From Methanolobus bombayensis (GTDB lineage: Archaea; Halobacteriota; Methanosarcinia; Methanosarcinales; Methanosarcinaceae): 64,000 bases of DNA. A model generated the notes under the pieces. That model made no database searches. It was given only the letters and a program-made list of their open reading frames with translations, and had not been told where the DNA came from. The DNA is taken from contig NZ_JAGGKD010000004.1 in assembly GCF_017873415.1 (NCBI RefSeq), forward strand, positions 62,001 to 126,000. The letters run 5' to 3'. Position 1 is the first letter of the stretch; every line of letters starts with the position of its first letter. Shown here in pieces: positions 1-64,000 of this stretch. A program made the translations under genes and the position numbers.

Positions 1-138
1 GAACTCTACTTCTTCCAGGCCATTCATCAGGAATCCGATGTAATTCCGGAGAACATTGACGCTATCCGTGCCATGACAGAAATTGAAACAGATGGTGCAA
101 AGTCCATAGCTAAGACCAACAAGGCAATGGGTCTTTAA
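1..138 (+). CDS. gap: Glyceraldehyde-3-phosphate dehydrogenase, archaeal type (C-terminal fragment)
   Basis: The window opens inside a reading frame (frame 1) that ends at TAA 136-138 and encodes the last 45 residues of a protein. The segment, with [19 protein letters not shown] and the ending KTNKAMGL, matches what I recall of the C-terminus of archaeal type II phosphorylating GAPDH, which interconverts glyceraldehyde-3-phosphate and 1,3-bisphosphoglycerate in gluconeogenesis/glycolysis. The catalytic cysteine and NAD(P) domain lie upstream of the window and cannot be checked. The next gene starts 15 bp downstream on the same strand, so the two may be cotranscribed. Confidence 0.75.
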
Positions 139-153
139 TTTTCTAAAAGTGTT

Positions 154-972
154 ATGCACTCAACGGATAATTTTCTCGTTCTTGGAGATAAAATAGCTGG
201 GGCAGTGCATGAGGCTATAAAAGAGCTGGTCGGCAGTTCTGATGCCGGCCGGATTCTTTATACAGGGGCAGACGGAACCCCTACCAAATTAATAGATGAT
301 GCTGCCGAAAAAGCTATTTTTAAGGTCTTGAGCGAAGAGCACAGCTCTTTCAGGATCATAAGTGAGGAAGCTGGAGAGAAAATAATAGGAAAATCTCCGG
401 ATCTTACTTTAATAATAGATCCTATAGATGGCACATATAATGCTTCCGTTAACATTCCTTTTTACAGCCTATCACTTGCCATAACTTCAGCCGATCTTAA
501 TGACATAGTATTCGGATATGTACAGAACCTTGCCAATGGGGATACCTTTTATGCAGAAGCCTGTAAGGGTGCTTATTTTAATGGACAGGAATTAAGGCCT
601 TCAGATAATACAGATGTACGCAAGCTCTGTGTCAGTGTTTATGGATACAGGAACAATATGCAAGCTGCTGCAAATATTTCAACGCATGTCCGGAGGACCA
701 GATCTCTTGGGAGCGTGGCACTTGATCTGTGTTATGTTGCAGCAGGAAAAATTGATGCTTTTGCTGATGTCAGAGGTACAATGCGCATAACTGATATTGC
801 AGCTGGCAAACTTATATTAGAGGAAGCTGGTGGGATTGTAACCAATGGAAACGGTGAATCTTTAAAGCTAGAAGACCAATTATTAAGCAGGGTTTGCGTG
901 ATAGCATCCAACGGACTTGTGCATGAGAGTATCTTAAAGCTTTCAGCAGGGGTAGCAAATGAAAGTAAGTAA
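154..972 (+). CDS. suhB: Inositol monophosphatase/FBPase-family phosphatase (possible NADP phosphatase)
   Basis: A 272-residue lithium-sensitive-phosphatase-fold protein. The metal-binding signatures are visible: EEAGE (about residues 71-75), DPIDGTYN (89-96) and a C-terminal DIAAGKLILEEAGG block. Archaeal members hydrolyse inositol-1-phosphate and often fructose-1,6-bisphosphate. Its last 14 bases overlap the start of the NAD kinase gene, so the two are translationally coupled. In Methanocaldococcus the homologous domains are fused into one NADP phosphatase/NAD kinase (MJ0917), which makes NADP dephosphorylation a plausible activity here (inference). Length is normal for the family. No strong ribosome-binding site precedes the ATG. 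Confidence 0.85.
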   Translation: MHSTDNFLVLGDKIAGAVHEAIKELVGSSDAGRILYTGADGTPTKLIDDAAEKAIFKVLSEEHSSFRIISEEAGEKIIGKSPDLTLIIDPIDGTYNASVNIPFYSLSLAITSADLNDIVFGYVQNLANGDTFYAEACKGAYFNGQELRPSDNTDVRKLCVSVYGYRNNMQAAANISTHVRRTRSLGSVALDLCYVAAGKIDAFADVRGTMRITDIAAGKLILEEAGGIVTNGNGESLKLEDQLLSRVCVIASNGLVHESILKLSAGVANESK

Positions 973-1792
973 AATAGGTATTGTGTCGCGATTTGACCAG
1001 CAGGATGCCCTTGATATGGTCAGGAAGATCTATGATGAGTTTAATTCAAAAGTGGAAATTTTCTTTTCACCAAAGACCGGGAAACATCTTGGTATTAAAC
1101 AGAATTGTCTTCCAGTTGAGCAGATGAAGGAGGCGGGCGTACAGCTCATCATATCAGTTGGTGGTGATGGTACAGTGCTTCGTAACATTTCCAAGATGGA
1201 CGAACCTCTCCCGGTTCTGGGCATAAATATGGGTACACTTGGTTTCCTTGTGGATGTTCCTCCTGAAGATGCTATAAAGGACATTGCTGATGTTCTTAAA
1301 GGTTTTAGTTATACGGAACGCTCACGCCTGAGCGTGCATCTGAACGGTAAACGATTGCAGGATGCAACAAATGAAATTGTTCTTATTACTGCAAGACCTG
1401 CCAAAATATTGACTTTCAGGATCACGGTTGATAATTCTGAAATAGAAGATATGAGGGCAGACGGAATTGTTGTTGCAACACCAACAGGTTCAACCGCATA
1501 TTCAATGAGTGCCGGGGGTCCAATTGTGGACCCGAGGGTCAATGCATCCATTATTGTTCCTATAGCCCCTTTCAAACTTTCTGCAAGGCCATGGATAGTT
1601 CCCGGTGACAGCAATATCAAAGTGGAAATGACAATACCTGAAAAAGAAGCTGCACTTGTAATAGATGGTCAGCATTCCTATAATATGAAGGAAAATGACA
1701 TTGTTACAGTTACAAGAGCTGAAAATCCTGCGAGATTTGTAAGCAGTTCTATAAATGGATTCTATGAAAAAGTTCAAAGTAAACTTTCATGA
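959..1792 (+). CDS. nadK: NAD kinase
   Basis: A 277-residue ATP-NAD kinase that makes NADP from NAD. The invariant GGDGT is at residues 68-72, followed by the NE-containing segment and the TPTGSTAY/SAGGP substrate loop in the second half. Size and motif order are typical of the PpnK/NadK family. The ATG at 959 lies inside the end of the preceding phosphatase gene (14-bp overlap), suggesting coordinated production of enzymes that add and remove the 2' phosphate of NADP. About 190 bp of AT-rich DNA separates it from aksA. Confidence 0.93.
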   Translation: MKVSKIGIVSRFDQQDALDMVRKIYDEFNSKVEIFFSPKTGKHLGIKQNCLPVEQMKEAGVQLIISVGGDGTVLRNISKMDEPLPVLGINMGTLGFLVDVPPEDAIKDIADVLKGFSYTERSRLSVHLNGKRLQDATNEIVLITARPAKILTFRITVDNSEIEDMRADGIVVATPTGSTAYSMSAGGPIVDPRVNASIIVPIAPFKLSARPWIVPGDSNIKVEMTIPEKEAALVIDGQHSYNMKENDIVTVTRAENPARFVSSSINGFYEKVQSKLS

Positions 1793-1934
1793 ATGCAAAA
1801 TTGCGCAACTCTTCATGTACTTGTATTTACACTAAAAATACATAAAATCAGCACAAAATTGCCTTCTATATTCATATAAACATTGCTCTTGAACATTTGT
1901 GGAAATAACGGGAAATATCTTAAAAAACCTAAAA

Positions 1935-1973
1935 GTTATATAATGTAACTGGAAATTCACAGCAAGCAAGGAG
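1935..1973 (+). promoter_or_regulatory. Promoter and ribosome-binding site of aksA
   Basis: A TATA-box-like GTTATATAATG (1935-1945) lies about 40 bp before the aksA ATG. An AAGGAG Shine-Dalgarno sequence (1968-1973) is 8 bp from the start. The spacing implies a transcription start near 1965-1970 and a very short leader, or use of a further upstream promoter. Assigned by eye only. Confidence 0.45.
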
Positions 1974-1981
1974 TCAGAAGC

Positions 1982-3154
1982 ATGTCAGAAAATAAAGATT
2001 ACTCAAGAAACAAGCTTATGGATTATTTGAATTTGCCATCTCTTGATATTGAGATATGTGATGTGACGCTCAGAGACGGTGAGCAGACACCTGGAGTGGT
2101 CTTTACAAGGGATGAAAAGATTGCCCTTGCAACAAAGCTTGACTCTGTAGGGGTTGAGATTATTGAAGCTGGTTTTCCTGTGGTTTCTGTTTCCGAAAAG
2201 GAAATTGTCAGGGAAATAGCCAATATGGGGCTCAATGCCAGAACATGCTGTCTTGCACGCTCAAAGGTAAGTGATGTGGAGACAGCTGTTGACTGTGATG
2301 TCGATTTTATCAGTATATTCATTGCAATGTCTGACCTTCATCTTAAGTATAAATACCACAAGAGCTGTGAAGAAATGTTCTCCTGTGCAATGGAGGCTGT
2401 CCAGTATGCAAAGGATCATGGCGTTGGCGTGAGGTTTGCTGCGGAAGATGGAAGCAGGACCGATGTTGAAGTACTCAAGAATGCTTTTAAGGCAGCTGAG
2501 GAATATAAGGTTGATTATGTAAGTATTGCCGATACTATCGGGATACTGAACCCAAGCAGTACTTACTATCTTGTAAGTGAGATTAAAAAGGTAGTTCATA
2601 CTCCTGTATGCATACACTGTCATAATGACCTTGGCATGGCAACTGCAAATACTCTTGCAGCAGCAGAGGCAGGTGCAAAGCAGCTTCATACAACAGTTAA
2701 TGCCATAGGTGAAAGGGCAGGCAATGCTTCACTTGAGGAAGTTCTTGTTGCCTTGAGAATTCAGTATGGCATCGAAAGGTATGATACTACAAAGCTTACA
2801 GAGCTTTCAAAAATGGTGAATGAATATTCAGGACTTAAGCCTGCTGTAAACAAGGCAATTGTGGGAGAACATACTTTCTCTCATGAATCCGGAATTCATG
2901 TTTGTGCTATTCTTGAGGAACCACGTACCTATGAGCTTTTCACCCCGGAAATGGTAGGTGGAAAACGTCATCTTATTGTAGGCAAACATACCGGTATGAA
3001 GGCATTGAAAGGTATTGTAAGGAATATGGGCTATGAACTTTCAAGCGAACAGTTCACAGTGCTTCTTGACAGGATAAAGAACTGTACTGAAACGAAACTC
3101 GGAATCTCCGCTGCAAAACTCGAGTCAATGATAAATGAAACAAAACAGCATTAA
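1982..3154 (+). CDS. aksA: (R)-Homocitrate synthase AksA (coenzyme B biosynthesis)
   Basis: A 390-residue member of the isopropylmalate/homocitrate/citramalate synthase family, which condenses acetyl-CoA with 2-oxo acids. The catalytic DVTLRDGEQTPG motif (residues 27-38), the metal-binding HCHNDLGMA and the NAIGERAGNA motif are all present. It lacks the ~100-residue C-terminal LeuA regulatory domain, and its length matches AksA. AksA makes homocitrate and its longer homologues on the way to 7-mercaptoheptanoylthreonine phosphate. LeuA and CimA are the alternatives; the short length and the methanogen context favour AksA. Its stop codon overlaps the convergent NYN gene's stop by 4 bp. Confidence 0.85.
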   Translation: MSENKDYSRNKLMDYLNLPSLDIEICDVTLRDGEQTPGVVFTRDEKIALATKLDSVGVEIIEAGFPVVSVSEKEIVREIANMGLNARTCCLARSKVSDVETAVDCDVDFISIFIAMSDLHLKYKYHKSCEEMFSCAMEAVQYAKDHGVGVRFAAEDGSRTDVEVLKNAFKAAEEYKVDYVSIADTIGILNPSSTYYLVSEIKKVVHTPVCIHCHNDLGMATANTLAAAEAGAKQLHTTVNAIGERAGNASLEEVLVALRIQYGIERYDTTKLTELSKMVNEYSGLKPAVNKAIVGEHTFSHESGIHVCAILEEPRTYELFTPEMVGGKRHLIVGKHTGMKALKGIVRNMGYELSSEQFTVLLDRIKNCTETKLGISAAKLESMINETKQH

Positions 3155-3738
3155 TAATCTATCAATGCATCTTTTTTCCTTTTAGCATCGCTGATAGCGT
3201 CGCTGTCATGTACAACTCTTCCCTCTTCTTCGAAATGACTGTCATCGTAATAGTTCATTTCATCATTTTCAAGAACAATTACATAGTCAGCAGAGTTTCT
3301 GAGGGCTGTTGAAAAACCAGGCTCAACACCAAATATTATAGTTTCCTTTCCATGTTCGTTGGCTTTGTTCAGCAGTGGCTTAAAGTCTGCATCCCTTGTA
3401 ACAAGAGCCATGGTATCAATTGTAGGGTTGTAGACAAGTTCCATTCCTTCAACGGCAAGTCTGACATCTACATCGCTTGAACATATAATAGGTTCAAAGC
3501 CGTTGTTCTCAATGGCTTCTACAAGCTTGTCAGATGCGTACTGGTTAAGAAATACTCTCCCAATTTTTACATTGCCGTATTCCTTAAGTACATCCCGGAT
3601 CTCTTCCAGATTTACATTGAATTCTTTTCGTAGAACGTTCGGTCCATCTACAAGAAGTCCGATACTTCTTCTTCCTGTTTCTTTTTTTGTGCTAAGGTAT
3701 TTGACTATTGAATTAAGTCCTGTTTTAACATTGGCCAT
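3151..3738 (-). CDS. NYN-domain protein (LabA/DUF88-like, putative RNase)
   Basis: A 195-residue protein of the PIN-like NYN family. The N-terminal strand GLLVDGPNVLRK carries the first acidic residue, and IDTMALVTRDADFKPLLNKA carries the conserved DAD acidic cluster, so the metal-ion nuclease centre appears intact. The C-terminal 40 residues are acidic (NDEMNYYDDSHFEEEG) and probably disordered. Family members are thought to act on RNA; the substrate here is unknown. It converges on aksA with overlapping stop codons. ATG at 3736-3738. Confidence 0.8.
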   Translation of the reverse strand: MANVKTGLNSIVKYLSTKKETGRRSIGLLVDGPNVLRKEFNVNLEEIRDVLKEYGNVKIGRVFLNQYASDKLVEAIENNGFEPIICSSDVDVRLAVEGMELVYNPTIDTMALVTRDADFKPLLNKANEHGKETIIFGVEPGFSTALRNSADYVIVLENDEMNYYDDSHFEEEGRVVHDSDAISDAKRKKDALIDY

Positions 3739-3969
3739 GATGCCTCACTATGATTATGAATAATTATGGATAATTCTCGCCATCAGAATACTGTTGTTCG
3801 TTTGGTTTGATGCTTGTTATGGATATAAATATTATAATTGTTATTAATTAGGATAACAGCTAATATAATATAATGATTACTGAAATGATTTTTACGGTAA
3901 TATGTAAAATATAAACATAATAAAATGCACAAATGTGTGTTATCCGTTTTCATTGCAGTGAACAGAATT

Positions 3970-4392
3970 CTAATGATCCATGATCTCTGCCAGATATTGC
4001 TGTTTGACACTTGCCCTTGTTCTTGATTCTTTATCCAGCATAAAGTAGTTTACAAACCTCCCACTAATTCTTTTCCTTGTAAAAAGGATTTCACCGCCAT
4101 GTTTTATAAACGTATCCATTACTTTTTCGAACCGGGCTTTTTCCAGATCTGAAAGTTCTATAAGACTTTCACCATCAAGTAACCAATTGTAAACTCGGAG
4201 AAGTGTTATTTCTCTCACACGTTTCAGACCGTCTGTATCTTTAAAATCATTCACATAGACAGATCTTTTAAGTTCAGGTGACCAGCCTGCAAACTTTTCC
4301 TGCATATCGATAAATTGTATAGGTATAGTTTCACCTTCTTCAGGTCTTGGGAAAAGCCTGGCAAGGTGTGGGGCTGCAGCCAGCTGAATCAC
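3970..4392 (-). CDS. Unknown 140-residue protein, coupled to the rhomboid gene
   Basis: No family recognised. It is soluble, with no signal peptide or membrane segment, and mixed charge. A central helix-rich part ends in a basic tail (KRISGRFVNYFML). The annotated start is a GTG overlapping the TGA of the upstream rhomboid gene (GTGA overlap), and the sequence GAAGGTGAT around it doubles as a Shine-Dalgarno-like site. The true start is therefore somewhat uncertain; the next in-frame ATG is about 30 residues in. Cotranscription with the rhomboid gene is strongly implied. Confidence 0.6.
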   Translation of the reverse strand: MIQLAAAPHLARLFPRPEEGETIPIQFIDMQEKFAGWSPELKRSVYVNDFKDTDGLKRVREITLLRVYNWLLDGESLIELSDLEKARFEKVMDTFIKHGGEILFTRKRISGRFVNYFMLDKESRTRASVKQQYLAEIMDH

Positions 4393-5252
4393 CTTCTATA
4401 ATACATGTTGTCATAGTTATAGCGTATCTGTGCTCTTTTGATACGGCTTCCCATTAGTAGACCTACTAGAATACCACTGAGATGTGCAGTATGAGCTATC
4501 ATGTCATTTGATCCCAGGAGTACGAAATCGAACAATGCAAAGAGTATCAGTGCATGTGTTATCTGCATTGGGATGAAGTAAACATATACCCTGATGTCAG
4601 GTGCTATTATTGCAAGGGATGCAAATACTCCCATTATTGCTCCGCTGGCTCCTACAACAGGTGTATAGGGACTGCTGCTTGTAATTGAGTATGCTATGGC
4701 AGCTACTAATCCTGCTGTGAAATATACATACAAGAAGATTTTCTTTCCAGCTCTCCTTTCCAGCTCAGGACCAAAGAAAAACAGTACTAACATATTGAAG
4801 AACAGATGGGCGAAACCTGAGTGAATAAACATATGAGTTACCAGTGTCCATGGCCGGGCAATCACAAAAGCAGGTACCAGCTGGAAAAACTGCATGTATC
4901 CGGGAACAAATATCTGTAGGATGAATGAAAAGATGCAAAGATATATTATAGCCATTGCCGGGCTGTTTTTCATTGAATATTTTATGTTACTTCCAACACC
5001 TTTCGCCGCACTTTTGGCTGCATATCTGGCAGTGTTCTTCAAGGCATCTTTGAAGATATCATCATTAACGCTGCCTCCGTAACCGGGATTCTCACTATAT
5101 GATCCGTTCTTTTTGACCTGCTCGAGGCCCTCACATGCATGCTGCTCAGGAAGCCTGTGTCTGGAACAAAAAGTTTTTCCACAAAACCGACATCTGAATG
5201 GAATGTTTTCTTCTTTGCCGCAAATCCAGCATTTTTTGTCCAAATGATTCAC
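4389..5252 (-). CDS. AN1-type zinc finger - rhomboid intramembrane protease fusion
   Basis: A 287-residue protein. Residues 1-45 form an AN1-like zinc finger (CWICGKEE, CRFCGKTFCSRHRLPEQHAC with the Cys/His spacing of AN1). After a ~55-residue linker come about six membrane segments with rhomboid motifs: an HMFIHSGFAHLFFNM segment, the catalytic serine in GASG (about S202) and the catalytic histidine in AHTAHLSG (about H255). It should cleave transmembrane substrates within the membrane, with the zinc finger in the cytoplasm. Start is GTG, 10 bp after AAAGGAG. The substrate is unknown. Confidence 0.88.
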   Translation of the reverse strand: MNHLDKKCWICGKEENIPFRCRFCGKTFCSRHRLPEQHACEGLEQVKKNGSYSENPGYGGSVNDDIFKDALKNTARYAAKSAAKGVGSNIKYSMKNSPAMAIIYLCIFSFILQIFVPGYMQFFQLVPAFVIARPWTLVTHMFIHSGFAHLFFNMLVLFFFGPELERRAGKKIFLYVYFTAGLVAAIAYSITSSSPYTPVVGASGAIMGVFASLAIIAPDIRVYVYFIPMQITHALILFALFDFVLLGSNDMIAHTAHLSGILVGLLMGSRIKRAQIRYNYDNMYYRR

Positions 5253-5634
5253 CGTGATTTTAATGCTCCTTTATGGTAGACTGGCATTAAATAAAACGAT
5301 TTCCGAAAAATACATGTTTAGAAGGCATTGATATTATCAAGAATAATCATGACAGTTGTCGGAACACTTATATGTTAAAATCGTGTATTTGTGTCATTTA
5401 TTACTCATATGTACGTATTTATTGATTTCTGCAACCCTTTATGTGAAACATTGAAAAATTGGTCACAAATAATCATGATAGATTTCGGAAACTTTTTTAT
5501 ATAGGGTAGTGTTATTAGAACATCCCACATAACAGTTTCAAAAAATAGCATTAATCTAGTTGTAAATAATAATTGGTAATAATATAGTGTTTTTTCGTAG
5601 CACTTCTATATCTATAAAGGAGGACAAAACAAAC
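5253..5634 (+). promoter_or_regulatory. CODH/ACS operon upstream region and leader
   Basis: About 380 bp of AT-rich non-coding DNA between the divergent rhomboid gene and cdhA. The likely TATA box is TTTTTTATATAG near 5494-5504, which puts transcription start around 5525-5530 and gives a leader of about 105 nt. The strong AAAGGAGG at 5616-5623 lies 11 bp from the cdhA ATG. Methanosarcina cdh operons are known to have long regulated leaders; this one also contains the duplicated element described separately. Confidence 0.6.
5342..5504 (+). repeat. Duplicated element upstream of cdhA, candidate regulator-binding sites or tandem promoters
   Basis: Two copies of a ~35-bp sequence, at 5342-5377 and 5468-5504, are 126 bp apart in direct orientation. 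Both begin AATAATCATGA, continue through a TCGGAA core and end in a TATA-like ACTT(TTT)ATAT. A short inverted match to the core (TTTCCGAAA) lies at about 5310-5318. The second copy overlaps the predicted promoter; the first could be an alternative promoter. Direct observation from sequence; function is inference. Confidence 0.6.
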
Positions 5635-8046
5635 ATGAGCGACTTAGAAACTGGGCAGTTTTCTATCGATGATCTCGAGAACGTCCAGATTACAATTGGC
5701 AAGATCGTAGGCGCCATTGAGAAAAAAGCAAAGGAAGAAGGGGTTGAAGTAGGTCCTACTCCAAAACCAGGTATCTCAGGTCTTAGGGATTGGGACTACA
5801 CGCTTTTGTCACGTTACCAACCGGTCTATACACCGGTATGTGATCAGTGTTGTTACTGTACTTTTGGTAAGTGTGACCTTTCAGGCAATAAGGAAGGTGC
5901 ATGTGGTATCAACATGGAAGCACACCAGGCCCGTGAAACCCTTCTAAGGGTAATCACCGGTGCTGCAGCACATGCAGGACACGGACGTCATATTCTTCAC
6001 CACCTTATTGATCTCTACGGTGAGGACCAACCAATAGAAGTAGGTCCTTCAAACCTGATCGCACCAAACACACAGGCTGTAACAGGTATCAAACCAGAGA
6101 CACTCGGTGACCTTGAAGAAGTAATGGACTATGTTGAAGAGCAGCTCACACAATTGCTTGCGACAATCCACGCAGGTCAGGAAGGTGCAGCAATTGACTT
6201 TGAGTCAAAGATCCTTCACGGTGGTATGCTTGACCACGTAGGTATGGAAGTATCCGACCTTGCACAGATATCCTGTCTTGGAATGCCAAAGTCAGACCCT
6301 GAAGCTCCTCTTGTGGAGATCGGAATGGGTTGCATTGACTCAAGCAAGCCAGTGCTTGTTGTTATCGGTCACAACGTAGCTGGTGTTACTAACATTATGG
6401 ATTACATACACGACCACGGTCTTGAGGACAAGATGGAACTTGCAGGACTTTGCTGTACTGCAATTGACATGACACGTTACCAGACAGACCAGGGCCAGAA
6501 ACCACAGGCTAAGGTCATCGGTACACTTGCAAAAGAGCTCAAGATGATAAGGTCTGGTGTTCCTGATGTTATCGTTGTTGACGAGCAGTGTGTCAGGGCA
6601 GATGTTCTTGACGAAGCTAAGAAACTCTCAATTCCTGTAATTACAACAAATGAAAAGATCATGTATGGTCTTCGCAACAGGTCAGAAGACAGTGCTGCAG
6701 ATATTATTGAAGACCTTTCAACCTTCAAAGAACCAGGAGCGCTAATTCTTGACTTCGATGTTCTCGGAGAAGTTGCACCTGAACTTACACTTAAAATGTC
6801 AAAGATACGCGAGGAAATGGGTATCAAGGCACTTCCAAGCGAGGAAGAGCTCCAGGAGCTTTCCGCAAAGTGTGTCCAGTGTGGCGCATGTGAAATGGAC
6901 TGTCCTGACAACCTTCCGATCATGGAAGCAATGAGGGCTGGTGTTGACAAGGACTTCAGCAAATTTGAACATCTTCATGACAAGTGTATCGCATGTGGAC
7001 GCTGTGACCAGGCATGTCCAAAGGATATCCCTGTACTTAATATGATAGAGAAGGCATCCCAGAAACTCATCCGTGAGGAGAAGGGCCTTATGCGTGCAGG
7101 AAGAGGTCAGATCAGTGACCCTGAGATCCGTGAAGAAGGTGTAAACCTTGTACTGGGAACAACACCAGGTATTGTTGCAATGGTAGGATGTTCCAACTAT
7201 CCTGATGGGACAAAGGACCTCTATAAAGTAGCTGATGAGATGCTCAAGAGGAATTACATCGTTGTAATGTCAGGATGTTCCGCAATGGACCTTGGTATGT
7301 ACAAGAACGAAGACGGTGAGACTCTCTATGAGAAGTATCCTGCAAAGTTCCTTGCCGGTAACCTCATTAACGTAGGTTCATGTGTCTCCAACTCACACAT
7401 CACAGGAACAGCAATCAAGGTAGCTGCGATATTTGCACAGAGGAACGTTTCCGGTAACTACGAAGAGATTGCTGACTACATCACAAACCGTATAGGTGCT
7501 GTTGGTGTTGCATGGGGAGCATACTCCCAGAAGGCGGCATCCATTGCATCAGGATGTAACAGGCTCGGTATTCCTGTCGTTGTAGGACCGCACGGTTCAA
7601 AGTACAGAAGAGCACTCATTGGTAAGCCTTACCAGGAAGAGGACTGGAAGGTGTTTGATGCAAGAGATGGTTCAGAAATGCCAATTCCTGCAGCACCTGA
7701 GTTCCTGCTTACAACAGCAGAATCCATTGAAGAGTTGCTTCCAATGCTTGCAAAGAACTGTATCCGTCCATCCGACAACAACATGGGCAGGATGATCAAA
7801 CTGACCCACTATATGGAACTCAGCCAGAAGTACCTTGGTCACATGCCAGAGGACTGGTATAAGTTTGTAAGGACAGAGACGGACCTTCCACTTGCAAAGC
7901 GTGAAGAGCTCCTCAAGATCCTTGAGGCAGACCATGGATGGGAAATAGACTGGAAACGCAAGAAGATTCTTTCAGGACCAACAATGAAATCTGAGGTTTC
8001 AGCCCAGCCTACAAACGTAAAGAGACTCTGCAAGGGGGAATGCTAA
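5635..8046 (+). CDS. cdhA: CODH/ACS complex alpha subunit (Ni-Fe-S carbon monoxide dehydrogenase)
   Basis: An 803-residue catalytic subunit that oxidises CO (from acetyl-CoA cleavage) to CO2, or works in reverse for carbon fixation. The N-terminal cysteine cluster starting at C69 ([12 protein letters not shown]) fits the B/D cluster ligands. Two ferredoxin-type 4Fe-4S motifs start at C413 and C451 ([24 protein letters not shown]), a hallmark of the archaeal subunit. The remaining Cys/His residues of the C-cluster are spread through the C-terminal half. I chose the ATG at 5635 because AAAGGAGG precedes it; an in-frame GTG at 5587 would add 16 residues. Codon use looks like that of a highly expressed gene. 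First gene of the operon. Confidence 0.96.
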
Positions 8047-8559
8047 ATGGTTGACACAACTAAAAATACCCAGATTTATGCAACATGGGGAAGGAAGGTA
8101 GCAAAACCTGTAAATCCAAATGTGGCAGGAAAGATGATCACCAAGGCAAAGAGACCTCTCATGGTGGTCGGTTCTGAGATATTAAAGGATGAGAAACTTG
8201 TAGAGAAGGCAATAGCTATAGCAAAGAAGGGTGTTCCGGTAGCAGCTACCGGACATTCCATCACCGCACTTGTTGACAAGGATATCGGTGCAAAATACAT
8301 AAATGTCCACTCACTTGGACATTTCCTTGGTGACAAGAACTGGAGCGGTCTTGACGGACAGGGTCCTTATGACACAATTCTTTTCATCGGTCACAAAAAG
8401 TACTATCTTAACCAGGTGCTTGCCGGTATCAAGAACTTCACTGACCTGAAGACAATAGCAATCGAAAGAAACTTTATGCAGAATGCAACATTATCTTTCG
8501 GTAACCTCAAGCCTGAAGTGTACCTCGAAGCGCTTGATGAATTTATTGACAATTTATGA
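8047..8559 (+). CDS. cdhB: CODH/ACS complex epsilon subunit
   Basis: A 170-residue protein that binds CdhA to form the alpha2-epsilon2 CO dehydrogenase component. It starts immediately after the cdhA stop (TAA then ATG with no gap), with the AAGGGGGA Shine-Dalgarno inside the end of cdhA. Length, position and the [16 protein letters not shown]-like segments agree with the family, which has a DHS-like Rossmann fold and is thought to help electron transfer to FAD. No cofactor-binding cysteines are visible. Confidence 0.93.
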
Positions 8560-8593
8560 TTTTATTTTAAGGTGACATTACGGAGAACTAATC

Positions 8594-10006
8594 ATGGCAG
8601 ATGAATTCCCTTTTGAAATATCTCCTATGTTTGAAGGAGAGAGGATTAGAAAAGACGGTATGTATGCAGAACTTGCAGGTCCTAAATCCAAAGGATTCGA
8701 ACTTGTAAGGGCAGCAGACATGAGCGAGGTTGAAGATGGTAAGTTCACACTTATCGGTCCTGATATCTCAGACATGGAAGAAGGTTCCAGATACCCACTT
8801 GCAATGGTCTACAAGATCGCAGGAGAACTTGTAGAAGCTGACCTTGAGTCGATCGTCGAAAGAAGGAATCACGAATTCCAGAACTACATACAGGGTTTTA
8901 TGCACCTGAACCAGAGAGACGATGTCTGGATGAGGGTAAGCAAGGATGCAGTTGAGAAGGGTATGACATCCTTCGAGTCTGTTGCAAAGGCAATCATGAT
9001 GCTCTTTAAGAATGAACTTCCATTCATAGAGGCTGTCGAGGCTATCTACATCACAGATGAAGCTGAGATAGACAAGGAAATTGACAACGCAAGAGCAGTC
9101 TACAAGGCAAGGGACGACAGGACTCGTGACCTTCACGATGAGGATGTTGACACATTCTACGGATGTACTCTCTGTGCATCATTCGCTCCAACAAATGTAT
9201 GTGTTGTTACTCCGGACAGGATCTCACTTTGTGGTGCTATCAACTGGTTTGACGGAAGGGCAGCTGCAAAGGTAGACCCTGAAGGTCCTCAGTTTGCAAT
9301 TCCAAAAGGAGATGTAATTGACGCAGAATCCGGAGAATACACCGGAGTGAACGAAGCTGCGGAAAGATTGTCAAGCGGTGAATATGACCGTATCAAGCTC
9401 CACTCATTCTTCGAGTATCCACACACATCCTGCGGATGTTTCGAAGTGGTAGGTTTCTATATCCCTGAAGTAGACGGTATAGGATGGGTAGACAGAGACT
9501 TTGCAGGCACAGCACCAAACGGTCTCCAGTTCTCAACCATGGCAGGACAGACCGGTGGAGGTAAGCAGGTAGTAGGTTTCCTTGGAATCGGTGTCAATTA
9601 CTTCCGTTCACCAAAGTTCATCGAAGCCGATGGTGGGTGGGACAGAGTTGTCTGGATGCCAAAGATGCTCAAGGACAAGGTTCTCAATGATATTCCTGAA
9701 GATATGCGTGACAAGGTCGCAACCGAAGAGGATGCAACTGATGTGGACAGCCTCAGAAACTTCCTCAAGGACAAGGAGCATCCAATCCTTGAAAGATGGG
9801 TAGAGGAAGAAGAGGAAGCACCGGAAGAGGAAGAAGCAACTGAAGCAGCTCCACAGGCCGGATTTGCTGCACCACAGATGCAGATGCCAGCTAATTTCAT
9901 GCCATCCATGCCAATGACCGGTGGCAGTGGTTCCGGTGGCGTAAAGATCGTCCTTAAGAATGCTAAGGTAAGCATTGATAAGGTTATCATTAAGAAACAG
10001 GACTAA
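8594..10006 (+). CDS. cdhC: CODH/ACS complex beta subunit (acetyl-CoA synthase)
   Basis: A 470-residue subunit carrying the A-cluster where acetyl-CoA is made or cleaved. Conserved cysteines are in YGCTLCAS (C191, C194), at C213, and in the CGC motif (C280, C282), close to the positions described for the Methanosarcina A-cluster. The tail has a glutamate-rich stretch (residues ~400-418), an Ala/Pro/Met-rich linker and a final lysine-rich segment, as in other archaeal CdhC proteins that lack the bacterial N-terminal domain. GGAG precedes the ATG. Third gene of the operon. Confidence 0.96.
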   Translation: MADEFPFEISPMFEGERIRKDGMYAELAGPKSKGFELVRAADMSEVEDGKFTLIGPDISDMEEGSRYPLAMVYKIAGELVEADLESIVERRNHEFQNYIQGFMHLNQRDDVWMRVSKDAVEKGMTSFESVAKAIMMLFKNELPFIEAVEAIYITDEAEIDKEIDNARAVYKARDDRTRDLHDEDVDTFYGCTLCASFAPTNVCVVTPDRISLCGAINWFDGRAAAKVDPEGPQFAIPKGDVIDAESGEYTGVNEAAERLSSGEYDRIKLHSFFEYPHTSCGCFEVVGFYIPEVDGIGWVDRDFAGTAPNGLQFSTMAGQTGGGKQVVGFLGIGVNYFRSPKFIEADGGWDRVVWMPKMLKDKVLNDIPEDMRDKVATEEDATDVDSLRNFLKDKEHPILERWVEEEEEAPEEEEATEAAPQAGFAAPQMQMPANFMPSMPMTGGSGSGGVKIVLKNAKVSIDKVIIKKQD

Positions 10007-10018
10007 GAGAGGTCTTTT

Positions 10019-10771
10019 GTGGCTAAGATAATTGCAGTGACAGGTAAAGGCGGAACAGGGAAGACGGCAACGACCAGTCTTCTTATCCGCCACCTTACAA
10101 AGGGTGACAAAGTTGTCCTTGCCGTTGATGCGGACCCTGATACAAATCTCCCGGAGACTCTTGGATGTGATACCTCCAAGACAATTGGTGACATCAAAGA
10201 GTACATGCATGAGGAACGCGATAACCTTCCTCCTGACATTAACAAGGAATCCATATTGGAAGGAAAACTCTATGAGATTCTTGAAGAGATGCCAGGATAT
10301 GACCTGCTGGTCATGGGAAGGCCAGAAGGTTCAGGATGTTACTGTTATGTTAACAACCTGCTTCGTGGTATCATGAACAAGCTCGTGACAAACTATGATG
10401 TACTCATCATCGATGCTGAAGCCGGTCTGGAACATTTCAGCAGGAAGATCTTCAGGAACGTCGATGATCTTGTAGTTGTTACGGATGGATCACGCAGAGG
10501 TCTTAGGACCGCTGAACGTATCAGGGAACTTGTTAACGAGCTGGAAACTGATGTTTCCAACATTTACGTTATTGCAAACAAGGTCACAGATGCAAACCGT
10601 GAGAGGATCTCCAGTACTGCTGAAGAACTCGGTCTTGAATTAATAGGGATGATCCCTGTGGACGAGATGATAGTAGACAGAGATCTCGCCGGGGAACCTT
10701 TATTTGATCTTCCTGACGATTCCATTGCAGTACAGGAAGTTGAAAGAATCTCTCAGAAACTTGGTTTGTGA
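10019..10771 (+). CDS. cooC: CooC-type nickel-insertion ATPase
   Basis: A 250-residue P-loop ATPase of the MinD/CooC group. The deviant Walker A GKGGTGKT is at residues 9-16, and a CYC motif in [14 protein letters not shown] fits metal binding by CooC dimers. It is predicted to load nickel into the C-cluster of CdhA (and possibly the A-cluster). Start is GTG, 12 bp after cdhC. The gene sits between cdhC and cdhD, the position of the accessory ORF in Methanosarcina cdh operons. Its stop overlaps an upstream GTG of the cdhD frame. Confidence 0.92.
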
Positions 10772-10797
10772 AAAATATATCATATGGTGGAATGCAC

Positions 10798-12123
10798 ATG
10801 ACAAAGAAAATGAAATTATCACAGCTTGGTGATATTTTGCAGGACCTCGATGTAGAGTCGCTTGAAGGTGTGACCGTCGAAGGTGACATCGAGCTTAATA
10901 TCACAGGTGGTGGAGGACTCAATCCTGCACTCGCTTATGCACTGGGAAATGAGATATCCCAGATATCCCTGCACATGGCCAACATCGGAAGAATGCTTGG
11001 ATTCCCTGCTGAACAATTGTTCGCATCTGCTTTCGGACTTGGAGAGATGCCACAGGCAGGACAGCTTCCAACTTCCCCAAAGATACAGGAACTCCTTGCT
11101 TCCAAATTCGAGGTTGCAAAGGTAGACAACTGGAAGAACCCGATCCAGGAAGTAACACTTGGTGCAACATCAGGGGACGGTGGCTCAAGGAAGAGCACCG
11201 TGACCATTGGTGGAGAGAACGCACTTCCATATTACTTCGATGCTGAAATGCCTCACAGAAACTACGTCACAATGGACGTTTTTGACATGCCAATCGGTAT
11301 GGCAAAGGCAGTAAAGGGCAACTATGAGGATGTTATCAACGACCCTGCCGAGTGGGCAAAGAAGGTCGTGCGTGACTTTAATGCAGATATGGTAACTATT
11401 CACTTAATTTCAACTGACCCGCTCATCAACGACACTCCTGCAAAGGAAGCAGCAAAGGTTGTCGAGGATGTACTTCAGGCAGTTGACGTACCAATCGTTA
11501 TCGGTGGTTCAGGTAACCCTGAGAAGGACCCTGAAGTACTCGAGAAGGCAGCAGAAGTTGCAGAAGGTGAAAGAGTACTCCTCGCATCCGCAAGTCTGAA
11601 CCTTGACTATGAGAGGATCGCAAAGGCAGCCATGGACTACGGACATAATGTACTTTCCTGGACACAGCTTGAGATCAACGCTCAGAAGGAGCTTAACAGG
11701 AAGCTTATGAAGCAGTGTAATGTCCCAAGGGAAAGAATTGTAATGGACCCAACCACAGCAGCACTGGGTTACGGTCTTGACTACGCTTACACCAACATGG
11801 AACGTATAAGACTTGCTGGTCTTATGGGCGACGACGAACTGACATTCCCAATGTCATCCGGTACCACCAATGCATGGGGTGCCCGTGAGGCATGGATGGT
11901 CTCTTCCCCGCTTAACCAGGATTCTGACTGGGGACCAAGGGAATACCGTGGACCAATCTGGGAGATCGTCACAGGTCTTGCACTCTCACTTGCAGGTAAC
12001 GATATGTTCATGATGATGCACCCAACATCCGTACAGGTTCTCAAGGAAATTACACAGACACTCTACGGTTCAATCGAGTCCGAAGAGATAGACATTACCA
12101 ACTGGATTGGAGCGGAGGTGTGA
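10798..12123 (+). CDS. cdhD: CODH/ACS complex delta subunit (corrinoid protein small subunit)
   Basis: About 441 residues. Together with CdhE it forms the corrinoid iron-sulfur protein that passes the methyl group between tetrahydrosarcinapterin and the A-cluster. It has the TIM-barrel-like signatures of the family ([25 protein letters not shown]). The reading frame is open from GTG 10768, but GGTGG at 10786-10790 and the family length favour the ATG at 10798. Co-transcribed in the cdh operon. Confidence 0.94.
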
Positions 12124-12126
12124 TAA

Positions 12127-13536
12127 ATGAAAATTAACAGTCCACTCGAAGCTTACAAATTCCTGCCAGCTACCAACTGTGGTGAATGTGGTGAAGCTAC
12201 ATGTATGGCTTTTGCAGCACATCTTATCGACAGGTCAAAGAAGCTCACAGATTGTACACCTATCCTTGAAGACAAGTTCAGGAAAAAGTACGAAGAGCTT
12301 GACGGACTTCTTGCTCCTGAGATCAGGGAAGTCGAGATCGGTGTCGGTGACAAGATAGCAAAGATTGGTGGAGACGATGTACTCTACAGGCACAAGCTTA
12401 CATTCTTCAACCAGACACAGTTCGCATACGATGTATCTGACACAATGGATGAGAAGGATCTTGTTGAGAGAGTAAATTACATACAGGACTTCAAGAAGTT
12501 CTATGTAGGAAACTTCCTCACCGTTGATATGATCGCAGTGCGCTGCACATCAGGTGACCCTGCAAAGTTTGCAGCAGCTGTAAAGAAGGTCATGGAAACA
12601 ACAGATCTTCCACTCATACTCTGTTCATTCGACCCAGCAGTCCTGAAGGCTGGTCTTGAGGTCTCAAAGGACAGGAACCCATTGCTCTACGCAGCAAATA
12701 AGGACAACTGGAAGGAAGTCGGAGAACTCGCACTTGAGTACGATGTAGCTGTAACACTCTTTGCACCAAATGACCTTGACATGCTCAAGACACTGGCAAA
12801 GACCTTTGCAGAAATGGGTACCGAGAAACTTGTACTCGATCCAGGAACTTTCCCGACCGGCAAGCAGTTCAAACAGACCTTCACAAACTTTGTCAAGGTA
12901 CGCAGGGCTGGAATTGACGGTGACCGTGACATCGCTTACCCAATTATGGCAGTTCCATTCACAGCATGGATGGCACATGATGATCCTGTAAGTGCATCTT
13001 ACTGGGAAACAGTGGTTGCTTCAGTATTCACCATCAAGTACGGTGACATTATGATCCTCCACAGCACAGAGCCTTATGCAATGCTTCCTGAACTGCACAT
13101 CCGTGACACGATCTACACAGACCCGAGAAAGCCAGTTACAGTAGATCCGGGCATGTACAAGGTAGGAGAGCCAACCGCAGATTCACCAGTTCTTGTCACA
13201 ACCAACTTCGCTCTTACATACTACACAGTAGAGAGTGATATTGCATCCAACAAGATCGACTGTTACCTCTGGGCAATCGATACTGACGGTATCGGTGTTG
13301 AAGCAGCAGTAGCCGGCGGACAGCTTACCGCTGAGAAGATCAAGAAGGGAATCGAGGAATCAGGTTTTGACCTTAAGAAGGACACATCACACAACACCGT
13401 GGTCATCCCGGGACTTGCAGCACGTCTGCAGGGTGATGTGGAAGATGCAACAGGTGCTAACGTGCTTGTGGGTCCTGCAGATTCCGGTAGGATACCTGGC
13501 TGGATGGAAAAGAACTGGCCACCACAGAATAAATAA
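12127..13536 (+). CDS. cdhE: CODH/ACS complex gamma subunit (corrinoid Fe-S methyltransferase)
   Basis: A 469-residue large subunit of the corrinoid iron-sulfur protein. The N-terminal 4Fe-4S motif CX2CX4CX16C (C18, C21, C26, C43) reduces the corrinoid. A methyltransferase-like TIM barrel occupies the centre, and the C-terminal domain (from about residue 330) binds the corrinoid. It follows cdhD by 3 bp, its Shine-Dalgarno GGAGGTG lying within the end of cdhD. Last gene of the operon; a strong terminator follows. Confidence 0.95.
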   Translation: MKINSPLEAYKFLPATNCGECGEATCMAFAAHLIDRSKKLTDCTPILEDKFRKKYEELDGLLAPEIREVEIGVGDKIAKIGGDDVLYRHKLTFFNQTQFAYDVSDTMDEKDLVERVNYIQDFKKFYVGNFLTVDMIAVRCTSGDPAKFAAAVKKVMETTDLPLILCSFDPAVLKAGLEVSKDRNPLLYAANKDNWKEVGELALEYDVAVTLFAPNDLDMLKTLAKTFAEMGTEKLVLDPGTFPTGKQFKQTFTNFVKVRRAGIDGDRDIAYPIMAVPFTAWMAHDDPVSASYWETVVASVFTIKYGDIMILHSTEPYAMLPELHIRDTIYTDPRKPVTVDPGMYKVGEPTADSPVLVTTNFALTYYTVESDIASNKIDCYLWAIDTDGIGVEAAVAGGQLTAEKIKKGIEESGFDLKKDTSHNTVVIPGLAARLQGDVEDATGANVLVGPADSGRIPGWMEKNWPPQNK

Positions 13537-13547
13537 AATTATTAACT

Positions 13548-13592
13548 AAGGATGCTATGACTTTGACATAGTATCTTTACTTCACTTTTTTT
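13548..13592 (+). terminator. Terminator of the cdh operon
   Basis: An inverted repeat of nine pairs (GATGCTATG 13551-13559 with CATAGTATC 13567-13575, one G-U) extends to about 12 with the flanking AAG/TTT. The loop is 7 nt, and a T7 run follows at 13586-13592, 12 bp after the cdhE stop region. This is the cleanest hairpin-plus-U-tract signal in the first half of the window. Confidence 0.75.
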
Positions 13593-13684
13593 GTCTGTTA
13601 CTTTTGCATTTTGATTTCATTTGGAAATACTTTTGGAACATAAATTTATTATACTATTTGTATGTCGTTTTATCTTGGGATAAA

Positions 13685-14032
13685 ATGGACTTGATAGTAC
13701 GTACTCACAACAGTGTTGAACTGACTAAAGACGGGATGCATTGTGTCATCATAGGTGATGTTTCAGGTGTTCTTGATGAGCACATTGAAAAGATGACTGA
13801 ATGGGCAAACTGTTTGTGGGATTATTCCAAGATAAATATGTGGAAAAAATCAGACTCACTGAGCCCCGGTTATTTCATACGCAACAGCGAAGATGGAAAA
13901 TACAAAGTTCATGTCCTGGATGATAAACAGAAAGCAGATGTCTTTGGAGGAAGCCGGAAAGATAGTCCTCAAAAGCTTGATGGCTGGGATAAAAAAGAAT
14001 TGGTTGCTTATATTGACTGGTTTGTAGAATAA
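13685..14032 (+). CDS. Unknown 115-residue protein
   Basis: Starts with MDLIVRTHNSVELTKDGMHC and ends KKELVAYIDWFVE. No family recognised; it is a soluble mixed alpha/beta-looking sequence with no signal peptide. The frame is open 81 bp further upstream, but that extension is AT-rich and hydrophobic without coding character, so I start at the ATG 13685. No clear Shine-Dalgarno is present, which may mean a short or absent leader. It lies downstream of the cdh terminator, so it probably has its own promoter. Confidence 0.55.
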   Translation: MDLIVRTHNSVELTKDGMHCVIIGDVSGVLDEHIEKMTEWANCLWDYSKINMWKKSDSLSPGYFIRNSEDGKYKVHVLDDKQKADVFGGSRKDSPQKLDGWDKKELVAYIDWFVE

Positions 14033-14058
14033 TTAAATTGATTGCAATTCTTTTTAAT

Positions 14059-14232
14059 TTAGAAACTGCAATCATCTATCATAATTTCCTGAAAATACTC
14101 ATTATTGAGATCAGCAGTTATTTCTGACTCAAGATATTTCAGGAATTCACATTTTCCTGTTTTTTGAAAAATAATGCAATTTGTACAGTAAACTGCTTTG
14201 TTATCCTCAGAATAACCGACTTCTTCTATCAT
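14059..14232 (-). CDS. Small Cys-containing protein (57 aa), third gene of a small-protein operon
   Basis: A short frame that reads MIEEVGYSEDNKAVYCTNC and ends MIDDCSF. It holds a CxxC (C16, C19), C28 and C55, and so may bind zinc. Its ATG overlaps the TGA of the preceding small gene (ATGA), the usual sign of translational coupling. An ATG two codons upstream (MCM) is also possible. No family recognised. It is real mainly by operon logic and the cysteine pattern. Confidence 0.5.
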   Translation of the reverse strand: MIEEVGYSEDNKAVYCTNCIIFQKTGKCEFLKYLESEITADLNNEYFQEIMIDDCSF

Positions 14233-14396
14233 ACACATATTTTTGCCCCATTATCGTTTATCCTGATTGTTACCATGTCTTTTGCGGAAGTTATTCTTCC
14301 GCATTCTTTACAATAATAGAATACATTTGATCCTATCAGTTGTCTTTTTAGTTCTGCCCTGCAAAATTCACAGCATAGATTGTCTTCATGTTTCAT
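14229..14396 (-). CDS. Small zinc-ribbon protein (55 aa)
   Basis: The sequence has two CxxC knuckles (CEFC at residues 9-12 and CKEC at 29-32) separated by 16 residues, a compact zinc ribbon. The frame extends further upstream, but I start at the ATG 14396, which has GGGAGAAAC just before it. The stop overlaps the next small gene by 4 bp, and the preceding gene ends 31 bp upstream, so all three form one minus-strand operon. Possible nucleic-acid binding; function unknown. Confidence 0.6.
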   Translation of the reverse strand: MKHEDNLCCEFCRAELKRQLIGSNVFYYCKECGRITSAKDMVTIRINDNGAKICV

Positions 14397-14427
14397 GTTT
14401 CTCCCACGCTTTAAGTTGATTCCAATA

Positions 14428-14589
14428 TTATTTGGCCTCGATTCCGCCAATCATGAATCGTGCAAATTCTATGTCTTCTTTGTTCAGGTTACTTCTGTAA
14501 TGACCATTGATTACTAGCTCAAGATTAGCTTCTTGTTTATTATTTGAAAATGATGTACTGTTTGAATATATTTTGATACACTTTTTCAT
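14428..14589 (-). CDS. Small unknown protein (53 aa), first gene of the small-protein operon
   Basis: Starts MKKCIKIYSNSTSFSNNKQE and ends RFMIGGIEAK. No family recognised. The start is well supported by AAGGAGGAAG directly upstream. No membrane segment. It leads the three-gene minus-strand operon, whose promoter and a candidate operator lie just upstream. Confidence 0.6.
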   Translation of the reverse strand: MKKCIKIYSNSTSFSNNKQEANLELVINGHYRSNLNKEDIEFARFMIGGIEAK

Positions 14590-14612
14590 ATTCTTCCTCC
14601 TTTTTTTCTTAA

Positions 14613-14645
14613 GTTGTAGTACAACATGCACAGATATATAAAAGA
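14613..14645 (-). promoter_or_regulatory. Promoter and palindromic operator of the small-protein operon
   Basis: Read on the minus strand, a TATA box CTTTTATATAT (about 14633-14645) is followed some 10 bp later by the palindrome GTTGTAcTACAAC (14613-14625, six-base arms around one base). The palindrome falls where transcription would begin, 25-30 bp from the TATA box, a typical place for an archaeal repressor to bind. The Shine-Dalgarno follows at once, so the leader is very short. Confidence 0.5.
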
Positions 14646-14917
14646 TGCAAATAATCTAAATATAAACGAATATTCTATATAGAATCTGTTTTTATCTATA
14701 ACTTGCTTGTTTACTGATTTTACGTTTATTGACTATGTTTTTCAGGAACTGTTTGTCTTTATTTAGTATCTGGTGGTAACACTAATTATATGATAAATAT
14801 CAACACATATTTAATATATTTATTATTATCAAATCTAATATATAAATTGTATGGTGGTTTATCATGTCGGATCATGTATATATACAGAAACTGTAAGTCA
14901 TATACAGGAGAATTGTT
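14646..14917. other. AT-rich intergenic region between divergent transcription units
   Basis: Non-coding stretch between the small-protein operon (leftward) and the DUF362 gene (rightward). It holds TATA-like sequences at about 14836-14846 and 14876-14885 that could serve the DUF362 gene, whose AGGAG lies at 14906-14910. I see no RNA gene or long repeat. Confidence 0.4.
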
Positions 14918-15979
14918 ATGAGTGAAGTTTATTTCAAACCCGCTGAAGATATAGGACCTGAACAGACTCAAATCGATCAGATTAGAACACTTTTTCCCAA
15001 AATATCGCCTGTTTCTGAAGGTGATATTGTTGCTGTAAAGATACATCCTGGTGAACTTGGAAATACGACCCATGTCCGTCCTGTTATAATAAAGACCATA
15101 GTAGACCTCATTAAACAGGCAGGAGGTATTCCTTTTATAACAGATACCACTGTGCTTTACAAAGGAAAGCGTTTCAATGGCGTTGATTTACTTTATACGG
15201 CTGGAACCAATGGTTTCACTTTAGGGAGTATGGGTGCACCTTTCATAAGTGCAGATGGCTTGAATGGTGATGATTCTGTATCAGTAGATATTGGAGGGGA
15301 AGTAATTGATAATATAACAGTGGCATCAGCCATTGCCAAAGCAGATTCAATGATAATGGTATCTCATTGTAAGGGACACCCTGCATCAGGTTTTGGTGGT
15401 GCTGTCAAGAACCTTGGAATGGGCTGTCTGGACAAGGCAGGTAAAACTGCAGTACATGAGGTTGCAATACCATCAATTGACATTGATAAATGTACAGGCT
15501 GCAGAAAATGTGTGAAAACATGTCCATGGGATGCAATTTCTGTGGAAGATGGAAAAGCCCGTGTTGCTCGTGATCTCTGTCATGGTGAACTTTCATGCTT
15601 TGGCAGTTGCAATTTTGGTGCAATTGTTCCTCCTGCAGATGCCCCTGTTAAAATGCAGGAACGACTTGGTGAAGCAGCTCTTGGCCCTGTAAAACTTCTT
15701 CCGGAAAAAATCGGATATATAAACTGGATATTTGACCTTACTCCAGGTTGTGACTGTTTCAATTTTTCATCTCCTGCATTTGCCAGAGATGTCGGAATAA
15801 CTGCATCTAAAGATCCTGTTGCTATTGATAAAGCCAGTCTTGATCTTATCAATGACAGAATGCAGCATGATAGTGGAGGTTGTGTCAATAATGTATGGGG
15901 AATAGACCCTGTGATCCACCTTGAATTCGCTGAAAAGATCGGTGCCGGAAGAATGAAATATGATCTGGTGCGAAAATGA
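14918..15979 (+). CDS. DUF362-domain protein with 4Fe-4S ferredoxin motif
   Basis: A 353-residue protein. The N-terminal ~180 residues are DUF362-like (VAVKIHPGELGNTTHVRP, HCKGHPASGFGGAVKNLGMG). They are followed by one classical 4Fe-4S motif, CTGCRKCVKTCP (about residues 192-203), and a second incomplete cysteine cluster (CHGELSCFGSCNFGA). DUF362 proteins are presumed iron-sulfur redox or maturation factors; the substrate is unknown. AGGAG precedes the ATG. It stands as its own unit between small genes and NMD3. Confidence 0.85.
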   Translation: MSEVYFKPAEDIGPEQTQIDQIRTLFPKISPVSEGDIVAVKIHPGELGNTTHVRPVIIKTIVDLIKQAGGIPFITDTTVLYKGKRFNGVDLLYTAGTNGFTLGSMGAPFISADGLNGDDSVSVDIGGEVIDNITVASAIAKADSMIMVSHCKGHPASGFGGAVKNLGMGCLDKAGKTAVHEVAIPSIDIDKCTGCRKCVKTCPWDAISVEDGKARVARDLCHGELSCFGSCNFGAIVPPADAPVKMQERLGEAALGPVKLLPEKIGYINWIFDLTPGCDCFNFSSPAFARDVGITASKDPVAIDKASLDLINDRMQHDSGGCVNNVWGIDPVIHLEFAEKIGAGRMKYDLVRK

Positions 15980-16070
15980 AAGGAATTTAATATTTTCATC
16001 TGCAGTATCAGAAATATACCTGCACAACAGAACAGAATTATATTTGAGGGAAAACAATATCTAAGTAACC

Positions 16071-17135
16071 ATGGTATCAGAGCCAATGAACAATACCTTA
16101 TGTCCCAAATGTGGAAAGCCCACAACAAAGCTTTTTCAGGGCAAATGCAAGGATTGTTTCCTGGAAAACTTTGTTCTTGCTGAAATAGCGCCGGTTCTGC
16201 ATGCAAAGATGTGCTCTACATGCGGGGCCCGCAATGTAAAAAACAAATGGGTTGAGCAGGGTGATCTTGAAGAAATAGTTATACGAACTGCTGAAGATGC
16301 TCTTTTTGTCCATGAGCTTGCAGACGATATAGAATTATATATCGAACCAAGGGCACGTACTCCGTACCTGTATAATGTACATATTGAAGTTGATGCTATT
16401 TTACTTGATGAAACGTTCCACCAGGAACTTGAAACAGAGGTTCGCATAGTCCGTGAATCATGTGATATGTGCAGCAGGATATCAGGTGGATATTTCGAGG
16501 CTATCATACAGATACGTGCTACAAATAGAATTCCTGGTGATGAAGAGAAACAGGAATGTATCAATATAGCAGGTTCTGTCCTTGAAAGGTTACTAAACAA
16601 AGGTGACAGGCTTGCATTTATCTCCAGTTCTCTGGAACTTAAGGAAGGAACTGACCTTTATATTGGTTCTTCAAATGCAGCAAGGCATATATGCAAGGAA
16701 ATAACTTCTCATCTTGGTGGTAGTTTTTCAGAGTCTGCATCGCTGCAGGGAATGAAAGACGGAAAGGATATGTATCGTATAACTTTTTCATTAAGGCTAC
16801 CGGAATTTATGCCACAGGATATTATTGATTACAAAGGAAGGATTATAGAGATAAGAAAGTTCTCCAAAAACGTTACTGGGATGGATGTTGAAACAGGAGC
16901 CCGCTTCACAGCCACTCCGGATGATATAAAGGGAGCAAGACTTGTTGCAAAGCGAAAAGATCTTCCAAAAACAATGCTTGTTGCAATGGAAAATGATGAT
17001 CTCATGGTCCTGGATCCGGATACTTATGAGACAGTAACTGTCAAAAAGCCTGTTATGTTCTCTGCAGAACCCGGTACCGAGATACCTGTTGTCAAAACAG
17101 AAAAAGGTCTTCTTGCTGTTGCTGATCTGTCATGA
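16071..17135 (+). CDS. NMD3-family ribosome-associated protein
   Basis: A 354-residue archaeal homologue of eukaryotic Nmd3. The N-terminus holds zinc knuckles (CPKCGKPT, CKDC, CSTCGARN). It continues with the NMD3 body, including ESCDMCSRISGGYFEAIIQI, and an OB/SH3-like C-terminus. In eukaryotes Nmd3 is the 60S export adaptor; the archaeal role, with no nucleus, is probably in late large-subunit assembly. An alternative start at 16086 would remove five residues. Its end is close to the ATP-grasp gene (17 bp). Confidence 0.88.
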   Translation: MVSEPMNNTLCPKCGKPTTKLFQGKCKDCFLENFVLAEIAPVLHAKMCSTCGARNVKNKWVEQGDLEEIVIRTAEDALFVHELADDIELYIEPRARTPYLYNVHIEVDAILLDETFHQELETEVRIVRESCDMCSRISGGYFEAIIQIRATNRIPGDEEKQECINIAGSVLERLLNKGDRLAFISSSLELKEGTDLYIGSSNAARHICKEITSHLGGSFSESASLQGMKDGKDMYRITFSLRLPEFMPQDIIDYKGRIIEIRKFSKNVTGMDVETGARFTATPDDIKGARLVAKRKDLPKTMLVAMENDDLMVLDPDTYETVTVKKPVMFSAEPGTEIPVVKTEKGLLAVADLS

Positions 17136-17151
17136 CCCGGTTTGTAGGAAT

Positions 17152-18354
17152 ATGAAAAATATACTTGTAATTGGTTTCAGCACCCGCAATATTGTTTGTT
17201 CCGGCTCCCGGGCTGGATACAACATGTATGCTGTAGATGCTTTTTGTGATCATGACATGCAGCAATGTGCAAGAGCTTTTGCAAAACTGGATATTGGTGA
17301 AGGTTTTGATGCAACAAAAATTAGTCTGGAAATAATTTCAGAAATCATAGAAGATTTTGGTGTGGATTTCGATGCCATTATACCTGGTTCAGGTTTTGAG
17401 ACAATAGGTCTTGAACAATTTCCATACAGGATTCTGGGAAATGAATCCCATAAAATGACAGAGGTTTCTGATAAATACCTGTTTTCTTGTTTTCTTGAAA
17501 AAAGAGGGATAACTCATCCAAAAACCGTGCTCCTTTCTAGTATCAATGAATTGGAACTTCCATTAATGGTAAAACCTGCCTGTTCAGGTGGTGGAATTTT
17601 TAATATGAAGATTGAAAGTAAAGATGACCTTTTGTTTCTGAAAAAAAGGCTGAAAGAAACAGGTCTTCCTTCAGGCAAGAACAAGATAATAGCACAGGAA
17701 TTCGTAGATGGTATTCCTGCAAGCGTTTCAGTTATTTCTACAAAAGAAAAAGCTGTTGCAATTGCTGTTAATGAACAGCTTATTGGTACACCCTGGTTTA
17801 CAAATATGCCTTTTGCATATTGTGGTAATATTACTCCCTTTGATACGCCTTATGCTTCTGAGATGAAGCAAATTTCCGAAGAGCTTATACTTGAAATGGG
17901 GCTTATAGGTTCCAACGGTGTTGATTTTATTATTACTGAAAATGGACCTGTTGTTATTGAAATGAATGCACGTTTCCAGGGCAGCCTTGATACGGTTGAA
18001 ATGTCAACAGGAATCAATCTTCTGGATGCTCACATGAAAGCCTTTGAAGGAGATATTGAACTACCAATTGAAAATTTGGTTGAAAAAGAGAATGCAAATG
18101 TTAGTGTAAATGAAGATGGCTATTCTGGAAGAGGTATAATATATTCTGAAAAGCAGATGATAATGAATGAAACCGTCCGTGACATGCTCTTTAAAATGAA
18201 CGTATGTGATATTCCGGTTGCTGGTCAGGTTATCGGTCCATTTGAACCTGTGATCTCAGTACTATGTTCGGGAAAAAGTCGTGATGAAGTTATCTGCAGG
18301 ATGAAAGATAGCGTCATATTTATACGTGAATCATTGAATTTACTTGAACCCTGA
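17152..18354 (+). CDS. ATP-grasp ligase (COG2232-like), substrate unknown
   Basis: About 400 residues. A pre-ATP-grasp Rossmann part (MKNILVIGFSTRNIVCSGSR) is followed by the ATP-grasp fold: MVKPACSGGGIFNMK binds ATP, and the metal site is in FIITENGPVVIEMNARFQGS. The fold joins a carboxylate to an amine or thiol with ATP. The frame opens at 17089, but that would overlap NMD3 by 47 bp; the ATG 17152 with GTAGGA upstream is better. Found beside NMD3, TFE and the proteasome. A methanogen cofactor ligase is possible, but I cannot name the substrate. Confidence 0.75.
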   Translation: MKNILVIGFSTRNIVCSGSRAGYNMYAVDAFCDHDMQQCARAFAKLDIGEGFDATKISLEIISEIIEDFGVDFDAIIPGSGFETIGLEQFPYRILGNESHKMTEVSDKYLFSCFLEKRGITHPKTVLLSSINELELPLMVKPACSGGGIFNMKIESKDDLLFLKKRLKETGLPSGKNKIIAQEFVDGIPASVSVISTKEKAVAIAVNEQLIGTPWFTNMPFAYCGNITPFDTPYASEMKQISEELILEMGLIGSNGVDFIITENGPVVIEMNARFQGSLDTVEMSTGINLLDAHMKAFEGDIELPIENLVEKENANVSVNEDGYSGRGIIYSEKQMIMNETVRDMLFKMNVCDIPVAGQVIGPFEPVISVLCSGKSRDEVICRMKDSVIFIRESLNLLEP

Positions 18355-18462
18355 ATAATGATTATAACAGGTACTTGGTGTTTTGTACCGGGCAGAATTT
18401 GCAAGCAAAGATTAATATTTAAGTAAATTGCATTAAACATGCATATCATGAGGTGAAATTTT

Positions 18463-18960
18463 TTGATAGATTTGAATGATCCGGTTGTCAGAGGTTATCT
18501 CGTTCGGCTGGTGGGTGAAGATGGATTAGAGATGATAGTTAACATGCCTGAGGGCGAGGTTACTGATGAAGAGATAGCAGAAGCCACAGGTATCCTGTTG
18601 AACATAGTCCGAAGAACCCTTTTTATACTCAACGAGAATAAGCTTGCAATATGCAGGCGTGAACGTGATTCCAGCAGTGGATGGTTAACATATCTCTGGA
18701 CACTTGATATGACTGATATAGAACCTCAGCTTTTAAAAGAGAAGAAAAGACTTGTGAAAAATCTCAAGACCAGGGTTGAGTTTGAAGAGGATAATGTGTT
18801 CTATGCCTGTCCTGAAGGGTGCATTCGTCTCAATTTCAACGAAGCTACTGAATGTGAGTTCCTCTGTCCTTATTGCGGTGAGGATATGATGTATGAGGAT
18901 AATGCCGAATTCATCGAAAAGATTGAAAAGCGTCTGGCATTTCTTGATAATGAAAAATGA
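18463..18960 (+). CDS. tfe: Transcription initiation factor E, alpha subunit (TFE)
   Basis: A 165-residue TFE. The N-terminal winged helix (GEVTDEEIAEATGILLNIVR) is followed by a zinc ribbon (CPEGC, CPYCGEDM, about residues 110-145) and a short C-terminal helix. TFE stabilises open promoter complexes with RNA polymerase. Translation probably starts at the TTG 18463, 6 bp after AGGTGA; no in-frame ATG lies upstream in the open region. It overlaps the HD-domain gene by 4 bp. Confidence 0.93.
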   Translation: MIDLNDPVVRGYLVRLVGEDGLEMIVNMPEGEVTDEEIAEATGILLNIVRRTLFILNENKLAICRRERDSSSGWLTYLWTLDMTDIEPQLLKEKKRLVKNLKTRVEFEEDNVFYACPEGCIRLNFNEATECEFLCPYCGEDMMYEDNAEFIEKIEKRLAFLDNEK

Positions 18961-19463
18961 TCTCACGTGAGGATGCTCTGAATATCCTGAAAGAATCAGG
19001 CTGTAGTGAAAAAGTTATAGCTCATTGCATTGCTGTTTCAGAGCTTGCTCTTGAGATTGCATCCAAATTAAAGACTGAAGGTCAGGATGTTGATCTTGAA
19101 CTCGTTGAAATAGGTGGTCTTTTACACGATCTTGGCAGATCGGAAAGTCATGCTATAGATCATGCTATCCTTGGTGTTGAAATAGCGAGGTCTTACGATC
19201 TTGGATATGAAATTCAGGAAATTATAAAAAGACATATCGGAGCGGGTGTTACAAGGGAAGAAGCAAAAGAATTGCATCTTCCTGATGATGATTACATTCC
19301 GATAACAATTGAACAGAAAATAGTTGCCCATGCTGACAACCTTTTAGTTGGCACTAAAAGGATATCATTGGAAAAACGTATCCTTAAAATGCAAAAGAAA
19401 GGAGCCGACAGGGGACGTATTGATAGGGTTAGAAATCTTGCAGATGAACTGGGTGTTCTGTGA
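18957..19463 (+). CDS. HD-domain phosphohydrolase (TIGR00295-like)
   Basis: A 168-residue HD-superfamily protein. Visible metal ligands are H23 in KVIAHCIAVSELAL, the HD pair in GGLLHDLGRSESHAIDHA and a later KRHIGAG segment, so the site looks complete. Probably a nucleotide or phosphate-ester hydrolase; the substrate is unknown. Its ATG overlaps the TFE stop (ATGA), so it is coupled to a basal transcription factor. Confidence 0.85.
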   Translation: MISREDALNILKESGCSEKVIAHCIAVSELALEIASKLKTEGQDVDLELVEIGGLLHDLGRSESHAIDHAILGVEIARSYDLGYEIQEIIKRHIGAGVTREEAKELHLPDDDYIPITIEQKIVAHADNLLVGTKRISLEKRILKMQKKGADRGRIDRVRNLADELGVL

Positions 19464-19486
19464 TTTATAAATTCTGCAAGGGATAA

Positions 19487-19499
19487 ATATATATATAAA
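19487..19499 (+). promoter_or_regulatory. TATA box of the proteasome beta gene
   Basis: An AAATATATATATAAAA-like run about 85 bp before the psmB ATG. Transcription start is expected near 19520-19525 with a leader of about 57 nt. Seen by eye; no BRE was assigned. Confidence 0.45.
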
Positions 19500-19580
19500 A
19501 ATTGCTAATGGGTAACTGATGCATGTCATGCATTGTACATTTTTCAATTTATTTTCTCATTTTTGTATGAGGTATAATTA

Positions 19581-20210
19581 ATGGTTAATGATAAACATTA
19601 CAAAGGTACAACCACTGTAGGGATAGTTTGCAAAGACGGTGTTGTTCTTGCGACCGAGCAGCGTGCAACAATGGGGAATTTCATTGCAAGCAAAACTGCA
19701 AAGAAGGTATATCAGATCGATGATCGTGTAGCTATGACCATTGCAGGTTCCGTGGGAGACGCACAACAGATCGTGAGGGTCATGAGTGTGGAGTCTAAGT
19801 TGTACAAAATGAGGCGTAAGGAGTCCATGACCATTAAGGGACTTACAACATTGTTGTCCAATATGCTCAGTGGGCAGAGGTACTATCCTCTTATGGTGCA
19901 GCTTCTTGTCGGTGGATATGACAAGAATGGACCTTCAATCTACTCACTTGATGCACTTGGTGGAAGTATCGAAGAGACAAAGGCTGTATCTACAGGTTCT
20001 GGTTCTCCTTTTGCATACGGTGTACTTGAGGACAGATACAGGGAAGAGATGTCCACTGAGGAAGGTATTGAACTGGCTGTAAGAGCACTTCACAATGCAA
20101 TGAAAAGGGACTCTGCATCCGGTGAGAATATTGATGTGATAGTTATTACAGAAGATAAAGCCACAAGGCTTGATATGGAAGAAGTCAAGAAAATGAGGGA
20201 AAATTTCTAA
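19581..20210 (+). CDS. psmB: Proteasome beta subunit
   Basis: A 209-residue threonine protease of the 20S core. The propeptide MVNDKHYKG would be removed to expose the nucleophile T10 of TTTVGIV. The conserved lysine lies in [12 protein letters not shown], and [12 protein letters not shown] and the final helix are typical. It forms the inner rings with the alpha subunit (not in this window) and works with PAN/Cdc48 ATPases. Single gene with its own promoter. Confidence 0.96.
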
Positions 20211-20311
20211 TCAACTGATTTGATAATTCTTTAATTTCTTACTTAAAATAACGTTTTCAATATAGTTTTTAACTATATTATTTTTTACTTTTTTACAGGA
20301 AGGCTGTTTTA

Positions 20312-22222
20312 ATGGCGGTAGAAGAAGTACTATCTGATTTGAAGAAGAAAATAGAAGAAAAACTACCTCGCGGTACTACTATTTCTAGTGTTGAGTTTGA
20401 AGGCCCCCAGTTAGTTGTTTATACAGAAGAGCCTAAAAAATTTGCAGACAATGGTAATATTGTCCGCAACCTTGCAAAAGCACTGAGGACACGTATTGTT
20501 GTACGTCCTGATCCAAAGGTGCTTATGCCACCGGAAGAGTCTATAAATAAAATAGTACAGACAGTTCCGGATGAATCAGGTGTTTCCAATTATCACTTTG
20601 ACCCTGATGTAGGTGAAGTTATAATAGAAGCTGAAAAACCAGGTCTTGTAATTGGAAAACATGGAGAGACTCTCAGGGAGATCACTAAAAAGATAGGATG
20701 GACTCCAAAGGTTGTGAGGACACCACCTATAAAATCACGTACTGTACAGAACATACGTGAGTTCATGCGTACAAATCACAAAGAAAGAAAAGACATACTT
20801 AAATCCGTAGGCAGAAAGATTCACAGAGGATGCACTTCCAAAGATGAATGGGTAAGAGTAACCTCTCTTGGTGGTGCAAAAGAAGTAGGAAGAAGCTGCT
20901 TTATTATTTCCACTCCTGAATCACGCATAATGATAGATTGTGGTGTCAATGTAGGTTCGGACGACAACATGACTCCTTATCTCTATGTACCGGAAGCATA
21001 TCCGATCAACCAGATAGATGCTGTGGTACTTACACATGCTCACCTTGATCACCAGGGTCTTGTGCCGCTTCTTTACAAGTATGGATTTGAAGGGCCAATT
21101 TACTGTACTCCTCCAACCAGAGATCTTATGGCACTGCTGCAGCTTGACTACATAGATGTTGCTGCAAAGGAAGGCAAAAGACCTCCATACAGTTCAGCTG
21201 ATGTCAGGGAAGGATTAAAACATACAATTGTCCTTGATTACGAGGAAGTAACTGACATTGCTCCTGATATCAAACTTACATTCCACAATGCAGGACACAT
21301 TCTGGGTTCAGCTGTTTCACACTTCCATATTGGTGACGGTTTGCACAATGTCGTTGTTACAGGTGACTTCAAGTATGAGAAAACAAGACTCTTCGATGCT
21401 GCGGTTAACAGGTTCCCTCGTGTTGAGAGTGTTATCATGGAATCCACATATGGAAATTCCAATGCAACACAACCATCACTACAGGAAGCTGAAAAGAACC
21501 TCCAGAACATTGTCAATTCAACACTGAAGAATGATGGAATAGTTCTTATCCCTGCCTTTGCAGTAGGAAGAAGCCAGGAAGTAATGATTGTTCTTGAGGA
21601 TGCAATACGCAAGGGAATAATACCAGAGGTTCCTGTCTATCTTGACGGTATGATATGGGAAGCAACTGCTATTCATGCAACATATCCTGAATATCTTAAT
21701 AATGATCTGCGTAAACTTATCTTCCAGAAAGGACAGAATCCGTTCCTTTCCGAATGTTTCAAACCGGTTGATTCCAATGAACTGCGTCAGAAAATCATCG
21801 AGGAACCAGAGCCATGCGTGATTCTTTCTACATCAGGTATGATGAATGCGGGTCCTGTCATTGAATACTTCAAGGCATTTGCAGAAAATGAGAAAAACAC
21901 TCTTGTGTTTGTAGGTTACCAGGCTGACGGAACCCTTGGTAGGAGAATACAGAAAGGCTGGAAGGAAATTCCACTCTCTACAAGGGAAGGCACCCAGGTA
22001 ATTAAAATGAATATGAATGTTGAGGTTGTTGACGGTTTCTCAGGTCACTCTGACAGAAGACAACTTATGGATTACATCAAGAGGATGAAACCACGCCCTG
22101 AAAGAGTGTATACTGAACACGGCGATGAGCGTTCATGCATTGATCTTGCAAGTTCACTTCACAAAAAGAACAGACTTGAGACAAAAGCGCTTACAAATCT
22201 TGAAACAGTACGGTTGGTATAA
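20312..22222 (+). CDS. fttA: Transcription termination factor FttA / aCPSF1 (beta-CASP ribonuclease with KH domains)
   Basis: A 636-residue protein. The N-terminus holds two KH-type RNA-binding domains (about residues 1-170, with [12 protein letters not shown]). A metallo-beta-lactamase core follows, with the zinc motif THAHLDHQG (about 241-248) and [10 protein letters not shown], then the beta-CASP insert and the C-terminal SGHSDRRQL. FttA cleaves nascent RNA at U-rich sites and ends transcription genome-wide in archaea. Its own stop codon sits inside a terminator hairpin. Length and domain order match the conserved archaeal family. Confidence 0.96.
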
Positions 22223-22234
22223 CCGTACATTTTT
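22208..22234 (+). terminator. Terminator hairpin overlapping the fttA stop codon
   Basis: A perfect 8-bp inverted repeat, GTACGGTT (22208-22215) with AACCGTAC (22221-22228), has a 5-nt loop and is followed by T-rich DNA (ATTTTTCAATTTTATT). The stop codon TAA at 22220-22222 is inside the hairpin. The T-tract faces the convergent HAD gene. Confidence 0.65.
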
Positions 22235-22243
22235 CAATTTTAT

Positions 22244-22900
22244 TTATAGTTCTTTTTTTTGGTCAAGACTCATCAGGTAATCTATTAGTTCTGCGTGGTT
22301 CTCAACTACAATATCTGCATCCTGAAGCTGTTCTGGTTTAAGGTATGTTGGTACTCCTACGCAAAACACACCGGCATTCTTAGCAGATTCAACTCCCAGT
22401 GGTGCATTCTCAACAACCAGACACTCGTTTTTATTAATTCCTAACTTTTCAATAGCCTTTTCATATGGTTCAGGATCAGGCTTTCCATTTTCAACATCTT
22501 CCCCGGAGATGATAACGTCAAATATTCCCGAATAGAATTTATCCATGAGTGATGTAACAATTGTTCTGTCGGCACCTGATGCAACTGCCAGTTTAAAATT
22601 GTCTTTCAGGGAACTGAGGCAATCATACATGCCTTCAAAAACTTCAGCATCATTATTTTCAAGGAAATGTGCTCTTTTCTTTTCAAGTATCTCATCATAT
22701 ATTTCAGGTTCCGGTGTTCTGCCTACCCTGCCAAAAAAGATGTTGATGACTCCTACGTGGTTTGAGCCTTCGATCTCATAGATGTCTTCCTCGGTAACTT
22801 CAATGCCGTATTCTGAAAAAACTTCTACCCATGCCTTTGCGTGAAATGGCATTGAGTTAACCAGAACTCCATCGGAGTCAAAAATGATTCCTTTGAACAT
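22244..22900 (-). CDS. HAD-superfamily phosphatase (beta-phosphoglucomutase-like)
   Basis: A 218-residue HAD hydrolase. Motif I is FDSDGVLVNS near the start, with a serine where DxDGT proteins have their usual residue. Motif II is in VASGAD, with a lysine in NGKPDPEPYEKA. Motif III is the Asn-containing VENAPLGVESAKNAG, where most relatives have ED or DS. The protein is probably a sugar-phosphate phosphatase or mutase. I start at ATG 22900; an upstream ATG (22933) would add 11 residues and neither has a good Shine-Dalgarno. It converges on fttA. Confidence 0.8.
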   Translation of the reverse strand: MFKGIIFDSDGVLVNSMPFHAKAWVEVFSEYGIEVTEEDIYEIEGSNHVGVINIFFGRVGRTPEPEIYDEILEKKRAHFLENNDAEVFEGMYDCLSSLKDNFKLAVASGADRTIVTSLMDKFYSGIFDVIISGEDVENGKPDPEPYEKAIEKLGINKNECLVVENAPLGVESAKNAGVFCVGVPTYLKPEQLQDADIVVENHAELIDYLMSLDQKKEL

Positions 22901-22997
22901 AGGTCTTTCTTGAGAATATTTTCTGATAAACATTGTGGAAGAAATATCTGAACATTTATATCGACAATGATTTATTTCAGCATTCTGATTTTTAATA

Positions 22998-23204
22998 ATG
23001 GGTTCAGAAAATAGCTATTTTCGGGAATGTATGAACTGTGGATATCAGCGTGGTTTCCACGTATATTTCAAGGAAATAAAAGATGGAAAAGCAAGACTTG
23101 GACTGATATGCCCAAGTTGCGGGCAGAGTTACGATATCGGATGGCTTACAGCCGATGTCACAGAGTTTGAGCCGGAAAAAGAAGAAGTATATGAGGACCA
23201 TTAG
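22998..23204 (+). CDS. Small zinc-ribbon protein (68 aa)
   Basis: Two CxxC knuckles (CMNCGYQRG and CPSCGQSYD) 25 residues apart, followed by an acidic tail (EPEKEEVYEDH). No family name recognised. A TATA-like TTTATAT lies about 45 bp upstream, so the leader is short. The stop codon overlaps by 4 bp the stop of the convergent membrane-protein gene. Confidence 0.7.
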   Translation: MGSENSYFRECMNCGYQRGFHVYFKEIKDGKARLGLICPSCGQSYDIGWLTADVTEFEPEKEEVYEDH

Positions 23205-24214
23205 GTCCTTTTTAGTTTCTCCAGCTCTATTTTTATCTTTGATGCACTTTCACTGTGCTTTTTCTTAAGGTTATCAAACTCTTCCTGACTGAGTTTATTA
23301 TTTTTTCTATCCTGCTTTATTTGTGAAAGCACTGCCATTTCTGCATCATAGAGGTCTTCCAGTTCACTGATATCTTTTGAATTTGCAGGAGATTTTTTCC
23401 TCATGTAATAGTATCCAACTGCTACTACAATCACAATAAGAACCAGTATCGGTATTATCAGGTTATTTTCGGATGTTTCAGTACTTTGTACCAGTTCATT
23501 TTGTTCACGGTTAATGGTAAATTCATTGAACTCAGGTGTATTCCAGGTGTATGAACTGTAATTTGCTTCCACTACAGTATCATCCGCTGCAAGTAAATCT
23601 CCATTCTCAGAAAAGAGACTAATGTCTGTGTTCTCATCATGGTGGACTGTAACGATAAGCCTGGACATTGGTTGCTCAAGTTCTCCTTTTTCATAAATGA
23701 TCTTTCGGAATACTTCATCTCCTGTATCTGGCAATACATATCTTATGCCGTAAAGAAGTGGCATGTCACTGGAAACTTCATTTTCATTGGAATAAAAATA
23801 CAGGTAATTTGTATCTCTTGTAAAATTTACAGGCACAGCGGAATTAGTATTTGCCATGTCTGTGACCTGGAATTGCATTATTTCCGCATTTTCAGGTATC
23901 CAGAGTTTTATTTCAGTTTGATTTGAGTCCTGACCTTTGGTTGATTCGATCAGATACACCATGGATTCGCTAACAACAACGTATCCAGTGTTCAGAAGAC
24001 TCAATTCTATCAGATGATTATACTCTGAAACATTTCCCTGTTCAGTTATCATAGATTCAGCTGATGAAGTCTCATTGTTGATTGAAAGAGCTGCAACAGG
24101 AATTATCATTAATATAGTGCAGATTATTAGTGCGAGACAAATAGGATATGCAGATTTGAATATGCTTAATGAGGAACTGATATAAGAGAAATAAGAAGAT
24201 AAGTTTTGTTTCAT
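23201..24214 (-). CDS. Membrane-anchored extracellular protein with cytoplasmic coiled coil
   Basis: About 337 residues. An N-terminal hydrophobic segment (AYPICLALIICTILMIIP) is followed by a ~220-residue extracellular beta-rich domain with several N-glycosylation sequons. A second membrane span (IIPILVLIVIVVAVGYYYM) and a charged helical tail (SELEDLYDAEMAVLSQIKQD to the end) follow; the tail resembles SHOCT-like or coiled-coil regions. The frame opens at 24304, but the 30 extra residues are Asn/Ser-rich; MKQNLSS at 24214 gives a normal signal anchor. Family not recognised; function unknown. Confidence 0.65.
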   Translation of the reverse strand: MKQNLSSYFSYISSSLSIFKSAYPICLALIICTILMIIPVAALSINNETSSAESMITEQGNVSEYNHLIELSLLNTGYVVVSESMVYLIESTKGQDSNQTEIKLWIPENAEIMQFQVTDMANTNSAVPVNFTRDTNYLYFYSNENEVSSDMPLLYGIRYVLPDTGDEVFRKIIYEKGELEQPMSRLIVTVHHDENTDISLFSENGDLLAADDTVVEANYSSYTWNTPEFNEFTINREQNELVQSTETSENNLIIPILVLIVIVVAVGYYYMRKKSPANSKDISELEDLYDAEMAVLSQIKQDRKNNKLSQEEFDNLKKKHSESASKIKIELEKLKRT

Positions 24215-24445
24215 GGTATCACAGGAATAATTGAATGAAGAATAATTAAAAGCATTATATTTCTCTATTATACTGCTATTTTTACAGGAATTCCTGTTCA
24301 TCATTTTCTTATATATAAATATTATGCCATAATAATTACGTCATTTTTTTTATAATTATAATGCTGCTTCTCTTCTAAATAATCCATCATAAATAATAAT
24401 TCACATTAAAAAACATTATATATATGGAACTGAATGTAAGGTGAC

Positions 24446-26815
24446 ATGGATTCGTTTACAGCAATTACTATAGCGGTTTTTTTGCCATTTGTTTTGGCCG
24501 GTATATTGCCTGCCGTTGAAAAACTTCTAAAGGAAAAAGTAGGATGGTACGCTTCCGCAGTTGCCTTCCTGAGTTTACTTTTGATTGCTCAGGTTGCACC
24601 GGAGATAATACACGGGGAGACTATTCAGGGAACTATCGAATGGCTTCCTTCAATGGGGATTAACCTGTCTTTCTATGCCGATGGCCTGAGTGTCATGTTC
24701 GGTTTCATTGTATCCGGCATTGGTGTAATTATCATGTCATACTCTAATGGATACATGTCAAAGAAAGAGGATCTTCCAAGGTATTACCAGCAACTCCTTT
24801 TCTTCATGGGGTCAATGCTCGGTATGGTTTTCTCTGCTAATACTATTCAACTTTTCATATTCTGGGAACTTACCAGCATAACTTCTTTCATGCTTATCGG
24901 TTACTGGCGCAATAGACCAATGTCTGTGTATGGAGCAACCAAATCAATGCTTATCACCGCTTCAGGTGGTTTATTTATGCTTGCAGGATTCTTGGTGTTG
25001 AACGCTGTCACCGGAACATTTGACATTCCAACTATATTACATAATGAATCCATAAGGGATGCCCTGCAAAATCATAACCTTTTCATCTATGCACTAATTC
25101 TCATACTCATCGGTGCTGCTTCAAAGTCAGCGCAGGGTCCGTTTTACATATGGCTTCCAAATGCAATGGAAGCACCAACCCCGGTCAGTGCGTTCCTGCA
25201 CTCAGCCACAATGGTAAAGGCCGGTATATACCTCGTAGCAAGGATCCATCCAATGTTCTCGGGTACAGAAGCCTGGTTCATTCTGGTAAGTGGAGTAGGA
25301 ATATTTACAATGCTCCTTGCAGGTTTCCTTGCATTCAGGCAGACTGACATCAAAGGAATTCTGGCATATTCAACAATCAGCCAGCTTGCTTATCTTATGA
25401 CTATGTACGGTTACACCACTCACCATGAACCTGGAATTGGTGTGGCTGCTGCAACATTCCATCTTCTTAACCACGCAACATTCAAGGCATGTCTCTTCCT
25501 TGTGGCAGGTATAGTGGCACACGAAACTGCTACCAGGGATATCACAAAAATGGGTGGTTTGCGTAAAGAAATGCCTATTACGTTCATAGTGGCTGCCATT
25601 GGAGCTTTATCAATGGCGGGAGTTCCGCCTCTTAATGGTTTCTTAAGTAAGGAAATGTTCTATGAGGCATCTGTTGAGATGGGTCATCTTCTTGGAGGAC
25701 CATATACAATACTAATACCTGTACTTGCAGTACTTGGTGGTGTCTTCACATTCGCCTATTCCATTAAGCTCATAGACGGTATATTCCTTGGTAAAAGGCC
25801 ATCAAAGGGCTTGCCTGTTCACATTCATGACCCTTCAATGGTAATGCTTGCACCGGCAATTTTCCTTGCAGGTCTTATCATACTATTCGGACTTGTACCT
25901 TCAATTCCGGTACACAATTTCATTGAGCCTACAGTTTCAGGAATTCTTCTTGAGGAAGCTCACCTGCATGTAAAGCTCTGGCATGGATTCACAACTCCAC
26001 TGATGATGACCATAGCCACATTTATCCTGGGTATTCTTATATATACACAGTATGGCAGGATTGCAGAGTGGCAGAACAGGTTCAATGCAATGTTCCCATG
26101 GATCAGTGTCAATTATTATTATGATGGTGCAGTGAACAACGCAAAGAGTGTCACATCCCAGTTCTCAAACAGAATGCAACCTGGTCCGATAAAGACCTAT
26201 GTTCTGGCCCTGCTGCTTTTGACACTTGCAATGTTTGCAATTCCTTTAATAATGCTTGCAACTACTCTTGTGCCACAGAATCTCAATTTCGACATTCCGC
26301 TTTATGAAGGTCTGATATTCCTGTTCATGATAGTTGGAGCTCTTGGAGCGGCATTACTTCCAAGATACATTCCTGCCATCATATCACTTTCAGGTCTTGG
26401 ATATCTGGTTGCTCTGCTGTTCATATATCTTCAGGCACCTGACCTGGCACTCACACAGGTATTGGTAGAGACCCTTTCAACTATTATCTTCCTGCTGGCA
26501 ATCGTGAAGATTCCGCAGAAATTCAAGGAACATATACCAACAACTACACTTGCCAGGGACCTTGTGATATCTGTGGCTGTATCAGCAATGATCTTTATCA
26601 TGCTGATAAATGCAACACAGGGAATAATTCCACCATTTGAGTCTCTCTCCTATTATTTCATAGAGAACAGTCTTTCACTTGCAGGCGGTCACAATATTGT
26701 GAATGTAATTATTGTGGATTTCAGAGGATATGATACACTCGGTGAGATCTCTGTGGTCTGTCTGGCAGCACTTGGTGTTTATAATCTTATACACAGCAGA
26801 GGTGAGGACGAATGA
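24446..26815 (+). CDS. mrpA: Mrp cation/proton antiporter subunit A
   Basis: A 789-residue membrane protein, the large NuoL-like subunit of the Mrp Na+(K+)/H+ antiporter. About 20 transmembrane segments include the conserved glutamate in FWELTSITSFMLIG and the NuoL-type LHSATMVKAGIYL and STISQLAY motifs. The C-terminal part (from about residue 600) corresponds to the MbhD/MrpA tail, as in bacterial MrpA. AAGGTGA precedes the ATG. First gene of a seven-gene operon in which every junction overlaps by 4 bp. In methanogens that use acetate or methyl compounds, Mrp balances Na+ and H+ gradients. Confidence 0.95.
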   Translation: MDSFTAITIAVFLPFVLAGILPAVEKLLKEKVGWYASAVAFLSLLLIAQVAPEIIHGETIQGTIEWLPSMGINLSFYADGLSVMFGFIVSGIGVIIMSYSNGYMSKKEDLPRYYQQLLFFMGSMLGMVFSANTIQLFIFWELTSITSFMLIGYWRNRPMSVYGATKSMLITASGGLFMLAGFLVLNAVTGTFDIPTILHNESIRDALQNHNLFIYALILILIGAASKSAQGPFYIWLPNAMEAPTPVSAFLHSATMVKAGIYLVARIHPMFSGTEAWFILVSGVGIFTMLLAGFLAFRQTDIKGILAYSTISQLAYLMTMYGYTTHHEPGIGVAAATFHLLNHATFKACLFLVAGIVAHETATRDITKMGGLRKEMPITFIVAAIGALSMAGVPPLNGFLSKEMFYEASVEMGHLLGGPYTILIPVLAVLGGVFTFAYSIKLIDGIFLGKRPSKGLPVHIHDPSMVMLAPAIFLAGLIILFGLVPSIPVHNFIEPTVSGILLEEAHLHVKLWHGFTTPLMMTIATFILGILIYTQYGRIAEWQNRFNAMFPWISVNYYYDGAVNNAKSVTSQFSNRMQPGPIKTYVLALLLLTLAMFAIPLIMLATTLVPQNLNFDIPLYEGLIFLFMIVGALGAALLPRYIPAIISLSGLGYLVALLFIYLQAPDLALTQVLVETLSTIIFLLAIVKIPQKFKEHIPTTTLARDLVISVAVSAMIFIMLINATQGIIPPFESLSYYFIENSLSLAGGHNIVNVIIVDFRGYDTLGEISVVCLAALGVYNLIHSRGEDE

Positions 26816-27228
26816 CAACTTTGATAACAAAAACAATAACTAAGATATGTTTACCTTTGGTCATCCTCTTCTCAATTTCCCTCTTACTTGCGGGACACAA
26901 TAATCCTGGAGGAGGATTCATTGGCGGTGTCATGTTCGCTTCAGTTATCGCACTGACCTACGTGGCATTCGGTCTTTATCACATAAAATCATTCTTTAAC
27001 CCTGACTGGGGTAATTGGTTTGCTTTCGGTCTATTGCTGGCTTCATTGACAGCTTTCGCAGCAATTGCCTTCTCTCATAACTTCTTCAGAAGTGCTGTGG
27101 AATTTGTCCACCTGCCATTCTTCGGAGAAATTGAGCTGGTATCAGCCGGCCTTTTCGATATAGGAGTTTATTTCGTGGTGATTGGAGGATTGCTTTCCAT
27201 TTTCAAAAACGTAGGTGATGACGAATGA
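26812..27228 (+). CDS. mrpB: Mrp antiporter subunit B
   Basis: A 138-residue protein with four membrane segments. The GGGFIGGVMFAS motif after the first helix is typical of MrpB/MnhB. Its start overlaps the mrpA stop and its own stop overlaps mrpC (ATGA junctions), implying equal translation of the hetero-oligomeric complex. Confidence 0.93.
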   Translation: MTTLITKTITKICLPLVILFSISLLLAGHNNPGGGFIGGVMFASVIALTYVAFGLYHIKSFFNPDWGNWFAFGLLLASLTAFAAIAFSHNFFRSAVEFVHLPFFGEIELVSAGLFDIGVYFVVIGGLLSIFKNVGDDE

Positions 27229-27653
27229 ACAATACATTACTCTCTCTTACTATAGCAATTCTTTTCGGTATCGGTACTTTCCTTATACTTCGCCGCGATA
27301 TTGTCAGGGTTATTATCGGACTTAGTGTCCTTTCACATGCAGTTAACCTTCTGATCGTTTCAACAGGGGCCTTTGCAGGAACTAAAGTGCCGATTATAAC
27401 CGATGATGGAGGACACGGTGCTGCAGAAGCAACAGGAGCTATCTTTACAGATTCTCTTAACCAGGGAATACTGGCTCCTGTGACAGAAGCAGGCCAACAT
27501 GTGGATTTTGTTGATCCTCTTGTACAGGCTCTTGTACTGACAGCCATTGTGATCAGCCTGGCTATAACAGCATTCATATTGATCCTTGCATACCGCATTT
27601 ACGAGGAATATGGGACAACTGACATCAGGGAACTCAGGAGGCTCCGGGGATGA
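27225..27653 (+). CDS. mrpC: Mrp antiporter subunit C
   Basis: A 142-residue NuoK-like subunit with three membrane helices. LLSLTIAILFGIGTFLILRR and GLSVLSHAVNLLIVST are typical, and ALVLTAIVISLAITAFI forms the last helix. The extramembrane insert between helices 2 and 3 (about 50 residues with HGAAEATGAI) is longer than in NuoK, as in other MrpC proteins. Overlaps both neighbours by 4 bp. Confidence 0.93.
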   Translation: MNNTLLSLTIAILFGIGTFLILRRDIVRVIIGLSVLSHAVNLLIVSTGAFAGTKVPIITDDGGHGAAEATGAIFTDSLNQGILAPVTEAGQHVDFVDPLVQALVLTAIVISLAITAFILILAYRIYEEYGTTDIRELRRLRG

Positions 27654-29188
27654 ACCTGTCAACTCATATCCCTATCATACTGATAGCCACTCCTATACTT
27701 GTGGCTGCACTTATGATACTTCTCAGGAAGCAGCCAGGGATGCAGAAGGCAATAAGCATTGCTGTGTCATTTGCAATGTTAGTTTTGAGTATAATCCTAC
27801 TTTCACAGGTATGGTCAGGTGGGATTCAGGCTTACGAATTAGGAGAATGGGGGAAATACGGAATCATACTGGTAGCTGACCTCTTAAGTTCAGGAATGGT
27901 TGTGCTCACATCATTTGTATCTTTCCTTTCGTTGATATACTCACTTGATTACATCGAGAGGAAATCATTGAGTGCATCCTACTATCCGCTTTTCAGTCTG
28001 CTGGTGGCAGGACTGAACGGTTCATTCCTCACAGGCGATATCTTCAATCTTTTCGTCTTCTTTGAGATACTTCTGCTTTCATCATGCGGACTTGTAGTAG
28101 CAAATGAGCAGGGAGGCGTAACCAAGAGTTCTGATAAAATGGAAGCCACTTTCAAATATCTCGTACTCAACATGATAAGTTCATTTGTGATGCTCGTTGC
28201 AGTAGCTTCACTTTATGCTACAACCGGAACGCTGAACATGGCGGATATTTCGGTAAAGCTCAGTGCAATGAGTGCAGCAGGAACACTTCCATGGCATGTT
28301 TTTGCCATTGCTTTGATGTTCGTTGTGGTTTTTGGCAACAAGGCTGCAATATTTCCACTTCATTACTGGCTTCCGGATGTGCACCCCACAGCACCATCAC
28401 CAATAAGTGCAATGCTTAGTGGTGTTCTCATAAAGGTAGGAGCATACGGAATGCTCAGGGTATTCTTCCTGATATTCATTGATACTCTTGACATTTTCAA
28501 GCCTGTCATAATGTATCTTGCACTGGCAACCATAGTTGTCGGAGCTATTTCAGCAGTTGCACAGACCGATGTAAAACGGCTGCTTGCTTACTCAAGTGTA
28601 AGCCAGATAGGTTATGTTTTCCTTGGTATCAGCTTTGGAAGCATCTATGGAATAACGGCGGCACTTGTCTATCTTGTGAACCACGCAGTTGCAAAATCAA
28701 TGCTTTTCCTTACTTCTGGTGGAATTATTCACCACGCAGGAACCAGGGATATGAGAAAGATGGGTGGCATGGTTGATAGTTCACCACTGATGTCACTTAT
28801 GTTCCTTGTGGGTGCTATGTCAATTGCAGGAATGCCACCACTTGGAGGTTTCATTGCTAAGTTCAGTCTTTTTGATGCAGGTATTGGTGAACAGTATTAT
28901 TTTGCAATAGGAATTGCACTTTTCTTTGCAATATTCACGCTCTTCTACATGTTCAGGGCAATGTTACTGATGTTCTGGGGCGAAAAAAGGGATGTTGAAA
29001 AATACGGAGAATACTCTAATCATGGTACATCTCTTCTGATGTCACTTCCAATAGTTGTGCTCGCACTGACGGTCGTTGCGTTCGGAATTTACGCAGAACC
29101 ACTGATAGCACTTGCAAATGCAACTGCCCATCAGATACTTGATCCGCAGCCGTATATTGATGCTGTACTTGTGAGGGTTGTAAGATGA
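27650..29188 (+). CDS. mrpD: Mrp antiporter subunit D
   Basis: A 512-residue NuoM/NuoN-like subunit with about 14 membrane segments. The conserved glutamate in the FNLFVFFEILLLSSC helix and the lysine-bearing helices (FGNKAAIFPLHYWLPDVHP, AMLSGVLIKVGAYGMLR) form the proton or ion channel. A likely ion-translocating partner of MrpA. 4-bp overlaps at both ends. Confidence 0.95.
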   Translation: MNLSTHIPIILIATPILVAALMILLRKQPGMQKAISIAVSFAMLVLSIILLSQVWSGGIQAYELGEWGKYGIILVADLLSSGMVVLTSFVSFLSLIYSLDYIERKSLSASYYPLFSLLVAGLNGSFLTGDIFNLFVFFEILLLSSCGLVVANEQGGVTKSSDKMEATFKYLVLNMISSFVMLVAVASLYATTGTLNMADISVKLSAMSAAGTLPWHVFAIALMFVVVFGNKAAIFPLHYWLPDVHPTAPSPISAMLSGVLIKVGAYGMLRVFFLIFIDTLDIFKPVIMYLALATIVVGAISAVAQTDVKRLLAYSSVSQIGYVFLGISFGSIYGITAALVYLVNHAVAKSMLFLTSGGIIHHAGTRDMRKMGGMVDSSPLMSLMFLVGAMSIAGMPPLGGFIAKFSLFDAGIGEQYYFAIGIALFFAIFTLFYMFRAMLLMFWGEKRDVEKYGEYSNHGTSLLMSLPIVVLALTVVAFGIYAEPLIALANATAHQILDPQPYIDAVLVRVVR

Positions 29189-29679
29189 AAAGATACATTG
29201 CTTACTCAGCTATACTTGCTCTTGTATGGTGTTTTGTTCATGGTACTATAAGTGTTAACAATTTCATACTGGGGCTTATTATTGCGCCATTCATTATCAG
29301 GCCGTTCAAGTTCCTTTTCCCATTTGACCTTGAGTTCTCCTTCGGCAATGCAATAAAGAAGATACCGGCTCAGATTAAATTCCTCTATGTGCTTATAGTG
29401 GAGATCATAAAGGCAAATATCATGGTCGCAAAGATTGTATTGCAACCAAAGATAGATATTAAACCGGGTATCATTGCAGTGCCAATTGATTCCAAGACTG
29501 ACATTGGTATAACTGCCATTGCAAATACCATTACCCTCACACCCGGTACACTGACCATTGATGTATCTGATGACAAGTCCATACTTTATGTGCATGCCAT
29601 CGATGCAACTGATCCGGAAGGAGTAGCTCAGTCCATAAGAGAGGACCTGGAAAAATATACAATGGAGGCATTCGAATGA
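29185..29679 (+). CDS. mrpE: Mrp antiporter subunit E
   Basis: A 164-residue subunit. Two or three N-terminal membrane helices are followed by the cytoplasmic domain with KTDIGITAIANTITLTPGT, the signature of MrpE. Order and overlap are as in the rest of the operon. Confidence 0.92.
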   Translation: MKRYIAYSAILALVWCFVHGTISVNNFILGLIIAPFIIRPFKFLFPFDLEFSFGNAIKKIPAQIKFLYVLIVEIIKANIMVAKIVLQPKIDIKPGIIAVPIDSKTDIGITAIANTITLTPGTLTIDVSDDKSILYVHAIDATDPEGVAQSIREDLEKYTMEAFE

Positions 29680-29936
29680 ATCTGCTCGAATATTCACTTA
29701 TCTTCATGGTTATATCCTTTATACCCTGTTTATACCGGGTTATCAAGGGACCGACAATTCCTGACAGGGTCGTAGCCCTTGATGCAATGACAACAGTTAT
29801 CGTTGTCATGCTCGGTATCTACTCATATGTACAGGAGTCTGTTTTCTTCATGGATGTGGCACTTGTGCTGGCCATTATATCCTTTGTCGGAACAGTCACG
29901 ATTGCAAAGTATCTTGATGAAGGGGTGGTATTTTGA
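29676..29936 (+). CDS. mrpF: Mrp antiporter subunit F
   Basis: An 86-residue three-helix subunit. It contains YRVIKGPTIPDRVVALDAMT, the MrpF consensus, and the last helix ends AKYLDEGVVF. 4-bp overlaps with mrpE and mrpG. Confidence 0.92.
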   Translation: MNLLEYSLIFMVISFIPCLYRVIKGPTIPDRVVALDAMTTVIVVMLGIYSYVQESVFFMDVALVLAIISFVGTVTIAKYLDEGVVF

Positions 29937-30304
29937 GTACCATATCAATGGCTCTTGAAATACTGAGCAACGCAGTTCTGATTTTAGGACTATTCTTCGT
30001 TTTCCTTGCCATGCTCGGACTTGCAAGACTTCCTGATGTTTACAACAGGCTGCACACGACTACGAAAATCGGGACACTTGGTGCATTTAGTGTCATGCTT
30101 AGTATCCTGCTCAAAGTTGGCTTTTCCCCCATGGGCGTAAAGGCAATTACGGTGGCACTTTTCATCCTGATCACATCTCCGGTTGCAGCTCACATGATAA
30201 GCCGTGCAGCTCACAGGCACGGTGTTGGTCTTTGCAGAGAATCAGTGATCGATGAGTATGGAAAGGCATGCAATGCAGCCTGCCCCCCACCAGAAGAAGA
30301 CTAA
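29933..30304 (+). CDS. mrpG: Mrp antiporter subunit G
   Basis: A 123-residue three-helix subunit with GLARLPDVYNRLHTTTKIGT, the MrpG signature, and SPVAAHMISRAAHR. The final ~20 residues (GKACNAACPPPEED) carry two cysteines and an acidic end beyond the usual core. Begins with TTG or the overlapping start in TTTTGAG at the mrpF stop. Last gene of the operon. Confidence 0.9.
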   Translation: MSTISMALEILSNAVLILGLFFVFLAMLGLARLPDVYNRLHTTTKIGTLGAFSVMLSILLKVGFSPMGVKAITVALFILITSPVAAHMISRAAHRHGVGLCRESVIDEYGKACNAACPPPEED

Positions 30305-30837
30305 ATTCAATAATGAAGGAGCAGTTGAATCAATTCTGCACTGCTTCTCTTTTCTACATTTATTTTACTCTAGATCATTTCTTCTTTTTCAAAAGTTTCA
30401 AGAGTTTATGTTTGATAATCAAATACGAAATGCTATCTAGATTTCAAACTTTCAACAATAACCTTCATCTGTATATACGAAAAGCATCATCTCAGGGAAG
30501 CTATAACAGTGTAAAATAAACTCCCATTATTATCTGTGAGCGGGTTGGGGAGTGGGGGTTAGTGTGGGAGTGGGGTTAAAAACAGACCCGCTCACAAACT
30601 GTGTAGATGAAATAATCATATATAAGTATTCCCTTCTGTATCAGATACAAAATCAATTAATGCCTGAAAAGGATAAAATCTGTATGTGAGTGGCATAAAT
30701 GTCTTTATCATTTTATAGTTAATTATCCTACAGTTGAACAAAAAACTTATGAGCATTCTGGGTCAATAGGATTCATTCTGTTGTACAGATGATTTATGAA
30801 TTGCTTTTTAAATTATCCACAGAATTGCTGATACACG
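30305..30837. other. Intergenic region between the Mrp operon and sua5
   Basis: 533 bp without a supported gene; short frames here are AT-rich and lack a ribosome-binding site. The main content is the G-rich stem-loop listed separately. The last 100 bp would hold the sua5 promoter, but I could not settle on a TATA box. Confidence 0.5.
30536..30597 (+). repeat. Stem-loop with a G-quadruplex-forming loop
   Basis: A perfect 11-bp inverted repeat, TGTGAGCGGGT (30536-30546) and ACCCGCTCACA (30587-30597), encloses a 40-nt loop with four runs of three or more G (30548-30551, 30555-30559, 30567-30569, 30573-30576). The loop G runs fit a four-tract G-quadruplex rule with loops of 3, 7 and 3. This is an isolated G-rich patch in AT-rich DNA 230 bp after mrpG. 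It may be a structured RNA, a transcription roadblock or a protein site. Confidence 0.7.
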
Positions 30838-31890
30838 ATGAAACAAACAAAGATCTTCTATATAAGTGAAAAAACTGAATCTGAACCTCTGGATGAAGCA
30901 TCAAAAATACTGTCACAAGGTGGAACCGTTGCTTTTCCCACAGAGACCGTATATGGGCTCGGAGCTAATGCTCTGGATGAAAAAGCTGTGCTGAAGATAT
31001 TTGAAGCTAAAGGAAGACCTGCCGATAATCCGCTTATAGTCCATGTTGCTTCCAGGGATGACTGCAGGTCACTTGTTCGTGAAATTCCGGAAAAAGCATC
31101 AATTCTGATGGATGAGTTCTGGCCTGGTCCCCTTACGATTATAATGGAAAGAAGTGAAATAGTTCCTGATGTAACCACAGGTGGACTTGACACGGTTGCA
31201 ATTAGAATTCCAGAGAATAAGATTGCAATTGAGCTTATCAAAAGATCGGGAATTCCTCTTGCTGCACCGAGTGCAAACCTTTCCGGAAAACCAAGTCCTA
31301 CATCAGCAGATCATGTTATTGAGGATCTTTCCGGTAAAATAGATGCTGTTGTTGATGCAGGGGAAGTGATAATAGGTCTTGAATCAACTGTTATTGATTT
31401 AACATCTGATATACCTGCAATCCTGAGACCTGGAAAGATAATCAAAGAGGAACTTGAGGAATACATAGGTGAAGTTAGGATTGCTTATGATGATAAAGTC
31501 CATCCGGAAAGTGAAATTGTACGCTCCCCTGGAATGAAATATACTCATTATTCCCCACAGGCGGGTGTAATTCTTGTGGAAGGTGAACATTCAGCAGTTG
31601 TCAGAAAGATAAAGGAACTTCTTGCTGACCTTAATATGAGAGATGCCAGAGTCGGATTGATGCTAACGGAAGAATCTGCCCCTTTTTTTCTAGGATTCAA
31701 TTCATTCTCAATTGGTCCAAGAGAAAAACCGGAACATGCTGCTAAATATCTATTTTTTGGCCTTCGTAATCTTGATTCCAAGAATGTTGATACTATAATA
31801 GTGGATGGTTCTTTCAATTCTGCAGGAATAGGTATGGCAGTATTTAACAGGGTGCGAAAAGCCGCAGATATGATAATTAAGGTCCGGTGA
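30838..31890 (+). CDS. sua5: L-threonylcarbamoyladenylate synthase (Sua5/YrdC)
   Basis: A 350-residue enzyme that makes threonylcarbamoyl-AMP from threonine, bicarbonate and ATP for the t6A37 tRNA modification. The YrdC domain occupies the first ~210 residues (GGTVAFPTETVYGLGANA, KGRPADNPLIVHV, PLAAPSANLSGKPSPTS). The SPGMKYTHYSPQ linker and the C-terminal Sua5 domain follow, so this is the long Sua5 form. A tiny membrane-protein gene begins 4 bp after it. Confidence 0.95.
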   Translation: MKQTKIFYISEKTESEPLDEASKILSQGGTVAFPTETVYGLGANALDEKAVLKIFEAKGRPADNPLIVHVASRDDCRSLVREIPEKASILMDEFWPGPLTIIMERSEIVPDVTTGGLDTVAIRIPENKIAIELIKRSGIPLAAPSANLSGKPSPTSADHVIEDLSGKIDAVVDAGEVIIGLESTVIDLTSDIPAILRPGKIIKEELEEYIGEVRIAYDDKVHPESEIVRSPGMKYTHYSPQAGVILVEGEHSAVVRKIKELLADLNMRDARVGLMLTEESAPFFLGFNSFSIGPREKPEHAAKYLFFGLRNLDSKNVDTIIVDGSFNSAGIGMAVFNRVRKAADMIIKVR

Positions 31891-31894
31891 TCAT

Positions 31895-32128
31895 ATGAAT
31901 AACGAAAAGCGAAATCAAATTCAGAATAGGCAAAAGAATATTGCTATCCGTAAAAGGAATAGGGGATTACTTAAAGTAAATATACTTATTCTCATTATAG
32001 GTCTCTCTTTAACGTATTTGGGTAAAGAAAGCATAGGAGATTCTCTTGTATGGCTGGGAGTTATTATATTTGCATATACTATGTTTTCGGAAATAATTGC
32101 CAGACGGCGTTTAAAGTCCCAAGAATAA
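31895..32128 (+). CDS. Small membrane protein (77 aa)
   Basis: A basic N-terminus (about 25 residues with RNRGLLK) is followed by two closely spaced membrane helices and a basic end (IIARRRLKSQE). No family recognised. The ATG lies 4 bp after the sua5 stop with GGTGAT upstream, so it is cotranscribed with sua5. Confidence 0.6.
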   Translation: MNNEKRNQIQNRQKNIAIRKRNRGLLKVNILILIIGLSLTYLGKESIGDSLVWLGVIIFAYTMFSEIIARRRLKSQE

Positions 32129-32378
32129 GTTTTGATTTAAAAAAACCAACTTTTTTGTTTTGAAATCGATTTCTATTTTACTTTAAATGTGCAATTTTTA
32201 CTTACAATATGTACTAAACATTCTTCCTCATAATAGTTTCTTTAAACTTTATTAGATTTGAAAACCATGGAAGATATGGTGGTCATAATTTGTCTCCGTC
32301 ATCCCCAACTTTTAGGGGACATAATCCTTAGTACCACTATACTATCAAGTACCACCAACAAGCAAGCAAAGAGAAGAA

Positions 32379-32423
32379 GAGATAAAAGGCAGGTATATGA
32401 TTTCTACCTGATTCTTTTATCTC
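32379..32423 (+). ncRNA. Candidate structured RNA or terminator hairpin 1
   Basis: GAGATAAAAG (32379-32388) pairs perfectly with CTTTTATCTC (32414-32423). Inside it, AGGTA (32391-32395) pairs with TACCT (32405-32409). T-rich DNA follows. The sequence TACCACCAAC lies 19 bp upstream. It could end a short transcript starting near 32270 or be part of a structured RNA. Confidence 0.35.
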
Positions 32424-32835
32424 AATTTTCTTCTAAGATTATTTTCTGTTAGTATTTTTTTGTTTTGTTTTATTTCCGCACAAAGACAAATTATAATTCA
32501 ATTTTAACCGTCAGAAATAATGAAGTGTTTTTGGTTTAGATCAGAAAATAAAGAACATACGAGTTTATTCTTAAAACAAATGAGTGCAATAGTAGTAGTT
32601 TATTTGTTTTTAAAAAGAAGCATTCTTACTATCAAGGGAGCGAAAACTGTTAAAATAGGGTTATTACTGTGCTTTCCTACTTAATAATATTACAAAATAT
32701 AGTTTCTTCACCATTTATTTCCTGTAAACACAAAACTAGTATCTGGATACTATGTTGTTTCCAGTCTTTTATAGACTTAAAAGCGTGCCTTATTAAGAAA
32801 TACCACCAACGTACCCCAACGTACCACCCAAAAGT

Positions 32836-32872
32836 TGAGATATAACTAGTCTTAAAGATTAGTTATGTCTCA
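32836..32872 (+). ncRNA. Candidate structured RNA or hairpin 2
   Basis: A 17-bp stem (two G-U pairs) with a 3-nt loop: the left arm begins TGAGATATAACTA and the right arm ends TAGTTATGTCTCA. TACCACCAAC lies 26 bp upstream, as in hairpin 1, with a similar GAGATA...TCTCA frame. The wobble pairs keep RNA pairing but break DNA symmetry, which hints at function as RNA. Confidence 0.4.
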
Positions 32873-33021
32873 CTACCATTCATTTTTGTCCATTATTATT
32901 ATTATATTTTCAATTATTGTAATTAAATCGGAACTTATATATTCTCAAAGGTAAAATCGAATAATAATTACTGAACAACTAGGCCATGGTGCCTAAAAAA
33001 ACTGTAACTGGGGGTTACGTA

Positions 33022-34557
33022 ATGAGGAGTATCAATAATTATTTTAAGTATTCAGCTCTGGCGCTATTGGTTCTAGTGGCGGCTACAGTAAATGCATCGG
33101 CAGCAGCATCAGTGTTAATTTCTCCGGAATCAAGTACGGTTTCACCGGGTGAAACCTTTAACGTTGATGTTAATGTAAATTCAGGTATCGATGAGCTAAG
33201 GGCACTAAGTGTTATGATAGATTATAATCCTGCGGTACTGGAAGTACTGAGTATAACAGAGGAGGACCTTATTGTGGATGGTTCACTTATTGAACCGGAA
33301 AGTGGAGATAATGGGGATGGAACTATAATCTATGGATTTGCAACACTAACAGATGAAAATTCTTATGCTCCAGGGAGTGGAACATTTATATCTATCGAAT
33401 TTCAGGTGAAAAATACTATAGAGGATGATGTTTACCATCTCAATTTTGAGAATGTCAAGCTTAAGGATAGGAATAATGATGAAATTCAAGGAACTGCCAC
33501 AGGAAGTTCCGTAATTATCGGCGAGGTTGCAGATGGTGCAGTGTCCCCTCCGGAAGTCATAGATTTCGGAAGTCCTGTAGAAAGCAAATCAAGTGACAGT
33601 TCCTCGGTTTCTACAAGTACAATGGGAAGCGGTATTGAGACGGGACAGCAATTTTCGTACGAGTATATCTTCGGTTCCCATCCGGATGACTATCATAAGC
33701 TGGTATCAAGAGGAATTGTACCAAATGAAGAAGAGTGGGATAACAATCTTTTAATACTTGAGAACAACGTGAAAAATGAACTTGGCGATAAGGGATATTT
33801 ATTCTCAAAAGGAAAGATCATATCTGTAGGTGCTAATTCAGGCGGTTATCTTGTGATCGTATTTTATGAGCCATTGATGGTCGAAGGAGCAGAGTTCGAT
33901 GAGGTCTATGAAATAGTCCGTCAAAATGCAAGGGAAATGAATGTCAGCAATGTTCCGACAGAGTTCGGTCAAGGTACTGTTCCCGAAGTAAGCACAAGGT
34001 TGCAATACTTGCTTCAAGATGCTCAAACAATGAATGATATAAAACTTGAGAGTCTGATGGACAATGAAAGTTCTCTGTATGACCCGGAAATAATAGCTAT
34101 TGCCGGAGAGGTTCCTATAATCAATAATGAAAAAGAATGCTGGCAATGGTACTATCAGGATTCATATTCAATATCTCTCAATATGAGCGATTCTATAGAT
34201 GAATATTTGCAAAATGGCACCCTGTTGGGCACAGGTCTCTCAACTTACGGCTATTTCGAAGTTAAGATCAATGAGGAAGCAGATATAGATAGAAAGTCAT
34301 TGATAGCTGAAGTTTATGATATCGTAAATACGGAGGCTATTAAAGTAGGACTAAGTAATGTTCCTGTGGTCTTTAAGGTCGCCAGTCCGGATGTTGCGGA
34401 AGATGTGCTGGCCTCGACAGAGGATGAAATTATAGATTATGATCCTGTCAGCTCAGAAAGTGAATCGCAGCAGGCACCAGGTTTTGGCTTCCTTATAAGT
34501 ATTCTATCAATTTCTTTGGTATATTTTGCAGTCTTTTCCGGGAAACGCAAATATTGA
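33022..34557 (+). CDS. Secreted cohesin-domain protein with PGF-type C-terminal sorting signal
   Basis: About 511 residues. A signal peptide (YSALALLVLVAATVNASAA) is followed by one cohesin-like domain (residues ~28-165: ISPESSTVSPGETFNVDV, LRALSVMIDYNPAVLEV). A Ser-rich linker and two diverged copies of an unknown ~110-residue domain follow (each ending near SNVP). The tail APGF, a hydrophobic helix and GKRKY look like the PGF-CTERM archaeosortase signal. I start at ATG 33022 after GGGGG; the frame opens 36 bp earlier. Presumably an anchored receptor for a dockerin partner. Confidence 0.75.
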   Translation: MRSINNYFKYSALALLVLVAATVNASAAASVLISPESSTVSPGETFNVDVNVNSGIDELRALSVMIDYNPAVLEVLSITEEDLIVDGSLIEPESGDNGDGTIIYGFATLTDENSYAPGSGTFISIEFQVKNTIEDDVYHLNFENVKLKDRNNDEIQGTATGSSVIIGEVADGAVSPPEVIDFGSPVESKSSDSSSVSTSTMGSGIETGQQFSYEYIFGSHPDDYHKLVSRGIVPNEEEWDNNLLILENNVKNELGDKGYLFSKGKIISVGANSGGYLVIVFYEPLMVEGAEFDEVYEIVRQNAREMNVSNVPTEFGQGTVPEVSTRLQYLLQDAQTMNDIKLESLMDNESSLYDPEIIAIAGEVPIINNEKECWQWYYQDSYSISLNMSDSIDEYLQNGTLLGTGLSTYGYFEVKINEEADIDRKSLIAEVYDIVNTEAIKVGLSNVPVVFKVASPDVAEDVLASTEDEIIDYDPVSSESESQQAPGFGFLISILSISLVYFAVFSGKRKY

Positions 34558-34582
34558 ATTTTAACAAAAGAAGGAATAATTT

Positions 34583-34993
34583 ATGAACACGATAAGAATG
34601 ATACCTTTTCTGAAAAGGTTTTTTCTTTATCTTACTATTTTATTCCTTTTATGGGTGCCATTTGGTGGAAGGTATTTTGCCGCTTCAGTTGTTGTAGTGG
34701 ACTTTGAGAATTTCTTTTTGTTCTATCTGCCTTTGAACTTCATTCCTTTTGCAGCTCTTGTACTTGCTACAAAACTTGAAAAGGGGAAAACCGCAAAGAT
34801 TCTGTTGATAGGTCTTATATTGACAATTTTCTTTAATTTATTAATTGTCTTCTTGCAGATACTTTTCATATCTTACCAGGACCAATTACTCTATATGTAT
34901 GCTATTGGCAGAATAGCATTCCCATTCCTTTTATGGCTTATTTTTACCTATGATATTGTTCTTGCTCCCTTGCAGGAACCAACTGGAGAATAA
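34583..34993 (+). CDS. Unknown four-helix membrane protein
   Basis: A 136-residue protein with about four hydrophobic segments, short loops and few charges. It begins 25 bp after the cohesin gene, with AAGAAGGAATAAT upstream, so it is probably cotranscribed. No family recognised. Confidence 0.6.
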   Translation: MNTIRMIPFLKRFFLYLTILFLLWVPFGGRYFAASVVVVDFENFFLFYLPLNFIPFAALVLATKLEKGKTAKILLIGLILTIFFNLLIVFLQILFISYQDQLLYMYAIGRIAFPFLLWLIFTYDIVLAPLQEPTGE

Positions 34994-35322
34994 GCATTTT
35001 TGATTTTTGAACTGCAAGTTCATGCTTTGTTTTTACTGTAAGTATTAAATATTTAATACATTTTGAGACTAACCATAATGTGATAATATTATGAAACAAT
35101 ATTACGAAACAATATTACGAAACAATCTTTGTAAACAGTCTTCTGAATATCTATTTCTTATCGGTTTATAATATCTAACCTCATATCAACATTTGGGGTT
35201 GTCGGTGGGATTATCCAAGGCAACTTCACTTGGATATCATTGAACCATTGGAGACGGAGTCTTGTTCTCTGATATCGAAGATTCGAAGAGTCGGTACGGC
35301 TTAAGAAAGGAGGATATCAATA
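34994..35322 (+). promoter_or_regulatory. Promoter region and long structured leader of the dockerin surface-protein gene
   Basis: Contains three tandem 13-bp repeats (35085-35123), then a TATA box TTTATAATATC at about 35165-35174. Transcription start is expected near 35195, with a leader of about 125 nt. The leader has an 8-bp hairpin (TATCCAAG 35212-35219 with CTTGGATA 35229-35236) and further short inverted repeats. It ends with AAAGGAGG about 10 bp before the ATG. This arrangement is typical of very highly expressed surface-protein genes. Confidence 0.55.
35085..35123. repeat. Three tandem 13-bp repeats upstream of the dockerin gene
   Basis: AATATTATGAAAC, AATATTACGAAAC and AATATTACGAAAC follow one another without gaps, with a partial fourth copy (AATC). 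They sit about 70 bp before the predicted transcription start, where they could bind an activator in phase (13 bp is not a full helical repeat) or simply be slippage products. Confidence 0.75.
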
Positions 35323-38300
35323 ATGAAAGTGAAGTTCCAGCATAAGCTTTTAGTGATTGCTATTGCTATGATTGCAATTTTTTCAATAGCAACCACTGCA
35401 AGTGCTGAAGATAATGCAAGTACATTGCGGATGTACGGTGAAGCAAATCTTTCTGCAGCGTTCCCTTATGAGGATCCTGAAGCACCGTTCGATCCAATGA
35501 ATGTAGAAGCGCCAGAGAAAGATTTTGTAACATTTAACCCGGCCTTAATGGAAGAGGCTATTGTTGTGAACAATATCGATTCCAAGCAAAAGGTCTTTGC
35601 CAGACAGTGGTTTGTACCTGAGTACGTTGAACCAACTGGTATGGTATGGCTTGATGATTTCAACTGCATCATTAACGATTCTGTAGAAGTAGTTAGTGAG
35701 GAAAATGCTGAGATCTTCAGACATCCACCATCAAATTGGGAGTGCGAGTGGGTTCCAAACCATAACGAGTACGTCTGGGAAGATGTTGTTACAGATTATA
35801 CATACATGTTCGTTGACAAGCACTACCAGCCAAGAGCTGCAACTGCAAAGAGCCCAACAAGGTCCTACTGGACAACATTCTGGTTCCCTGTTGCAGACAA
35901 TGACGATGAACAGATCGGTCTTGACGGTTATGATATGAATTATGACGGTGAAGACGATATGGTCGTTCTTAAGCGGGTTGGGGACTTTAACCATGATGGT
36001 TACAAGGACATAAAGATCAGCTCTGAAATGATGGCAGTAAATGTCGGTGACAGTGTGCAGTTCCTTGACCACATCGTAGAAGTAGAAGGAGTCTATTTCG
36101 ATGGAAATGGTGAAGTTGACAGAGTTGCTGTAAAGATATACTACAACGGTAACAATGAACAGAACCCAACATACCCAGGTCCTGAACAGATTGGTGGCCT
36201 TCATTCAGTCAATGTTGAACAGGGTATACTAAGCGCCGGTCGTCACACAGTATCAATGAACAATCCACAGTTCTATGAACCATGGTATCTCGAGATCGAT
36301 GCTACCAGTGTTAGTTCCGACAAGGTTCTTCTTACCGTTGGACGTCAGCTCTACACCAGAGAGACTTTCTTCGTAGATGGTGCAGAATATGATGTTGCCA
36401 TGATCTACGGTCCAGAAGATGACAGTGTCAAGTACATTACCATCAGGAACCCAGTACCAGAACACCAGGATGTCAAGCTGAACGATCTGTCAGTAACCAA
36501 GGAAATGGTCGACAATGAAGAATATCTCCCATTGCTGCCACCATACAACAAGGTACACACAATGATAGATGACATCAACATTCCACACTCTGAAACCTGC
36601 TGTGAATACACAGGATATGTAGGTTCAAGCCTTAACATGGCTGCACCTGACGGAGAATGGTATGAGGATGATTGCATAGGTTCAGACTATGATACCATAG
36701 AAGAACGTAAGATATACAATGTTGATCCATTACTCATCTACTTCGTCGACAAGACAAATGAGCCAAGATTCCACACAGACCTTCTCGAGATACTCGATGA
36801 AGGTGCAGAGCTCAGTAACATAGAAGACGATGAAGGATGGAAGTGGCTCCACATAAGGACAATGCCTGAATTCTACAAAGACTTCGTCTATCCAGAACTT
36901 CCTGACGTAGATGATGGTACAGGTGACTTCCTGTTCACAAGCTCCTTTGTAGCAGAGAACTCCATGAAGTGTGCAGACTACATCTGTGATCCTAACAACT
37001 TCGAATGGCCACAGAGAATTATGTTCTCATATGACCAGGAGACAGGAGCAGAAGATATCTATGTTAACGAGATAGACGCTGAAACCAACGGACTCAGAGT
37101 CTATGGTGAAGGCAACATGGATGCTGCATTCCCATACACAGATCCTGAAGCACCATTTGATCCATTGAGCGCAGAAGCACCTCTCAAGGACTTTGTAACA
37201 CTCAATCCAGCTAAGATAAAGGCAGGAATAGTAGTGGACAACAAGGACTCACATGAGAAGGTATTCTTCAGACAGTGGTTCGTACCTGAATATGATGAAC
37301 CAACAGGTCGTGTATGGCTTGATGAGCCTAACAAGTACATCTGGGAAGATGTAGTGAACGAGTACACCTACATGTTCATTGACAAGCATTATCAGCCAAC
37401 ACACGGTATGGCAACACCAGCCGGTAACCCTGACAACCCATGGGATGTCACAAAGCAGGAAGAGTCATTCTGGACATACTTCTGGTTCCCTGTTGCAGAT
37501 AATGATGCTAACCAGGTCGGTCTTGACTGCTTCGACATGAACTATGATGGTGTTGACGACATGACCTACCTCATGGCAGTCTATGACTTCAACGATGACG
37601 ACAGAAAGGATGTAGCACTTGGTTCAGAGCTGTTCGCTCTTGGAGTAGGTGAGAGGATCCAGTTCCTTGACCACATTGTCGAGATCGAGGATATCTACTA
37701 CGATGGTGAGGGTCAGATCGACAGAGTTGCTGTAAAGGTATTCTACAACGGTAACAATGAACAGAACCCAACATACCCAGGTCCTGAACAGATCGGTGGA
37801 CTGCATTCAGTCAATGTCGAACAGGGTGTACTCAGCGCAGGACGCCACACTGTAAGCATGAACCTGCCAGACTTCTATGAGCCATGGGCAATGCAGATTC
37901 TTGGTACCAGTGTACAGAGTGACAAGGTACTGATCCGTGTAGGACGTCTGCTCCACACAGGAGAATCATTCTTCGTTGATGGTGCAGAATATGCTGTTCC
38001 AATGATATATGGTCCTGAAGAGAATAGTGTCAAGTACATTACCATCAGGAACCCAATACCAGAACACCAGGATGTCAAGCTGAACGACCTGTCTGTTACC
38101 AAGGAAATGGTAGACAACAATGAGATCATACCAGTGCTCCCACCATTCAACAGGGATCACATAATGATCGACGACATTGATGTGCCACACAGTGTACCGG
38201 ATGAGAGCACAACCTGCTACTACGGACAGTGGTGGGATTCCAGTGAAACCGATGACCTGCTCTGGTATCACGACATGTACATCAATGAGGCATATGACAC

Positions 38301-38847
38301 AATTGCAGAACGTATGTTCGATGTACCACCAACAGAGATCTACTTCACAGGTAAGGACTATGAGCCAAGGTTCCACACCAACCTGCTTGAACTCCTAAGA
38401 GAATGTGATACAACTGAGACCTGGAAGTGGCTGCACATCTACACCATGCCAGACTTCTACAAGGAGTTTGTCTATCCGGATGTACCAAATGCAGGCGGAA
38501 GCGGTGACTATCTCCTGACCAGTTCATTCACAGCACCTAACACAGTGCTTTGTGAGAACGTCGAGATCCCACCAGTCTATCCAAGGATGATGTTCACATA
38601 TGATCCAACGGATGGTACAGGCCTGTACATGAATGGCGGTGCACCTGTTGTTGAACCACCAGCAGATGAAATGAAGGGTGACTACGACGGTAATGAGATT
38701 GTCAACTTCGACGACTTCGTAGAATTCGCAGAAGCATATAATTCTGTAGAAGGTGATGCAAACTACGATGCAATCTTCGACTTCGATGACGACAACGACG
38801 TAGACTTCGATGACTTCGTAGAGTTCGCAGGAGTTTATCAGTCTTAA
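35323..38847 (+). CDS. Major secreted surface protein, tandem duplicated, with C-terminal dockerin
   Basis: 1174 residues. A signal peptide (residues 1-28, ending TASAE) is followed by two copies of a ~550-residue unit (about 33-590 and 591-1105). These are marked by LR.YGE.N..AAFPY, PTYPGPEQIGGLHSVN and PVLPP/PLLPP segments. The end is a dockerin-type pair of calcium-binding loops (DYDGNEIVNFDDF and DFDDDNDVDFDDF, residues ~1117-1174). No membrane anchor is present, so retention probably depends on the dockerin binding a cohesin, as in the next gene. C-ending codons dominate as in cdh genes, suggesting high expression. The big unit is not one I recognise. Confidence 0.8.
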   Translation: MKVKFQHKLLVIAIAMIAIFSIATTASAEDNASTLRMYGEANLSAAFPYEDPEAPFDPMNVEAPEKDFVTFNPALMEEAIVVNNIDSKQKVFARQWFVPEYVEPTGMVWLDDFNCIINDSVEVVSEENAEIFRHPPSNWECEWVPNHNEYVWEDVVTDYTYMFVDKHYQPRAATAKSPTRSYWTTFWFPVADNDDEQIGLDGYDMNYDGEDDMVVLKRVGDFNHDGYKDIKISSEMMAVNVGDSVQFLDHIVEVEGVYFDGNGEVDRVAVKIYYNGNNEQNPTYPGPEQIGGLHSVNVEQGILSAGRHTVSMNNPQFYEPWYLEIDATSVSSDKVLLTVGRQLYTRETFFVDGAEYDVAMIYGPEDDSVKYITIRNPVPEHQDVKLNDLSVTKEMVDNEEYLPLLPPYNKVHTMIDDINIPHSETCCEYTGYVGSSLNMAAPDGEWYEDDCIGSDYDTIEERKIYNVDPLLIYFVDKTNEPRFHTDLLEILDEGAELSNIEDDEGWKWLHIRTMPEFYKDFVYPELPDVDDGTGDFLFTSSFVAENSMKCADYICDPNNFEWPQRIMFSYDQETGAEDIYVNEIDAETNGLRVYGEGNMDAAFPYTDPEAPFDPLSAEAPLKDFVTLNPAKIKAGIVVDNKDSHEKVFFRQWFVPEYDEPTGRVWLDEPNKYIWEDVVNEYTYMFIDKHYQPTHGMATPAGNPDNPWDVTKQEESFWTYFWFPVADNDANQVGLDCFDMNYDGVDDMTYLMAVYDFNDDDRKDVALGSELFALGVGERIQFLDHIVEIEDIYYDGEGQIDRVAVKVFYNGNNEQNPTYPGPEQIGGLHSVNVEQGVLSAGRHTVSMNLPDFYEPWAMQILGTSVQSDKVLIRVGRLLHTGESFFVDGAEYAVPMIYGPEENSVKYITIRNPIPEHQDVKLNDLSVTKEMVDNNEIIPVLPPFNRDHIMIDDIDVPHSVPDESTTCYYGQWWDSSETDDLLWYHDMYINEAYDTIAERMFDVPPTEIYFTGKDYEPRFHTNLLELLRECDTTETWKWLHIYTMPDFYKEFVYPDVPNAGGSGDYLLTSSFTAPNTVLCENVEIPPVYPRMMFTYDPTDGTGLYMNGGAPVVEPPADEMKGDYDGNEIVNFDDFVEFAEAYNSVEGDANYDAIFDFDDDNDVDFDDFVEFAGVYQS

Positions 38848-38870
38848 GCCTGAATGAGTGAGGTGAAATC

Positions 38871-41111
38871 ATGACAAAAATAACATGGAAGGGAATGGCA
38901 GGATCTGCTGCCATCCTTTTAATATTTTGTGCATGTTTCATGGTAGGCGTAGGACTTGCAGCGGCTGCACCTTCGGTGTCAGTAGATCCGCAAATGAACG
39001 AGTACGATGCAGGTGATACGTTCCAGGTTACTGTAGATGTTAATTCAGATGCAGAGAACCTGCGTGCTGTGAACTTGCAGCTGGGCTATGACCCCGCAGT
39101 GCTTGTGGTTAATGGAGTAACCAATGAAGCACTGTTTGGAACCGACACGCTCACCATATCTTGTGGTGACGACGGAGCAGGCACTATAGAATGTGGTATT
39201 GCATCCACTGCTGGTAATGGTAACTATACACCAGTAGCCGGAACAATGTTGACCATTGATTTCGAAGTTAAGGCCGGTGCTGCCAACGGCACCTATGACC
39301 TTGACCTGGATTCAGTGGTTCTCAAGGACGAGACCAATACGGCTATTGCCGGAGTTGCGATCACAGATGGGGAATTGAAGGTTGGTGATGATATTGCACC
39401 GCCAGTAGTTGATGACCCTGAAGTGATGATCTCTCCAGCAGCAAGTGGCCCGGTAGGTCCTGGTGACACATTCCTGATAGAGGTAGAGGTTGATTCCGCT
39501 GATGAAGACCTGCGTGCTGTGAACTTGCAGCTGGATTATGACCCTGCAGTGCTCATGGTGAATAGCATAGCCAATGAAAACCTCATTCCAGGAGCACTTG
39601 AGGCCCCTGGAAGTGGTGACGACGGAGCAGGCACCATTACTTATGGTGTTGCCTCAACCACTGGAACCTACGCACCAGCTGATGGCACAATGTTAAGCAT
39701 TGTGTTTGAAGTGAAGGCAGGGGCAGCAGATGGAACCTACGATCTTGACCTGAACACTGTAGTTCTCAAGGACGAAACCAATGCAGCTATTGCCGGAGTC
39801 GTGGTAACTGATGGTACTGTCCAGGTAGCTAACGGTCCGGTCGCAATGCCAGAGGTAATGATCTCTCCGGCAGCAACTGGCCCCGTAGATATTGGTGACA
39901 CATTCCAGGTAGAGGTGGATGTTGATTCCGCTGCTGAGGATCTGCGTGCTGTGAACATTCAGCTTGACTATGATCCAACGATGTTTATGGTCAACAGCAT
40001 AACCAATGAGAACCTCCTTGGAGCAGGGGCTCTTGTAGCACCTGGCAGCGGTGACGACGGAGCAGGCACTATCACATATGGTGTTGCTGCAACGGGCGGA
40101 ACCTATGCACCAATCGCTGGCACAATGTTAACCATTGAGTTCGAAGTGAAGGCCGGTGCAACCGGAGGAATCTACGACCTTGACCTGAACAATGTAGTTC
40201 TCAAGGATGGGACCAATGCAGCTATTGCCGGAGTCGTGGTTACAGATGGTACAGTTGAAATACTGCCAAATGTAGTCCCGGTACCAGAGATAATTTCCCA
40301 TTCAGATGGTGATGTTGTTTCAAAGACACAAATAGTTGAAGTTATAGACAACTCCAGCCAGGATGATATCATGTCCGCAACATTTGAAGTATTCGCAGAT
40401 ATCAACGGTAACTGTGATGACGATGATGTTGGAGAAACCTGGGCCGTATTCGGCACAGACAATGATGGATCAGACGGATGGACAGCTGCTCTTGACACAA
40501 CTACTGTGCCTGACGGACAGTATCTGATAAAGGCAATACTTGACGATGGTAGGGACACTGCGTTCTATATCGTATGTGTAGAGGTTTACAACCCTGAAGG
40601 AATCATTCTGATGCCAGGTTGGAACCTGATCTCGTTCCCTGAGACCCTTGAGAATTCAAGCATCGACTATGTGCTGCAGGAATTCAGCGACACACAGGTA
40701 GACAGCGTATTCTATGACGACAACGGATCCATGGTAGTACCAACAGACTTCGAACCTTTGAAGGCATACTGGGTACACAACAACATGAGTGAAGAACTTG
40801 TCATAGTAGAGGAATATCTGACACCAATGGTACCATCAACGCCACCATCTCTGGTTCTTCATCCAGGATGGAACGCTATAGGTCACACATCCAATGTTGA
40901 CCTCCCTGCTGAGATTGCCCTCTCAACCATTGACGATTCCTATGTCAAGGTGAAAGGACCATGGGTAAGTTCTGCAGAGGAGTATGCCTTTGTAGGCTTC
41001 AATGGATTTGAAGGTGTGATCAATGGTAACCAGGTAGGTACAGATGTCTTCATGATGGACGTGTACGAAGGATACTTCGTGTTCGTAACCGAGGAGTGTG
41101 TATTGGCCTAA
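38871..41111 (+). CDS. Scaffoldin-like protein with three cohesin domains
   Basis: 746 residues. A signal peptide ending near AAAA (residue ~32) is followed by three closely similar cohesin-like domains (about 35-165, 182-320, 326-462). Each has GDTF.V.VDVDS, LRAVN.QLDYDP and YDLDL..VVLKD.TN. Then come an Ig-like domain (~465-575) and two copies of a GWN-containing domain (~576-746: LMPGWNLISFP, LHPGWNAIGHT). No C-terminal anchor is visible. It begins 24 bp after the dockerin gene with GAGGTGA, so the two are cotranscribed, as expected for binding partners. Confidence 0.8.
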   Translation: MTKITWKGMAGSAAILLIFCACFMVGVGLAAAAPSVSVDPQMNEYDAGDTFQVTVDVNSDAENLRAVNLQLGYDPAVLVVNGVTNEALFGTDTLTISCGDDGAGTIECGIASTAGNGNYTPVAGTMLTIDFEVKAGAANGTYDLDLDSVVLKDETNTAIAGVAITDGELKVGDDIAPPVVDDPEVMISPAASGPVGPGDTFLIEVEVDSADEDLRAVNLQLDYDPAVLMVNSIANENLIPGALEAPGSGDDGAGTITYGVASTTGTYAPADGTMLSIVFEVKAGAADGTYDLDLNTVVLKDETNAAIAGVVVTDGTVQVANGPVAMPEVMISPAATGPVDIGDTFQVEVDVDSAAEDLRAVNIQLDYDPTMFMVNSITNENLLGAGALVAPGSGDDGAGTITYGVAATGGTYAPIAGTMLTIEFEVKAGATGGIYDLDLNNVVLKDGTNAAIAGVVVTDGTVEILPNVVPVPEIISHSDGDVVSKTQIVEVIDNSSQDDIMSATFEVFADINGNCDDDDVGETWAVFGTDNDGSDGWTAALDTTTVPDGQYLIKAILDDGRDTAFYIVCVEVYNPEGIILMPGWNLISFPETLENSSIDYVLQEFSDTQVDSVFYDDNGSMVVPTDFEPLKAYWVHNNMSEELVIVEEYLTPMVPSTPPSLVLHPGWNAIGHTSNVDLPAEIALSTIDDSYVKVKGPWVSSAEEYAFVGFNGFEGVINGNQVGTDVFMMDVYEGYFVFVTEECVLA

Positions 41112-41133
41112 GTTGCTAAGGAAACATGAAATT

Positions 41134-41167
41134 TGCAGTGAGAATCTACTCACTGCATTTTGATTTA
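41134..41167 (+). terminator. Terminator after the scaffoldin gene
   Basis: A perfect 9-bp stem, TGCAGTGAG (41134-41142) and CTCACTGCA (41149-41157), with a 6-nt loop followed by TTTTGATTTATT. It closes the dockerin-scaffoldin unit, 23 bp after the stop codon. Confidence 0.7.
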
Positions 41168-41182
41168 TTGAAGGTGGGACGT

Positions 41183-41863
41183 ATGATAAGTGGTAAAAAA
41201 TATAGTGCATTATTCTTACAGATTATGATAATAACATTGGCATTCTTAGTAGTTCCTGCTGCAGCTAATGCACCACCTACGGTTCTGGAAGGTACCCTTA
41301 TGATAGATGGGGAACCAGCTCCTGTAGGTACAGAGGTTGCATTAGTTGTTGATGGCAATGTTGTGGGACAGACAACTGTTACTAATGAAGGTCTTATTGG
41401 TGATGAACGTGCCAACAGACTGGGAGTATCTTCAGATTATGATGTGGTAACAGTCTATGTTAACGGGGTGGAAACCAAAACATTGGATTTTAACAGTTAT
41501 GACGATAGCGAAGTAGTATCCCTGGATATAAGTGCAACAAGCTCTGTACAGGAAACGCCTGTTGAAACGCCTGTAGAAGAAGATGAAGAAAAAGTAACTT
41601 CTGGTGGCGGAGGAGGCTTTAGTACTTCTACTGAGACAACTGAAACTACTGAAGTGGAAACCAGTGGTGTATCGGAATCTGTGTCAGCCGAAACAGAGGA
41701 AACAATACTTGAGAGCACAACAGAAGAAAATGCTGCTGAAGTAGAAGAGGAAAAGATTCCAGAATCAGAAACTGCTTCCAGTACTAGTGGTATTATTGCA
41801 ATAGTTGGCTTTGCTCTTATAGGAATTGCTGCTGTTTCTTATGGATACAGGTCCAGGAAGTAA
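41183..41863 (+). CDS. Cell-surface protein with Thr/Glu-rich stalk and membrane anchor
   Basis: About 226 residues. A signal peptide (residues ~1-29) is followed by a compact beta domain (~30-120: GTLMIDGEPAPVGTEVALVV) typical of small archaeal surface modules. A long stalk of Thr, Ser and Glu (~130-195), probably glycosylated, ends in a membrane span and basic tail (GFALIGIAAVSYGYRSRK). AAGGTGGG supports the ATG 41183; the frame opens 57 bp upstream inside the terminator. No PGF or VPxxxP motif, so it is a plain membrane anchor. Confidence 0.65.
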   Translation: MISGKKYSALFLQIMIITLAFLVVPAAANAPPTVLEGTLMIDGEPAPVGTEVALVVDGNVVGQTTVTNEGLIGDERANRLGVSSDYDVVTVYVNGVETKTLDFNSYDDSEVVSLDISATSSVQETPVETPVEEDEEKVTSGGGGGFSTSTETTETTEVETSGVSESVSAETEETILESTTEENAAEVEEEKIPESETASSTSGIIAIVGFALIGIAAVSYGYRSRK

Positions 41864-41875
41864 TTTGGATCTGAT

Positions 41876-41909
41876 GTTGGAAAGATAATAGCTTCTTCCA
41901 ACTTTTATT
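41876..41909 (+). terminator. Terminator after the stalk-protein gene
   Basis: GTTGGAA (41876-41882) pairs with TTCCAAC (41896-41902), followed by TTTTATTC. Lies 12 bp after the stop codon. Confidence 0.55.
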
Positions 41910-41957
41910 CATATAGGTAATGATACCTGCGGCCGGGAATGAAAGACTGTAACTAAT

Positions 41958-42194
41958 GGATGTGGTTATATTAGAAGAAGCAGAACTGCCATTAGCGTAG
42001 AAATATTAAAAGCGGCATTGGAGGGGGCAAAAAAAACACATATAGTTTACAGTGCAAACCTGAACTTTGACATGGTTAACAGGTATCTTGAAATGTTAGA
42101 AGAAAAAGGTATGATCGAGCGTAAAGGAAACCTGTATGTTACAACTGAAAAAGGAAAAGAGTTTCAGGAGATTGCAAAGGAATTGGGTCTTTAA
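41958..42194 (+). pseudogene. Winged-helix regulator copy lacking a start codon
   Basis: From GGA 41958 this frame encodes 78 residues nearly identical to the intact regulator at 53597 (RRSRTAISVEILKAALEGAK..., ending QEIAKELGL). The ATG TTT that starts the intact copy is missing: the preceding codons are ACT AAT, with an in-frame TGA six codons upstream, and no ATG, GTG or TTG before residue ~22. The body has no internal stop and the differences from the other copy look conservative. It may therefore be a recent pseudogene, use an unusual start, or hold a sequencing error. The family is archaeal HTH_45/COG3432-like. Confidence 0.65.
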
Positions 42195-42495
42195 TTTCAG
42201 CAATTGTTTGTAAATTATTTTGTTAAAATATTTAAAGACCCAGACATATTTTCCAAAAACACTTGTACATAAAATGCAGACTATTTGTACAGTATCAGTC
42301 TTAATTTTTTATTGGCATGTACATGTTATTTATAATATAGCAAGTTCTATGGTCATAAATGTCTATATTCAAGTCATGATATTTATACAAATGACCAAAC
42401 TATCCATAGACTTGAAAAAACAGACTAATTGGGTTCAATTAGTTTCCGAACAACTGCAAGGAATTATTAACCCAACAAGTTAATGGAGGAAAAAC
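42195..42495. other. Leader region of the first DUF116 gene
   Basis: About 300 bp, AT-rich. TATA-like TTATTTATAATATAG is at about 42328-42342. Several short inverted repeats follow, the best being ACTAATTG (42424-42431) with CAATTAGT (42436-42443) around a 4-nt loop, 50 bp before the start codon. A short open frame in the region (42220-42483) has no coding character. Confidence 0.45.
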
Positions 42496-43239
42496 ATGTT
42501 GACCCGTGAACTAATATATGGATTGTTGCCTTACTCAATTCATCAAAAAATTGTGCGCTGGAAATGCAAATTTAAAAGTCAGGATGAGTTTTTAACAGAT
42601 AATCATCTGGCACTTTATCCTCCTTCTTTTGATCTAAATAAAGTTGTGAAAGAAGAGGTGGATAAATGTGTAGCCTTTTTACCTTATTGTGCAAAGCCTA
42701 TGGGCGAACACGAGTGTCCGGTATCTGATAAGACTGATAAGAGAAAGAATCAGAAATGTATCAAGGTGTCTGGTGGAAGATGTGATGTACCATGTTCCCT
42801 TGGTGAAATGGTTGATGTTCTCATTAAACATGGTTTTACAAAGAATCAGATATTCATAATTGATCGAGATTCAAATCTATTCCCATGGTTAAAACAAAAA
42901 AGAGAGGAAGGATATGAGTATTTTATGCCGGGAACAGGCTGCAAATATGGTGTATCCTATGCAATAGACTATGTCGGGAAAAAACTTGGCTATAAAGGTT
43001 GTATCGCTTTTGTAGATGATTTCTGTTCTGAAGACAAAGAGAATGGTGTCTGCAAATGCATGAATGATTACATTGGAATGGAAGGTATTGATAAAGGTAA
43101 AAGGACAAAAATTCATCAAGAAACCATCGTTCTTATGGATCAGATCCTTTCAGGAAAATATCAAAAAGGAAAATATCAAAACATGGATGATTTGGCTCAT
43201 AAGTCCCAAAGTCTGACAGAAATTCCATCCAGTCCGTGA
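42496..43239 (+). CDS. DUF116-family protein, copy 1
   Basis: A 247-residue cysteine-rich protein. Conserved segments include CVAFLPYCAKPMGEHECPVSD, CDVPCSLGEM, IFIIDRDSNLFPWL, GTGCKYGVSYAI and GMEGIDKGKRTKI. Archaeal and clostridial DUF116 proteins may bind iron-sulfur clusters; their function is unknown. AATGGAGGAAAA is an excellent Shine-Dalgarno. The C-terminus (KYQKGKYQNMDDL) is longer than in copy 2. Its neighbours are surface-protein genes. Confidence 0.8.
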   Translation: MLTRELIYGLLPYSIHQKIVRWKCKFKSQDEFLTDNHLALYPPSFDLNKVVKEEVDKCVAFLPYCAKPMGEHECPVSDKTDKRKNQKCIKVSGGRCDVPCSLGEMVDVLIKHGFTKNQIFIIDRDSNLFPWLKQKREEGYEYFMPGTGCKYGVSYAIDYVGKKLGYKGCIAFVDDFCSEDKENGVCKCMNDYIGMEGIDKGKRTKIHQETIVLMDQILSGKYQKGKYQNMDDLAHKSQSLTEIPSSP

Positions 43240-43471
43240 AAATCCTGTATTTTATTTATTTTTCATATTTTAGGTACGGAAATATTACAATTTTGTAGAT
43301 TCATTTGTATATTTTTTCATTTTCAGAAAAAAAGAGATATTGTGTATTATTTTGTTGCAACGCCAAGCTTTTAGAATCATTGTATGTCTATAGTTATTTT
43401 GGACACATATTCTCGTTCCTGATGAATGTGAGGTTTTAGGGGGGTTAGCAACGAAAATAGCAGTACTTGAG

Positions 43472-44146
43472 GTGTTATACTCATTTATTCCATACTCTGT
43501 TAACAAAATATTGATAGAGAGAAGATTGAGCTCTGAAAGGTTTAACAGAAGCTTGTTAACTTCTCATGTAGCTATTTCCTCTTCTTCAGTAGATTTGGAG
43601 AAGATAGTTAATGATGAACTTGATAGTTGTGTTTCATTTATTCCTTATTGTGCCAAACCATATGGTGATTACATTTGTCCTGTTTCTGACAAAGAGAAAC
43701 TGAGAAAGAACAGAAATTGCCTGAAACTGGATGATAAAACATGCAATGTCCCATGTTCTCTGGGGGATATCGTAACGATTCTGAAAAATCGAGGTTTTAC
43801 AAAGGACAGAATCTTCATAATAGACAGTGATTCCAACCTCTTTACATGGCTGGAGAAGAAAAAAAGTGAAGGTTACAAATATTTTCTCCCGGGCATAGGT
43901 TGCCATTATGGTGTAGGATATGCACTGAGGTATGTTCAGAAAGATATTGGTATGGAAGGTTGTATAGTTTTTCTTCAGGACTATGATCCATTGGATGAAA
44001 AACACGGTGTATGCAAAAGTATTTTTGACTACAATAATATGGAGAGGGTTGACAAAGGTAAAAGAACAAAGATAGGTCAGGAATCGATTAGTATAATCGA
44101 AAAGATATTGTCCGGAGAATTCGACCCGGAAAAAGAACAAAGCTGA
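43472..44146 (+). CDS. DUF116-family protein, copy 2
   Basis: A 224-residue paralogue of the preceding gene, with the same motifs (CVSFIPYCAKPYGDYICPVSD, CNVPCSLGDI, GIGCHYGVGYAL, MERVDKGKRTKI) and most cysteines in the same places. The GTG 43472 is the first standard start in the frame, but it lacks a close Shine-Dalgarno. Similarity to copy 1 extends about seven residues further upstream (KIAVLEV). There GGGGGG (ending near 43444) would fit a start at a non-standard ACG or ATA codon. The start is unresolved. Confidence 0.75.
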   Translation: MLYSFIPYSVNKILIERRLSSERFNRSLLTSHVAISSSSVDLEKIVNDELDSCVSFIPYCAKPYGDYICPVSDKEKLRKNRNCLKLDDKTCNVPCSLGDIVTILKNRGFTKDRIFIIDSDSNLFTWLEKKKSEGYKYFLPGIGCHYGVGYALRYVQKDIGMEGCIVFLQDYDPLDEKHGVCKSIFDYNNMERVDKGKRTKIGQESISIIEKILSGEFDPEKEQS

Positions 44147-44345
44147 AATTGCTTTTTTTATTAAGAATAGTGGTTCTTATCATAATTATCGTAAAATGTT
44201 CCTGATAAATACTACTTAATTTTCATACTATTCTTTGTTACATAACATTCCTACTGATTTATGTTTGCTGTTATAATAAATATCTATGAATCTAAATAAT
44301 TCATGATTGGAAATACCTCTTTTATATGTAATGGGTGGGGCAAAC

Positions 44346-47300
44346 ATGACAAAATACAATATACTTTTTGTAATAGCACTGATTATAATTTCGCTATCAG
44401 GAACAGTAGCGGCCATTGAAGTCGATGGAGTAAGAAGTACTGGAGAATGGGATGAGAACTGGAATTTCGGTCAGGTTAACGCCAGTGATTATGATTCGTC
44501 TGGCCCGTTCGGGAACAAAATGGTAGTATTCCAGAATGGAAGCTGGTATGATGAGGACCTTCCGGCAGATGCAGGTAGTAATTTCAATGAGAACTTGAGT
44601 ACAGAAGGACCTTATCCAAGTGGTTATGATATAAAGGGCATATATGCCGATTATGACATACTCAATGATACTCTGTATGGTATGTCAACAGTATATGGTC
44701 TGCCCGGAGATCTTGACGGCGATGGAAACATCGTGGGACTTACGGCAAATGGTGATGTGCTTGGAAATGTAAGTGGTAGACCAATAACCGGAATCGGTCC
44801 TGGAGAACAATGGAGTATCATTTTGATCCAGGAAGAAAGAATGATAATGGTCGTAATTACCGATAATGACTTTGAAATAAGCACTTCAGGTATCACGGGA
44901 TTCAATGAGGACGATATCTTTGCAGCTAATAGCAATGCCGGAGGGCCTGAAAACTGCAGTGATTGTGTTTACGAGATATCAATAAATAATCTTTCCAGTT
45001 ATTTTGACATGACACCAGGTAAGAATTTCAGTGTTGCTGCAAGTGCAGGTGGAAATCTTGACATTGTAGGAGAGGACATTGCAGCTGTATTCTTTGAGAT
45101 TCCGGAGCCTTCAATAGATATTGAGAAATCAACCAATGGAGAAGATGCTGACACGGCTCCCGGCCCCGGTATACCAGAGAACAACAGTCTGATATGGACC
45201 TATGTTGTAACAAACAATGGTAATGTGCCACTACAGGACATAAGTGTCACTGATGACAAACTTGGTGCCGTTACCAATCTGATCAGTAATGGAGATGGGG
45301 ATGATATACTTGCTGTTGAAGAGACATGGATCTATGCAGTAGAAGGAATCGCAGAATGCGGTCAATATGAGAACAATGCAACAGTAGTAGGTTTCTTTGA
45401 TATCATTCCGGTATTTGATACAGACCCAAGTCACTACTTCGGTGAGTGTCCTGACATTGATATTGAGAAGGCGACCAATGGAGAAGATGCTGATACAGCA
45501 CCAGGACCCGGAGTTGCTGAAGGGGATCTTGTTACGTGGACCTATGTTGTCACTAACACAGGTAATGTCAATCTCACTAACATCCAGGTAACCGACGATA
45601 TGCTTGGATCTATCAGCAATATTGTTGATCAGGGTGATGGTGACGCTGTCCTTTCAATTGGTGAGATCTGGACCTATGAAGCTACAGGAGATGCTGAATG
45701 TGGTCAGTACGAGAATGAAGGTAATGTTACCGGAGATTACAATGAAGTCACTGTAAGTGACATTGATCCAAGTCACTACTTCGGTGAATGTCCTGATATT
45801 GATATTGAGAAGGCAACCAATGGTGAAGATGCCGATACTGCACCTGGACCCGGAGTTGCTGAAGGGGATACTGTAACCTGGACTTATGTTGTCACCAACA
45901 CAGGTAATGTCAATCTCACTAACATCCAGGTAACCGACGATATGCTAGGATCCATCAGCAATATTGTTGATCAGGGTGATGGTGACGCTGTCCTTTCAAT
46001 TGGTGAGATCTGGACCTATGAAGCAACAGGCGAAGCTGAATGTGGTCAGTACGAGAATGAAGGTAATGTTACCGGTGACTATGATGATGTTACCGTAACT
46101 GATGAAGACCCAAGTCACTACTTCGGTGAGTGTCCTGACATCGACATAGAGAAAGCAACCAATGGAGAAGATGCTGATACTGCACCTGGACCCGGAGTTG
46201 CTGAAGGAGATACTGTAACCTGGACCTATGTTGTCACCAATACAGGTAATGTCCCACTTAGCAATGTTGTTGTCAGTGATGACCAGGGTGTAGTTCCTGT
46301 CTATCAGAACGGTGATACCAATGTTGATGGTATCCTTGACCTTACCGAGATCTGGACCTATGAAGTTGAAGGTACAGCTTCATGTGGCCAGTATGCTAAC
46401 ATTGGTAATGTTACCGGTGACTATGATGATGTTACCGTAACTGATGAGGACCCAAGTCACTACTTCGGTGAGTGTCCTGACATCGACATAGAGAAAGCAA
46501 CCAATGGAGAAGATGCTGATACTGCACCTGGACCCGGAGTTGCTGAAGGAGATACTGTAACCTGGACTTATGTTGTCACCAATACAGGTAATGTCAATCT
46601 CACTAACATCCAGGTTAGCGATGATATGCTTGGATCCATCAGCAATATTGTTGATCAGGGTGATGGTGACGATACTCTTGCTGTCGGAGAAGTATGGACC
46701 TATGAGGCTACAGGAGATGCTGAATGTGGTCAGTACGCAAATGAAGGTAATGTTACCGGTGATTACAATGAAGTCACTGTAACTGATGAGGACCCAAGTC
46801 ACTACTTCGGTGAATGTCCTGATATTGATATTGAGAAGGCAACCAATGGTGAAGATGCTGATACTGCACCTGGACCCGGAGTTGCTGAAGGAGATACTGT
46901 AACCTGGACTTATGTTGTCACCAATACAGGTAATGTCAATCTCACTAACATCCAGGTAAGCGACGATATGCTTGGATCCATCAGCAATATTGTTGATCAG
47001 GGTGATGGTGACGCTGTCCTTTCAATTGGTGAGATCTGGACCTATGAGGCTACAGGAGATGCTGAATGTGGTCAGTACGAGAATGAAGGTAATGTTACCG
47101 GAGATTACAATGAAGTCACTGTAAGTGACATTGATCCAAGTCACTACTTCGGTGAATGTCCTGATATTGATATTGAGAAGGCAACCAATGGTGAAGATGC
47201 TGATACAGCACCCGGACCTGGAGTTGCTGAAGGAGATACTGTAACCTGGACTTATGTTGTCACTAACACAGGTAATGTCAATCTCACTAACATCCAGGTA

Positions 47301-50300
47301 ACCGACGATATGCTTGGATCCATCAGCAATATCGTTGATCAGGGTGATGGTGACGCTGTCCTTTCAATTGGTGAGATCTGGACCTATGAGGCTACAGGAG
47401 ATGCAGAATGTGGCCAGTATGCTAACATTGGTAATGTTACCGGTGACTATGATGATGTTACCGTAACTGATGAGGACCCAAGTCACTACTTCGGTGAATG
47501 TGCTGATATTGACATTGAAAAAGCAACCAATGGTGAGGATGCTGATACTGCACCTGGACCCGGAGTTGCTGAAGGAGATACTGTAACCTGGACCTATGTT
47601 GTCACCAATACAGGTAATGTCCCACTTAGCAATGTTGTTGTCACTGATGACCAGGATGCAGTTCCTGTCTATCAGAGCGGTGATACCAATGTTGATGGTA
47701 TCCTTGACCTTACCGAGACCTGGACCTATGAAGCTACAGGAGACGCAGAATGTGGCCAGTATGCTAACATTGGTAATGTTACCGGTGACTATGATGATGT
47801 TACCGTAACTGATGAGGACCCAAGTCACTACTTCGGTGAATGTCCTGACATTGACATAGAGAAGGCAACCAATGGTGAGGATGCTGATACTGCACCTGGA
47901 CCAGGGGTTGCTGAAGGCGATCTTGTTACGTGGACCTATGTTGTCACTAACACAGGTAATGTCCCACTTAGCAATGTTGTTGTCACTGATGATCAGGATG
48001 CAGTTCCTGTCTATCAGAGCGGTGATACCAATGTTGATGGTATCCTTGACCTTACCGAGACCTGGACCTATGAAGCTACAGGAGACGCAGAATGTGGCCA
48101 GTATGCTAACATTGGTAATGTTACCGGTGACTATGATGATGTTACCGTAACTGATGAGGACCCAAGTCACTACTTCGGTGAGTGTCCTGACATCGACATA
48201 GAGAAAGCAACCAATGGCGAGGATGCTGATACTGCACCTGGACCAGGGGTTGCTGAAGGCGATCTTGTTACGTGGACCTATGTTGTCACCAACACAGGTA
48301 ATGTCCCACTTAGCAATGTTGTTGTCAGTGATGACCAGGGTGTAGTTCCTGTCTATCAGAGCGGTGATACCAATGTTGATGGTATCCTTGACCTTACCGA
48401 GATCTGGACCTATGAAGCTACAGGAGATGCTGAATGTGGTCAGTACGAGAATGAAGGTAATGTTACCGGTGACTATGATGATGTTACCGTAACTGATGAG
48501 GACCCAAGTCACTACTTCGGTGAATGTCCTGATATTGATATTGAGAAGGCAACCAATGGTGAAGATGCTGATACTGCACCTGGACCCGGAGTTGCTGAAG
48601 GAGATACTGTAACCTGGACTTATGTTGTCACCAATACAGGTAATGTCAATCTCACTAACATCCAGGTAACCGACGATATGCTTGGATCCATCAGCAATAT
48701 CGTTGATCAGGGTGATGGTGACGCTGTCCTTTCAATTGGTGAGATCTGGACCTATGAAGCTACAGGAGATGCTGAATGTGGTCAGTACGAGAATGAAGGT
48801 AATGTTACCGGAGATTACAATGAAGTCACTGTAAGTGACATTGATCCAAGTCACTACTTCGGTGAGTGTCCTGACATTGATATTGAGAAGGCGACCAATG
48901 GAGAAGATGCTGATACTGCACCCGGACCTGGAGTTGCTGAAGGGGATCTTGTTACGTGGACCTATGTTGTCACTAACACAGGTAATGTCAATCTCACTAA
49001 CATCCAGGTAACCGACGATATGCTTGGATCCATCAGCAATATTGTTGATCAGGGTGATGGTGACGCTGTCCTTTCAATTGGTGAGATCTGGACCTATGAG
49101 GCTACAGGAGATGCTGAATGTGGTCAGTACACAAATGAAGGTAATGTTACCGGTGATTACAATGAAGTCACTGTAACTGATGAGGACCCAAGTCACTACT
49201 TCGGTGAATGTCCTGATATTGATATTGAGAAGGCAACCAATGGTGAAGATGCTGATACAGCACCAGGACCCGGAGTTGCTGAAGGGGATCTTGTTACGTG
49301 GACCTATGTTGTCACTAACACAGGTAATGTCCCACTTAGCAATGTTGTTGTCACTGATGACCAGGATGCAGTTCCTGTCTATCAGAGCGGTGATACCAAT
49401 GTTGATGGTATCCTTGACCTTACCGAGACCTGGACCTATGAAGCTACAGGAGACGCAGAATGTGGCCAGTATGCTAACATTGGTAATGTTACCGGTGACT
49501 ATGATGATGTTACCGTAACTGATGAGGACCCAAGTCACTACTTCGGTGAATGTCCTGATATTGATATTGAGAAGGCAACCAATGGAGAAGATGCTGATAC
49601 TGCACCTGGACCCGGAGTTGCTGAAGGGGATCTTGTTACGTGGACCTATGTTGTCACCAATACAGGTAATGTCAATCTCACTAACATCCAGGTGAGTGAT
49701 GATATGCTTGGATCTATCAGCAATATTGTTGATCAGGGTGATGGTGACGATACTCTTGCTATCGGAGAAGTATGGACCTATGAGGCTACAGGAGATGCTG
49801 AATGTGGTCAGTACGCAAACGAGGGTAATGTTACCGGAGATTACGATGGTGGAACTGTCAATGATAGTGACCTGAGTCACTACTTCGGTGAATGTCCTGA
49901 CATTGACATTGAGAAGGCGACCAATGGTGAGGATGCTGATACAGCACCCGGACCTGAACTGGATGCTGGTGATGTTGTTACGTGGACCTATGTTGTCGCC
50001 AATACAGGTAACGTGAATCTTACCAATGTCAGTGTAACAGATAACCAGCTTGGTGTGATCACTAACATTGTCGATCAGGGTGATGGTGATAATATACTTG
50101 CCGTTGGAGAGATATGGACCTATGAGGCGACTGGCAGTGCTTCATGTGGTGATTATGGAAACATTGGTACAGTGACCGGTGATTATAATGACGTCACTGT
50201 AAGCGATGAGGATCCAAGTCACTATAATGTTGTCTGCATACCACGCATTGACATTGAGAAGTCGACAAATGGTGTTGATGCTGATGTAGCTCCAGGACCA

Positions 50301-51032
50301 ACACTGGGCTTTGAAGATAATGTCACCTGGGTGTATGTTGTCCGCAACACAGGAAATGTGCAGCTGACAAACGTTACAGTTAACGATGACCAGCTTGGTG
50401 CGATCACTAACATTGTTGATAAAGGAAATGGTGATGACATGTTGCTGCCTGGTGAAGAATGGACCTATGATGCAACAGGAACGGCAGAATGTGGTCAGTA
50501 TGCGAATATTGGTGATGTCGTTGGCTACTATGGAGCGATACCTGTAACTGACAGTGATCCAAGCCACTACAATGTTGACTGCGGACCCGACATAGATATT
50601 GAGAAATATATCAATGGAAACGATGCTGACCAGGCACCAGGAGTTCTTCTGGCAGTAGGTGACGGTATCACCTGGACCTTTGTAGTTGAGAATACAGGTA
50701 ATGTCCCATTGGAGAATATTGTTGTTGATGATGACAAGCTTGGCGTTATTCCGGCATCGAGCATCATCTCAAAGAGCATCAACAATGATGATATACTTGA
50801 TCCCGGAGAGGTCTGGACATATGAACTTGAGAACACTGTGACAGAATGTCTGCCACAGCACAAGAACACAGCAATTGTCACTGGAGAATTTGAGGGTAGT
50901 GAGGTTACAGATGAGGATGTAGCCCATTATTACTGCCAGCCTGTGGTTCCATTGCTGAGTCCTGTAGGCATGATAATATTCGTTGCAGCTCTGGGACTGA
51001 TAGGAACAATTTATCTTAGAAGGAGGGAGTAA
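44346..51032 (+). CDS. Giant cell-surface protein with 17 DUF11-type repeats and VPxxxP sorting tail
   Basis: 2228 residues. A signal peptide (1-23) and an N-terminal domain (~24-255, VDGVR..GEWDENW, possibly CBM9-like) are shared with the protein at 51294. Then 17 repeats of ~114 residues follow, each starting IDIEK.TNG.DAD, with NTGNV in the middle and AECGQY ... HYFGEC at the end. Two cysteines per repeat suggest internal disulfides, and NLT/NVT sequons suggest N-glycosylation. The tail VPLLSP, a membrane span and RRRE form the VPxxxP-CTERM signal. GGGTGGGG supports the ATG 44346. Likely a long surface fibre or adhesin. Confidence 0.88.
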   Translation: MTKYNILFVIALIIISLSGTVAAIEVDGVRSTGEWDENWNFGQVNASDYDSSGPFGNKMVVFQNGSWYDEDLPADAGSNFNENLSTEGPYPSGYDIKGIYADYDILNDTLYGMSTVYGLPGDLDGDGNIVGLTANGDVLGNVSGRPITGIGPGEQWSIILIQEERMIMVVITDNDFEISTSGITGFNEDDIFAANSNAGGPENCSDCVYEISINNLSSYFDMTPGKNFSVAASAGGNLDIVGEDIAAVFFEIPEPSIDIEKSTNGEDADTAPGPGIPENNSLIWTYVVTNNGNVPLQDISVTDDKLGAVTNLISNGDGDDILAVEETWIYAVEGIAECGQYENNATVVGFFDIIPVFDTDPSHYFGECPDIDIEKATNGEDADTAPGPGVAEGDLVTWTYVVTNTGNVNLTNIQVTDDMLGSISNIVDQGDGDAVLSIGEIWTYEATGDAECGQYENEGNVTGDYNEVTVSDIDPSHYFGECPDIDIEKATNGEDADTAPGPGVAEGDTVTWTYVVTNTGNVNLTNIQVTDDMLGSISNIVDQGDGDAVLSIGEIWTYEATGEAECGQYENEGNVTGDYDDVTVTDEDPSHYFGECPDIDIEKATNGEDADTAPGPGVAEGDTVTWTYVVTNTGNVPLSNVVVSDDQGVVPVYQNGDTNVDGILDLTEIWTYEVEGTASCGQYANIGNVTGDYDDVTVTDEDPSHYFGECPDIDIEKATNGEDADTAPGPGVAEGDTVTWTYVVTNTGNVNLTNIQVSDDMLGSISNIVDQGDGDDTLAVGEVWTYEATGDAECGQYANEGNVTGDYNEVTVTDEDPSHYFGECPDIDIEKATNGEDADTAPGPGVAEGDTVTWTYVVTNTGNVNLTNIQVSDDMLGSISNIVDQGDGDAVLSIGEIWTYEATGDAECGQYENEGNVTGDYNEVTVSDIDPSHYFGECPDIDIEKATNGEDADTAPGPGVAEGDTVTWTYVVTNTGNVNLTNIQVTDDMLGSISNIVDQGDGDAVLSIGEIWTYEATGDAECGQYANIGNVTGDYDDVTVTDEDPSHYFGECADIDIEKATNGEDADTAPGPGVAEGDTVTWTYVVTNTGNVPLSNVVVTDDQDAVPVYQSGDTNVDGILDLTETWTYEATGDAECGQYANIGNVTGDYDDVTVTDEDPSHYFGECPDIDIEKATNGEDADTAPGPGVAEGDLVTWTYVVTNTGNVPLSNVVVTDDQDAVPVYQSGDTNVDGILDLTETWTYEATGDAECGQYANIGNVTGDYDDVTVTDEDPSHYFGECPDIDIEKATNGEDADTAPGPGVAEGDLVTWTYVVTNTGNVPLSNVVVSDDQGVVPVYQSGDTNVDGILDLTEIWTYEATGDAECGQYENEGNVTGDYDDVTVTDEDPSHYFGECPDIDIEKATNGEDADTAPGPGVAEGDTVTWTYVVTNTGNVNLTNIQVTDDMLGSISNIVDQGDGDAVLSIGEIWTYEATGDAECGQYENEGNVTGDYNEVTVSDIDPSHYFGECPDIDIEKATNGEDADTAPGPGVAEGDLVTWTYVVTNTGNVNLTNIQVTDDMLGSISNIVDQGDGDAVLSIGEIWTYEATGDAECGQYTNEGNVTGDYNEVTVTDEDPSHYFGECPDIDIEKATNGEDADTAPGPGVAEGDLVTWTYVVTNTGNVPLSNVVVTDDQDAVPVYQSGDTNVDGILDLTETWTYEATGDAECGQYANIGNVTGDYDDVTVTDEDPSHYFGECPDIDIEKATNGEDADTAPGPGVAEGDLVTWTYVVTNTGNVNLTNIQVSDDMLGSISNIVDQGDGDDTLAIGEVWTYEATGDAECGQYANEGNVTGDYDGGTVNDSDLSHYFGECPDIDIEKATNGEDADTAPGPELDAGDVVTWTYVVANTGNVNLTNVSVTDNQLGVITNIVDQGDGDNILAVGEIWTYEATGSASCGDYGNIGTVTGDYNDVTVSDEDPSHYNVVCIPRIDIEKSTNGVDADVAPGPTLGFEDNVTWVYVVRNTGNVQLTNVTVNDDQLGAITNIVDKGNGDDMLLPGEEWTYDATGTAECGQYANIGDVVGYYGAIPVTDSDPSHYNVDCGPDIDIEKYINGNDADQAPGVLLAVGDGITWTFVVENTGNVPLENIVVDDDKLGVIPASSIISKSINNDDILDPGEVWTYELENTVTECLPQHKNTAIVTGEFEGSEVTDEDVAHYYCQPVVPLLSPVGMIIFVAALGLIGTIYLRRRE
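45111..50940 (+). repeat. Tandem array of 17 ~342-bp DUF11 repeats
   Basis: By the start signature, copy 1 is divergent. Copies 2-14 are close to identical in DNA, and copies 15-17 drift away toward the C-terminus. Two variants alternate: A (NVNLTNIQV..MLGSISNIVDQ) and B (NVPLSNVVV..PVYQ.GDTNVDGILDL). The order is A A B A A A B B B A A B A for copies 2-14. The uniform centre with diverged ends is what unequal crossing-over and gene conversion leave. Confidence 0.85.
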
Positions 51033-51048
51033 TTCCTCCATTTTTTTT
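51022..51048 (+). terminator. Terminator overlapping the stop codon of the giant gene
   Basis: GGAGG (51022-51026) and CCTCC (51035-51039) flank the stop TAA (51030-51032) and are followed by a T8 run (51041-51048). The stem is short but the T-run is long. Confidence 0.5.
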
Positions 51049-51229
51049 CTTAAAACATATTCTTATTTTCCACGTAACCAAGATTATAATTTATTTAATA
51101 TTACCTCTCATTTTCACTGACAGTTAGTTCGGATTTTTATATCTTGCCGTTAAAAAAAGGTTTTCTTCTTAGTCTATCTTCTTAATGTATTTACGTAGGA
51201 TAGATACTAATCTTTGTTTGCTGCATCCC

Positions 51230-51290
51230 TATATATAGTGTTGACTAACTCTTAAATTGAAATATATTCTTTATAACAATGGGAGCGGAA
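51230..51290 (+). promoter_or_regulatory. Promoter of the DUF11/archaeosortase unit
   Basis: A TATA box CTATATATAG (about 51229-51238) predicts transcription start near 51262. GGGAGCGG at 51280-51287 is the Shine-Dalgarno for the ATG at 51294. Because a separate terminator precedes it, this gene and the archaeosortase form a unit apart from the giant gene. Confidence 0.5.
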
Positions 51291-51293
51291 AAT

Positions 51294-52832
51294 ATGAAAA
51301 GATTACATGTAATGTTCGGCATATTGATCGTTTTATTCTCCGTCCCTAGTGCCATGGCAATTTCGGTGGATGGAACTCGTGGAGCTGGGGAGTGGGACGA
51401 AAATTGGGCCTATGGACAGGCAGAAGGTTCTGGATATAGTGCTGCTGGTCCTTTTGGAGATAAAATGGTCGTATTCCAGAATGGAAATTGGTACGATGAA
51501 GATCCAATAACAGATTCAGGTACTTTGTTTAATGAAAACATGGCTACTGCAGGATCGGAAGAAAGCGGTTACGATCTAAAGGGTTTGTATGCACGCTATG
51601 ATCCGGTATCTGACGTATTATATGGTATGTCCACAGTATATGGTCTTCCCGGTGACCTTGATGGAGACGGCAGTATATCAAGTCTGGCATCTAACGGTGA
51701 TACGGTGGGCCCTGTAACAGGAAAGCCTATCAATGGTGTTGGTAATGGTGAGCAGTTCAGTATTGTGCTCACACAGGGTTCAAAGAGCGTACTTATACTG
51801 ATTTCAGGAAATGAATGGACTGTTTCCCCACTTAGCGGAACTTTCCCCGGTTTCTCAGAGGCTAATGTAAATGCAGCTGCAAGCCAGACCGGAGATGCGG
51901 TATATGAGATTGCAATAACAGGCCTTAAAGACCAATTTAACCTTGTTCCAGGTGAGGGATTCGAGGTCAAGGTGACCGCCGGAGGAAACCTTGATATTCC
52001 TGGTGAGGATCAGGCACGTATATTCTTTACTATACCAAATCCTGATATTGACATCGAGAAGGCAACCAATGGTTTTGATGCAGACAATCCTACAGGTCCT
52101 GAACTAAGTCTTGGGGATGCTGTAACATGGACTTACGTTGTCACTAACACAGGAGATGTACCTCTGGAAAATGTTGTTGTCACTGATGATATGATTGGTG
52201 CTATCACCAATATTGTTAATCAGGGTAATGGTGATGATACACTTGGTGTTGGCGAGGTATGGACCTATGAGGCTACTGGTACGGCAGAATGTGGCCAGTA
52301 TGAGAACCTTGCTACAGTGAATGCAGACTGGCTGGGAATCCCGGTAACGGATGAGGATCCAAGTCACTATATAGTAAGATGTGAACCTGATATCGATATT
52401 GAGAAGCACACCAATGGTCAGGACGCAGATTATCCTGCCGGTCCTCAGATAGAGGTGGGCGAGACTATAACCTGGGAATACTTCGTAACCAACACAGGTA
52501 ATGTAGCATTGTACAACGTAGTCGTTGAGGACGATAAGATCGGTATCATTGGAAATGATAAAATCACTGACAAGGGTAATGGTGATGATGTACTGGATAT
52601 TGGTGAGACATGGACCTATGTTGTTACCGATGTGCTTGAGGAATGTGTTCCACAGTATGAGAACATTGCCGATGTAACCGGAGAGGATGAGACCGGAACC
52701 ACTGTAACGGATGAGGATCCAAGTCACTTCCACTGTCAGCCGGTTGTACCTGTGCTGACACCTGTAGGTATATTGTTCATGGTAGGTATACTCGGAGCTC
52801 TTGGAGTTGTCACACTAAGACGTCGTGACTAA
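51294..52832 (+). CDS. DUF11-repeat surface protein (two repeats) with VPxxxP sorting tail
   Basis: About 512 residues and a small paralogue of the giant protein. It has a signal peptide (1-22, ending AMA), the same N-terminal domain (VDGTRGAGEWDENW, then TVYGLPGDLDGDGS), two DUF11 repeats (from ~245), and the tail VPVLTP, membrane span and RRRD. It is followed 37 bp later by the archaeosortase gene with no clear terminator between. An ATG at 51279 would add five residues. This may be the ancestral short form from which the giant array grew. Confidence 0.85.
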   Translation: MKRLHVMFGILIVLFSVPSAMAISVDGTRGAGEWDENWAYGQAEGSGYSAAGPFGDKMVVFQNGNWYDEDPITDSGTLFNENMATAGSEESGYDLKGLYARYDPVSDVLYGMSTVYGLPGDLDGDGSISSLASNGDTVGPVTGKPINGVGNGEQFSIVLTQGSKSVLILISGNEWTVSPLSGTFPGFSEANVNAAASQTGDAVYEIAITGLKDQFNLVPGEGFEVKVTAGGNLDIPGEDQARIFFTIPNPDIDIEKATNGFDADNPTGPELSLGDAVTWTYVVTNTGDVPLENVVVTDDMIGAITNIVNQGNGDDTLGVGEVWTYEATGTAECGQYENLATVNADWLGIPVTDEDPSHYIVRCEPDIDIEKHTNGQDADYPAGPQIEVGETITWEYFVTNTGNVALYNVVVEDDKIGIIGNDKITDKGNGDDVLDIGETWTYVVTDVLEECVPQYENIADVTGEDETGTTVTDEDPSHFHCQPVVPVLTPVGILFMVGILGALGVVTLRRRD

Positions 52833-52869
52833 TTCCAATTTCTTTTCTTTTTTATTGCTGGGAGAGGTT

Positions 52870-53463
52870 ATGGTAAAAAAGAACAGAAAACCAAAAGGTA
52901 CCAGAAAATCCAGGTCTATTGAAAGGGAAACAGCTGCTACTGTTGGTAATAAGAGTCAGTTTAAGGACTTTCTTAAAAAGAACAAAAATGTTCTCAGGTT
53001 TATAGGACCTTATTTGTTCTATATAGCGCTTTTCACTTTGGTATACATAACCTTACAGGAAAAATTTGCTTTTCTGAACTTACTGACTGCTGATGCTCTT
53101 TCATCCCTAATGTCGCTTTTAGGCGTTGAAAGTTCTTCTTATGGTCAGTCTGTTTACATGGAAGGATTTTCTGTGATGATAATAGATGAATGCACAGGAA
53201 TGTATGAACTTCTGGTTTATGCAGGCTGCATACTTGCCTATCCCACAACGCTGAATAAGAAAGTACTGGGCTTGGTGCTGGGAATACCTGCAATGTTTGG
53301 TGTGAACATGATGAGATTGATATTCCTGTCTTTTGTTGGAATTCTCTATCCTTCAATGTTCAGTTACTTTCACTACTACCTCTGGCAGATAACATTTATC
53401 TTTCTCATAGTGATGTTCATGCTGCTATGGATAGAAAAAATAGTCAAGAACCAAAATGTTTGA
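52870..53463 (+). CDS. artB: Archaeosortase (exosortase family), probably the VPxxxP-specific type
   Basis: About 197 residues. A basic cytoplasmic N-terminus (~45 residues) is followed by about five membrane helices. The proposed catalytic residues of the exosortase/archaeosortase family are all present: C108 in DECTGMYE, R149 in NMMRLIFL and H168 in FHYYLW. These enzymes cleave C-terminal sorting signals and attach the protein to a lipid-linked anchor. Archaeosortase B is the type reported to pair with VPxxxP signals, and two such proteins lie directly upstream. GGAGAGG supports ATG 52870; the frame opens 45 bp earlier. Confidence 0.85.
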   Translation: MVKKNRKPKGTRKSRSIERETAATVGNKSQFKDFLKKNKNVLRFIGPYLFYIALFTLVYITLQEKFAFLNLLTADALSSLMSLLGVESSSYGQSVYMEGFSVMIIDECTGMYELLVYAGCILAYPTTLNKKVLGLVLGIPAMFGVNMMRLIFLSFVGILYPSMFSYFHYYLWQITFIFLIVMFMLLWIEKIVKNQNV

Positions 53464-53596
53464 TAGAGGAATAACTTTGAAAGACAAAATGAGGTGATAT
53501 AATCCGTGGTATAACAAATTGATCAGAAATGATTCGAAATTCGATAAAACAATTCTTTTAGAAACACGGTAAAAAGTTCATGTTTAAAAATTAATC

Positions 53597-53839
53597 ATGT
53601 TTGGATGTGATAATATAAGAAGAAGCAAAACAGCCATAAGTGTGGAGATCTTAAGGGCTGCATTAGAGGGGGCAAAAAAAACACATATAGTGTACCGTGC
53701 AAACCTGAATTTTGAAGTAGTGAACAGGTATCTTTCCCTTTTAAAGGAAAACGGTCTGATCGAACAGAAGGGGAACATGTATGTTACAACGGACAAAGGT
53801 AAGGAATTTCAGGAAATTGCTAAGGAACTAGGTTTATGA
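53597..53839 (+). CDS. Winged-helix DNA-binding regulator (HTH_45/COG3432-like)
   Basis: An 80-residue single winged-helix domain. It starts MFGCDNIRRSKTAISVEILR and has helix 3 in RANLNFEVVNRYLSLLKENG and a wing in GNMYVTTDKGKEF. Small archaeal regulators of this type resemble Sso10a. A near-identical copy without start codon lies 11.6 kb upstream, between surface-protein and DUF116 genes. A natural candidate regulator of this locus (inference). No good Shine-Dalgarno; a leaderless mRNA is likely. Confidence 0.8.
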   Translation: MFGCDNIRRSKTAISVEILRAALEGAKKTHIVYRANLNFEVVNRYLSLLKENGLIEQKGNMYVTTDKGKEFQEIAKELGL

Positions 53840-53952
53840 ACCCTGTTCATTAGCAAGTCACTATAAAATTTATATCTCTGGCATGATATCGAAATCTTGC
53901 ATTATTTCTAATTGTTATTTCTTCAAATTTCAATAGGTTTTTAAGCGATAAC

Positions 53953-53995
53953 CCGTATATTACAGCAAGATTCCCATGAAACCATGATTTCATGG
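53953..53995 (+). promoter_or_regulatory. Promoter and inverted-repeat operator of sufC
   Basis: A TATA-like CCGTATATTAC at about 53953-53963 is followed by the perfect inverted repeat CCATGAAA (53974-53981) and TTTCATGG (53988-53995) with a 6-nt spacer. The repeat covers the expected transcription start (~53983), so a repressor could block initiation there. A hairpin in the RNA is the other possibility. AAAGGAGG (54010-54017) is the ribosome-binding site. Confidence 0.5.
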
Positions 53996-54024
53996 ACATA
54001 TAATATCAAAAAGGAGGCCATATT

Positions 54025-54771
54025 ATGCTGGAGATCAATAACCTAACAGTTGAAATCGGCGGCCGAAGAATATTGAAAGGCGTTGACCTTGATGTAGAAG
54101 CCGGTTATACTAACGTTCTTTTCGGGCCAAACGGAGCAGGTAAATCCGCATTACTCATGACACTGATGGGATTTAGCGGCTATAATGTAGTAGAAGGAGA
54201 AATAATCTTCAAAGGTGAAGATATCACAAATATGTCGGTCTATGAAAGGGCGCAGATGGGCATAGGTATTATGACTCAAAGGCCTCCGAACATGAACGGT
54301 GTCAAACTTCACGATCTTTTAAATGTAATTTCTAAAGATATCAAAGACGCAGAAGAGCTTGCAGAAACCCTTGATATGGTAAGGTTCTTTGAAAGGGATG
54401 TTAATGTAGGTTTTTCCGGTGGAGAGATCAAGAGATCAGAACTTTTACAGCTTTCAGCGCAGAATCCGGATTTCATTCTTCTTGATGAACCTGAATCCGG
54501 AGTTGATCTTGTAAGTATTGAACAGCTTGGAAATACTATAAAACATCTTTTGCAGAAAGATTGCAAGTGTGCAGGTGACAGGTGTAAACATGGAAAGTCT
54601 GCACTGGTGATCACACATACAGGGCAGGTACTTGACTATATAGAGGCTGACAGAGGGTATATCCTGTGTAATGGTACGGTTATGTGCTCAGGAAACCCAC
54701 GTGAAATGCTGACTGAGATTAAGGAACAGGGATATGAGGAGTGTATCAAATGCAAGCTGATGAAGATATGA
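54025..54771 (+). CDS. sufC: Fe-S cluster assembly ATPase SufC (minimal SUF/SMS type)
   Basis: A 248-residue ABC-type ATPase. Walker A GPNGAGKS is at 34-41, the signature FSGGEIKRSE at ~131-140 and Walker B FILLDEPESG. The C-terminal part contains a cysteine-rich insert (CKCAGDRCKHGKS) not usual in bacterial SufC, and the protein ends CIKCKLMKI. It is followed by sufB, whose start lies inside this gene. Two-gene SufC-SufB sets are the standard form in methanogens. Confidence 0.92.
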   Translation: MLEINNLTVEIGGRRILKGVDLDVEAGYTNVLFGPNGAGKSALLMTLMGFSGYNVVEGEIIFKGEDITNMSVYERAQMGIGIMTQRPPNMNGVKLHDLLNVISKDIKDAEELAETLDMVRFFERDVNVGFSGGEIKRSELLQLSAQNPDFILLDEPESGVDLVSIEQLGNTIKHLLQKDCKCAGDRCKHGKSALVITHTGQVLDYIEADRGYILCNGTVMCSGNPREMLTEIKEQGYEECIKCKLMKI

Positions 54772-55973
54772 GAAAGAAGGCAGAAGCAGCTCTTAAGAAG
54801 AATGCCTCATATGGTGAGGATTTCGATCTTAACGAGTATGGACTTGCATCTGAGGAAGCAGAGCAGGCTGATGATCTTGAAGAACTCAGTGAAGAAGATC
54901 AGAGAACTCTCCTGAATGTAGGATTCACTCCATCTGAAGATAACAGGGCTGGCAGTTTCCTTATGTTGAATAACGCTGTTACACATTCATCACTACGTGA
55001 TCAGGATGTCGTGGAACTTATGTCCCTTCGAGATGCAATGAAGGTTCATGAATGGGTTAAAGATTATTCCTGGAAACTTGTCGAACCCGATAAAGACAAA
55101 TATACTGCAATGAGCTACCTGCAGGATGCAAACGGATATTTCATCAGGGCACCTGCCGGCAAGAAATCAAAGATGCCTGTCCAGACATGTTTGCTCATTG
55201 GTTCAAAGCAGGTTTCCCAGACTGTTCATAATATTGTAATTGTTGAAGAAGGAGCAGAACTTGATGTTATTACAGGTTGTTCTACAAAGCATGGTGTTGA
55301 CAAGGGCCTTCACCTCGGTATTTCAGAAATGTACGTGAAAAAGGGAGCTACCCTTAATTTCACAATGATACATAACTGGGGTGAGGAAATAGGTGTCAGG
55401 CCAAGGACTGTTGTCCATGTTGAAGAAGGCGGTTCATACATAAGCAATTATGTGACTCTGAAACCTGTGAAATCAGTTCAATCTTATCCTACTGTCATCC
55501 TTGAGGGAAAGGGTGCATTTGCAAGGCTTAACACAATTGCTGTTGCACATCCTGGCTCAGAGCTTGATCTTGGAAGCAAGGTGATCTTTAATGCCGAGGA
55601 TACTAAGGCAGAGCTCATATCAAGAACAATTACAACTGGTGGAGATGCAATTGCCCGCGGTGAAATGATCGGTAACGCAGATAATGCAAAAGGACACCTT
55701 GAATGCCATGGACTTGTGCTTGGTGGTGGAATGCAGAGAGCTATTCCTATACTTGAAGCAAATGTTGAGGATATTGAACTGTCACATGAGGCTGCCGTGG
55801 GAAGAATTGCACGTGAGCAGATCGAATACCTGATGGCAAGAGGTCTTACTGAAGAAGATGCAGTAGGTATGATCGTAAGAGGTTTCCTGGATGTTGGCAT
55901 TCAGGGAATACCGGATGAACTTAAAGCTGATATAGATGCCACAATAGCAAAGATTGGAGAAAATGCAATCTGA
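54750..55973 (+). CDS. sufB: Fe-S cluster scaffold SufB (minimal SUF/SMS type)
   Basis: About 407 residues with the right-handed beta-helix SufB/SufD core (VHNIVIVEEGAELDVITGC, LHLGISEMYVKKGATLNF, GGDAIARGEMIGNADNAKGH). The C-terminal helical SufBD domain carries the conserved Glu/His near LSHEAAVGRIAREQIEYLMARGL, cut here in mind to two pieces: LSHEAAVGRIAR and EQIEYLMARGL. The short N-terminus lacks the long bacterial extension. GAGGAG (about 54735-54740) favours ATG 54750 over GTG 54741. Overlaps sufC by 22 bp. Confidence 0.92.
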   Translation: MQADEDMRKKAEAALKKNASYGEDFDLNEYGLASEEAEQADDLEELSEEDQRTLLNVGFTPSEDNRAGSFLMLNNAVTHSSLRDQDVVELMSLRDAMKVHEWVKDYSWKLVEPDKDKYTAMSYLQDANGYFIRAPAGKKSKMPVQTCLLIGSKQVSQTVHNIVIVEEGAELDVITGCSTKHGVDKGLHLGISEMYVKKGATLNFTMIHNWGEEIGVRPRTVVHVEEGGSYISNYVTLKPVKSVQSYPTVILEGKGAFARLNTIAVAHPGSELDLGSKVIFNAEDTKAELISRTITTGGDAIARGEMIGNADNAKGHLECHGLVLGGGMQRAIPILEANVEDIELSHEAAVGRIAREQIEYLMARGLTEEDAVGMIVRGFLDVGIQGIPDELKADIDATIAKIGENAI

Positions 55974-56015
55974 GCAATTTCTATTTTAAAATAATAACTT
56001 ATCTGAGGAGAATGA

Positions 56016-56882
56016 ATGGAACAAAAATATGTGAAAATAATTGGTTTGTTTCTGGCTTTTATAATGGTAATGTCAATATTACCATTATTCTTCAGTGGTA
56101 ATGGAGATAATTCTAACACTGGAGAAGATACAACAACAGATGCACAGGACGCCCCTGGTTTTGAAGTTATTGACGGTACTCATTTTAGTGCTGAAATAGA
56201 TTCCATTTCAGATGGACTTACAGTTACTCCTGAAGGCGTGACAAATGCGGCTTATGTAGATTATGCGCGAATATACAATACACCGCTTCAGGTATTTGCA
56301 CCAAATATTACTGATCTGTATTCGGTATACAATACATTGATCGTTAAGAGGTATTCAGCTTCAAATAATGATGGCTTTGCTTTTGAGGCACATTTACTCA
56401 ACCCGGAAGTTATCAACTTTGAATATATGGTAGCAGACACTTATAATGGTTATCAGATGCTTTCCAGAGGCGGAGAACTTTATAATGTTATTGGAACCCC
56501 AACTCTTCTTGGTACTTCAAGCAGTCTTGAAAAAGTAATTGATGTTTCTTCAGGAACAGCAAATGTCTCTACTGAATATTCGGAAATACTCTCTTATGTC
56601 GAACCAGGTGCAGAATATCAGATGTTGAGTTCTGAGGACATGATTGCTGATCAGCACTATCTAGAATTCAGGAACATGGGCGATGGTAACTATTCCAGGA
56701 CTGAGGTCTTCCTTAATCCGCTTGACACTACACTTGATACAATATCCATTCTTGCAGACAACAGTTCTGACAGGAACCTCATGTACAATGTTGATATCAG
56801 GGATGAAGGAAGAATAGCAAAGGTTGTTATTACAGCCAATACTTCCAATTTCTATAACCTCGCAATGGAAAAGTATTATTGA
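56016..56882 (+). CDS. Membrane-anchored extracellular protein, unknown
   Basis: 288 residues. An N-terminal membrane helix (IGLFLAFIMVMSILPLFF) is followed by a short Asp/Thr linker and a ~240-residue extracellular alpha/beta domain with N-glycosylation sequons. No cysteines or catalytic motifs are obvious. GAGGAGAATG supports the ATG. It lies 42 bp after sufB, so it may be in the same transcript. No family recognised. Confidence 0.65.
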   Translation: MEQKYVKIIGLFLAFIMVMSILPLFFSGNGDNSNTGEDTTTDAQDAPGFEVIDGTHFSAEIDSISDGLTVTPEGVTNAAYVDYARIYNTPLQVFAPNITDLYSVYNTLIVKRYSASNNDGFAFEAHLLNPEVINFEYMVADTYNGYQMLSRGGELYNVIGTPTLLGTSSSLEKVIDVSSGTANVSTEYSEILSYVEPGAEYQMLSSEDMIADQHYLEFRNMGDGNYSRTEVFLNPLDTTLDTISILADNSSDRNLMYNVDIRDEGRIAKVVITANTSNFYNLAMEKYY

Positions 56883-57185
56883 ATCATTAAGCAAACTAAG
56901 GTCGGTAAAGATATGTGGTATCTTTCTGATCTCATCTTTTCTTTTTTCCTGCCACAAGGTTTATACCTGAACAGGTTATTTTATGACTCCAATTGCGCAT
57001 TCTATAAAATAACTATATAACTGAATGCAGTAATTCACAGCCATTACTTTGGCATTTAACTTTGTGTCAGTTAATTTATTGAAAACATTGTTACAATTGT
57101 AATTGGCCAAATTAGCCGGTTTCCGGCACCCAATGAATGATGAAAAACCATGAGTATACAACATGGTTTCGAAGGAGAAAATAAT
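56883..57185. other. Intergenic region with promoter of the ribosomal-protein cluster
   Basis: About 300 bp. T-rich DNA (TCATCTTTTCTTTTTTCC) around 56935-56950 could end the preceding transcript. A TATA-like ACTATATAAC at 57012-57021 would start the L7Ae transcript near 57045, with a leader of about 140 nt. GAAGGAG (57170-57176) is the L7Ae ribosome-binding site. No RNA gene seen. Confidence 0.45.
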
Positions 57186-57542
57186 ATGGCAGCAAAATTT
57201 GACGTTCCAGAAGAACTCGCTAACAAAGCACTTGAGAGTGTAGAACTTGCAAGAGACACAGGCAAATTAAAGAAAGGAATCAATGAAGTGACAAAAGCTA
57301 TTGAGAGAGGCACCACAAAGCTTGCAGTAATTGCAGAGGATGTCGATCCTGCTGAAGTCATCGCACACATTGCACCTCTCTGTGAAGAGAAGAATGCAGC
57401 ATACATCTATGTAAAAGAGCAGAAAGAGCTTGGTGCAGCCTGTGGAATTGGTGTTGCTTGCTCTGCAGTCGCTATAGTCGATGCAGGCAAGGGCGGAGAA
57501 CTTGTTGACGACATTGCACAGAAAGTAAGTGCACTTAAATAA
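57186..57542 (+). CDS. rpl7ae: Ribosomal protein L7Ae
   Basis: 118 residues. L7Ae/L30e fold with [21 protein letters not shown] split as [12 protein letters not shown] and [13 protein letters not shown], and [20 protein letters not shown]. It binds kink-turn RNA in the 50S subunit, box C/D and H/ACA sRNPs and RNase P. The frame opens at 57150, but GAAGGAG precedes the ATG 57186. First gene of the rpl7ae-rps28e-rpl24e-ndk cluster conserved in many archaea. Confidence 0.96.
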
Positions 57543-57564
57543 TCCTGATACGTGAGGTATCGCT

Positions 57565-57780
57565 ATGGCAGATGAAGATACAGGCTATGCGGCTGAAGTC
57601 ATCGATGTTATCGGTAACACCGGTATGCATGGTGAAGCCAGCCAGATACAGTGCCGCGTGCTTGAAGGGCGCGATAAAGGCCGTATAATCACCCGTAATT
57701 GTGTTGGTCCTGTAAGGATCGGTGACATTCTTATGTTGATCGAGACTTCCAGAGAAGCCAAGAAACTGACTACCAGATGA
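57565..57780 (+). CDS. rps28e: Ribosomal protein S28e
   Basis: 71 residues with an OB-like fold: [32 protein letters not shown] and the ending [10 protein letters not shown]. 22 bp after L7Ae, with GTGAGGT upstream. Small-subunit head protein. Confidence 0.95.
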
Positions 57781-57791
57781 GGTGACTTGAA

Positions 57792-57980
57792 ATGGAACAG
57801 AGAAAATGTTCATTTTGCGGTGAATTCCTTGAACCGGGAACGGGTAAGCTTTTCGTAAAAAAGGATGGTTCTACATACTATTTCTGTTCATCCAAATGCG
57901 AAAACAACTTCAACCTTGGAAGATTACCAAGGCGTACCGTCTGGACCGAGCAGGGAAGAGTTTACTTGAAGAAGGCATAA
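57792..57980 (+). CDS. rpl24e: Ribosomal protein L24e
   Basis: 62 residues with the zinc motif [13 protein letters not shown] ... CSSKCENNF (four cysteines) and the conserved [19 protein letters not shown] precedes the ATG. 11 bp after S28e. Confidence 0.95.
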
Positions 57981-57993
57981 TCGGGTGTTCTAA

Positions 57994-58443
57994 ATGGAAC
58001 AGACTTATATTATGATAAAGCCCGACGCAGTGCAGCGCGGACTTATGGGTGAGGTTATCTCAAGAATAGAGAAGCGTGGTCTTAAGATCGCAGCCATGAG
58101 GCTCGGTGTCATGAGTGAAGAGAATGCAAAAGAACACTACAAGGAACATGTCGAAAGACCTTTCTTTGCTTCACTTATTGAATATGTGACATCTGGTCCA
58201 TCCGTTTCTATGGTTGTTGAAGGAAAGAACTCTATTGCTATCATGCGTGCAGTAAATGGTGCAACAAACCCTGTTGACGCACTCCCAGGAACAATCAGGG
58301 GAGACTTAGCAGTGGAAACAGGCAGAAACGTTGTCCATGCATCAGATTCAGCAGAATCCGCACAGCGTGAGATTGCTATCCACTTCGATGATCCTGAGAT
58401 AGTTAATTATACAAAGATCGATGAGGTCTGCCTTTACGAGTAA
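57994..58443 (+). CDS. ndk: Nucleoside diphosphate kinase
   Basis: 149 residues. The enzyme balances NTP pools through a phospho-histidine, H115 in NVVHASDS. TYIMIKPDAVQRGLMGE, ERPFFASLIEY and PGTIRGDL are the conserved segments. It lies 13 bp after L24e, in the typical archaeal order. Confidence 0.96.
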   Translation: MEQTYIMIKPDAVQRGLMGEVISRIEKRGLKIAAMRLGVMSEENAKEHYKEHVERPFFASLIEYVTSGPSVSMVVEGKNSIAIMRAVNGATNPVDALPGTIRGDLAVETGRNVVHASDSAESAQREIAIHFDDPEIVNYTKIDEVCLYE

Positions 58444-58445
58444 AT

Positions 58446-58499
58446 AGTAAAGTTCCGGGATATTTGCACAACGCCAAATATCCTAAATTATCCTTTACT
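58446..58499 (+). terminator. Nested inverted repeat between ndk and aIF5B
   Basis: A perfect 9-bp stem, GGATATTTG (58458-58466) and CAAATATCC (58475-58483), with an 8-nt loop. An outer 7-bp pair AGTAAAG (58446-58452) with CTTTACT (58493-58499) surrounds it. Only moderately T-rich DNA follows, so it may be a terminator for the ndk operon or a structured leader of infB. Confidence 0.5.
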
Positions 58500-58544
58500 T
58501 TAATTTCTCTCAACTATCAGTATAATCTTTGAAGGGGTTTACAC

Positions 58545-60320
58545 ATGGCTGTAAATGAAAATCTACGTACGCCAATTGTTTCTGTAATGGGACATGTTGA
58601 CCACGGTAAGACTACTTTACTTGACAGGATAAGGGGAAGTGCCGTTGCCGATGGGGAAGCAGGTGCCATTACCCAGCACATAGGTGCAACTGAGGTTCCC
58701 ATAGAGAACATTGTGAACAAATGTGGAGATCCTTCACTAAAAGACAAGTTCATCGTGCCGGGACTTTTGTTTATTGACACACCCGGACATCATGCATTCA
58801 CTTCCCTTAGAAGCAGGGGCGGTGCACTTGCAGATCTCGCTATTGTTATTGTTGATATTAATGAAGGATTTATGCCCCAGACAATTGAGAGTCTCCAGAT
58901 TCTCAAGAGATTCAAGACTCCTTTTGTTGTTGTTGCAAACAAGATCGACAGGATCCATGGATGGGAACCCAATAAGGGCTCTCCATTCCTTGCTACATAT
59001 AACAAGCAGAGTGAAAGTGTAAAGTCCGATCTTGATAACAAGTTCTATGAGGTTGTCGGTGAACTTTACAACATTGGTTTTAACTCTGAAAGATATGACA
59101 GGGTAAATGATTTCCAGCGTAATATCGGTATTATTCCAATAAGTGCAGCAACAGGTGAAGGTATCGCTGATGTGCTTATGATTCTTCTGGGGCTTGCCCA
59201 GAGATTCCTTGAAGGCAACCTGCACTATGATGCAAATGCACCTGGAATCGGTACTGTCCTTGAGGTTAAGGAAGAAAAAGGTCTTGGAACCACAATTGAC
59301 ACAATCCTTTATGACGGTACTATCAAAAAAGGTGACACAATTGTTGTGGGAAGTCTTGGAGACCCAATCCAGACAAAGATCAGGGCATTGCTAAAACCAC
59401 GCCCTCTTTCTGAGATTAAAGCCGAGGAAAAATTCCAGCAGGTGAACGAAGCCACTGCTGCAATTGGTATTAAGATATCAGCTCCCAATCTGGAAGGTGC
59501 ACTTGCAGGTTCTCCTGTAAGGGTTGTAAATCCTGAGACAATTGACGCTGTCACAGAAGAGATCAAAAATGAGATAGAGGATGTTCAGATAGATACCGAT
59601 ACAGTTGGTATTACAATAAAAGCTGATACAATCGGTTCTCTTGAAGCTCTTGTAAATGAACTCCAGAAAGAAGAGATACCTATTAGAAAGGCGGATGTTG
59701 GTGATATCAGTAACAGGGATATCGTTGAAGTTTCAGCTATTGAGGATCCCTTCTTTTCTGTCATAGTAGGCTTTAGTGTGAAAGTCCTTCCGGATGCAAA
59801 GGAAAAAGTCCAGTCCACAGAAGTAAAACTTTTCATGAACAACGTGATATATCGTTTGATCGATGATTATAAGGACTGGGTAAAGAAGCAGAAAGAGCTT
59901 TCAGAGAAAGAGATATCCGATACCATAACCAAACCCGGAAGATTCCAGATTATGCCAGACTGTATTTTCCGCCAGAGCAAACCAGCTGTAGTAGGCGTGA
60001 AAATAATTGGTGGTGTGGTCAGAACCGGTGTTGACATTACTACTACCGAAGGTGAGGTTGTAGGTAAGGTCAAAGGTCTTCAGATGCGCGGAGAAAATAT
60101 TTCTAAGGCAAATGTAGGCATGGAAGTTGCAATGGCCATTGAAGGTCCTACAGTTGGAAGGCAAATTAAAGAAGAGGATATACTCTTTGTGAATATTCCC
60201 GAAAGGGATGCAAAGAAAATGGAACATGAAATTTACGACACAATGACGGCAGATGAATTAGAAACACTGGATGCATTCCTTGCAATGAAAAGAAAGGGTA
60301 ATGCTTTCTGGGCAAAGTAA
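58545..60320 (+). CDS. infB: Translation initiation factor aIF5B
   Basis: A 591-residue GTPase that joins ribosomal subunits. G1 GHVDHGKT is at 16-23, G3 DTPGH at ~78 and G4 NKID at ~131. Domain II, domain III and the C-terminal domain IV follow. There is no N-terminal extension and no intein at the G-motif sites where some archaea have one. GAAGGGG precedes the ATG. Confidence 0.96.
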   Translation: MAVNENLRTPIVSVMGHVDHGKTTLLDRIRGSAVADGEAGAITQHIGATEVPIENIVNKCGDPSLKDKFIVPGLLFIDTPGHHAFTSLRSRGGALADLAIVIVDINEGFMPQTIESLQILKRFKTPFVVVANKIDRIHGWEPNKGSPFLATYNKQSESVKSDLDNKFYEVVGELYNIGFNSERYDRVNDFQRNIGIIPISAATGEGIADVLMILLGLAQRFLEGNLHYDANAPGIGTVLEVKEEKGLGTTIDTILYDGTIKKGDTIVVGSLGDPIQTKIRALLKPRPLSEIKAEEKFQQVNEATAAIGIKISAPNLEGALAGSPVRVVNPETIDAVTEEIKNEIEDVQIDTDTVGITIKADTIGSLEALVNELQKEEIPIRKADVGDISNRDIVEVSAIEDPFFSVIVGFSVKVLPDAKEKVQSTEVKLFMNNVIYRLIDDYKDWVKKQKELSEKEISDTITKPGRFQIMPDCIFRQSKPAVVGVKIIGGVVRTGVDITTTEGEVVGKVKGLQMRGENISKANVGMEVAMAIEGPTVGRQIKEEDILFVNIPERDAKKMEHEIYDTMTADELETLDAFLAMKRKGNAFWAK

Positions 60321-60387
60321 AAGGATGCATGATTCATTAGACAAATCACAACAAAAAGGAACAATAAAACAATAAGGAGGAAAATAT

Positions 60388-60810
60388 ATGGCAGATTTCA
60401 AAGTAGTGGTCGCAGACCCTAAGACAAAATCATACCAGTTCGATGTTACTGGCGCTGAAGCTAACAAGTTCATGGGAAAATCAATCGGAGAAACCGTTGA
60501 TGGAGTAGCTGTTGGTTTACCAGGCTACACACTGAAGATAACCGGCGGAAGCGACAAGAGTGGAATGGTCATGAGACCAGACCTTCCAGGACCAAGGAGG
60601 CAGAAGGTCCTTGTTGCAAACGGAACAGGATATTCACCTGTAGCAAAGGGTGTACGCCGCAGAAAAATGATGCGCGGAAAGGAAGTTGCACCTGACATCG
60701 TTCAGATAAACACTGTTGTTGCAGAATATGGCAGTGATGCTATAGAAAAGATCCTTGGCGGCGATGAAGAGCCAGCCGGGGATGAAGCAACAGAAGTAGC
60801 AGAAGAGTGA
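60388..60810 (+). CDS. rps6e: Ribosomal protein S6e
   Basis: 140 residues. The core ends near KKMMRG-like [19 protein letters not shown], preceded by [20 protein letters not shown]. The acidic tail ([17 protein letters not shown]) is typical of archaeal S6e. AAGGAGGAAA is a strong Shine-Dalgarno. The stop codon lies in a terminator hairpin shared with the convergent gene. Confidence 0.95.
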
Positions 60811-60838
60811 GTTACTCACTCTCTGATATCTTTTTTTA
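60804..60838. terminator. Terminator overlapping the rps6e stop, shared with the convergent gene
   Basis: AGAGTGA (60804-60810) and TCACTCT (60816-60822) form a 7-bp stem around GTTAC, followed by T-rich DNA with a T7 run at 60831-60837. The rps6e TGA is in the left arm. The stop codon of the minus-strand gene begins at 60838, inside the T-run. Confidence 0.6.
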
Positions 60839-62104
60839 TTTATTTTTTAATCCTGTATACCGGGATTTTCCAAAACCTACGTCTATTATCTTGTTTTCAG
60901 CTACCATTGATGCAAGGAATTTCTTTGCACCATCTGAGTTAAGTCCCGTGATTTGAACAACATCAGATTCGTTGAAAGGTTCATCCTGCAGGACAAGTTC
61001 TTCTATTTGTTCTTCAAGGTAAACATAATCCTTCTGGTTATGCCAGATCTTCAATATGTCTGCATTTTTCAAACCCGTATTGTATGTTATTTCCTCTGTT
61101 TCCAGTTCACAAAGATAAATAACCAGACGTGGATGGACATAGTTTTTTGCCCATTCTTTTATATCGCTGTTCCATTTTATATTTAAAATGCAAAGACTCT
61201 TATATTGCCCTGCAGGAGCTGAATTTGCTTTATTCTGGACAAATTGCATAATGGCTCTCAGATCAACAAATGGTTTCCAGAATGTCTCAAATGTTATCAC
61301 AGGAAGCACCATTTTTCGTATTATTGTTCCTGAAATGAATTTATCGGAAATCTCTACTTTCCATTTCTTGTCACCAATGTATTCTCCGTCAAATGAGATT
61401 TCAGGTTTTTGAGTTGAGTATTTATTTTCCAGGATATTCATATAATTATAAATTTTTCCAAGTGTCTCAGTATCAATGTCTTTTTTCGTATTATCCTGAT
61501 TTTGTTCTTCAACAGACTTTTTATGTTCAGGCGCTCTTACCATTGCAGGTGCTGATCTATTTATATCTCCTGTCCTGCCATAAGTTAGACTGATGGTTCC
61601 ATTTTCTGTTTTCTTTGATTCTTTTTTCACCGGTATCTTTTTTTCACCTGACATTACGCGCTCTGCACTACTTACTTCCATTTGTTTTAGTTTAAATTCC
61701 TTCATGATGTCCAGGTCAACTGTGATACGGTTATTGAAACCTTTTTTGAAACTGTCAAGAATGTTTTCAAGCATGAATACGTCTATAGAATCTGAAGATA
61801 TAAGGGATGAAAAAGTCTCTCTTAATGTTGTTGATTCTTCCAGCAACTTATTCTCATGTTGGTAAAACTCATTCAATGTTCCCTTCTTACCGGAAAAAGC
61901 ATCTAGATTTTTGCTTTTCATGTCGGAAAGTAACTGGGATATATCTGTTTTAATATTACGAAGCTGAAAGTTAAGTTCGGTCTCTTTTTTAAGATAGGTT
62001 TTATGGATTAGTTTATCAACAGAATTGTAAATATCATCCAGGTCTTTGATTATTGTTTGCCGGTTAGCTCTTTCAATTTCTTCCGGGTCTTTTAATATTT
62101 CCAT
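60836..62104 (-). CDS. Unknown coiled-coil protein with C-terminal winged helix
   Basis: 422 residues. The N-terminal ~130 residues are strongly charged and helical (IERANRQTIIKDLDDIYNS), probably a coiled coil. A Lys-rich linker and a mixed middle domain (~240-360) follow. The end (NESDVVQITGLNSDGAKKFL, then a beta hairpin) resembles a winged helix. No family recognised. It follows the next gene (in transcription order) by about 40 bp, so it is probably cotranscribed. Confidence 0.65.
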   Translation of the reverse strand: MEILKDPEEIERANRQTIIKDLDDIYNSVDKLIHKTYLKKETELNFQLRNIKTDISQLLSDMKSKNLDAFSGKKGTLNEFYQHENKLLEESTTLRETFSSLISSDSIDVFMLENILDSFKKGFNNRITVDLDIMKEFKLKQMEVSSAERVMSGEKKIPVKKESKKTENGTISLTYGRTGDINRSAPAMVRAPEHKKSVEEQNQDNTKKDIDTETLGKIYNYMNILENKYSTQKPEISFDGEYIGDKKWKVEISDKFISGTIIRKMVLPVITFETFWKPFVDLRAIMQFVQNKANSAPAGQYKSLCILNIKWNSDIKEWAKNYVHPRLVIYLCELETEEITYNTGLKNADILKIWHNQKDYVYLEEQIEELVLQDEPFNESDVVQITGLNSDGAKKFLASMVAENKIIDVGFGKSRYTGLKNK

Positions 62105-62144
62105 CTTAAATCATTCCCGCATTTTATCATTTAATTTCCAATGA

Positions 62145-63899
62145 TCACATTATCTTTGTGCCACATTCACTACAGAAATTAGCTCCTGAAACTATCTTTG
62201 CACCGCATGAAGGGCAGAAGTTTACTCTGGACTCATTTCTCTGTATTATATTATCCTCAATAAGTACGTCTTCACTGCAATTTCCATTAGGGTCACATGA
62301 GTTGAGAAGATTACTTCTTTGGATGATAGAGTCTCTGATGTTGACATTTACTATCTGCTTCAGCTCAGCCTGTTCATTCTCTGTGGATTTTTTGCTATTT
62401 ATCTCTGTGAAGATATCCCTACCAAATTCTGAAAGCATTCCAACCAGAGAGCCACCTGTCTGTGTTGCTCCGAAAATCTCAATGCTTTCAGTATCTTCAG
62501 AAATCGTGATCTTAAGAACAATATCATAACCGTTTACCTTTGTTTTTCCATAATACCACGTTTCATAGTTTTTTCCATCCTTTGTTTTTAAAGTCCTTAT
62601 GTGTCTGATATCATGTTTCTGTATCATCTCTCTACATATTTTCATAAGGTTTGCAGCATCCATTTCAGAATTAATTCTGTAAACTTTGCTGTCTCTGAAA
62701 GGAAGTGATTCGACAAGTTCCCTGAGCATTCCTGTGTTTATATTTGTGGAAGAAGTTGTTTCCAGTATAGGACAGGTAACTTCAATCTTCTTAGGTCTCA
62801 TTTCGGTGCTCAAAAGTTTTCCCTGTGCATCCTTGTAGAATATCCTGCATTTTATTTCCGAGGACTTTGAGCATAGCAGGGGATCAAAATAGACTGCCAC
62901 AGATCTCGAGTTTTGACCCTGTATATTTCCAAGCATGAGTCTGTTGTTCTTGATGGAATATGATGGTTCGAATCTGTCTATCCTGAAGAGATGTTCGTCA
63001 AAATCGAATTCCAGTGTCACATCATTTATAACCAGAGATGAGGGGTTGTTCAACGACATTTTCAGGCGTACAAAGCCCTGGTAGAATTCTGTTTCCCTTT
63101 CAATTTGGAGAGGGCTTGTAACGTTTTGAGTATTTATGACAGGAGTTTGCTGACCAGTGACAGTTTCATATGTTCCAATGTCAAGGGGTTCTTTTTCATA
63201 GTAATTGTCATTTATAAGGTATGCAACGTACAGTTTCCCAATATCGATGTGGTCTGGCATCCTCGGATAAACAAAAATAGCGGTATATCCAGATGAACCA
63301 GGGGGGACTACATCTATGGTCACATCAGGTTCGTCACAACGGACAAGACGGTTGCATTTGGCTATAATGGAAATATCTCTTACTTCCAGATCAGATGGAT
63401 TTACAATAGTTATTTTTACAGGATTTTCTGTCTCAGTTCTAAGTGGTTGTTGCACCTCAATGAGCACCTGCACTGAATCACTTGCTTCCTGTTCGATCTG
63501 GAGTCTTTGCTGTATTTCCCTTTCTTTATCAGCATTCTTTTTCAGCAATATCTTTCTGACCTTTGATCCTGAACGCAAGGCCACAATTGTACAAACGAGA
63601 ATTGAAATGAGGGGTGCAGGTTTAACTGAAGAAAAAATAATAGCTCCGACTATTGCTATGACCAATCCCAGAAAAAAGGCATTAGAAATGATGGAATCTG
63701 CTCCATAATAGTTTTCTTTTTCTATTTTCTTGTTCAAGGATCCCTGAACAATATAAGCTGTAACAAAAGCAAGTATCAAACCTATTATGGCACCGCCTAT
63801 AGCATTTGGGAATCCTCTTGTGAGGCCCAAAAGGAAACCGATGTAGACTCCAATGAGCAGGTTGTTCCTGGGGTCAAAATATGAAAGTTTCAATGACAT
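62145..63899 (-). CDS. Membrane protein with Ig-like domains and C-terminal zinc ribbon
   Basis: About 584 residues. Three to four N-terminal membrane segments (residues ~13-110) are followed by a coiled coil (ERE IQQRLQIEQEA region), then two beta-sandwich domains (~145-225 and ~265-370, CARDB-like). A mixed domain follows, and the end is a zinc ribbon, CPSCGAKI..GANFCSECGTK. Since the zinc ribbon and coiled coil are both likely cytoplasmic, the beta domains probably are too. GTG 63908 overlaps the preceding stop; ATG 63899 with GTGAT nearby is my choice. Confidence 0.65.
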   Translation of the reverse strand: MSLKLSYFDPRNNLLIGVYIGFLLGLTRGFPNAIGGAIIGLILAFVTAYIVQGSLNKKIEKENYYGADSIISNAFFLGLVIAIVGAIIFSSVKPAPLISILVCTIVALRSGSKVRKILLKKNADKEREIQQRLQIEQEASDSVQVLIEVQQPLRTETENPVKITIVNPSDLEVRDISIIAKCNRLVRCDEPDVTIDVVPPGSSGYTAIFVYPRMPDHIDIGKLYVAYLINDNYYEKEPLDIGTYETVTGQQTPVINTQNVTSPLQIERETEFYQGFVRLKMSLNNPSSLVINDVTLEFDFDEHLFRIDRFEPSYSIKNNRLMLGNIQGQNSRSVAVYFDPLLCSKSSEIKCRIFYKDAQGKLLSTEMRPKKIEVTCPILETTSSTNINTGMLRELVESLPFRDSKVYRINSEMDAANLMKICREMIQKHDIRHIRTLKTKDGKNYETWYYGKTKVNGYDIVLKITISEDTESIEIFGATQTGGSLVGMLSEFGRDIFTEINSKKSTENEQAELKQIVNVNIRDSIIQRSNLLNSCDPNGNCSEDVLIEDNIIQRNESRVNFCPSCGAKIVSGANFCSECGTKIM

Positions 63900-63904
63900 C
63901 GGTA

Positions 63905-64000
63905 TCACTTATTCAGTATCTCTGCAAATACTTCTTCTTCACCACTTTTCTGAATGGCGGATCTGGCTTCGATATACCAGCTTACTATGGACGGCTTACG
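63905..64000 (-). CDS. C-terminal fragment of an unknown protein at the window edge
   Basis: An open frame from the right edge to the TGA at 63905-63907 encodes 31 residues (ending EEEVFAEILNK), too little to assign. Its stop codon overlaps the alternative GTG start of the next minus-strand gene, so it belongs to the same operon. Confidence 0.5.
   Translation of the reverse strand, partial: RKPSIVSWYIEARSAIQKSGEEEVFAEILNK

Follow-up and report, generated by a model that had tools for sequence, protein, structure and literature searches.

The cohesin and dockerin genes in a 64,000-nucleotide stretch of the Methanolobus bombayensis genome (hereafter the window) probably form a non-cellulosomal surface-assembly cassette which, judging from sequence comparison, would build a modular, non-enzymatic coat or matrix with an exchangeable specificity block. 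The cohesin-dockerin arrangement itself is real: all three ORFs (33022, 35323 and 38871) are present at these positions and encode, respectively, a membrane-anchored cohesin protein, a giant dockerin protein and a three-cohesin scaffoldin (Table 1). The giant gene adjoins the scaffoldin gene in every relative with a long enough contig, from Methanolobus to the Methanoperedens- and ANME-like archaea. Its recurrence at 15 loci of the Methanolobus type, and in distantly related lineages too, makes the arrangement more than a chance juxtaposition, and the order of giant followed by cohesin gene is also seen in diverged lineages whose giants are 23–58% identical. Relatives of the giant family were found in 24 of the 238 genomes of the class, spread over 7 of its 39 genera, with M. 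vulcani, M. psychrotolerans and M. profundi as cultured carriers. Congeners with a giant encode a mean of 10.0 cohesin domains per genome, versus 2.0 in those without. The 23-nt gap between 35323 and 38871 and the GAGGTGA preceding the second ATG make their cotranscription as a bicistron likely, as the preliminary description of this DNA had proposed; a published study of transcription starts in M. psychrophilus nowhere mentions cohesins. The terminator-like hairpin downstream of the scaffoldin gene carries little weight, because the region has 9 such sites against a mean of 6.9 in shuffled sequence.

Table 1. Features of the cohesin-dockerin cassette and its flanks (window coordinates)
Feature	Position	Strand	Remarks
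Membrane-anchored cohesin protein, 511 aa from second ATG	33022..34557	+	signal peptide; ORF opens at 32986
33022 product: single cohesin	33127-33513	+	PF00963, E 2.8e-13, 50.7 bits (cut-off 24.1)
33022 product: PGF-TM-basic tail	34474-34554	+	APGFGFLIS-TM-GKRKY
Small multi-TM protein, 136 aa	34583..34993	+	beside cassette in Methanolobus clade I; no Pfam family
Giant dockerin protein, 1174 aa, secreted	35323..38847	+	unnamed family; C-terminal dockerin
Giant: two tandem repeats, ~540 aa each	35425-37092, 37093-38643	+	mutual identity 58%
Giant: C-terminal dockerin, 57 aa	38674..38844	+	two Ca loops; each repeat has recognition core FDDFVEFA
Scaffoldin, 746 aa	38871..41111	+	signal peptide; no anchor, no dockerin
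Scaffoldin: three cohesins	38970-39377, 39417-39821, 39849-40256	+	PF00963
Scaffoldin: Ig-like linker	from 40266	+	
Scaffoldin: conserved C-terminal domain	40596-41108	+	WN-motif
Terminator-like hairpin, 9-bp stem + TTTT	41134..41157	+	separates the scaffoldin and stalk genes
Membrane stalk, 226 aa from better start	41183..41863	+	co-conserved after scaffoldin

The domain assignments of the preliminary description largely hold. The scaffoldin matches PF00963 with an E-value of 2.6e-43 (148 bits; cut-off 24.1), and an AlphaFold model of its cohesin superposes on a solved cohesin with a Z-score of 18.4 (1.9 Å over 138 residues; TM 0.80), confirming the β-sandwich (jelly-roll) fold; cohesins are present in 12 of 12 scaffoldin homologs. 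Secretion is borne out by the signal peptides of the two cohesin proteins and the signal-peptide-like start of the giant. For the dockerin, a search of the window sequence with PF00404 alone gave no match, and for this reason we used a genus profile built from 16 sequences. Dockerins rank first when this profile is compared with the PDB (4wi0, 9.9e-11; 2y3n, 2.8e-10), with scaffoldin dockerins between 1e-10 and 7e-7, whereas the first EF-hand protein appears at 4e-4 and the calmodulin-type ones near 1e-3; the domain is thus homologous to known dockerins and not to EF hands at large. PF00404 itself is matched by 6 of 28 giant repeat sequences (best 5.4e-10), and the modeled dockerin superposes on 2y3n_B with a Z-score of 8.4 (1.7 Å over 56 residues). 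Profile and fold together confirm the C-terminus of 35323 as a dockerin, which in the window bears two DxDxN/D loops in two loop-helix Ca sites with acidic or amide residues at loop positions 1, 3, 5, 9 and 12.

The rest of the giant matched no Pfam or NCBIfam family by which it could be named, and among 28 giant repeats there was no Pfam match to PF07752. Its closest structural neighbor in the PDB by Foldseek is 3u2g, the DUF1608 domain of a Methanosarcina acetivorans S-layer protein (E 0.011, probability 0.66). This, along with a tandem duplication like that of the Methanosarcina S-layer protein MA0829 (PMC3361143), raises the possibility that the giant belongs to an S-layer or sheath lattice, a dockerin having taken the place of its membrane anchor. 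We regard this as a possible but rather unlikely reading: the 3u2g superposition, despite a Z-score of 8.0, has an rmsd of 10.6 Å; hhalign against a profile of 15 DUF1608 domains finds nothing (probability 0.5); the same genome separately encodes several PF07752 S-layer proteins; and the giant family occurs in only about half of the congeners. The giant and MA0829 are both tandemly duplicated, secreted surface proteins from the same order with a partial resemblance in fold, but the giant shows no detectable sequence homology to it and has a dockerin at its C-terminus where MA0829 has a membrane anchor. Matches of giant residues 154–326 to class II viral envelope proteins (Z 5–6.5) fall within the unspecific range of the tool and were set aside as reflecting a common β-sandwich arrangement.

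The dockerin of the giant and the cohesins of the scaffoldin vary in concert. Across 16 loci, dockerin type correlates with scaffoldin cohesin type when the giant's body is controlled for (partial Mantel r 0.87, p 1e-4); the corresponding test of the dockerin against the scaffoldin C-terminus is not significant, and the body is correlated with that C-terminus given the dockerin (r 0.70). Locus L039 is a mosaic in this respect: the segment before the dockerin is mostly 65–97% identical to its own clade and that after the cohesins mostly 75–97%, whereas the dockerin and cohesins between them are 25–57% identical. In this one species the dockerin and cohesins appear to have been exchanged as a block, and L039, L032 and L035 can be viewed as natural swap experiments. 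There is no sign of a mobile element at the locus.

As the scaffoldin is devoid of a dockerin, no cohesin can hold it, and it requires another anchor. The preliminary description had cast the sortase-anchored cohesin protein 33022 as the base of the assembly. In its tail the PGF motif is kept in 10 of 10 orthologs, but TIGR04126 (PGF-CTERM) gives no match at E<=1, while an S-layer protein from the same genome, used as a control, scores 33.3 bits. As in archaeosortase A/PGF-CTERM anchoring, the PGF motif is followed by a TM segment and a basic end, and the genome encodes archaeosortase A (TIGR04125, 2.2e-80); the departures are that the curated model misses this tail and that neither scaffoldin nor giant has one. 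None of the 4 loci in the second clade of Methanolobus has the gene, nor does any of the distant ones, and hence the PGF-tailed protein is a lineage-specific element and not a universal base, which weakens the earlier model. One could still suppose that 33022 holds the giant one-to-one on the membrane, with the three-cohesin protein serving other dockerins, given their common neighborhood, the retained PGF and a moderate tracking of the dockerin by the 33022 cohesin (partial r 0.57, p 0.018), which was co-switched in L035. This is improbable: giant and scaffoldin persist where the 33022 gene is absent, its cohesin was not co-switched in L032, and at the same loci the dockerin is tracked much more closely by the cohesins of the scaffoldin (0.92).

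A candidate scaffoldin anchor, guessed from gene neighborhood, is the stalk protein 41183, which lies 3' of the scaffoldin at almost every locus where the contig is long enough (including L041, L120, L121 and L122). It displays a signal peptide, a 'IDGEPAPVGTEV' domain, a low-complexity spacer and a C-terminal TM segment, and matches no family above cut-off; a PGF tail closes each of its L041 homologs. An unlinked 951-aa membrane-anchored protein with a scaffoldin-type cohesin is encoded in the same genome. A homolog of the small multi-TM protein 34583 lies after archaeosortase B in one genome (G027).

The linked co-switching of dockerin and cohesins could be the outcome of a single recombination tract with no selection for pairing; the case for pairing beyond a shared tract is made only by the symmetry of the dockerin and by unlinked clients. 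At dockerin positions 10, 11, 13, 14 and 15 the two repeats agree with each other in 88–100% of the 16 loci, whereas agreement between species is only 26–60%; at positions 4, 7, 18, 19 and 21 agreement is 6–31%. The recognition residues thus display an internal two-fold symmetry, and such mirrored positions are compatible with dual binding. Further dockerin proteins, counted by profile search, bring the genome's total to at least four: the giant, a CAP protein, a NosD/β-helix protein and a cohesin+dockerin protein. Comparison of 18 unlinked clients from 10 genomes showed that they match the code of their own giant (0.854 vs. 0.723, p 1.5e-4). Four clients with divergent codes (from G003, G022 and G024) have their best match only in their own giant; for 3 of the 18 (G002, G004 and G009) their own giant is not the best match, and those of G002 and G004, with a clearly different code, may use other cohesins. 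Because unlinked CAP and NosD-like proteins carry the dockerin code of their own species, the scaffoldin probably serves several clients. The unlinked-client argument draws on a few independent genomes. A reading of cohesin and dockerin as linked relics which have ceased to pair, with a common history due only to recombination of adjacent DNA, would accord with their contiguity and the single exchanged tract of L039; we hold this to be highly improbable, as neither mirrored repeats nor matching codes in unlinked genes are expected without selection for binding.

An archaeal cellulosome degrading extracellular polysaccharide has next to nothing to recommend it: there is indeed a multi-cohesin scaffoldin with several dockerin clients, one with the NosD/β-helix fold common to polysaccharide lyases, but neither clients nor scaffoldins contain a glycosidase or CBM above cut-off, the giant, which is the core client, shows no similarity to enzymes, and second-clade genomes have the giant without any other client of its dockerin type. 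This agrees with the earlier view of the system as non-cellulolytic. The scaffoldin resembles those of bacterial cellulosomes in bearing several cohesins and no catalytic domain; shared too are dockerin symmetry compatible with dual binding (described for bacterial cellulosomes in PMC8063739), cohesin proteins with an anchor and, in some congeners (L131, L136 and L140), cohesin+dockerin proteins of an adaptor-like kind. The archaeal system is distinguished by its giant non-enzymatic repeat protein as core client, by archaeal surface anchoring, and by the back-to-back coding of dockerin and cohesins, which are exchanged as one block.

Taken together, these observations suggest the following model for the non-enzymatic coat or matrix. 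The giant and scaffoldin, by their sequences, would be exported, whereupon the dockerin of the giant would plug, in either of two orientations, into the one to three cohesins of the scaffoldin from the same transcript, a step for which coevolution argues strongly; each scaffoldin could in this way collect several giants. The conserved C-terminal domain of the scaffoldin might be held at the cell via the neighboring stalk, and the membrane-anchored cohesin proteins (33022 and the 951-aa protein) might hold giants directly. CAP domain and NosD-type β-helix proteins with the same code would be displayed on the same sockets, and the product would lie outside or within the S-layer. The giant may act as coat, matrix or adhesin, and about a dozen congeners lack it. 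The back-to-back dockerin and cohesins could be swapped jointly, making up a single specificity cassette, with unlinked clients adapting to the local code. We tentatively entertain a stronger version, in which the block is a lock-and-key cassette swapped as a tract onto a conserved coat backbone, the clients converging on a private species code; if true, such a code would exclude foreign dockerin proteins, whether these come from relatives or from a shared matrix.

Archaeal cohesins and dockerins were first seen in Archaeoglobus, and their role in archaea is an old question. The Methanolobus cassette shares its domain families with the non-cellulosomal cohesins and dockerins of Archaeoglobus fulgidus (2xdh) and of ANME archaea, all from the same or related lineages. 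The preliminary description put such domains in a few archaea, which is too low, as ANME are reported to hold dozens of them, among these scaffoldin-like proteins in which as many as five cohesins occur (PMC9012536, PMC5244752). The archaeal reports (2xdh; PMC9012536, PMC5244752) list domains and leave pairing open, the ANME survey deferring binding partners to experiment (PMC9012536), whereas the Methanolobus locus, in a genus with cultured species, adds a conserved cassette with its clients, a cognate pair that can be predicted and a recognition code for each species, and a multi-cohesin scaffoldin that apparently serves a surface protein without enzymatic function. Methane-oxidizing relatives have the cassette too: in METP1-like methanotrophs the chassis bears c-type cytochrome and cupredoxin-like domains, and on the stronger version of the model it might also serve extracellular electron transfer.

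The three genes that the preliminary description had recognized at 33022, 35323 and 38871 are real and all present in the window, which belongs to a Methanolobus genome. Its cohesin assignment holds for both proteins concerned: Pfam identifies three cohesins in the 38871 product, the scaffoldin (2.6e-43), and one in the 33022 product (2.8e-13). A model of the scaffoldin matches solved cohesins with Z 18.4 and 1.9 Å over 138 residues, the archaeal cohesin 2xdh being among them (Z 16.7). The 35323 product, hereafter the giant, has two repeats with 58% mutual identity followed by a C-terminal dockerin. The Pfam dockerin model does not match this domain; a profile of 16 relatives finds bacterial dockerins at 1e-10, far above calmodulin-type EF hands, and the domain model superposes on dockerin 2y3n_B at 1.7 Å, bearing out the dockerin claim. 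The repeats match no family in Pfam or NCBIfam, and no similarity of the giant to enzymes was found. Foldseek places the giant closest to the DUF1608 S-layer domain of M. acetivorans (E 0.011), whose protein is likewise a tandem repeat; the two superpose with Z 8.0 but at 10.6 Å, and their profile comparison returned nothing. PF07752 proteins are encoded separately in the window's genome. These are cohesin and dockerin proteins but not a cellulosome, and the giant is most likely a coat or matrix protein.

The proposed cotranscription of 35323 and 38871 is likely, as 23 nt separate the genes and a GAGGTGA resembling a ribosome-binding site precedes the second. The giant adjoins the scaffoldin in 12 congeners at the same chromosomal site, 3' of antiporter subunit genes. 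A scan of named genomes, together with a search through 238 of the class, brought in diverged relatives from Methanosarcinaceae, Methanoperedens, METP1 and other MAGs; in all those with a long enough contig, the giant ends in dockerin-like loops and the very next gene encodes a cohesin protein, followed in nearly all of them by a stalk gene. The 33022 gene, by contrast, does not occur in the second Methanolobus clade (L037-L040) or at the distant loci, which leaves giant, scaffoldin and stalk as the minimal unit. A Methanolobus-type cassette on a contig labelled candidate division CSSED10-310 bacterium (L115) is probably on a misbinned archaeal contig.

Features of the cassette and its surroundings in the window
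Position	Feature	Remarks
33022	One-cohesin protein gene	Upstream of 35323; PGF tail
34583	Small membrane protein gene	Upstream of 35323
35323-38847	Giant	1174 aa; dockerin 38674-38844
38871-41111	Scaffoldin	746 aa
41134-41157	Hairpin and short T run	5' of stalk gene
41183-41863	Stalk gene	41183 is the better start; signal peptide, small domain, low-complexity stretch, C-terminal membrane segment
42496-43239, 43472-44146	Paralogous Cys-rich proteins	Conserved 3' of cassette; no Pfam/NCBIfam family
44307-51032, 51279-52832	DUF7507/DUF11 repeat proteins	One with 17 repeats; adjoin archaeosortase B
52825-53463	Archaeosortase B	TIGR04144, 1.8e-55

We compared distances over 16 loci for the giant's body, its dockerin, the scaffoldin cohesins and the scaffoldin C-terminus. 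Dockerin and cohesin distances correlate with r 0.91 (0.87 with the body removed, p 1e-4), whereas the scaffoldin C-terminus tracks the body (partial r 0.70) and not the dockerin (-0.13, not significant). Type B dockerin and type B cohesins are found on both backbone clades (L032, L039). L039 is mostly 65-97% identical to the rest of its clade 5' of the dockerin, 25-57% over dockerin and cohesins, and mostly 75-97% 3' of the cohesins; this pattern marks a block exchange of dockerin and cohesins. Linkage alone could account for their shared history, as they are contiguous; we therefore examined dockerin symmetry and unlinked dockerin proteins, which are tests beyond linkage.

With residues of each Ca loop numbered from the first Asp, both repeats of one dockerin carry the same residue at positions 10, 11, 13, 14 and 15 in 88-100% of loci, but between species these positions agree in only 26-60% of pairs; at positions 4, 7, 18, 19 and 21 the repeats are alike in 6-31%. 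Internal symmetry of this kind is tied to dual binding in bacterial dockerins (PMC8063739). The recognition core FDDFVEFA is found in three proteins of the window's genome: the giant, a CAP protein and a NosD/beta-helix protein. Across 10 genomes, 18 unlinked dockerin proteins have a similarity of 0.854 to their own genome's giant versus 0.723 to other giants (permutation p 1.5e-4), the own giant being the best or tied match for 15. G003 (FIDFV in each of its three proteins), G022 (code DFRAF) and G024 (DL[AG]AF) are the informative cases. Among the exceptions, that of G009 differs at one position, and those of G002 and G004, whose code is clearly distinct, may pair with other cohesins. This match offers good but not conclusive support for a pairing code, since the sample is small and the species related. 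The giant's dockerin and the scaffoldin cohesins are thus far a predicted cognate pair.

The suggestion that the 33022 cohesin forms the base is less well supported: it tracks the dockerin at partial r 0.57 (p 0.018), against 0.92 for scaffoldin cohesins at the same loci, and it switched together with the dockerin in L035 but failed to do so in L032. A 951-aa protein of the same genome, unlinked to the cassette (L044:6165-9020, G000:C2), has a PGF-pre-PGF domain, a membrane segment at its C-terminus and a cohesin 49-59% identical to those of the scaffoldin. Given this anchored scaffoldin-type cohesin and the moderate tracking by 33022, anchored cohesins may hold giants directly, and the scaffoldin, whose own anchor we infer to be the stalk, may hold them in groups. 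Orthologs of the shorter DUF7507/DUF11 protein end in VPxxTP-TM-basic tails, a likely archaeosortase B target.

Cohesins and dockerins are already known in archaea, with many in ANME archaea, including scaffoldin-like proteins, whose binding partners are not known (PMC9012536; PMC5244752); the literature searchable without subscription yielded no earlier description of the cassette, its code or its exchange.

Several variants were also observed. In METP1, a giant with a cbb3-type cytochrome c domain (PF13442; L123:8912-13957) and a scaffoldin opening with a CxxCH motif and a cupredoxin-like stretch (L123:14073-16013) are, by their domains, a dockerin-cohesin assembly with redox domains. In a giant on a contig labelled Thermoplasmata (L120:3875-7687), repeat 1 is interrupted by a von Willebrand A domain; this giant has an FDDFVEFA-type dockerin, with a cohesin of the matching LRAV type. 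In L031:6384-8735 a fasciclin domain lies between scaffoldin cohesins 1 and 2. Small proteins with one cohesin and one dockerin each (L131:1606-2301, L136:1173-1871, L140:1734-2489) resemble adaptor scaffoldins and, by that analogy, could extend chains. A large protein of the window's genome (L050, G000:C14) contains, besides a cohesin, a dockerin of another kind (RWDVN); most congeners have similar ones, among them some that lack the giant.
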